DNA of 33,831 bases from positions 1-33,831 of IMG/VR virus record IMGVR_UViG_3300035145_004080, one strand, 5' to 3'. The stretch's first letter is position 1; each line of letters opens with the position of its first letter. This DNA comes from a virus. The notes beneath the pieces were generated by a model. It was given only the letters and a program-made list of their open reading frames with translations, did no database searches and was not told the DNA's origin. The position numbers were made by a program, and so were the translations under genes. Positions 1-33,831 of this stretch are shown one piece after another.

Positions 1-234
1 AAAAAATATTAATTTATTAAATCCAGTAACATGACTTTGATTATTTAGATCTAAGTTTAAATCTTCAAATTTTATTTTTGTAGAATAATCATTCTTGTTA
101 AACATTAATGATTTTGTATCGACTTCACTGCTATAAATAAAAGTATTAGAATCTTTCTTGTCGTATTTTGTATTTACGACACCTTTTATTTTATTTTTAA
201 CAAAATTATTTCTGTTTAAAGGAATAAAAGTCAT
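1..234 (-). CDS. Partial unknown phage protein (N-terminus only)
   Basis: An open frame begins with ATG at 234 and runs without a stop for 78 codons to the left edge, so only the N-terminus is present. It starts MTFIPLNRNN and is rich in Lys, Asn and Asp, like the genes before it. It begins 8 bases after the TAA of the 525-residue gene, and an AAGG sequence just upstream can serve as the ribosome binding site. No domain is recognised. Its place at the end of the same tightly packed run suggests another virion protein, which is inference from position only. Confidence 0.7.
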   Translation of the reverse strand, partial: MTFIPLNRNNFVKNKIKGVVNTKYDKKDSNTFIYSSEVDTKSLMFNKNDYSTKIKFEDLNLDLNNQSHVTGFNKLIFF

Positions 235-242
235 GTTATGCC

Positions 243-1820
243 TTAGAAGTCTAGTCTAATTCGTATACTAAGATCAGTTTCTCTATTTTTTTCAATAGGT
301 CTAGAAGTTTTAGCTACAGCTACTAAAGATCCTGCGCTGTCATATAATCCAACAGTCGTCATATATGAAAAAGGAACACCATCAACCGAAGCAATAATGC
401 TTCCTTCTTCATCTGTATAACTAGGATTTGTAGAGTAGTTAAGTTGTGAAGGTGCTGCTCTACAGAATATCAATCTTGAGTTAATAACAGTTTCATTTCT
501 AAAAGTAATAGCTGATTCTACTTGATCACCAAATCTTGTAGCGCATACATGATCTAGAAAGTCGTCGATAGAAGTTTTTAATACAAAGTCTGGATAAAGC
601 GGTCCATTAAATAATTCAAAACCTTCATTTGCTTCTACTACTTCTTCACTAGAATAAAAATTTCCATCTAAGTCCAATAAAGGCTGTTTAACAGTTAAGG
701 CATCTTTCAGAGCAGCAGCTGCATCAGCAAATTCTTCCTGAGGAATAAAAACATTTCTGTCAGGATCTAATCCTAGGTTTAAATCATTATTTGCGCTCAA
801 TGTAAAAAATGCGCTATTTGTATCAGCATCTTCTGCTGCTGCTTGGGTTGTATAAATATTTTCGTAATACTGATTACCTACTTTTGCATACCAAGGACCT
901 TCCTTAGCAGTTACTGCTGCAGTACTGTTAGAGTCAACAATTCCTCTTAGAATTTGATTCCCATTAAAAACTTTTTCAACATCTAAGACTACTATTCCTT
1001 TGTCATAATAGATTAATCCAACGTATTCTTCTCCAAGCGTTAAAGTTGAAACTTCTCCCGCAACTGGCGAAACGCTTAAATTTGTTGATGCTAAAGAGTC
1101 AGAAATTACAACAAACTCATTTGAGTCACCAGCGTTTATTGTTGGATTAACATCTAGGTTGACTGTACTTTCACCATGCACTTCGTTTTCTTCATCAACA
1201 AAATCATTTAAAAGATAAGAACCGTTTTTATAAAGTCGAATATTAAATGAACCTTTAAATATATTATCTCTGGTGAAAAGACGTTTAATATTGATAAACA
1301 AAGCTGCATTTATTCTTTTAGCAGAAGAATTTGAAACTGATTCTCCATGGGGAGCAACAAAACTAGATGTAGAGTCTCCTAACAATGTCTGTGCATATTG
1401 TCGATAAATATTTACTTTTTCTCTTATCATGAGTTCGTTATTAGAATTAGAGAATCCAGATATCTTTCCTGATGCGTCATATACAAAGTCAACACCACAA
1501 ACTCTAGGATTAATAGTAACATTACCGTCAACGTCTGTAGTAGTAATATCTTCAGAGAATGTGCCTAATGTTATGTCTAAAAGTGGGTTTGAAGTGCTTA
1601 AAGTAAAGTCTTGATCATAAACAGTCTGAAACAGAGAACTTCTTACAGGACTTTGATCAACTCCTCCTGTTACAAATACTTCATATTTTTTACGGGTGTT
1701 ATTAGTTCCTTCAATGTCAGTTTGTAAAATATCTACAAATTGTCTAACATACGATTTTTCTGGTGTAGTACTGCTATTTTGATCAATACCTATAAATGAT
1801 CCTGAAACTATATTTGCCAT
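243..1820 (-). CDS. Putative virion structural protein, 525 aa
   Basis: A complete 525-residue protein. The N-terminus (GSFIGIDQNS, then a TRKKYEVFVTGG stretch and QSVYDQDF-like text) and the C-terminus (VGLYDSAGSLVAVAKTSRPI followed by SIRIRLDF) resemble conserved ends of structural proteins that I remember from large marine T4-like phages; this is recollection, not a search result. The body is rich in Asn, Asp, Val and Thr with no signal peptide or membrane segment, which fits a beta-rich particle protein. An Ala-rich patch lies in the middle (EEFADAAAALKDAL). GAGGG about 10 bases before the ATG is a good ribosome binding site. It follows the 248-residue gene by 17 bases in the late structural run. 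The exact role in the tail is unknown. Confidence 0.7.
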   Translation of the reverse strand: MANIVSGSFIGIDQNSSTTPEKSYVRQFVDILQTDIEGTNNTRKKYEVFVTGGVDQSPVRSSLFQTVYDQDFTLSTSNPLLDITLGTFSEDITTTDVDGNVTINPRVCGVDFVYDASGKISGFSNSNNELMIREKVNIYRQYAQTLLGDSTSSFVAPHGESVSNSSAKRINAALFINIKRLFTRDNIFKGSFNIRLYKNGSYLLNDFVDEENEVHGESTVNLDVNPTINAGDSNEFVVISDSLASTNLSVSPVAGEVSTLTLGEEYVGLIYYDKGIVVLDVEKVFNGNQILRGIVDSNSTAAVTAKEGPWYAKVGNQYYENIYTTQAAAEDADTNSAFFTLSANNDLNLGLDPDRNVFIPQEEFADAAAALKDALTVKQPLLDLDGNFYSSEEVVEANEGFELFNGPLYPDFVLKTSIDDFLDHVCATRFGDQVESAITFRNETVINSRLIFCRAAPSQLNYSTNPSYTDEEGSIIASVDGVPFSYMTTVGLYDSAGSLVAVAKTSRPIEKNRETDLSIRIRLDF

Positions 1821-1837
1821 TTTTATTTTTTCCCTCT

Positions 1838-2584
1838 TTAAACGTTTCTGTTAATTGTGACTGGAATGATAAGCGTCGCCCCAGAAGATTTTCCTATTAT
1901 TTGAATAGAAGTGTTAATTGAATTAGGACTCAGTATAGAACCATATTTTGTAAAACTACTAGAAGAAACTATATTGTAAGAGTATATTGTAAAACTTCCT
2001 GAAACTTGATTGTCCCACTGTTTATTCTCAGCAGTTTGAGTATTAATACTATAAGTTGCAACATTGTTTATATCTAAGTCTAGATAGTCTCTATCTTTTA
2101 ATTTAATTAAAGAGTCATGAACTTTTACTAAAAAAGACCCGTCAGTAATATCTTCGTCTAGAATAGAGCCTATTGTCAAATTTGCAACATAATTGTTAAT
2201 TGTAACAGTTTCTTCGATTGCCACGTTAGTAGAAGTCTGACTGCTGCTACTTGACAATGTAATAGCCGTCTGACCTTCACTAGCATTTCTCCAAATTAAC
2301 TTTGGAATGCTACTAAGATTTGTTATTGGATTAATAAAGGTAATAAGCGGATGTTTTAAGGCAATGTTTTCATTAGGGTTTGCTTCAAAAATAGGCGTAT
2401 TTTTTTCTATCTTTTCTTTACCAATGACTAAACCATATTTTTGAATCAAAGAATAGTCGACTTCGTCATCACCGAATGCAAACGAAGTTACCTCAAATGA
2501 CTCATTAGCTATAAGTTCCCTACCCCGTTCTGTCAATACTGCATCAATTATGACGTTATTTGTCGCGTGATTTAAAAATCCCAT
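1838..2584 (-). CDS. Putative virion protein with LTxxGRExI N-terminal module, 248 aa
   Basis: A 248-residue protein whose first 60 residues carry the pattern DAVLTERGRELIA (residues 14-26), then FAFGDDEVDYSL. I associate this module with small structural proteins of large marine T4-like phages. The same module, diverged, begins the 380-residue protein at 12104-13246. The remainder is Ser/Thr/Asn-rich and probably beta-structured, with a serine run near residue 110 (ITLSSSSSQTS), and has no Cys cluster or membrane segment. AAAGG upstream of the ATG is a plausible ribosome binding site. The location between two structural genes supports a virion role. The function of the LTxxGR module is not known to me. 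Confidence 0.65.
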   Translation of the reverse strand: MGFLNHATNNVIIDAVLTERGRELIANESFEVTSFAFGDDEVDYSLIQKYGLVIGKEKIEKNTPIFEANPNENIALKHPLITFINPITNLSSIPKLIWRNASEGQTAITLSSSSSQTSTNVAIEETVTINNYVANLTIGSILDEDITDGSFLVKVHDSLIKLKDRDYLDLDINNVATYSINTQTAENKQWDNQVSGSFTIYSYNIVSSSSFTKYGSILSPNSINTSIQIIGKSSGATLIIPVTINRNV

Positions 2585-2620
2585 AAAGTTTAAAGACCTT
2601 TCTAATTTACTTTATAAATA

Positions 2621-4198
2621 TCAACTAGTAAAATTTTTTATCTTAATTTCGTCTACAAATTCTGAATGATTTTCCAGTTTAAATACTTTAAATATATAAT
2701 TTTCTTTTAAAGTACTTTCAATACTGCTATCCAAATTTTTAAATGAAACAAAATCAGGTGCAACCATTAAAGTTAATTTTGTTTTATTCTTTGCTATAGG
2801 TAATATTGTTTCAATTTTATCATAATTGTTAAAAAACTTTGTATTTTTTAAAACAAAAAGATTAGGAAGGTGCAACGGTGCACCTTTCAAAGAAATTAAA
2901 TCAATCATTAAACTTTTTTTAACGTTATTAAACAAGACTGAAATTTGGTCTGAATAATTCGAAAACATACCATGCGCATCAAAAGCTACAACAGCGTATA
3001 TATTAACTTCATTTTTTGAGAATGTTTTATCTTCAAATTTCATAATGTTTTTCTTGAATCTTTGAATAATATTACTACTAATTCTTTCATCATTTGACGG
3101 CGTGTAAAAGTCTGTATCAACACTAAAGTCAATGACACCAATCATCTGATATGGTTCTGTTAAACTTTTTCTTCTATAAATATGATAACCTTTAATGTCA
3201 TTTTGAATGTTTTCTGGTTTGCTCCATGATACAATTAGAGCATCTTTTTTATCATAGTATTTTAACCTTAATGACTGAGGTGCAGCTGGTCTTTCTTTCT
3301 CTTCACATATTATTCTTTCAATGCTTGGTTTGCCACATATTAAAAAATGATTGTTGATGTGATAATCATTCTCTTTGCAACAAACTCCATAAAACACAGG
3401 ATAAATTATATATTTGTAATCTTTTCCATAATTAACATGATAGTCTTTGACAATAGTTTTTTTTGCATTATTTCTTGCAGGATCTTCTCTCGCTGTTAGT
3501 ATTTCATTTAGAAAAAATTTTGAAGATATCTTTCTTCCACTCAAATGTTTTTCTACTAAAAAACCTATATTTGTAATAGACTTTTTAGTGTTTGTGTAAG
3601 AAGATGTTTGCTTAAACGGTACTAAGCCTAAAGTAAAGTTGCTTATATTATTTGTAATGTTTTCTTTTTCTATCTTATTGTTGTCGTTTTCTCTTGTTTT
3701 CTCCAAATCAAAAGAATTGCCAAAAACGCTGTTTTGAATATTTTCAAATATTAAGCCAGAAAACTTGTTGTTTATAAAAGCAGTGCTACTTAATGATATG
3801 TCTTTTATAAAGTCGTCTGAAATAGTAAGACCGCCTTCAGAAGTATCTAAACTTTCACGAATTATTTTTTTCAAATCTCCGCTATTTTTTATCAATTTAA
3901 CTTTTTCATAGTCATATTGATATTCTTTTATAAAGTTATAGTAATTTTCGTCTCCATTAGTGTTTAATAAATCATAAATACCCTCAAGATCAGTGTTTGT
4001 TAGAAAAGCTATTTTTTCTTCAGTTAAGTTTTCAAAGTAATTAATAGATATATTTACAAAGCTAGAATTTAAAGAATCGGAACTTTTTATTATGTTTTCT
4101 TCTCTTGAGGTTTCGTTTTCTTCATAAAAATTATATGTGTAGGCTATATTTGTTTTGTTTTTATGAGCAGGTAAATTGAAAAAATAAGAATTATTCAT
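2621..4198 (-). CDS. Putative virion protein with fibronectin type III-like domain, 525 aa
   Basis: A 525-residue protein with a recognisable fibronectin type III-like domain at about residues 304-425: a proline entry (RPAAPQSLRLKY), a conserved Trp strand (LIVSWSKP), the strand DIKGYHIYRRK, and a final NIYAVVAFDAHGMFSNYSDQ strand. I know a similar PPP...DIKxFxVFRR arrangement from marine T4-like phage structural proteins. Just before the domain lies a Cys/His-rich stretch (C273, C274, H280, H284, C288, C298), which could be a metal site or chance. The N-terminal 250 residues are Asn/Ser-rich and unrecognised. Its ATG follows the TAA of the 1618-residue gene by one base, so the two are probably translationally coupled. 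FN3 domains in phages usually sit on exposed virion surfaces and may bind host glycans or other virion proteins. Confidence 0.72.
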   Translation of the reverse strand: MNNSYFFNLPAHKNKTNIAYTYNFYEENETSREENIIKSSDSLNSSFVNISINYFENLTEEKIAFLTNTDLEGIYDLLNTNGDENYYNFIKEYQYDYEKVKLIKNSGDLKKIIRESLDTSEGGLTISDDFIKDISLSSTAFINNKFSGLIFENIQNSVFGNSFDLEKTRENDNNKIEKENITNNISNFTLGLVPFKQTSSYTNTKKSITNIGFLVEKHLSGRKISSKFFLNEILTAREDPARNNAKKTIVKDYHVNYGKDYKYIIYPVFYGVCCKENDYHINNHFLICGKPSIERIICEEKERPAAPQSLRLKYYDKKDALIVSWSKPENIQNDIKGYHIYRRKSLTEPYQMIGVIDFSVDTDFYTPSNDERISSNIIQRFKKNIMKFEDKTFSKNEVNIYAVVAFDAHGMFSNYSDQISVLFNNVKKSLMIDLISLKGAPLHLPNLFVLKNTKFFNNYDKIETILPIAKNKTKLTLMVAPDFVSFKNLDSSIESTLKENYIFKVFKLENHSEFVDEIKIKNFTS

Positions 4199-4199
4199 T

Positions 4200-7100
4200 T
4201 TATATTGCCTCTATCTTTATACTATAGTTTAAATTTTTCTTGTCTGGGTCAAAAGTATCTATGTAAAATTTTAAATTTGACATATTTTGAATATTAAATT
4301 TCTCAAAATAAAGGCCTCGCCTATCCTCTTCAGTAAGTGTATACTCTTCAAAGATGCTTAGTTCTGAAGAACTTTTAACATAAAACGGTAGTTTTTCTAA
4401 ATTTACATCAAAAATATATCGGTCGTATTCTTCTGTATTAAAACTTGTCATGCTTGACATTAAACTAGTAATACTTTTTCCAAGCATATTGATATTACTA
4501 AAGTTGACGTTGTTAATTTGTGAATTGAATTCTGATACGGTCATATTAAATATGTCAAGCATGTCATCTTCAGAAACACCTGACATAATCTCATTTACTA
4601 GCGTAGTATCTACAAATTTATCGTCATATATACTAATATCTTTAATTAAATCCATAGTTTCATTTAACGTAAATGATTTTTTATGATTATTAAAAATGTC
4701 AGAAACAGAAAAATTAACGAATATATCAAAATCATTATGTTCTCCTCTAAAATAGTTTTCTTTTAAAGAATAAATTTTGTCTTTTATTCTAGTAAAATTA
4801 TCTCTTTCATTTACAAATCTTAAACTAGAAAACCTATCTTCTAAGTTTTTTTCAAATATAACAACCTCACTATCTTCAAACTGTGCTAATTTTGTATTTA
4901 AATTTGACATATTTAAGCTAAATATTTTTGTCTTTGGAAGATAAATTTTATTATTGTTGTAAATATCTCTAGGCGTTATTGTTACTTTTATTAACGCATT
5001 CTCTTCAAGATTTTTAATATTATCATAACTTATATTAATTGCGTATATGTCTCTTTTGTTAATATTTGTTTTGTCTATTATTTTTTGTGTATTTTTATAA
5101 AAGTCAAAAACTCTATTTTCTTCAAAGTATTCTTCAATATTTTCATTATCAATATTCAAGTATACGTTTTCGTTAATTGCATTACATACAATTTTTTCTC
5201 TATTTAAGTACTTTATAATTAGATTTTGAAAATATACATTATTAATCTTATCAAAAAAGTCATTACTGTTAGTATTTAAATAACTTGAAACATCACTTAA
5301 ATTTTGATTAAATATCTCGTCTTCGAAATCTTCAACTTCTGACAAACTTAATAGAAATGCTCTTAAAAGATCAAAATTTAAAACTTGAAATACTTCTGAC
5401 TTTACTAATGTCTTTAAGCACAATTCAATTTTGCTTAAAAATAAATCATTTTTTGTATCGATATTGTCATTTAAAAATATACTATTGATTGCAGGACTTT
5501 CGCTAACAATAGTATCACTTAAACTTAAAACAGGATTACTAGCCCCTAAAGATATATTGCTAATATTTGTCTGTATGTTGCTTATGTCAATCATACTTGA
5601 TTCAAAAAATTCATTAGTAATGTTTGATATTTCTATTTTTTCTTCATCAAAACTATCAAAGTCATTGTAAAATTTTTCGTGTAACTTAATGTAGTCACCT
5701 ACAATTTCCCTAGAGTCAATATTAAATCTTAATTCGTTTAAAGATTCATCGTTTAAAATTTGGCTAAGACTTCTACTATTGTTTCGAAGCTTAAACGCAT
5801 CAATTATATATGTATCTTTGATTTCTGGGTTTTCATCAAAGAATTTTGCGTATAAATCATTTCTTAAATTTTCAAAATTTAAATAGTCAGAATATTGTGA
5901 AAATCTTTTAAGATTAAACCGTGTATTCAGTCTCTCAAGTACATTGTCATAATATAAAGAGTATATGTCAATTATTTCAATAACGTCGTTAATAATGTCA
6001 TCGTTTTCAAAGATTAAATTGTCAATATCCTGCTCAGTCTTGATTAGTTTTTTTGAATATTCTTTTACATGCGTTCTTAACAGCATTTGAATTTTTTTTG
6101 TTATTGAGTACAAAATATCATCTTCTCGATCACACAAGTCATCAAACTTGTCTTTCACAAAAATATGTTGTATGTTTTTTACATCCTGTACATCTCTATC
6201 GTCATCTAACTTTCCTTTTGTATTTTTTAAAACTAAACTTTGATCGCTTCCATTTTTTCCTACATACAAATGAAAAGCTATTCTATCTTCTAGAATAATT
6301 CTATTAGAAGTAAAAGAAGCAGACTCCGTATTTTCGTCAACTGTGTAACTGTCATTTTTAATTAAAAATATATTGTAGTTATAAATTTCATTTAAGACTT
6401 TATTTGATATTACATTTGTGTCTAAAAAATGTACAAAAGGTAATACGCAGTCTATCGTAATAGACTCAAAAGACAAAGTTGTAACTTTATTATCTTCATA
6501 TATTTTTCTTAGACTTTCAAGGTCACCGTAAGGAGTTTCTACACTCAGACCTAATTCTTTTTGAATCTTGTCAAAGTATTTATCTTTAGCGTCTTGTGTT
6601 GTAAAGATAAATACTTTGCTAAAGTTATATTTCTTTGAAAGGCTGTCAATATTATCCTTAGAAAAGACAGACTCGGATATTAACGTTAAAGCTTGAGATG
6701 ACTTTTTATGATTTTTTATTACTTTTTCTATGTCACTAGCTGTAGTATATTCATTACTTTCAAATAGTTTGTTATTATAAGTGAATTCATTAAGTTTGCT
6801 ATTTTTTAAGCTATTTAATGTATTTGTATCATTTTTTATTGCATTTTTTATAAATCTTTTTGCAATTACTCTCTTTATTTCGTTACTATTCTCGTCTCCA
6901 TTTATGTTTTTTTGAAAATAATTAAAAAGAAGACTTGACGTTAAAAAGTCTGATATTTCATACGTATTTATGTCAATGTTTGACGTATATTTAATAATGT
7001 CATTATGTATAGTATTAAGAAAATAGCTAGCTGTCAGATAACAATTATCAATAAAATAATTTGACATAAACTTTAAAAATTCATCAATTTGCGACGTGTT

Positions 7101-9056
7101 GTCCGTAAGAGTATTGTTTCTTAATATATTTTTAAAAGTTTTTCCATGATTTTTAATGTCTGTGTTTAATGAAAAATTTGACGTGTAGTCTGAGTCTTCG
7201 TCTTCACTTTTAGAAAACATCATTTTAAATAGCTTGCTGTCTTTGTTTGTCAAACTTAGCTGACTATCATTTTTTTCTGTAAAAGACAAAATATTATTCT
7301 TATGTATAGAATTTTTAATGTTCAAGATAATTTCATCAACTACTGATCTATCAAAATCTAGTCTATCTAAATTTACATTTTTGATTTTTTTTATTAAAGA
7401 GTCAACTTTAACTATAAATTTATTAAGATCAAGGCTTTTATTGTTTAAGTTTAATAATGAATTATTAAATTGGAATTTAACATTGTTTTTATTCCCATCT
7501 AAAAGATTGTTTCCTAATATTTCTCTTTCATCTACAACTTTATAAAAAGGCTTTTTGTTTACAAATATTTGTTCAAAAGGTTTATTAACTAAAGAGTTGT
7601 CTGCGTTTTGATCTAGAAATCGATTTTTTATATATTTTTCAGAAGTTGGATCTATATCATATCGAATCCATTGATCATACCCCGCTGCTTCTAGCATGTC
7701 TTGACGAAAGTCAGTTATAATCACGTCATTATTGGATGTAGCTTCATAATATATCCCATACTCGGGCGTAACAATTTCCAAACCAAAGTCAGTATTAACA
7801 GGACTATAGCAAGTAAGATTTGTTTTATAGTAATTACCATTAAATAAGTTATGAAGTTCTATTGCAGGATGATTAACAACTAAAACATCATCGATTGTAT
7901 GAGTTTCATTGTTTTCTGCGTTATATAAAGAAACAAACTTGTCTAAACCAATGTATAAACTTTCTTCACTGCTAACGTAACTCATTTCTTCGTTTAGCTT
8001 AGTTATAATATCCATGTCAGTATTTTTTATTTTAAAGAACAATCCATTTTCACCGTTTGTTTCAATAATACTATTTCTATTTGAAATAAATCCTAGATCA
8101 TTGTTTAATATAGGCTTGTTTTCTTTAATAAAATTTACGTAGTCAAAACTATTTCCAGAAATATATTCCCAGACTTTAACTTTATCATTTTCTCTTAACA
8201 CATTTGAGTAGTTGTTTTTTTCAAAGTTAAAAGAAAAGTTTGTCACATCATCAGTGTTATAATAAATACAGTTAGGCATCAATGTATATAAACTTCTAGA
8301 GAAATTTACAAAAAGCTGCGTGATCAAGCTAGTTTCGTCTATTTCGTTAATGCTATTGTTGTTAGAGTCGAAATCAATTAAACAATATTTTTTAAGATTT
8401 TGTCTGTTGATAAAAAAAGACTGTCTACTATTAGTTTCTAATACGTCTTTGCTAAAAAAGTCTTTTTTTCCTTCAAAAATAACAATATTATTTTCATAGT
8501 TTATTTTGCCTATTAGGTCTATATATTTTTTATGTATTAGGTTAATTTTTGTGCTTGTGTTATTAGAAATTAAGTCTTTTATGTTTTTTGTATAGCTGAT
8601 TTTGTTTAGGACATTTTTTCTTTCTTGAAGACCAGCAACAAGTTTGTTTTGAATTTCATTTATGTTTTGTAATTTTTGCTTTATCTTGTTTTTAACCAAG
8701 ATATACTTTTTATTTTTTCTCAATACGCTGTCAAAGTAATTTTCAACATTATCAAAAGTTAAATCAACGATATTGTTTTTGTGAAACTTTAGCACGTTGT
8801 CTAAGAAAAAAGTTTCCTCAAAAGGCAAGTAATAAATAATATCGAAACGATTAGAATCAGATGACAAATGATTGAATTTGTTTATATACTCTATGATTTG
8901 TGTATTTTCAATTTCAGACTCTGAAATTGATGAAATATTTTGTCTTATTTCACCTAAACTTATATTTAATGCACTTTCATCTACTCTTATATCTTGTGTG
9001 TTTATTTGTGTTATGTTGGTATTAAAGATATTTTGTATGTTAAACGTAGATGCCAT
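4200..9056 (-). CDS. Giant unrecognised putative structural protein, 1618 aa
   Basis: A single uninterrupted frame of 1618 residues. Composition is strongly biased to Asn, Ile, Asp, Lys, Ser and Phe, with alternating predicted-helical Lys/Glu/Asn stretches and beta-like stretches; I see no signal peptide, transmembrane segment or enzyme motif. It begins MASTFNIQNIFNTNITQINT, and no part matches a family I can name. It lies 2 bases after the stop of the 1010-residue gene and 1 base before the FN3 gene, so it is part of the same late run. The intact frame over 4.8 kb in an AT-rich sequence, where stop codons are common by chance, is strong evidence that it is real and under selection. A peripheral baseplate, tail or long appendage protein is the likeliest role, by position only. 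Confidence 0.75.
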   Translation of the reverse strand: MASTFNIQNIFNTNITQINTQDIRVDESALNISLGEIRQNISSISESEIENTQIIEYINKFNHLSSDSNRFDIIYYLPFEETFFLDNVLKFHKNNIVDLTFDNVENYFDSVLRKNKKYILVKNKIKQKLQNINEIQNKLVAGLQERKNVLNKISYTKNIKDLISNNTSTKINLIHKKYIDLIGKINYENNIVIFEGKKDFFSKDVLETNSRQSFFINRQNLKKYCLIDFDSNNNSINEIDETSLITQLFVNFSRSLYTLMPNCIYYNTDDVTNFSFNFEKNNYSNVLRENDKVKVWEYISGNSFDYVNFIKENKPILNNDLGFISNRNSIIETNGENGLFFKIKNTDMDIITKLNEEMSYVSSEESLYIGLDKFVSLYNAENNETHTIDDVLVVNHPAIELHNLFNGNYYKTNLTCYSPVNTDFGLEIVTPEYGIYYEATSNNDVIITDFRQDMLEAAGYDQWIRYDIDPTSEKYIKNRFLDQNADNSLVNKPFEQIFVNKKPFYKVVDEREILGNNLLDGNKNNVKFQFNNSLLNLNNKSLDLNKFIVKVDSLIKKIKNVNLDRLDFDRSVVDEIILNIKNSIHKNNILSFTEKNDSQLSLTNKDSKLFKMMFSKSEDEDSDYTSNFSLNTDIKNHGKTFKNILRNNTLTDNTSQIDEFLKFMSNYFIDNCYLTASYFLNTIHNDIIKYTSNIDINTYEISDFLTSSLLFNYFQKNINGDENSNEIKRVIAKRFIKNAIKNDTNTLNSLKNSKLNEFTYNNKLFESNEYTTASDIEKVIKNHKKSSQALTLISESVFSKDNIDSLSKKYNFSKVFIFTTQDAKDKYFDKIQKELGLSVETPYGDLESLRKIYEDNKVTTLSFESITIDCVLPFVHFLDTNVISNKVLNEIYNYNIFLIKNDSYTVDENTESASFTSNRIILEDRIAFHLYVGKNGSDQSLVLKNTKGKLDDDRDVQDVKNIQHIFVKDKFDDLCDREDDILYSITKKIQMLLRTHVKEYSKKLIKTEQDIDNLIFENDDIINDVIEIIDIYSLYYDNVLERLNTRFNLKRFSQYSDYLNFENLRNDLYAKFFDENPEIKDTYIIDAFKLRNNSRSLSQILNDESLNELRFNIDSREIVGDYIKLHEKFYNDFDSFDEEKIEISNITNEFFESSMIDISNIQTNISNISLGASNPVLSLSDTIVSESPAINSIFLNDNIDTKNDLFLSKIELCLKTLVKSEVFQVLNFDLLRAFLLSLSEVEDFEDEIFNQNLSDVSSYLNTNSNDFFDKINNVYFQNLIIKYLNREKIVCNAINENVYLNIDNENIEEYFEENRVFDFYKNTQKIIDKTNINKRDIYAINISYDNIKNLEENALIKVTITPRDIYNNNKIYLPKTKIFSLNMSNLNTKLAQFEDSEVVIFEKNLEDRFSSLRFVNERDNFTRIKDKIYSLKENYFRGEHNDFDIFVNFSVSDIFNNHKKSFTLNETMDLIKDISIYDDKFVDTTLVNEIMSGVSEDDMLDIFNMTVSEFNSQINNVNFSNINMLGKSITSLMSSMTSFNTEEYDRYIFDVNLEKLPFYVKSSSELSIFEEYTLTEEDRRGLYFEKFNIQNMSNLKFYIDTFDPDKKNLNYSIKIEAI

Positions 9057-9058
9057 TT

Positions 9059-12000
9059 TTAAACACTCTTGCTTTTGTTATTTTTTATAATTCTAATAGA
9101 TGATAAATTGTCTATAGTATATATTTTTTCATCCAAGATTTCTAAAACGCTTGTCGTATAGTCTTTTCTAAAAGACTCATTGTCAAAATTTAGAACTGAT
9201 ACATTATATGCAATTTTAATATCTTTTAAAAGATTATATCCGTTATTGATACATATTTCAAAAAACTCTCTAAGATACAAATAGTGATTTGTTATAAAAA
9301 AGTTATGATTATTTTTCTTTGTATCATAAATTAATTCAATATTATGAGACTTTTTATTTTGAGAAATCTTAAAGTCACTTTCACTAATACCCTTAAAAAG
9401 ATAATCGCACGTTTTTTTATGTTTATTGTAATATGCGAAAGAAGGCCGTAGCAGTCTATTTTCTTTGTTGTCGAAGAAAATTAGATCGTTTTTAGAAAGA
9501 GACTCTGAATATTCTTTTGTAGTTATAGAATAAAGATAAGGAACTAAACATAGTGTTACACTAATAGCCTTAATGTCAGAGAAATTTGAAACTTCATCAA
9601 GAATATTTGCTGAAAGTTTTATGTTATTAAACAAAACACCTATCTCTTCTATGTTTATAATATTTTTACTTTCTTTTGTTTTTATTGACTTTATTGAGTT
9701 TGTATACGAATTTTCTTCTAATGATACAACGTTAGATGTATTATTGTTTTCTAATCTTATAAATTCTAATTTTCCTTCGTTATGAAATTTGTCCTGGATT
9801 AATCCTGACTTGACAGCCTCGAATTTTTTACGTTCGTCTGAATCGATAACATCATCGATTTCTTGTTCTCTTATTAGTTCTATAAAAATATTATCGTCAT
9901 AAAGACTAATTCTTTTAAAGATATCTTGACGTTTAGAATATTTTTTGTGTATATATTCGACGATACAATTTCTAAAAATACCATCATCAATTTCAGGAGA
10001 GAAGTAAGATTCTTTTATTTTTAAAAAATTACCATATGAAAAATTTGGATTAATTTGAAATACATAATTGTAAAACAACAAACTTGTTTTATTAACTTCT
10101 TCTAGGTCATTAAAAGCATCTACTATGTTGTATTTTTCATCAATACCTACATTTTTATATTTTGATATTTCGTATGGAACAGGTATTATTCTAATCTCTA
10201 AGTCTTCTTTTAAATTTATTTTTTCATTTAATGAATTATTTTTAGATATTATATCTTCTTTTTTAAGGCTACTTTTTTCTTTCAGAAAGTCAAATCTTTT
10301 ATTTTTACTTTTACTTAAAAACTGTATTGACTCGTAATGATTTGATTTTATTTTTTCTAAAAATTCTTCGCTAAAAACAAGTCTATTATTTATTATAGTA
10401 CCTTCGTTTCTTATTTGCGACGTATAATTTTTATAAAAAGTTGTACCTTCAATACTAGTCTTTAATGAAACGTTTATATAAGCATTGTTGATAAATTCTC
10501 GAACAATATTGCTGCTATTTTCACCAATGACACTCTTATATCCAAAACTATCAGCAAGTTCAGAAAGACTTTGAATGTTTTTAATAACTAAACTTGTAAT
10601 ATTTGACACTGAATTGTTTGCAGGACTCAAATTAACATTTTTAACTATATCAATATCTATCAAGTCTTTTATAGCAAGGTTAAATTCTCTAAGCTTAAAA
10701 AATTTCTCTATATTTAAACCTCGCGCTTTGTCTTTGTTGTCAAAATCAAAAGTAAAGTTCCTAGAAGTAGCAAGACTACTTGAAGTTTGTGTGCTAATAT
10801 GGCCTATTTCTAGACTAATGTTTTTAATTACGTAAATATTTCTTGCATCAACATAAAGCACAGTTTTACCAATATTTCTGTTAAAATATTGATTTAAAGG
10901 AGTAATCCTATCTAATTTGCTGTAAACTATTTTAAGTTTTTCATCTACATAGAAGCTTAAAATGTCTTTATTGTTTATTTTTAAGCTTCTAATATATAAA
11001 TCATCAAAAAAGCTGTTAGCAAAGTTTGTATCAAACTCTAAACGTAAAGAATCAAAATTTTCAGAAAAACTTGCATCGCAATCAATCGTTACCAAAGACA
11101 ATAATTCTGTTTCACACTTGTCTTTGTTTGTATTGAAAATCTTATAAATAAATGATGAACTACGATTATATTCTTTGTATATTGACTTTGCGATGCTAAA
11201 TGATCCTGCTTCAGATGCTACAGACAAATTAAAAGATATACTTATTTCAAAATTAAATGTATTTACTTCGTTTTTATAATCACGAAATATATTTTTAGCG
11301 ATAAGATTAGTTGACTCATTTAATTGAATTAAAAGAATTGTAAGGTCGTCATTAACACTAACATCATGATAAATTTTCTGATGTGGTATATTGTTATTTG
11401 ATATATATTTATAAATAACAGAAGCATTGTGTACGTCGCTAATGTTAAGTGATGGTAGAATTAAACTAATAGTATTGTCTAGATCATCATATGTAGATGT
11501 AATACTTAACATATAATTTTCAAGCAGCAAGTCCATAACGTTATACGCGTCAGAAATAATCGGTTCTTGATAAATAGAAGCAAAGTTTTTAACAATAAAA
11601 TTAGAGTCAAAAATAGCTTCATTGTTTAATTTTTTAACAATTATTCTTATTCCACCACTTTGTAGATTTTTTATTAAATTAGTCTGTTGTTTAGAAAATA
11701 TAAAATATATCTCGTCGTCAATTAGTCTTATATTTGATTTATTGATGTTAAAATATGAATTACTATTTCCGGCGTTTTCTGAATACTTAACGTTTTCTTG
11801 TTTTCCTTCAAAATTTTCTGAATAATATCGAAGCAATTCATTATTTAAATAATTTGTCGAATATCTGTTGTAGTTTTGTGTGTTTGACAAGTCTTTATTT
11901 GGAAACGTTGTATTAAACGTGTTATTGTTTTGTACGATAACTTCAATTTTTTCTATTGTGCTAAAAATATTAGAGTTTTGTTTTAGACGAACAAGAAAGT

Positions 12001-12091
12001 ACACATCGTTTGAATTTTCAACTCTTTTAATCGCAGTAATAAAATTATCGTTTAATTCTATTTGCTTAAAAAACGTATTATCTAATTTCAT
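9059..12091 (-). CDS. Large unrecognised putative structural protein, 1010 aa
   Basis: A 1010-residue frame starting MKLDNTFFKQIELNDNFITA. The first 300 residues read as beta-rich (for example VYFLVRLKQN, then IYFIFSKQ), later parts have Lys/Asn/Glu-rich helical stretches, and the C-terminal 150 residues include an aromatic strand-like region ending LSSIRIIKNNKSKSV. No catalytic motif, membrane segment or known domain is visible. AGGA about 8 bases before the ATG is a good ribosome binding site that overlaps the end of the preceding 380-residue gene's untranslated gap. It is followed after 2 bases by the 1618-residue gene, and both share composition and probably assembly. A virion role is inferred from location; a non-structural role cannot be excluded. 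Confidence 0.73.
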   Translation of the reverse strand: MKLDNTFFKQIELNDNFITAIKRVENSNDVYFLVRLKQNSNIFSTIEKIEVIVQNNNTFNTTFPNKDLSNTQNYNRYSTNYLNNELLRYYSENFEGKQENVKYSENAGNSNSYFNINKSNIRLIDDEIYFIFSKQQTNLIKNLQSGGIRIIVKKLNNEAIFDSNFIVKNFASIYQEPIISDAYNVMDLLLENYMLSITSTYDDLDNTISLILPSLNISDVHNASVIYKYISNNNIPHQKIYHDVSVNDDLTILLIQLNESTNLIAKNIFRDYKNEVNTFNFEISISFNLSVASEAGSFSIAKSIYKEYNRSSSFIYKIFNTNKDKCETELLSLVTIDCDASFSENFDSLRLEFDTNFANSFFDDLYIRSLKINNKDILSFYVDEKLKIVYSKLDRITPLNQYFNRNIGKTVLYVDARNIYVIKNISLEIGHISTQTSSSLATSRNFTFDFDNKDKARGLNIEKFFKLREFNLAIKDLIDIDIVKNVNLSPANNSVSNITSLVIKNIQSLSELADSFGYKSVIGENSSNIVREFINNAYINVSLKTSIEGTTFYKNYTSQIRNEGTIINNRLVFSEEFLEKIKSNHYESIQFLSKSKNKRFDFLKEKSSLKKEDIISKNNSLNEKINLKEDLEIRIIPVPYEISKYKNVGIDEKYNIVDAFNDLEEVNKTSLLFYNYVFQINPNFSYGNFLKIKESYFSPEIDDGIFRNCIVEYIHKKYSKRQDIFKRISLYDDNIFIELIREQEIDDVIDSDERKKFEAVKSGLIQDKFHNEGKLEFIRLENNNTSNVVSLEENSYTNSIKSIKTKESKNIINIEEIGVLFNNIKLSANILDEVSNFSDIKAISVTLCLVPYLYSITTKEYSESLSKNDLIFFDNKENRLLRPSFAYYNKHKKTCDYLFKGISESDFKISQNKKSHNIELIYDTKKNNHNFFITNHYLYLREFFEICINNGYNLLKDIKIAYNVSVLNFDNESFRKDYTTSVLEILDEKIYTIDNLSSIRIIKNNKSKSV

Positions 12092-12103
12092 ATTGTAATC
12101 CTA

Positions 12104-13246
12104 TTATTCAGCGACCAAAATAAACATATTTAAAAAAGAGTAATATGAAGATAGAATATAATCTTTTCTATTTGTACCTCTAGAATTGCCATAATTAGCA
12201 ATTAAATTATAATTAAAGTTATAGTCACCTAAATTTTTGCTATCATTAAAAAAGCCGTCAATGTCTTCTTCGTTGTTCCTAGAAAGCTTTATTTTCCCGA
12301 TCAAATAAACGCTTTTTAATTTCCCGTCAGAATTATCATAAAAGTCACCTAATTCTAAAAACATTAACTTTTCAATTTCTCCGCTACGTGGCTCTGTATT
12401 TCTGATTTCAAACATTTCTAATAGAAATGTATCGCTTTCTGTAACATCTTTTAATTCATAGCTTTTTGTAAAGATATTCTTGTTTTTTTCAAGCTCGTTA
12501 ATAATGTCAATTACAGATTGGCTCCTGTCAGATTTGTCTTTAAAGTCAACAATACCGTTATAGTTTTTTAAAACTACATTAAGATTCGAAAGCTGTCTGT
12601 ATTCTGCCAAACCATTAAAGTCTTCGTCTTGAAATAAAGCCTGACCGTCTGAATTTTGAGGAATTAGTTTAAGATAACTGGTTTTTTTCTCCAGCCTTTT
12701 GTCAAATGCTAAGATTGGAATATTTTGAATACTTTCAAAGCTTTTTTTAACAGACGAATATTTTAAAGACCTAGTATTGTTAATGAAGTCAAATACACCG
12801 TTAATATAATTGCCTGAGACCTTAAACTCCAAAGTGTCAGTCTTGGCGTAGTTTTTTGTCAGAAGTATTTTTTTGTTTTTAATTTTATTCGAAATAGAAA
12901 TGTTATTATCAATTATAGACTTTGCAGATGAAATGTAATCGGTTAAATCATCTTGATCTGAAAAACTAAAATCATATTTTAATGAATAACTTTTTTCTAT
13001 TTTGTTTTCTTCAACAATATTGTGAATTCCGCTTATAGATGACTCAAAAGGAAAATAAAAGAAATCAGATTCAGATACTTTTACTTTGTTGTCTTTTGTC
13101 TTTTGAAAATCAATATTATAAACTATAGAAGCATCACTTACAGTTGCATATTTATAATTGATTTCGCTTCTTGATATTTGTTCTCTACCATTATCAGTTA
13201 GAACATAATCAAATAAACGCGACTTTTTGTCTAATATACCTGACAT
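12104..13246 (-). CDS. Putative virion protein with LTxxGRExI N-terminal module, 380 aa
   Basis: A 380-residue protein starting MSGILDKKSRLFDYVLTDNG, with the motif YVLTDNGREQIS at residues 14-25. This is the same module, at the same distance from the N-terminus, as in the 248-residue protein at 1838-2584 (DAVLTERGRELIA). After the motif comes a mixed strand region (YKYATVSDASIVYN) and then about 300 residues without a recognisable domain. I recall MSGIxDKKxRxxDxxxTxxGR starts in marine T4-like phage structural proteins. Its C-terminus is hydrophobic (FLNMFILVAE). It lies between the 1858- and 1010-residue genes in the structural run. The ribosome binding site is weak (GAGAAT). Function beyond a probable virion role is unknown. 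Confidence 0.68.
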   Translation of the reverse strand: MSGILDKKSRLFDYVLTDNGREQISRSEINYKYATVSDASIVYNIDFQKTKDNKVKVSESDFFYFPFESSISGIHNIVEENKIEKSYSLKYDFSFSDQDDLTDYISSAKSIIDNNISISNKIKNKKILLTKNYAKTDTLEFKVSGNYINGVFDFINNTRSLKYSSVKKSFESIQNIPILAFDKRLEKKTSYLKLIPQNSDGQALFQDEDFNGLAEYRQLSNLNVVLKNYNGIVDFKDKSDRSQSVIDIINELEKNKNIFTKSYELKDVTESDTFLLEMFEIRNTEPRSGEIEKLMFLELGDFYDNSDGKLKSVYLIGKIKLSRNNEEDIDGFFNDSKNLGDYNFNYNLIANYGNSRGTNRKDYILSSYYSFLNMFILVAE

Positions 13247-13263
13247 ATTTAATTCTCACATTT

Positions 13264-13283
13264 TATATTTAACATTAAATATA
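13264..13283. repeat. Perfect AT-only palindrome in the gap before the 380-aa gene
   Basis: Two 9-base arms, TATATTTAA and TTAAATATA, are exact reverse complements separated by CA. The palindrome occupies much of the 50-base gap between the stop of the 1858-residue gene and the ATG of the 380-residue gene, the largest gap among the giant genes. The 2-base spacer is too small for a simple RNA hairpin unless inner pairs open. It may be a protein-binding site, an mRNA-processing site or chance in AT-rich DNA. Confidence 0.5.
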
Positions 13284-13296
13284 TCATATCTTTAAT

Positions 13297-16200
13297 TTAA
13301 GTATACAAGCTTTGCATATCTGAGTTATCTTCTGAAGTATTTGATTCTATAAAAGGATAATACGACCTTGCATACTTATCCATGTTTGTGCCGACAAATA
13401 AAGCTCTTTCTGAAGCTATGTCTTTAGTAATTTGATTAAAATATTCGTCATAATATTCTTTTTCAACACAGTGCTGTTCTATTATCTCTTTGTTCTTTCC
13501 GTATAATACTCTAGAGTAATTCTGTGTATCGTATTTTAAATCTTTAAACTGACCAAAATGATTTTTATTGACAAGATAAGAAAATTCAACTGGGTTCAAT
13601 TCTAATACACCATATCTGTAACCATCAAATTTGTCAATTGGATACTTAAACTTTCTAGTCTTTCTATATCCGTAAAAGAAAGATTTCGCAACTAAAGAAT
13701 TTTCAGGTCTCTGTATATTGCTTACAATTGGCGTTCCAAAACTAGTCAAACTGTTATCGACAATTTCAATTCTCTTGTACGACTTTGGCATTAAAATAAT
13801 TTTCTGGTTTCCATTTTCATTTGTTGTAGAAAAGTCTAATTCAAAATAATTTTTTTGAATATTGTCATTAATATTGTAAACTTTTTCGCTAGCATCTTCA
13901 TATATTCTAATTACATCACTTTCATTAATTCCAATCAAATACTGACTCTTAGACAAATAATCAGTATTTAATATTCTATTGTTATAAATTACTCCTAATA
14001 AATTCAAATGTGACGTTTCAAACGCGTATATATTGTTTTTAATTGTAAAAATTGCTCTTATTCCAGTATTGACAAAATAATTGCCTCTTTTCTTATAAAT
14101 AAAAGGCGTGTAATAATATACGTTATCTTTTATTTCAATATTATAACCATTCTTTGTAAACTCTACTGACTTTTTGCTAGCATAGTCTGAATCTGTTAAA
14201 ATATTCTTTTGTATCAAAGTCAAATTATTATTTTTAATAAATTCTGAAGAGTTTAACGGCATATTTTCAAATTGGTATTCGTTATATACTACATCTTTTT
14301 TGTCTTCTGTATGAGAAAGCTCATATAAAGATTCTTTAATGTTAAAATTTGTAGTTATTATGTTATCGTCAAAATTAATATCGCTATTTCTCATTTCTAA
14401 CAATGTAAACGGAAAAGTATCTTTTAATACAATATTCTCTTCGTTTACATCTACAAATTTAGTAATATCTAATTTTCCAATTATAAGTTCTTCAAGTCTA
14501 GCAATCTTTGGGTTTTCATTTGAAAGATCAGTAAAGTTATTATTAGAAATATAATTGATTACATTATAAGTATATGAATGATCATCGCTGTTCTCTGCAT
14601 CACTTCCATTAAGCGCATTATCTCCATTTAACGCAATAATTTCAGAATGTCTGAAAGGAACTACGATCTGGATTGTTTTTTTATTGTCTGACTTGACAAC
14701 AAGATAAAAGTCTCTATCAATTATTTCATCGTCTTCAATGGTTTGTATAGATACCTTCTTGTTCTTTTTAAATACACATTCTTCATTCTCTCCTATCTTA
14801 TAGAAATCAAAATATTCTTGTGGTATGTTTATATTTTCAAATCCTTTTTTAAACCATAAGATCATTTTGTTATATAACTCGCTAGCGCTATCTTTGTCTA
14901 GCTCTATTACTATGCACCATGCCGGAATATTTTGATATCTTAGTAAGGGTGTATTTCTTTTTTTAAAATTAAACATGCTATTTTGCATATAAAATTCTAC
15001 AGGTATTTTTAAAAATTGTAACGAAGAGAATTCAGGCAAAATAGTTTCATAGTTTTCAAAGTTTATAGAATATAAATTATCTTCTGGAACAAATTTGATA
15101 TTTGTATTATAAGTAGGCAAAATGCCTCTTGTAGAATAGTCATTGACAACAACAACGGTATTATTATTAACTTCTTCTGTAGTAATTTCTATTGATTCTG
15201 TAGGTAAAAACAAGTCTTTTATTGTAAAAAAGTCGTATCTATTTTCTAACTCACTTTCTAGATCAACTGTAACGTTATTATAAAAATAGTCATTATTGAT
15301 CGAATAACTTTGTTCATCATAGTATAAATTGACAGGAAATGCACTAGGAACTTCCGAGTAAAATCTTTTATCATCAAATTTTTCTTTATTTATTGAAATA
15401 TAAAATTTTTCATGCCAGTCTTTTATAATACTAACATTCTGAGGCAAACTAGCAATATCATCCGTAGTAAATTTGTCTGAAACAATAATTTTTACGCTAT
15501 TGTTAAAACCGTTGTAAATATCATTTGTGTCTCTTCTAAAAGTTTCTCTTGTCAAACCTAATATGTCATGATGAATAGACACAGCACCCGGAAAAATGCT
15601 GTCTGCCAAAAGACTTTTTGAGTATATGTTAGATGATATACTTAGATTTTCTTTATTGAGACTTGTTTTTCCTTCTTCTATACTTTGAAGCGTATTGTTT
15701 CCTACAAATACTTTTTTAATATTAGTAGACTGAGATGATTCATTTTTCTTGACTTCTTTGATTTCTTTACCGTATAACGTTATTTTTATTTTATCATGAA
15801 ATTTAATATGTGATGCGGTCGTGTTAAAGTTTGAAAAACTGCTAATTCCTACGATAATATCATCTTCAGGCTTACGAACATCGCTTGATAAAATCTTTCC
15901 AGATCTGCTCGAAACAATATTTGTTTCGCTTTCATCTTTGTTGTTTATATTGTTAAGTAGCCTTGAGTCATTTTTAATTGAAACTCCATTTCCTTCGACA
16001 ATAGAAATTTCGTCAATTAACATGTTCTCTGAAGTTGTATCGATCGATTCAGCAGAAAAGTCTTGTACTAAGTCTGTCAAAGTTCTTTCAAACAATATGC
16101 TACCTAATTTATTTCCGAAGATAATATCTCCATTTAGATCAACTTTGGTAATCGTAAAATCGTTAGGTACATGTATATATTTTTTTGATTCGTCAAATGT

Positions 16201-18873
16201 ATTATCTAAAAACTCTACATCATACGACATATAATTGGTTTCTTCTCCTGTAAAAGTAATTTTTTCAATTAAGTGTATAGGAGACCCAAAATGATTTATT
16301 TTTGAGAAATATATTCCAAATAAAATTAAGTTTATGAATAGATTACGTTTTTCTGTTGTACTTAAAATATTAAACAAATTTCCTGCAATATTGCCAGGCT
16401 CATGACCTAAGTCTATCAAAGACATTTCTGTTTTATCTTCAGTGATATTTCTTATTTGACGATATTTAGCACAATAAGCATCATTACCTAATATCGCTGT
16501 ATTAATATAATTAATATCATTAACTGCGTCATACACTAAGATATCACCGAGTGTATATGTGTTATCTAGACTTTCTTCGTGTTTAAATCTAAAATTAATT
16601 CCATTTGTTTTAAAAAGCGAGAGTGCTTTTACGCTAGGATCGATCACTTCCCCAGAAGCGTTGGAAAAGATTATAAAGTCAGGCAAATACGTTGCAGGAT
16701 CAGCAAATAAGCTAAAATTTGATTCACTAGACTCAAAATACAAAGAATTATCTTCATCTCTAATGTCGCTGTAATCCTGAACTACAGCATCGAAAAGTTG
16801 AAGCATTTCTCTGTTACTAATTAGTAATCTTTTGATTATATTGACTTGTGGTATCGTCTGACCTTGAAATAAATTAGAAATACAAGAAAAATTAGACTCT
16901 GATACGTTGTTGTTTATGTCTCTAGAAAAGCATGTATTGAATGTCGAGAATCTTCTTTCTTCTACGTTAATTAAAAGATCATCACTTGCGTCTAGTACAG
17001 TTAAACCATTATAATCTTCAAAAGAAATATCAGAGTTTAACTTAGTCTTTCCAAAAAAAATGCTACTTTCTGTAATTAATTCTTTTTTTGAATTTAATTT
17101 TTCTGATGTTATTTTTGTAAACTTCTTTTTAAATTGAGTTTCGTTATCAATACTATTGCTATAAATATTATAATTTAATACACTACTTGGGGTAGAGTAT
17201 ATTAAATACGAATTATTTTGTGTATTAATACTTTCATTGTTAGAAAGATTTTCAAGATAATAAAACGAAGAATTATCTATTTCGACAATATTGTTATTTT
17301 CTTCATCTATTTCCAGCTGTGTTATTATGCTGCTTTGAATAGAATCAAAAACCAGTGAATCTTCTGTTCCGTTAATGTCAAGTATGACGTTATTGACCTC
17401 AGTAAACTCTCCTTTTAATCTATCAAATTTCAAAGGACTATTCAGATCTGAGAAATTGTTATCTAAATAAGATTCGTTAATCTCTCCTGTATATTGACTA
17501 ATTGTTTGAGTATCTGTGTCTTTTTTGACTCTAAATCCGTAAGGTGAGAGGGGTTTTATTTTTTCGTCGTTTTCTTTTAAAGACTCGGATTTTAAAAGAT
17601 AGAAATTAGCACCAACAATATTGTATTCGCTTTTATTTAATGTGATTAATTTTTCATTATTAAAATCATTTTCTGTACTTACTGTTTCTGTATTACCAGT
17701 ATATACAGGAATTTCAGATTTTGCAGAAATTTTTCCTTCAAATACTACTTTCTCAAGCAAGAATTCTCTTGCAATATAATCTTTGAGTGATATTAAATGA
17801 TCTTTGTTCGGGTTCCATCTTTTATTGTAAGGAAACCCATAAGTTTCAGTTAACTTGTTAAACTTTTGATTAAAAGTATTATCTTTTAAATAGTTGAATC
17901 TGTCGTAATACGGGCTGTGCGTAATAAATGATTTACTTATAAATTTATCTAAAAACGTATAAAGATGATTAATAGTATTTGTATTATCAACTGTACCATT
18001 GTAATTATGGGTTATTGAGTTAGGAAACGTGATATCTGAATTCGCTTTGAAAGAATTAATGTGATACTCGCTGTCATCTAAGTTATACTCCCATCTTTTA
18101 AGATTGTTATTCCAATATGAATTAGTTAAAGAATTAGAAGTAATAGAGTATGAGTTACTTCCTGTAAAATTAAATTGATTATTAAAAGAAGTGCTATCGT
18201 CAATTAAATCAATGTCATCATTAGGCAAGTCACTGTTTCTAGACAACAACATTGTGCTTACAAGTTGACAGTCACTTTCGTTTGTAAAGTCTAGTTCAAT
18301 AACGAAAGACGTCTGATCTCCTAAATAGTAGTTTTCGTCATCGTACAATGTGTTAGAAATAAATTCATTGGAAAATTTTTCTTCTAAAATATTATCTATA
18401 AAAGGCTTGTAGACTTCTTGTTTTGTATTCTCATTTAACTCTTCAAATATTTGATTTCTTTCTTTTTTTGATAATGTAGAATTAAAAGTTTGAAGCGATA
18501 ATTCATTAGGCGTATCAATAAGATTATTGTTGACAAAGAAATTACTGTTAAGTGTATTTTCGTATTCTGCTAATACTACTCCGTCTGCTCTTATTTTTTC
18601 GTCTGAAGTTATATAAAATTTATTAGCATCATTTTCTAATGGTACTACTGTAACTCCTAAAATATTGTTTACACCTGTTTTTTCTTCAAAAACATATGTG
18701 TTTGCATCATCGAAGTAGTCATGACCTGTAAAATCACTTTGTACGGGAGTAGTTTTAATTTGAAAATATTTTCCTGCAATCGACTCTTTTTTTCTTGATA
18801 ACTTTTTATAAGAAGAGTTTAGTAACCCAGACTTTGTTATATTACCTGATGACTTTATTCTTTTTTTTGGCAT
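13297..18873 (-). CDS. Giant putative baseplate/tail structural protein, 1858 aa
   Basis: The longest gene in the window, 1858 residues without interruption. The N-terminus is basic (MPKKRIKSSGNITKSGLLNS), then the chain becomes Asn/Asp/Ser-rich and acidic. Near the C-terminus lie LELNPVEFSYLVNKNHFGQF and KDLKYDTQ, which resemble an FGQFRDMLEQ-type element that I remember from very large structural proteins of marine T4-like phages; this match is from memory. No enzyme motif or membrane segment is visible. Its ATG overlaps the TAA of the 320-residue gene (TAATG), so it is translationally coupled to it. Placement right after the baseplate wedge genes suggests a peripheral baseplate or appendage component, which is inference. 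Confidence 0.76.
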   Translation of the reverse strand: MPKKRIKSSGNITKSGLLNSSYKKLSRKKESIAGKYFQIKTTPVQSDFTGHDYFDDANTYVFEEKTGVNNILGVTVVPLENDANKFYITSDEKIRADGVVLAEYENTLNSNFFVNNNLIDTPNELSLQTFNSTLSKKERNQIFEELNENTKQEVYKPFIDNILEEKFSNEFISNTLYDDENYYLGDQTSFVIELDFTNESDCQLVSTMLLSRNSDLPNDDIDLIDDSTSFNNQFNFTGSNSYSITSNSLTNSYWNNNLKRWEYNLDDSEYHINSFKANSDITFPNSITHNYNGTVDNTNTINHLYTFLDKFISKSFITHSPYYDRFNYLKDNTFNQKFNKLTETYGFPYNKRWNPNKDHLISLKDYIAREFLLEKVVFEGKISAKSEIPVYTGNTETVSTENDFNNEKLITLNKSEYNIVGANFYLLKSESLKENDEKIKPLSPYGFRVKKDTDTQTISQYTGEINESYLDNNFSDLNSPLKFDRLKGEFTEVNNVILDINGTEDSLVFDSIQSSIITQLEIDEENNNIVEIDNSSFYYLENLSNNESINTQNNSYLIYSTPSSVLNYNIYSNSIDNETQFKKKFTKITSEKLNSKKELITESSIFFGKTKLNSDISFEDYNGLTVLDASDDLLINVEERRFSTFNTCFSRDINNNVSESNFSCISNLFQGQTIPQVNIIKRLLISNREMLQLFDAVVQDYSDIRDEDNSLYFESSESNFSLFADPATYLPDFIIFSNASGEVIDPSVKALSLFKTNGINFRFKHEESLDNTYTLGDILVYDAVNDINYINTAILGNDAYCAKYRQIRNITEDKTEMSLIDLGHEPGNIAGNLFNILSTTEKRNLFINLILFGIYFSKINHFGSPIHLIEKITFTGEETNYMSYDVEFLDNTFDESKKYIHVPNDFTITKVDLNGDIIFGNKLGSILFERTLTDLVQDFSAESIDTTSENMLIDEISIVEGNGVSIKNDSRLLNNINNKDESETNIVSSRSGKILSSDVRKPEDDIIVGISSFSNFNTTASHIKFHDKIKITLYGKEIKEVKKNESSQSTNIKKVFVGNNTLQSIEEGKTSLNKENLSISSNIYSKSLLADSIFPGAVSIHHDILGLTRETFRRDTNDIYNGFNNSVKIIVSDKFTTDDIASLPQNVSIIKDWHEKFYISINKEKFDDKRFYSEVPSAFPVNLYYDEQSYSINNDYFYNNVTVDLESELENRYDFFTIKDLFLPTESIEITTEEVNNNTVVVVNDYSTRGILPTYNTNIKFVPEDNLYSINFENYETILPEFSSLQFLKIPVEFYMQNSMFNFKKRNTPLLRYQNIPAWCIVIELDKDSASELYNKMILWFKKGFENINIPQEYFDFYKIGENEECVFKKNKKVSIQTIEDDEIIDRDFYLVVKSDNKKTIQIVVPFRHSEIIALNGDNALNGSDAENSDDHSYTYNVINYISNNNFTDLSNENPKIARLEELIIGKLDITKFVDVNEENIVLKDTFPFTLLEMRNSDINFDDNIITTNFNIKESLYELSHTEDKKDVVYNEYQFENMPLNSSEFIKNNNLTLIQKNILTDSDYASKKSVEFTKNGYNIEIKDNVYYYTPFIYKKRGNYFVNTGIRAIFTIKNNIYAFETSHLNLLGVIYNNRILNTDYLSKSQYLIGINESDVIRIYEDASEKVYNINDNIQKNYFELDFSTTNENGNQKIILMPKSYKRIEIVDNSLTSFGTPIVSNIQRPENSLVAKSFFYGYRKTRKFKYPIDKFDGYRYGVLELNPVEFSYLVNKNHFGQFKDLKYDTQNYSRVLYGKNKEIIEQHCVEKEYYDEYFNQITKDIASERALFVGTNMDKYARSYYPFIESNTSEDNSDMQSLYT

Positions 18874-19835
18874 TAATCAATTTCTCCTGCAAAAGCAATC
18901 GATTCAGAGTTTATTTGAATACTGTTATCAGTATCTATTCCTGACGTCAATTTTAAAGTTTTTATTTCTTCTATACTATCATTAAACGGTAAAATGTTAT
19001 TATTTTCTTCTGAAATATATGCAATATTTCTACTTAAAAGTGGTACGTATGAAAAACTTCCTGCATCATTTTTTAAAACTCTATACGTGACTCCATTTGC
19101 AAACATTTCTTCATATTTGAATTTTCTTTTGACAAGTGTTGCATTTTTATCAAAAACAACTTCTTCTTCTAAGAAAGGCTCCGAAATATCACTTCTTAAT
19201 AAATCCGTATTGTTATCTTCAATAATTTGAATAACATCTTTAATAAAAATCTGTCGTCCTCTTGCGTCTTCTCCGTTATTGCATATGTTAGAATCTATTC
19301 CTAACAAAGATGACGTTGTAGTAAGAGATCCTCTGACTTCGTCTATTTGGCCTAATATGCTAATAGAATTATGAAATCTTTGCGATGAATATGCATTATA
19401 GTAGTTAGGATAATACACATCTTTAAAGTTTCTTGTAACTTCTAAGTTTTCTAGATCTTGAAATGGTGAAAGGAACAAATCGTCAAAGTCTTCAGAAGAT
19501 TCAGTGCCTATAGTTTTTTTTACAATATAATGATTAATGCAATCAATATTCATATCTTTGGCATTTTCATTAAAAGATATAAACTCACCTTTATTCAATA
19601 CGCTTGCATCTTTTTTATACTCTGGAAAATTTACTATATTGTTTTTAAATAACTTAGACAGGACGCCTCCGGGTATAGCTATTTTCAACTGTTTATCAAA
19701 ATCATCTTTTTCTTCAATAAAGTTTATTTCATTACTTATAAGATATTTTTCTTGAAACGTAGCATTATCTTTGTCAACAAAGACAAACTTTTCATTTGGT
19801 TGTTCTATAAAACATATTTTTTCATTAATAAACAT
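18873..19835 (-). CDS. Unrecognised putative baseplate-associated protein, 320 aa
   Basis: A 320-residue protein starting MFINEKICFIEQPNEKFVFV. The N-terminal 60 residues look like short beta strands; the middle contains YYPNYYNAYSSQRFHNSISI and a GEDARGRQIFIKDVIQIIED stretch; the C-terminus is acidic. No domain is recognised. The gene starts 2 bases after the stop of the LamG/gp7-I-like gene and ends in a TAATG overlap with the 1858-residue gene, so it is bracketed by structural genes and probably co-translated with both. In P2-type gene order the gene after I is a tail fibre gene (H), but this protein shows no fibre repeat, so I do not call it that. Confidence 0.65.
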   Translation of the reverse strand: MFINEKICFIEQPNEKFVFVDKDNATFQEKYLISNEINFIEEKDDFDKQLKIAIPGGVLSKLFKNNIVNFPEYKKDASVLNKGEFISFNENAKDMNIDCINHYIVKKTIGTESSEDFDDLFLSPFQDLENLEVTRNFKDVYYPNYYNAYSSQRFHNSISILGQIDEVRGSLTTTSSLLGIDSNICNNGEDARGRQIFIKDVIQIIEDNNTDLLRSDISEPFLEEEVVFDKNATLVKRKFKYEEMFANGVTYRVLKNDAGSFSYVPLLSRNIAYISEENNNILPFNDSIEEIKTLKLTSGIDTDNSIQINSESIAFAGEID

Positions 19836-19837
19836 AT

Positions 19838-22800
19838 TTAGTATTTGTTTCTTTTGCTTGAAATTCTAGGAGTTTGCACGTAATAGGCGTCGTGCTTTTC
19901 TAAATCATAGATTTTATTTTTATAGTTATAATTAAATCTTTCCAGGATATGAGACTCATATACAAAATTAAAGCCTTTAAAGGAAAGCTTGCTAGGTATC
20001 ATTTCAGTCAACATTTCATTCAATATATTATCAAAATATTTAAAAATTAAATACAAAGAATCATAGTCAAATAATTTCTTCTCATCAAAGTTAGAAAAAT
20101 ACTCATCTCTTATTCTTCTAAGCTTCTGATAATCGTAGTCGGTTCTATTTTGTTCAGTCAAAAAATTATTATTAAATTCATCTAAATTTAATAAAATCTT
20201 ATTTATTTGATTATTAATCATTTTAGAGCTAACAAAGTCAAAGCTAAACAAATCTATTTCGTTTTTGAAATGTGTATTCAATAGTTTGTCTGAAGGGTTT
20301 TCGTTTTTGTTATCATAATGCCTTCTGTTTTCTTCTTTGCTAAAACTACCTATAGTAATTAGGTTGTTATCTATATTATTAACTGCATTTACATCTTTAT
20401 ATGATCTGTTAATTTTTATTTTTCTAAAACTATTTTCAAAATTCGAATTTTCATTGCAATAAAGACGAATGTTGTTTAAACTGTTGTACGTGTAAATATC
20501 GTATATATTGCTAGTAGAAATATTGTAAATATTGTTGTTTCTTATTTGTATTTTTTCGTTTATAACTTTAACAATGCAATTATTGTCTGTCCCTTTAAAG
20601 TTTAAGTTTTCATCTTTAATAGACAATATATCTTGTATATGATTTTTAACTTCTTCAAAAGAAAGCTTTTTTCTCCATACTGCTACAGATGAAATTTCTC
20701 CTTCGAAAGCCGTAGGTGTTAAATTTTCAAAAACGTTGTTAATCCTGTTAATGTCAACATCATCTATATCATAAGAATATTCACCGACTCTTAACGAAAT
20801 TTCATTGTTGTAAAAAGATAGCGCATCTAAAGAGTAAATGTTTTTTCTAATCTTTATTTGTTCTGACACGTTTTTGTAAAATGCTGTAGTGTCGTACGTA
20901 TTGTATTTATCAAAATGCAAATCTATTTGTAAAATATCAAACTCGTCATCAGAGTTTGTGTCATATTCATAACTCACACATACATAATTAGCAACATCAA
21001 ATATGTTAACATTTTCTAAAACTATGTTTTTTCTGTATAAAGGATTAACATTAATAGGATCTATATCTAAAACTAAATCGCAAAAGTCTGAATCTGAATT
21101 TTTAAATTTTGCGTATAAGTTTAAAAAACAGTTATTCTTGACGTCAAGCCGGAATATGCTTTGTTGCAAATTAAAGTCTAGGTGATCTTTTTTGTTTTTA
21201 ACAATACTTTTTATATACTTGTCGTTTTTTATTAAGTTGTTAAATTCAAATATAGACTCAATCGACCAATCTTTTGAAAGACCGGATTTTAAAATATCGT
21301 TATCTTTGTACTTTATGTTCTCTATTTCAAAAAAAGGTTTGTTTATAGGAATTCCTGTCTCTGAAAATTGTGTTTGTAAACTTTGGCTTGTTTTGTCAAA
21401 AAAGTTCATATTATAAATGTCTATTTCTTCTTTTTTGCTTTTCAAGCGAGACAAGTCTAACATGTTATTAAATGATTTTTCATTAAAAGAAATAAATTTA
21501 TTGATATCAACGCCAATAGACTTGATAAGTGAGTTAATACTGTGTCTTGTTCCTTTAGACCTTATAATATCTTGAGAGTTAACTAATATTTTTTTCCAAA
21601 CAAGGTTTTGAACTTTAACAAAGTCATGTTCAGATATTACATCATCGTTTTCTAAATTTCTACTTTTAACTTTTTCCTTCGAAATGTTCTGAAATATTGG
21701 TACAAAGTCTACATTGTATAGTTTACATAAATGCTGAATTTGTGCATTAACATATTTCTCGTTATTTATGTCATCATAATCACATTTTTGCAAATTTGAA
21801 ATAGCATCTACGTGCAGTTTTAACTGATCAAAAAATCTAGCCCATATAAGACATATGTTTGACAAGTTGTTATTCTTGTTATTTGCTTCAAATCCTAAAT
21901 TGCTATCCTGACTACCAATAGTAACAACATTTGCTTCAGGCAAGTCTTGTGAAATGTAGTCCGGTTTATTTTCAAAATTTCCGGAAGTTATAAAATAATG
22001 TTTTGGAATCAGTTTAAAAATAATATTTGCATTATTTATGTCATATTTTCTCGCTTCTGTCAGTAAACCTGATCGTCTATTTACAATTTCTTGAAAGCTT
22101 CCTATGATTACTGGCGAGTATTTTTGTATCTCTTTAGACAACATAGAACTAAATGATTTTAAGTTACTAGTATCTGTTATTGTGTTGTTTTCATTGTCTA
22201 GAATTAAGCCGTGATATTTGTTTCCTGAACTGTCTATTACTAGGTTAGAGTTTGTGTAATCGCCACCAGGCTCGTTAAATTTTAAATACAATTTTACAAA
22301 GTCGTTTGTAAAAATATTGTCATCTTTTTGCAATTTGACTACTTTTCCTTGACTAAGTCTATCAAGATAAATAAACTCATCAAGTGCTCCAGAAAAGTTA
22401 TTGTATTGTATGTTATTATATTCAAATTGTTCGCTATTACCAATAATAAATTCTACGTCTTTTTTTTGAAAATCATTTGAAAATAACTCGAAGTCTAATG
22501 AACTAATTGTAGTGCTATCAGTTAAATTTCCGTTAATCAAAAAAGTTGTCTTGATTTTTTTTATATCATTAACGCTACAGTTAATTGTTACATGAAAATT
22601 ATTATTTATAACATCGCTGTCTAACGTATGTGTCTCTAAAAAGTAATTATTCCCAAGAACAATAAGGTAATTTAAATTCCATTGTATTCCGCTTTTACTT
22701 ATAAAACAGACGAATCCTTCTTTTGTTTGGTCATTTTTTATTTTTTTAAAAATAACCTGATTATCTGTATTAATATTGACATTAGCAATATTTAACCAAA

Positions 22801-23314
22801 ATCGAAAAGAATAGTTTTCTGTTTGTGGTGACAAATAACCTTCGTTTAATTTATTGTTATTAAAATCGTTAAGCAAATATCCTTTTTTATCTTTTATAAG
22901 AACTTTTTCTGAACCAGAAAACTTTATACCACCTGTATGTTTAGGATAAATGTTTTCCAAGACATATTCTGTATAACCATCTAAGTCATTAAAATATTCA
23001 TACACTTCGTTTTCTTTTTTGTCATACGGATAGTTTATAATACTCTCAAAAGAGTACGATACCTTGTGTACTGCTGAATCGAAAAAGACATGATTTGAAA
23101 AGTCAGAGTAGTCTATATTTTTGAATTGTGAAGAAGAAAGTATTTCATTCGCTGTAGTTTTATCAGAAATATTTTTAATATCTTTAAACGCGCTTGTGCT
23201 TATATCTCTATAATTGTCGTTTTCTGTAATGTTAATTTTACTTTTTTCTTCTTGCGCTACTGTAGTAAAATTATTTTTCTTAATATTTTTAAAATAAGAG
23301 TCCAGATTTTTCAT
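19838..23314 (-). CDS. Baseplate wedge protein of gp7 / P2 gpI type with LamG-like domains, 1158 aa
   Basis: A 1158-residue protein with several parts. Residues about 127-371 look like a concanavalin A/LamG-type domain (SFRFWLNIAN at 169, GALDEFIYLDRLSQGKVVKL, then LYLKFNEPGG and DSSGNKYHGLI). Residues 487-602 hold the tail-protein-I/gp7-like core: ICLIWARFFDQLKLHVDAIS, LVWKKILVNSQDIIRSKGTR, then HSINSLIKSIGV. The KSKGTRxSIxxLI pattern is the hallmark I use for the P2 gpI/gp7 wedge family. A second LamG-like domain is likely between about 680 and 920 (EGEISSVAVWRKKLSFEEVK). The wedge protein bridges gp6 to the tail fibres in the baseplate. The ATG overlaps the end of the preceding gene by TAATG. 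Confidence is good for the wedge-core assignment and moderate for the exact LamG limits. Confidence 0.76.
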   Translation of the reverse strand: MKNLDSYFKNIKKNNFTTVAQEEKSKINITENDNYRDISTSAFKDIKNISDKTTANEILSSSQFKNIDYSDFSNHVFFDSAVHKVSYSFESIINYPYDKKENEVYEYFNDLDGYTEYVLENIYPKHTGGIKFSGSEKVLIKDKKGYLLNDFNNNKLNEGYLSPQTENYSFRFWLNIANVNINTDNQVIFKKIKNDQTKEGFVCFISKSGIQWNLNYLIVLGNNYFLETHTLDSDVINNNFHVTINCSVNDIKKIKTTFLINGNLTDSTTISSLDFELFSNDFQKKDVEFIIGNSEQFEYNNIQYNNFSGALDEFIYLDRLSQGKVVKLQKDDNIFTNDFVKLYLKFNEPGGDYTNSNLVIDSSGNKYHGLILDNENNTITDTSNLKSFSSMLSKEIQKYSPVIIGSFQEIVNRRSGLLTEARKYDINNANIIFKLIPKHYFITSGNFENKPDYISQDLPEANVVTIGSQDSNLGFEANNKNNNLSNICLIWARFFDQLKLHVDAISNLQKCDYDDINNEKYVNAQIQHLCKLYNVDFVPIFQNISKEKVKSRNLENDDVISEHDFVKVQNLVWKKILVNSQDIIRSKGTRHSINSLIKSIGVDINKFISFNEKSFNNMLDLSRLKSKKEEIDIYNMNFFDKTSQSLQTQFSETGIPINKPFFEIENIKYKDNDILKSGLSKDWSIESIFEFNNLIKNDKYIKSIVKNKKDHLDFNLQQSIFRLDVKNNCFLNLYAKFKNSDSDFCDLVLDIDPINVNPLYRKNIVLENVNIFDVANYVCVSYEYDTNSDDEFDILQIDLHFDKYNTYDTTAFYKNVSEQIKIRKNIYSLDALSFYNNEISLRVGEYSYDIDDVDINRINNVFENLTPTAFEGEISSVAVWRKKLSFEEVKNHIQDILSIKDENLNFKGTDNNCIVKVINEKIQIRNNNIYNISTSNIYDIYTYNSLNNIRLYCNENSNFENSFRKIKINRSYKDVNAVNNIDNNLITIGSFSKEENRRHYDNKNENPSDKLLNTHFKNEIDLFSFDFVSSKMINNQINKILLNLDEFNNNFLTEQNRTDYDYQKLRRIRDEYFSNFDEKKLFDYDSLYLIFKYFDNILNEMLTEMIPSKLSFKGFNFVYESHILERFNYNYKNKIYDLEKHDAYYVQTPRISSKRNKY

Positions 23315-25206
23315 TATAGTACCTTAAAGCTCATGTTTTTATTTTCAATAAAAGAAGACGTATTGTTAAAACTATCTGTAAATTTAAATTTAAAATTTAT
23401 TCTCTTATTTTTATATAATTCGCTTATAAATACATTTGCTTTATAACATACACCATCAAATTTCATCTTAGTTGCATGCTTCAACAGATCAGTATCTTTG
23501 AAGTCATATAGGATTTCTCCTGTATCAACATCATATATCTGATAATATACGTCACTTAAATTCTCGCTTACAAGATCTAAAGGAATCTTGGAAACTGTAT
23601 AATTTCTTTTTGTATTAATAAAATGTGTTGAAATTATATATGCAGAATTATTTCCGTTTAACTCTTTGTCAAACTTTGTAGTAACATATAAGTTTTTATT
23701 AAAGTTTTCTTCTAGGTTACTCTGTGAATCAAAGTCTAAGTAAAAGTAGTCATTTCCTAACAAGAACTCCGGCGGCGCTTCTAGAGGATCACCTGCTTCA
23801 GGACCGCTTAAAAATATTTTTTGATTTATTTTTATTTTTTTACTCGAAGACGTGCTTATATAGTTTAAAACTTCTGTAGTAATAAAATCCATATAATCAA
23901 TAGAAATTGATAATCTGTCAGCAACTTCTTCACCTTGAAAGCTTTTTACTTTAGCATTAGTAATATCAGCTTGCGTTAGGCTTTCCAAATGCAAAATAAC
24001 TTTTTCAGAGTTGATTTGTGTAGACAGCTCTAAGTTTAGCTTGTCATAGTTTGCAGGCAATATAACATCATCAACATAAAAATAATGTGACCCTGAAGTC
24101 TTTGCTAGCACTTGCTTGTTATATAAAGTATTAGTAATATATGATGAATCATCTATTAGAACATCAAGGCATGGAACAAACTTTTTGTTTACCAAATGTC
24201 TACTTCCGACTCTTTTCGCAAAGTAAGTCTTGCTATCAAAAAGATTAGCGTCGCTAAACTTTATAAGAAACCCAAAATTGTCTCTGTCAGCACCGTTTAT
24301 ATAGTCATTTATTATGCTGCTTATATTAAATTTAATGTCTTCATCACCCTCAGATACTGTAACGCTATCAATTAAGGAATCACCTATTTCTCTTGATGTT
24401 AATATACCTGGGATAGACCATGTTGTATTTTCATTTAAATCAACAAAGTTTGTAACATATGAGTCTGAAAAGTTTTTTATGTCTTTGCCTATTCCTTCAA
24501 TAAAGCTATCTTTAATTTTATATAACTCTAAAGTATAATCTTTAGGCTTTTGTATTCCTGTAGAAACATCCTTTAATATTACTTCGCTATATACATTATT
24601 AAATGCTTCTACATCATTGTTAAGTGCCCATTTTTCTAATAAATCGTCAATATTAAATTTTATTAATATACAACTATAATCTCTTCTACAGAATTTATTA
24701 ATATTTGCGTTTATTACGTGTGTCATGTTGACAGGCAATGTAAATTCTGTATCACCTAGTTTACCTTTAATATTTTGAATTAAAACTAACTGTCCATCTG
24801 CTGCGTATGCCGTGATATTTAAAGTTTTGTTATTTGTGTTGTTTGTATTTATACTATTAACTACGATAGCAAATTGTTCCGCATATGTTTCTTGCGATAA
24901 TCCTAGAGTTCCAACGATTATATGCCCTTCAGGGTCTATAGTACCATCGTTCGTATTGACGTCTGATTTGATAATAAAAGTTGCAATATTTCCAGAAGCA
25001 TCTTCTAAAGTAAGACTATCATCATCAGCAACTAATTCGCCTGTAAATTCGAATTTTGCCCATGAGTATGAGTTTTTATTTTCATTATATAGTTTAAAAA
25101 GATCTAGAGTAGATGCTTTACCAAAGTTTGATTTAATACCTTCGTTATAGTCGGTATTCATATTTGTAACAAAAGTATCTTTGTCTGACAAGAATTTGAT
25201 TATCAT
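23314..25206 (-). CDS. DNRLRE-like structural protein with inserted domain, 630 aa
   Basis: A 630-residue protein whose start (FLSDKDTFVTN, then ASTLDLFKLYNE at 31-42) and later strand (DYSCILIKFNIDDLL at 176-190) match the layout of DNRLRE-type jelly-roll domains, in which a proline/threonine entry is followed by a SRxLIKFD strand. Downstream NFVDLNENTTWSIPGIL and GFLIKFSDAN, then AKRVGSRH, continue that pattern as in marine phage structural proteins. Between the two halves sits an insertion at about residues 52-172 (SLTLEDASGNIATFIIKSDV through LVLIQNIKGKLGDTEF). The gene lies between gp6/J and the gp7/I-like wedge. An AAGGA ribosome binding site precedes the ATG. DNRLRE domains elsewhere bind carbohydrate or serve as structural beta modules; in this phage a baseplate accessory role is inferred. 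Confidence 0.72.
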   Translation of the reverse strand: MIIKFLSDKDTFVTNMNTDYNEGIKSNFGKASTLDLFKLYNENKNSYSWAKFEFTGELVADDDSLTLEDASGNIATFIIKSDVNTNDGTIDPEGHIIVGTLGLSQETYAEQFAIVVNSINTNNTNNKTLNITAYAADGQLVLIQNIKGKLGDTEFTLPVNMTHVINANINKFCRRDYSCILIKFNIDDLLEKWALNNDVEAFNNVYSEVILKDVSTGIQKPKDYTLELYKIKDSFIEGIGKDIKNFSDSYVTNFVDLNENTTWSIPGILTSREIGDSLIDSVTVSEGDEDIKFNISSIINDYINGADRDNFGFLIKFSDANLFDSKTYFAKRVGSRHLVNKKFVPCLDVLIDDSSYITNTLYNKQVLAKTSGSHYFYVDDVILPANYDKLNLELSTQINSEKVILHLESLTQADITNAKVKSFQGEEVADRLSISIDYMDFITTEVLNYISTSSSKKIKINQKIFLSGPEAGDPLEAPPEFLLGNDYFYLDFDSQSNLEENFNKNLYVTTKFDKELNGNNSAYIISTHFINTKRNYTVSKIPLDLVSENLSDVYYQIYDVDTGEILYDFKDTDLLKHATKMKFDGVCYKANVFISELYKNKRINFKFKFTDSFNNTSSFIENKNMSFKVL

Positions 25207-25221
25207 CTTACTTTTTCCTTA

Positions 25222-27078
25222 TTAATCCGCGACGATTATTTCTATATCGTTTATTGGGTACCTTAACTCAAATATTCCTCCACGTGGCGGTAAAATCAAA
25301 CCATTTTTATGTTGATTGACAGGAGAAAAAGTTGTATCTTGATAAGATAATATAGAAGCACTTTCGCTAAAAGTTGTTTGTGTATTTGATTTTGATAATA
25401 TTGCATTGATTTTTGGTGTTATAATTGATGCAACGCCGAAATTAACTTCAATTATTTTATATATTTTGTCAATGTCAATAGGCATCCCGATGTCTAACAA
25501 ATCAAATCTCATAAGTGTAATTAAGTCATTTGTAACCTGAAATACGACATTGTCAGGAACATGATCAGTCTTCACTCTTATTTTAATTTTAATTCCAAAA
25601 TTAAAAATTGGTGCATCAAGAATATTATATCTATCTCCTAACGCTCTATACTCATTTAAGTACTTTGAAATGTTTATTTTTAATGCATCTGTTGCATTAC
25701 TATAAAAGCCTTCCTGGTCTTTGCAGACGACAAACAGATCTTTTTGCTGTGCAAAATACATATTGTCTAATGCTGCCACTTTGTTTATTTTTCCAAAGTC
25801 TGTAGGCATTGTCATAAGCCTAGATAATAAATCTTCTCTATTAATAATTCTAGACTGGCTCTTTAAAGACATAGGAACCATTGACAATAATTCTTCAAAT
25901 GTAGGAGGAACATCTCCCCCAGACGCTTTAAATTCGTTATCGACAAACAGTGAATTTGTTATTGTTTGTGTATTGACTTCACTTTCATTTTTAGGATACG
26001 AAATTAATAGCGTGTCTATTTTGTTAATGCTATTTGACGGTACATTATGATCAATTCCTCCACCATATTTATATGTAACTGTTACTGACCTTCCTTTAGG
26101 AGATATTCCTAGAGTATTTGACTTAAGAAGATCTCCAGGGGCCATATCTATTCTTCCTATAACATCTTTGCCTAGTATAGGTAGCATTAAGTCTTCCGGA
26201 TTAGAAAAAGCGTCATCTTTAACGTTAAAGTTATCACCGTTACCAAATCTTAATATTGTTTTAGAATTTGCATAATCTTCTTCTATTATATATCTGTATG
26301 CTGCCGGCGCAATGGAAAGATAACCTTCGTCTTCAGATCCTTTAACTTTTTTATATACAACATCTTGACTTAAATATTCAACTTCATGATATTCGTTTAA
26401 CAAGTCATCTCTAACTGAGATTATTTTTGTTATTTCTTCGTTTTCAAGTGTAAAAGAAAGAAACTTTCCTGAATCGTTAGAAAAATTAATAGTTTCTTCG
26501 CCTGTTTTTGCACTCGAGCAAATTCCTTTTTTGGTTACTAATAAGTTAACAATGTTTCCGTTGTCATCTTCTTCGCCTACAGATATTTTTGAATTTTTAC
26601 TAAAGTCTATATCTTCTATAAGCATAAATTCTATACCTGTGTTAGAAGATAAAATTGTGCCTTTTTTAACTATTGGCACTAAACTTTGTTGTGGTATTAG
26701 CTCTTTATTAGAAGATAAATTATTATCAATAGGTATCTGAATAGAAAAAGTAACTTCAGCTGAAGCTGGCGAAGCTTTTGGTGCCTTAATGTTTGCTTTT
26801 TGCAAATGCTTCGTAATGATATCCGGGTCTGTTGCAGTTGTATAATCTAATTCATTAAACTGCTGCTCTGCATAATAGACTAAAGAGTCACCTACAATAG
26901 AAGCAAAGTCTAGAAACATTCCGCCAATTGAAGTTTCAGAAAAGTCTACAATATGTTCTGAATAGAACTCATTTGCATATGAAAGCAAGTCTTTTCTAAA
27001 GTCATTAAAAGTTTTATTGCTAAACGTTCTATTTTTGTTCTTGTTTTCTAAATATTTTTGAAGCTTGTTGGATGACAT
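25222..27078 (-). CDS. 6: Baseplate wedge protein gp6 / P2 gpJ family, 618 aa
   Basis: A 618-residue protein, close to T4 gp6 (about 660). The N-terminus has the family's signature: IVDFSETSIGGMFLDFASIV (residues 44-62), LVYYAEQQFNELDYTTATDP (67-86) and HLQKANIKAPKASPASAEVT. The middle shows GDNFNVKDDAF and ISPKGRSVTVTYKYGG, then SRIINREDLLSRLMTMPTDF, the usual J-family segment, and the C-terminus has LPPRGGIFELRYPINDIEI. gp6/J dimers join the baseplate wedges into the ring around the hub and drive the hexagon-to-star change on attachment. It starts 3 bases after the gp25 stop, in the P2 order W-J. The family assignment is firm. Confidence 0.93.
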   Translation of the reverse strand: MSSNKLQKYLENKNKNRTFSNKTFNDFRKDLLSYANEFYSEHIVDFSETSIGGMFLDFASIVGDSLVYYAEQQFNELDYTTATDPDIITKHLQKANIKAPKASPASAEVTFSIQIPIDNNLSSNKELIPQQSLVPIVKKGTILSSNTGIEFMLIEDIDFSKNSKISVGEEDDNGNIVNLLVTKKGICSSAKTGEETINFSNDSGKFLSFTLENEEITKIISVRDDLLNEYHEVEYLSQDVVYKKVKGSEDEGYLSIAPAAYRYIIEEDYANSKTILRFGNGDNFNVKDDAFSNPEDLMLPILGKDVIGRIDMAPGDLLKSNTLGISPKGRSVTVTYKYGGGIDHNVPSNSINKIDTLLISYPKNESEVNTQTITNSLFVDNEFKASGGDVPPTFEELLSMVPMSLKSQSRIINREDLLSRLMTMPTDFGKINKVAALDNMYFAQQKDLFVVCKDQEGFYSNATDALKINISKYLNEYRALGDRYNILDAPIFNFGIKIKIRVKTDHVPDNVVFQVTNDLITLMRFDLLDIGMPIDIDKIYKIIEVNFGVASIITPKINAILSKSNTQTTFSESASILSYQDTTFSPVNQHKNGLILPPRGGIFELRYPINDIEIIVAD

Positions 27079-27081
27079 ATA

Positions 27082-27663
27082 TTATCTTGCTGCCTTTATA
27101 TAGATTGTTAATAACTCATTTTTTGCTTTAAGCAAAGGTACGTCATATTTTATATTTATTTCATAGATAGATTCGTTTGTTTTATTTAAGTCATTTAATT
27201 TTTTGCTTGAAAAAACATTATCTACTGTTAATTGTGACTGTGACTGTACAAATTCATTGCCATTATTATTTTGGTCTAATTTATCATCGCTTACTTTGTT
27301 GCTATAGAAACCTTCTAACATAATAGAAGGCATATATTTTTCAACTGTTGAAGATATCTCTTGCATTAGTATATCTTCTATTTGATCTTTTGTAAGTTGT
27401 GTATTTGAGTAAACAATTGAAAGACTAGTTCCAAAGTCAGGAAACCCTAACCTCTCGCCTTTTTGAGTAAGTATCAAATTTTTTAAATTATCTTTAATTT
27501 GATCAATCGCATCAAAATTCATTTTGAACAATGTTTCTTGGTTGTTTTCTCCTAGACTTAAGGGTGTCTTAAAGCCAATTGGCTTTTTAACACTTTTAAG
27601 AGTTTTTTCTTTTAATTTGCCAAACTGTCTTGTCTGGCTAATTGTTCTTCCAAGGTTTGACAT
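27082..27663 (-). CDS. 25: Baseplate wedge protein gp25 / P2 gpW family (lysozyme-like fold), 193 aa
   Basis: A 193-residue protein, longer than T4 gp25 (132 residues) because of about 45 extra N-terminal residues and an extended C-terminal part. The diagnostic core is DAIDQIKDNLKNLILTQKGE followed by RLGFPDFGTSLSIVYSN (residues 51-87), the family's GERxxxPxFGxxL motif, then a helix with ILMQEISSTVEKYMP. gp25 is a wedge component that contacts gp6 and the sheath and nucleates sheath assembly; despite the fold name it has no enzymatic activity. The extra N-terminal segment is Lys-rich (KLKEKTLKSVKKPIGF). The upstream ribosome binding site is weak (AGAAAG). It follows the spike gene by 42 bases. 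Confidence 0.94.
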   Translation of the reverse strand: MSNLGRTISQTRQFGKLKEKTLKSVKKPIGFKTPLSLGENNQETLFKMNFDAIDQIKDNLKNLILTQKGERLGFPDFGTSLSIVYSNTQLTKDQIEDILMQEISSTVEKYMPSIMLEGFYSNKVSDDKLDQNNNGNEFVQSQSQLTVDNVFSSKKLNDLNKTNESIYEINIKYDVPLLKAKNELLTIYIKAAR

Positions 27664-27705
27664 TGTTTTTACTTTCTAATAAATAATACATCTATAAATA
27701 TCATT

Positions 27706-29535
27706 TTATGAAGTTTTAGAAAATCTACTTAAAATAAACTTTAGATTATTCCTTATACTTTCCAAATCAGAATTCATTGTACTTTTAGATTCTGTAGAAT
27801 AGGTAATAAGTGCACTCGGGTCTTGCATCGGCCCAGAGACACCTGACGCAGGTATTCCTACATGTATATGTGTTTGTAAAGACTTTGAAAGCTTGTCTAT
27901 TTCATCAATAAGTTTAATGTTTAATTCAATCATGTCTTTAAGGATTACGTTCAGAGAATTACCTAATACTAAAGGCTCTGAATATTTGGGATCATACCCG
28001 AATACAACACCTTCACCAGTGCCACAAAGCGAATCTAAAATTTCTTTGTCAAGAACATCAACGGCATTTTCTTCAGAAGAAAAAAGGACTTCTTCCTCTG
28101 TTAGTAAATTTTTTCTTACTATTTCTTTTAAAAAGTTTCCAATATAAATGACATTTCCGTCTAAGCCTATTTCTCCGTTATGGTTAATTTTAATGAAAGA
28201 TTCTTTAAGGAATTCTTCGTCTTCTTTTATTAAAGAAATGCTTCCAGACTCAATCTCGTCAGTTTCGTTAACTAGCTTTTGTCTAGCAACAAAGGTTAAG
28301 TCATTTGATTTAAATAAAATACTTGGCTTAGTAGATACATCTGTGTCTAATATATCAAAGTTACTATTAGACTCTAAATTAAAGTCTAAAATGTTTTGTA
28401 TGTCAAAATCTTTTTGGATATTATCCGTCTTAAAAGAAGAATTTGAAGTGTACACTTTAAAGGTATTGTCACACAAGATATTAAATGAAGACATTATAGA
28501 ATCGTTATTTTCAGATATCGAAACTATTGATGCATCATATTCATACAAGTTATTTGATTCTTTTCCTAAGTCTATGTTAACGTTTTGTCCTAGATATGTT
28601 TTTAATCCTTTAAATGTTTCATAGTCTCCTGACGTATTTTTTATCTTGTGAAACGACTGATTTATGAGAAGGTCTTCTGATATGTCTGTGTGGTTTACGC
28701 TTTGTAGTGAAGAAAGACTTAATACTTCTGAATCTTCTAGGTCTTCTGACAAATATGTTTCTAATGAAAGTCTGCCTGCTATTAAGTCTATTGTGCCTTT
28801 ACTTTCATTCCTACTAGTAAGATTAATTAAAGTATTATTAGATCCTTGAAAAGTTAGTTCATGAGGTTTTGAAAAATATCTAGGAATAGCTCTTGGATAA
28901 AAATGTCTATATCTAAACTCATCATATATCTTAGAAGTATTCGAAATGTCAGGATTCAAAGCGTCAAAAAATGAAGATTTTTCATAAGATGGATTAAAAA
29001 AAGTATTATTTAAAAAGTTTTTCCTAATACTATCTTCACCCTTTTCAGGAAGTGTTTGGCCTGAATATGTTTCTTTGGACTTGTCAGTTTCGCCATTGAG
29101 TATTAAAAAGTTTCTTTCATAATCAGAATAGTTTACGTCTTCACTTATTAACGACCCACATACTCTAGAGACCCAATATTTATTAACAATAAGATGTAAT
29201 ACATCATTTGACTTTTCTTTCTTGCTGTCTTCGTCTTCAAAAAACCAGACAACCTCTCCTGGTTTAAGTGGAGTTGAAAAGTGTAGTGTATGAAAAGGAT
29301 AACATAAAAAAACTTCAGGAGCTTCACCCGGAATTCTTTCTTGAATACTTTCTGCCAAGATTGTTCCCGGAATAAGATTCTCAAAAAAATTTTCTGGTGA
29401 CAAAATACTTGAGTATTCATCTAAGCGAACTTTTTCTGGAAATTTGCAAAATCCTGAAACTACTTCGCTTATTTTTTGTAAGTCTAAAAAGCTTTTTTCT
29501 GTAACATAATATAAAACTTTTGCTTTTTTGAACAT
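27706..29535 (-). CDS. Baseplate central spike-type protein (gpV/gp5-like, no lysozyme domain), 609 aa
   Basis: A 609-residue protein. Residues about 55-105 look like the OB-fold entry of spike/hub proteins (IPGTILAESIQERIPG, then PGEVVWFFED). Residues 434-466 hold short beta-strand text (KESFIKINHNGEIGLDGNVI, YIGN) typical of the strand repeat that builds spike beta-helices. The C-terminus has a helix (MIELNIKLIDEIDKLSKSLQ) and then THIHVGIPASGVSGP, a His-Gly-Pro pattern frequent in phage spike/baseplate proteins. No E-D-T lysozyme motif is visible, unlike T4 gp5. Position directly before gp25/W equals P2 gene V, the spike. The product is expected at the hub of the baseplate, contacting the host envelope first. 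The middle part (residues 110-430) is unrecognised. Confidence 0.74.
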   Translation of the reverse strand: MFKKAKVLYYVTEKSFLDLQKISEVVSGFCKFPEKVRLDEYSSILSPENFFENLIPGTILAESIQERIPGEAPEVFLCYPFHTLHFSTPLKPGEVVWFFEDEDSKKEKSNDVLHLIVNKYWVSRVCGSLISEDVNYSDYERNFLILNGETDKSKETYSGQTLPEKGEDSIRKNFLNNTFFNPSYEKSSFFDALNPDISNTSKIYDEFRYRHFYPRAIPRYFSKPHELTFQGSNNTLINLTSRNESKGTIDLIAGRLSLETYLSEDLEDSEVLSLSSLQSVNHTDISEDLLINQSFHKIKNTSGDYETFKGLKTYLGQNVNIDLGKESNNLYEYDASIVSISENNDSIMSSFNILCDNTFKVYTSNSSFKTDNIQKDFDIQNILDFNLESNSNFDILDTDVSTKPSILFKSNDLTFVARQKLVNETDEIESGSISLIKEDEEFLKESFIKINHNGEIGLDGNVIYIGNFLKEIVRKNLLTEEEVLFSSEENAVDVLDKEILDSLCGTGEGVVFGYDPKYSEPLVLGNSLNVILKDMIELNIKLIDEIDKLSKSLQTHIHVGIPASGVSGPMQDPSALITYSTESKSTMNSDLESIRNNLKFILSRFSKTS

Positions 29536-29537
29536 TT

Positions 29538-29918
29538 TTAACCGTTTATTCTTCCAAAAATATCATCATCGCTGAGCGTTTCTGATTTTTCTTCTTCTTT
29601 GGCAATCAACTCTGCTAATTTTAATATCTGATCGTTAGATCTACACATTCTTTCAAGGTATTTTGACATAATTGCACCAACATTCATGTGTGTATTTATA
29701 TCACTAGTCATTGATAGATATGCATCATTGAAAAGCATCTTAGCTTTTTCTCTATCTTCTAAAGAATTCTCATAGATTTCTTTCCAGAGCATTTTCTTTT
29801 TATTTTCTAAAGAGTCAATACCATCCAAAATGTCAGCAAAATTTTGTATAGCTTTTTCTTTTTTTTCGTTTGTTTCAACTTTTGCTAACATTTTATCTAC
29901 ATCTTTTAATTCTGACAT
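29538..29918 (-). CDS. Small helical phage protein, possible late-transcription partner, 126 aa
   Basis: A 126-residue, highly charged and apparently all-helical protein. Conserved-looking elements are MLWKEIYENSLEDREKAKML, VGAIMSKYLERMCRSNDQIL, KLAELIAKEEE and an acidic end, LSDDDIFGRING. It starts just after the stop of the sigma-factor gene with a strong AAGGAAG ribosome binding site that overlaps that stop codon, so the two are translationally linked. In T4 the late co-activator gp33 acts with gp55 and binds the sliding clamp with a short acidic-hydrophobic C-terminus; the DDDIFGRI end could play that part. I cannot confirm gp33 homology. A small terminase subunit or an assembly factor is the alternative. 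Confidence 0.65.
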   Translation of the reverse strand: MSELKDVDKMLAKVETNEKKEKAIQNFADILDGIDSLENKKKMLWKEIYENSLEDREKAKMLFNDAYLSMTSDINTHMNVGAIMSKYLERMCRSNDQILKLAELIAKEEEKSETLSDDDIFGRING

Positions 29919-29928
29919 TGTATCTTCC

Positions 29929-30699
29929 TTACATCAGTTCAGTAAAGTCAAACTTTTTGTTTTCGCCTACGTTTTTTCTATATATCTTTCTTATTGAAGA
30001 TAGAGACATACTAAGTTCTGTGCTATTTAAGCCAGAAATTTCCCTGAGGTATACAAAAATGGCTCTCTTGTTAAAAAACTCAATGTCATCTATAGAGCTA
30101 TATAGTTTTTTAATTGCCATACAACAGCGTATATCCTTGTCATCTTTAAGATGGTCTTCGATAAACGACATTAACTCGAACAATTTTTCAAATCTAAGAC
30201 GATACATTTCTTCTTCGTCACTTGTATCTTCATAGGTTCTGTCAAAGATTTCTGATTTTTCTTGTTGTGTTAAACCATCTTCATCATCAATATAAGCACT
30301 TCTCTTTGCGTGTTTTAGTAAGCGTCGACTTTGTATTGTAAGCCAGTTTTTTGCAACAACATTAAAATAAGAAAACGCTTTCGTACCTTTTTCAGGATTC
30401 CATTTGTGAAGATTTTCAAATAAGAAAACAATACAATCACTTTTAAGATGTTCTATTTCTTCATTAGAAGACTTAAAATTATAGACAGCAACTAAACTAT
30501 TTACTAAGTTGGTAAATGCAGGATGAATATGCCTTTCATAACATCTTTCTTTCTTGAAGTTTGATGTTTCTTTTTGATACTCTACTATTTTTTCCTGTAC
30601 ATCGTTTCCAAAATAATAATTTTTAGTTTTTTTGTTTTTCTTTTTGTCATCTACTTTTTCATTCGTCTTCTTCAGTATGAATATATTCTTCATCTTCAA
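29929..30699 (-). CDS. 55: gp55-like late sigma factor, about 256 aa
   Basis: A sigma-70-related protein of gp55 type. Residues 88-120 carry the region-2-like helices (DCIVFLFENLHKWNPEKGTK, AFSYFNVVAKNWL) followed by a basic stretch (RRLLKHAKRS), the core-binding and promoter -10-recognition part. A helix-turn-helix-like segment follows at 215-242 (YLREISGLNSTELSMSLSSI, RKIYRK). The C-terminus KKFDFTELM is an acidic-hydrophobic tail as expected for clamp binding in T4 gp55. The protein directs host RNA polymerase to late promoters of TATAAATA type. The start is uncertain: 30699 is TTG with AAAAGG at good spacing, while ATG at 30693 lies 12 bases after AAGG. Either start overlaps the preceding small membrane protein gene by about 35-41 bases. 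Confidence 0.87.
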   Translation of the reverse strand: MKMKNIFILKKTNEKVDDKKKNKKTKNYYFGNDVQEKIVEYQKETSNFKKERCYERHIHPAFTNLVNSLVAVYNFKSSNEEIEHLKSDCIVFLFENLHKWNPEKGTKAFSYFNVVAKNWLTIQSRRLLKHAKRSAYIDDEDGLTQQEKSEIFDRTYEDTSDEEEMYRLRFEKLFELMSFIEDHLKDDKDIRCCMAIKKLYSSIDDIEFFNKRAIFVYLREISGLNSTELSMSLSSIRKIYRKNVGENKKFDFTELM

Positions 30700-30979
30700 C
30701 TATTGCCTTTTCTTGGACACTTTCGGTAAGATTACTGGCAATGTAAAGTACTATATTTTTTGTATCTTCTATTTCTCTAACTACTCTTTTAACTTCTGAA
30801 CTGTCATAGAAGATTGGAATTTCTAATACTTTTGATATGTTGTTGTATTTTTGGTCTAATAAATCTAAACTTTCTTCTAATACGTCTTGTATTTTTAAGA
30901 CAATCATTGCGAATTTAAAGCAATAATATGCAGTAACGATTAGAAAAAACAACAAAATTCCAATTATATAATATAACAT
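30659..30979 (-). CDS. Small membrane-anchored phage protein, 106 aa
   Basis: A 106-residue protein with one N-terminal transmembrane segment (residues 2-28, YYIIGILLFFLIVTAYYCF and the hydrophobic continuation) followed by a charged cytoplasmic-type helix. The central text (VLEESLDLLDQKYNNISKVL, EIPIFYDSSEVKRVV) resembles a small protein family I remember as conserved next to gp55 in large marine T4-like phages, of unknown function. The C-terminus is very acidic (VEDEEYIHTEEDE) and its coding sequence overlaps the start of the sigma gene by 35-41 bases. AGGTGAT before the ATG is a good ribosome binding site. The N-in or N-out orientation is not clear; the segment could also be an uncleaved signal anchor. 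Confidence 0.75.
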   Translation of the reverse strand: MLYYIIGILLFFLIVTAYYCFKFAMIVLKIQDVLEESLDLLDQKYNNISKVLEIPIFYDSSEVKRVVREIEDTKNIVLYIASNLTESVQEKAIVEDEEYIHTEEDE

Positions 30980-31002
30980 CTAAACATCACCTAAATAATC
31001 AA

Positions 31003-31020
31003 TATCTATTATTATAGATA
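31003..31020. repeat. Short perfect inverted repeat in leader of the membrane-protein/sigma genes
   Basis: Arms TATCTAT and ATAGATA, exact reverse complements, are separated by TATT. On the minus strand the core reads CTATAATAATAG, so a sigma-70-like TATAAT -10 sequence lies inside the palindrome, 24 bases upstream of the ATG at 30979. No good -35 is seen. It may be an operator-type site overlapping a promoter, or chance in AT-rich sequence. Confidence 0.4.
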
Positions 31021-31056
31021 CTAAAAGTTTGTAAATTCTATTATCTAAGAATAACA

Positions 31057-31091
31057 ATATTATATGCAGTTTTTATCTTTGCATACAATAT
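31057..31091 (-). terminator. AT-rich 12-bp hairpin after the nuclease gene; possible weak terminator or mRNA stabiliser
   Basis: On the minus strand the arms are ATATTGTATGCA and TGCATATAATAT, which pair over 12 positions with a single G-U wobble around an 11-base loop. It begins 7 bases after the nuclease stop codon at 31098. No uninterrupted T-tract follows (TGTTATTCTT), so it is a poor intrinsic terminator and may instead protect the 3' end of the nuclease message or mark a processing point between it and the sigma-factor genes. Confidence 0.5.
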
Positions 31092-31097
31092 AATAAA

Positions 31098-31934
31098 TTA
31101 CTTACAGAACTCGGTTCCTTTAAACTCACAAAACATGCAGGACTCTCTGTTCTTTAAAAACATTTTCTTTGTAACTGTTGAAATCATGCTGCTTACCATT
31201 TTTTGACTTCTTTCAAGGTTTTTTGGTCCGCTGCTGACTTTTATCAACTGACATGACTTTCCAATAGTTTTTACTTTTTTAAGTAAGACAAAACCACACT
31301 GAATATTTGATAGTTTTATATTGTTTTTTCTGCCCCAGTAATCTTTATATAAAATTACCTGCGCCTGAACCTTAAAATCTCTTTGTTTGTCTAATGACCA
31401 TCCTCTGCCAGATGAAGTTTTCCAATCTAAAACCCAATATTTGTAGTCATCTTTATAAGGTATTTTAATAATACAATCAATATAGCCCTTAAACTTTGTT
31501 TCTTTGTTCTGAATCTGTTCATATAACGGCTCTTCTGCTGATACTAACTCCCAGTTAGGAAAATTTTCGTCTAAAAACGGAGGTAGAGATAGTAAGCTAG
31601 TTTCGGCCCATTGAAGCCAGTCTTTAAGTTTATTATGTTTATATTTCCAGCCTTGCAGTTCAGCACGATTTGTCTGCAACACAATAAAGTCTTCTGAATC
31701 AAAGCCATGTTCATTCCATGCATTAGTTATCTTTTGCTTTGCCTCTTCTATTTTTAATTCTTTTGTCTTAAGAAAATGCTCACATGCATCGTGGACAATG
31801 GTTCCGTAATGCAAATGAGGACTCTCTTCAAATGTAGATAATTTGTCTATATATAATAATTTATGTCGCCAAGGACATTCTTTCCATTGACGAACTTCTG
31901 AATAAGAGACGTGCTCTTTTAAAAAACCAGTCAT
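31098..31934 (-). CDS. RecB/Cas4-family PD-(D/E)XK nuclease with putative Fe-S cluster, 278 aa
   Basis: A 278-residue PD-(D/E)XK nuclease. The start SYSEVRQWKECPWRHKLLYI carries the first cysteine (C20); GTIVHDACEHF provides the motif-I His (H48); FKGYIDCI gives the metal-binding Asp (D153); VLDWKTSSG gives the D-x-K pair (D170, K172); QAQVILYKDYW is the motif-IV-type helix. The C-terminus ESCMFCEFKGTEFC has C266, C269 and C277, so with C20 it makes the four-Cys set typical of Fe-S-containing RecB/AddB/Cas4 nucleases. Such phage enzymes are single-strand exonucleases used in recombination and DNA processing; the exact role here is unknown. It stands between fibre genes and late-sigma genes with its own GAGGT ribosome binding site and flanking gaps, so it may be transcribed separately. 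Confidence 0.92.
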   Translation of the reverse strand: MTGFLKEHVSYSEVRQWKECPWRHKLLYIDKLSTFEESPHLHYGTIVHDACEHFLKTKELKIEEAKQKITNAWNEHGFDSEDFIVLQTNRAELQGWKYKHNKLKDWLQWAETSLLSLPPFLDENFPNWELVSAEEPLYEQIQNKETKFKGYIDCIIKIPYKDDYKYWVLDWKTSSGRGWSLDKQRDFKVQAQVILYKDYWGRKNNIKLSNIQCGFVLLKKVKTIGKSCQLIKVSSGPKNLERSQKMVSSMISTVTKKMFLKNRESCMFCEFKGTEFCK

Positions 31935-31950
31935 AATATGACCTCACTTT

Positions 31951-31984
31951 CATTTATAGTATAACAAAAATAAGGTCAATTTAT
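31951..31984 (-). promoter_or_regulatory. Possible promoter for the nuclease gene
   Basis: The minus strand reads TTGACC, 15 bases, then TATAAATG, ending 16 bases before the ATG at 31934. TTGACC and TATAAA together look like a host-type sigma-70 promoter with a short spacer; TATAAATG alone is one base off the T4-type late motif TATAAATA. Either use would start the transcript at or just upstream of the GAGGT ribosome binding site. In DNA this AT-rich, such matches arise often by chance. Confidence 0.35.
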
Positions 31985-32006
31985 AACTTTAATAAAAAAT
32001 CAAAAA

Positions 32007-32501
32007 CTAACCAAATATTGCATACCATGCAGTCCCAGAACTTACCAGTCTTAAGAGTCTTTTAACTGATAATGGATATCCATCAGCAGCAGCAATTCCA
32101 TCTCCAATCGCATAAAGATCATTATCAGAGTTCGGGTATATTGTAATGTCGCTACCTAATTCTGTATTTTTATTAATGATGACTAATTCTCTTCCTTCAT
32201 GATCTGAAGCAGCGGGCAAGTTAATATTTCCTGCATGGAAAATGACAAAGTCATCTGCAGCTACATCATATGCATCAACATTCCCTGGGTCTGTTACATT
32301 TAAATTTGAAGATATTCCTGATGTTGTTCCTGTAACAGTTAAATTATTTACTGAAAGAGTGCCTCCTATTGTAGAAGTTAATGCTGATGCATCATTTGCT
32401 GCACCTGTAATGACTATTTTGTCCGCATGAACGTTCTGCCATCTTTCGCTTGTTGTCCCTAAATCATGTGTCTCGTCGTCACTCGGTTTAAATGCTCCCA
32501 T
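32007..32501 (-). CDS. Short tail-fibre/appendage-like protein, 164 aa
   Basis: A 164-residue protein. The N-terminus MGAFKPSDDETHDLGTTSER and then WQNVHADKIVITG is the HDLGxxxxxWxxxxxD pattern common in marine phage fibre proteins, followed by Gly/Thr/Ser/Asn-rich beta text (TIGGTLSVNNLTVTGTTSG) that resembles the fibre repeats in the preceding gene. The second half contains FVIFHAGNINLPAASDHEGR, ELVIINKN and a C-terminal SSGTAWYAIFG, a typical tip-type ending. A strong AAAGG ribosome binding site precedes the ATG. Composition is much richer in Gly, Ala and Thr than in the Asn/Lys-rich baseplate genes. It is separated from the longer fibre gene by a terminator, so it needs its own promoter. 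It probably is a fibre tip or decoration protein. Confidence 0.72.
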   Translation of the reverse strand: MGAFKPSDDETHDLGTTSERWQNVHADKIVITGAANDASALTSTIGGTLSVNNLTVTGTTSGISSNLNVTDPGNVDAYDVAADDFVIFHAGNINLPAASDHEGRELVIINKNTELGSDITIYPNSDNDLYAIGDGIAAADGYPLSVKRLLRLVSSGTAWYAIFG

Positions 32502-32540
32502 TTTAATATGCCTTTCTTGCTTCTGTTTTTATTAATTATT

Positions 32541-32548
32541 CATTTATA
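32541..32548 (-). promoter_or_regulatory. Possible late promoter before the 164-aa fibre gene
   Basis: The minus strand has TATAAATG 39 bases before the ATG at 32501, one base off the T4-type late consensus TATAAATA, and lies just after the intrinsic terminator that ends the previous transcript. The location is right for a new start recognised by a gp55-like sigma factor. AT-rich sequence makes a chance match likely, so support is modest. Confidence 0.45.
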
Positions 32549-32573
32549 TATGTATATTCATTATTTACAACAT

Positions 32574-32600
32574 AAAAAAACCCGATATAAAATCGGGTTT
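32574..32600 (-). terminator. Intrinsic terminator of the long fibre gene
   Basis: On the minus strand AAACCCGAT, a 5-base loop and ATCGGGTTT form a perfect 9-bp stem that runs into a T-tract (TTTTTTT when the stem's last bases are counted with those after it). It is the only GC-bearing hairpin in the gap and sits 53 bases after the stop at 32653. This is the clearest terminator in the window. Confidence 0.88.
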
Positions 32601-32613
32601 AAATCTAAATAAT

Positions 32614-32637
32614 CTTGACCTCTTTGACAAGGTCAAG
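32614..32637 (-). repeat. Second hairpin upstream of the terminator
   Basis: CTTGACCT and AGGTCAAG form a perfect 8-bp stem around an 8-base loop, between the fibre stop codon and the terminator stem. It has no T-tract of its own, so it is probably a 3'-end stabilising structure or an auxiliary part of a tandem terminator. Confidence 0.6.
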
Positions 32638-32652
32638 TTATAGTGTTATTTG

Positions 32653-33831
32653 TTACATTACTACAAAGTTTAAAACAATAGTGCTATCGTTTGCAAAATC
32701 GCTTCCTGATTTGTTTGTAATTTCGCAAATGAAAGATCCTGCTGTGACTGTATGGATTCGAAGATCTGCGTTTAAGCTTGCACTTCCCATAACGACACTA
32801 GTTGCTAAAACTTTGTCACTTGACACAGTTATTGACTCTGCAGCATCATTTGCCAACGCACCATCAAACGTGAGGGTGTGTGAAATTGAAGCTACATTTG
32901 ATGTAAAGTTACCTGACGACGTATCTTGATTTGACGTAGATGTTGTTTTTACTAACTCAATGCTACCTAGTTCGAGTTTTGATGCCACGCCAGTAGTAAA
33001 GTCAAATCGTTCACCAGACGGTGCATTTAAACTCTCGTATAGCTTAAATATACTTTCATTTTCGTCCCAAATTAAACCTAAGTTTTCATTGTTACCTGAA
33101 AGTGGTGCATACATTCCAATATCTCTATTGTTTGAATCTGCATCTGCATTTGATCCGATCTTAATTAAAGTATCAACAATTGTCAATTCAGTACCGTTAC
33201 TAGTAATACTATTTGTCACCTCAAGTGTACCTGCAATTGTTACGTTTCCTGAGTTATCAACCTGGAATTTAACATTGTCGCTGCCATCTTCAACAAACAA
33301 GTTAACGTTGTTAAGAGTAACGTTTCCATTTAATGCTGTCGCTCCTGAAACTGTTAAATTATTTCCTACAGTAACATCGTTAGGTAATCCAATTGTAATT
33401 GTATCTCCAGAAACTGATGTTTCTACTTCGTTTGCAGTTCCGCTAATTGTTAAAGTATCATTTAAGTGAATGTCTTGACTTCCACTATCACCTGCAACTG
33501 TGATATGATCGTTTGCTAACATTGAGTTTTCAACTGCACCTGCTGCAATTGTTAATGCACCACCTGCTGCTACTGTAGCATCTCCACTAACGTCAGCAAA
33601 AACTGCATCTCTTAGCACACTAAAGTCAGTTCTCTTAATTGTTCCTGCATCTGAGATCAAGAACTCATCGGTATCATCAATTACTCCAGTATGCTCTGCT
33701 TGTCCAGAAACAACGTTATTATTTAACATTGAACCTTCAACTGCATTAGCTTGAATAGTAGCTGCACCACCATCAGCAATAGCAACATCACCACTTACAA
33801 CTCCAAAGAAATGGTCTCTTAAACTATCAAC
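32653..33831 (-). CDS. Tail-fibre-like protein with 69-residue repeats (C-terminal part; N-terminus outside window)
   Basis: The frame is open to the right edge, so 392 C-terminal residues are visible and the true start lies outside. Two copies of a repeat occur near the visible N-terminus: SLRDHFFGVVSGDVAIADGG, then AATIQANAVEGSML, and LRDAVFADVSGDATVAAGGA, then LTIAAGAVENSML. After these come Gly/Thr/Ser/Asn-rich beta repeats (NLTVSGATALNGNVTLNN, VKFQVDNSGNVTIAGTLEVT) typical of trimeric beta-helical fibres, then NRDIGMYAPLSGNNENLGLI and IFKLYES, and a C-terminal DFANDSTIVLNFVVM. Fibres of this type recognise the host surface. A methionine at 33729 is inside the repeat and is unlikely to be the real start. 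Composition (Ala, Gly, Thr, Val) differs sharply from the Asn/Lys-rich baseplate genes. Two hairpins follow its stop. Confidence 0.82.
   Translation of the reverse strand, partial: VDSLRDHFFGVVSGDVAIADGGAATIQANAVEGSMLNNNVVSGQAEHTGVIDDTDEFLISDAGTIKRTDFSVLRDAVFADVSGDATVAAGGALTIAAGAVENSMLANDHITVAGDSGSQDIHLNDTLTISGTANEVETSVSGDTITIGLPNDVTVGNNLTVSGATALNGNVTLNNVNLFVEDGSDNVKFQVDNSGNVTIAGTLEVTNSITSNGTELTIVDTLIKIGSNADADSNNRDIGMYAPLSGNNENLGLIWDENESIFKLYESLNAPSGERFDFTTGVASKLELGSIELVKTTSTSNQDTSSGNFTSNVASISHTLTFDGALANDAAESITVSSDKVLATSVVMGSASLNADLRIHTVTAGSFICEITNKSGSDFANDSTIVLNFVVM
33520..33831 (-). repeat. Protein-level tandem repeat, period 69 residues, in the tail fibre
   Basis: The SML of one unit is encoded at 33522 and that of the unit before it at 33729, a spacing of 207 bases or 69 codons. 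Each unit contains LRDxxFxxVSGDxxxAxGGA followed by xTIxAxAVExSML. At the DNA level the copies have drifted. The repeat continues beyond the right edge, so the copy number is unknown. Confidence 0.75.

Follow-up and report, generated by a model that had tools for sequence, protein, structure and literature searches.

Three giant proteins of 1858, 1010 and 1618 aa (below, giants 1, 2 and 3), encoded in the tail module of an uncultivated virus, belong to three real, co-inherited conserved families with a fixed gene order in that module, and giant 1 is an insertion-expanded form of a protein of 740-1045 aa. We believe that the giants probably have a structural role in the outer part of the baseplate wedge, in T4-like phages with contractile tails that make up a large uncultivated clade.

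Results

Layout of the tail module

The window, i.e., the whole stretch of DNA analysed, is a 33.8-kb IMG/VR virus record; it is AT-rich (GC 24-36%), and its main genes lie on the minus strand. The closest isolates are Flavobacterium phage vB_FspM_immuto (Immutovirus; below, immuto) and Microcystis phage Mel-JY01, with about 25% identity in gp6 and 38% in the TerL of a related contig. The relevant genes are as follows.

29929-30699, minus: late sigma factor, gp55-like (weak PHROG match; resembles the immuto and Mel-JY01 counterparts)
27706-29535, minus: conserved protein of 609 aa in the hub/gp5 position (function inferred from position)
27082-27663, minus: gp25-type baseplate wedge protein (PHROG baseplate wedge, E 3e-6)
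25222-27078, minus: gp6-type baseplate wedge protein (PHROG baseplate wedge, E 5e-12)
23314-25206, minus: conserved tail-module protein of 630 aa
19838-23314, minus: wedge protein of 1158 aa with a LamG-like domain (residues 157-314)
18873-19835, minus: protein of 320 aa immediately ahead of giant 1, in the position and of the size of T4 gp8
13297-18873, minus: giant 1, 1858 aa, intact ATG frame
12104-13246, minus: protein of 380 aa between giants 1 and 2
9059-12091, minus: giant 2, 1010 aa, intact ATG frame
4200-9056, minus: giant 3, 1618 aa, intact ATG frame
2621-4198, minus: protein of 525 aa with a fibronectin-III-like (FN3) domain, directly downstream of giant 3
1838-2584, minus: protein of 248 aa, also present in immuto and Mel-JY01
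243-1820, minus: second protein of 525 aa, with a C-terminal domain that several consecutive proteins of immuto, Mel-JY01 and LR756508 also have

The initial annotation described three intact frames of these lengths over about 13.5 kb, following the wedge genes in the same operon. The frames are present exactly as described, on the minus strand, and together occupy 13,467 bases; the masses are 215, 118 and 190 kDa for giants 1, 2 and 3 (about 523 kDa summed). They do follow gp25 and gp6, with three genes (630, 1158 and 320 aa) in between. From gp6 through the last 525-aa gene, neighbouring genes lie -1 to 50 bases apart, and the coding strand shows no terminator-like site within the run of giants; both facts are consistent with one transcription unit, as the operon assignment had it. 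T4-type late promoters (TATAAATA) number 16 against 9.6 expected, a marginal enrichment, and are mostly on the non-coding strand. The same run of genes, from gp6 onward, encodes 8,890 aa compared to 3,662 aa for T4 gp6-gp12 (2.4 times as much, with at least six extra conserved families), which bears out the remark that this is far more protein than a T4 baseplate needs.

Conservation across uncultivated lineages

Relatives were reached via gp6 and then via giant 1 and giant 3 profiles; all those bearing giants are metagenomic contigs. The order gp25, gp6, 630, 1158, 320, 1858, 380, 1010, 1618, 525, 248, 525 is found again in seven IMG/VR lineages (G001, G002, G003, G006, G010, G012 and G013), where G002 and G013 end within the module at contig ends and the gp25 gene is unmatched in G012 and G013. 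The order from 1158 to the last gene (1158-320-1858-380-1010-1618-525-248-525), with divergent members, also occurs in clades found through the 1158-aa protein.

Leave-one-out profiles, from which the window was excluded, match its giants 1, 2 and 3 at 3.9e-70, 4.2e-17 and 2e-67, and the reversed-sequence control gave no match. Seed profiles built on the window, G001, G002, G003 and G006 recognise the members in G010, G012 and G013, which are outside the seeds, at E values of 0, 1e-199 and 2e-203 for giant 1, 5e-128, 8e-62 and 1e-62 for giant 2, and 1e-197, 7e-136 and 3e-151 for giant 3. The relatives retain full-length frames of all three giants, and a comparison of G012 with G013 gives a dN/dS of about 0.2-0.4, above that of gp6 and with dS near saturation; the retained frames and these ratios together indicate that the giants are coding. 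Their pairwise distances track those of gp6 (r = 0.88, 0.73 and 0.86 for giants 1, 2 and 3), while the giants diverge 1.56-1.72 times as much as gp6 and evolve faster than any other gene of the module. The idea that they might be peculiar to this sequence is not supported: all three are conserved families, and giant 1 is an enlarged version of a smaller protein.

Growth of giant 1 by insertion

Scanning with the 1158-aa protein brought up 80 loci, and iterated giant-1 profiles recognised 71 proteins, nearly all of them one or two genes past the 1158-like gene, with no match in the reversed control; the family spans 740-2494 aa. In hhalign with seed profiles only, giant 1 and the short forms (740-894 aa) share three collinear blocks, which score 99.2, 94.7 and 90.2%, with unrelated-family controls at or below 0.2%. 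The blocks correspond to residues of about 13-439, 995-1099 and 1798-1858 of the window protein and are separated by insertions of about 555 and 700 residues; thus, compared to the core, giant 1 has roughly 1,250 inserted residues. In the tree of the 1158-aa protein, every form of at least 1858 aa falls into one clade (support 88/94), its sister being a locus with a 1126-aa form (L110), and the window itself sits on a long branch (1.71). Giant 1 is accordingly a protein that has grown, in one clade, through large insertions. Members at the greatest distance (1359-1422 aa) have a looser link to giant 1 (two blocks at 78.6 and 30.3%), and the split or duplicated members stay below 40%.

The latter members are from six loci (L147, L148, L149, L171, L172 and L139), in which the family apparently consists of two adjacent genes (568+867 and 615+861 aa) or of a tandem duplicate (959+980 aa). 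The sole host-linked record found is a 6.5-kb contig (L096, NZBH01000044.1) with the 1158, 320 and giant-1 genes, assigned to an archaeal MAG (ARS1414) and probably mis-binned. An archaeal host was considered on this account and rejected: the contig carries tail-module genes only, mis-binning is possible, and the lineage has a bacterial-type late sigma factor.

Giants 2 and 3

The giant 2 family has a roughly constant size (793-1104 aa) and is the most divergent of the three; its outer-clade members align at 92.9% in hhalign. Since its relatives lie beyond plain BLAST, membership rests on the leave-one-out profile, a 98.6% hhalign score and position. Members of the giant 3 family are very large in all clades (1475-1880 aa), and the outer-clade homologues (1826-1880 aa) align at 99.7% over 529 columns. 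In one locus (L140), a 1158-like gene (707+462 aa) and a giant-2-like gene (469+365 aa) are both broken, by sequencing error or decay.

Searches for known relatives

The giants had been described as undescribed proteins with no recognisable domain. This holds for Pfam, PHROGs and PDB sequences, where no convincing match was found for the three giants or their relatives, and it agrees with tblastn of the window's giants against 50,697 phage records, which gave no match in a set that possibly lacks records very close to the window. In these libraries, homology to characterised structural proteins was found for none of the three. A resemblance of the giant-1 core motif to other marine phage structural proteins was considered and is unsupported: tblastn with the motif-block consensus, members of 740 and 1422 aa and two giant ones found no match in the same 50,697 records.

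Comparison with T4 proteins by hhalign has low power and was discarded, as even the gp6 versus gp6 control reached only 1.5%. Profiles detected no gp7-gp12 homologues in the window, the positions of the giants included, and the hhalign comparison to the same effect is the one that failed its gp6 control. Because of this failure, the 320-aa and 1158-aa proteins are not tied to T4 gp8 and gp7; the 320-aa protein has no homology to gp8 detectable by this low-powered comparison. Counterparts of the 1158-aa protein are proteins of 1265-1400 aa in immuto, Mel-JY01 and LR756508.

Structure models

Structure prediction, recommended in the initial annotation, was carried out on parts of giants 1 and 3; the models obtained are too weak to name a fold. 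AlphaFold2 gave a mean pLDDT of 34 for residues 1-1165 of giant 1 (11 sequences), which was left out of the fold search, and of 46 for residues 430-1618 of giant 3 (8 sequences), with helices confident in parts only. The latter model suggests a mainly helical core. With this weak partial model, Foldseek (viral, PDB) returned no match at E <= 0.001 and VIA-align none at Z >= 5; such a null is not evidence of a new fold.

Genome context in relatives

The whole-genome context was read from two related 133-kb contigs, G010 and G012. The TerL, portal and major head protein of G010 are T4-type (phrog_2 at 8e-51, phrog_213 at 4e-75, phrog_138 at 2e-74), and it also encodes an SbcC-like subunit, a DnaB-like helicase and a ribonucleotide reductase. 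The closest to it by TerL are immuto, LR756508 and Mel-JY01 at 38%; cyanomyoviruses rank after immuto. Contractile sheath genes are seen in both contigs, the window being a fragment without a sheath gene. Each has two tandem sheath genes, of 1103 and 1519 aa in G010 (82227-90142, L075) and about 1044 and 1783 aa in G012 (75272-83802), compared to about 660 aa in T4 and open frames of 716 aa in immuto and 818 aa in Mel-JY01; the enlargement of the tail therefore extends past the baseplate in related genomes. The double sheath genes are followed in both contigs by five unannotated frames of about 930-1970 aa.

Discussion

The window resembles the T4 baseplate wedge module (gp53, gp5, gp25, gp6-gp12) in its gp25 and gp6 homologues and similar gene order, and its relatives share T4-like packaging and head genes. 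Immuto and Mel-JY01 have the 1158-like wedge protein, the 248-aa protein and the C-terminal domain of the second 525-aa protein, as the window does; they differ in a single sheath gene and in the lack of recognisable 320, 1858, 380, 1010, 1618 and FN3-525 families. Between the 1158-like and 248-like genes they have a 403-aa gene or nothing, whereas the window has six genes, three of them giant. Giant profiles found no match in the whole immuto and Mel-JY01 genomes (for giant 1, the profile covered the N-terminal 1165 residues). Considering that the closest isolates build baseplates without recognisable giants, the latter are not universally required.

The site of the giants between the wedge and adhesin-like genes is fixed, their distances track gp6, and they diverge faster; this fits parts of the structure that are constant but face outward. 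We presume that the giants together with the 320-aa and 380-aa proteins would form an outer ring around the wedge of gp25, gp6 and the 1158-aa protein. The ring would link the wedge to adhesin-bearing proteins, which may be the FN3 525-aa protein, the 248-aa protein, the second 525-aa protein with its docking-type C-terminal domain, and a 976-aa protein of the relatives; it could bear receptor-binding parts and relay the contact signal to the wedge. Four points are what we infer here: presence in the virion, a peripheral location, the copy number and the signalling role; six copies of each giant, if present, would add about 3.1 MDa. Of the two structures proposed initially, a large peripheral one would agree with the position, the co-inheritance with gp6 and the faster evolution. 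An unusual attachment apparatus finds no direct support: the searches revealed no receptor-binding, enzymatic or fibre-repeat signature in the giants, and Pfam and PHROGs no match to known fibre or enzymatic domains.

It is tempting to take the giants themselves for receptor-binding adhesins or tail fibres projecting from the baseplate: their evolution is the fastest in the module, length differences in giant 1 come as whole insertions, and adhesin-like genes adjoin directly downstream. We consider this unlikely, given that the gene order is fixed and the distances track gp6, which is not cassette swapping, and that the core of the partial giant 3 model appears mainly helical, in contrast to the usual trimeric beta fibres. 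Furthermore, the block-wise comparison of the module families for shared domains (2012 of the 3250 pairs were compared) reached a best probability of 13.5%, with no cross-family or internal repeat signal. A different proposal is that these are ordinary T4 wedge proteins (equivalents of gp8, gp9, gp10 and gp11) that have diverged and enlarged, with nothing added in kind. The module does sit where T4 has gp7-gp12, the 320-aa protein agrees with gp8 in size and place, and this lineage also has enlarged sheath genes, yet these are recognisable. Such an origin is conceivable and, in our opinion, rather doubtful: no sequence or fold match to T4 proteins was found (the T4 test had low power), and the gap between the 1158-like and 248-like genes of the closest isolates speaks against it. 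That the giants assist assembly without entering the virion, or are ejected into the host, would accord with their having no known domains, with nothing direct in its favour; we find it very improbable in view of their fixed place within the tail module, their co-inheritance with a wedge protein and the cost of about 523 kDa of helper protein.

A bolder proposal can be made tentatively: the six families (320, 1858, 380, 1010, 1618 and FN3-525) might constitute an extra layer of the baseplate whose fold content is new, an outer ring on the megadalton scale that no studied contractile phage has; together with the double giant sheaths, it would define a distinct, heavily built tail type in the uncultivated clade. 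If the giants do form an outer baseplate layer, contractile-tail architecture is more varied than the cultured models would lead one to expect, and host contact in these phages is arranged in a way that is unstudied. In any case, three "hypothetical" frames now count as conserved families, each at a set position in a tail module widespread among uncultivated phages, and they can be used as metagenome markers of the clade.

Two known systems are comparable in part. The adsorption complex of Klebsiella phage RaK2 (Alcyoneusvirus) includes ten tail fibre proteins, seven of which are depolymerases (PMC10253068); we liken it to the present case as an elaborate multi-protein tail adsorption apparatus of a large phage, the difference being that the giants have no depolymerase signature. 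Pseudomonas phage PaBG has a two-component tail sheath of about 58 kDa each (PMC7412058) and so shares two sheath genes per phage with the window's relatives, where the sheaths are of 1044-1783 aa.

Additional observations

The FN3-like domain of the first 525-aa protein matches titin (E 5e-9). The C-terminal domain of the second one (residues 440-525) is repeated in five successive Mel-JY01 proteins (L021, 28975-37921) and is also found in several proteins of immuto and LR756508; it is a candidate for a common baseplate-docking domain. The 380-aa (12104-13246) and 248-aa (1838-2584) proteins have in common a short and weak N-terminal motif, D..LT..GRE.I (hhalign 56%), also present in a 219-aa protein of immuto; this N-terminal region is possibly a common docking region. 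At the edge of the window (32007-33831), two repeat-like frames rich in Gly, Ala, Asn and Asp (164 aa, and 392 aa open at the contig end) have a GC content above the rest of the window and appear fibre- or decoration-like.
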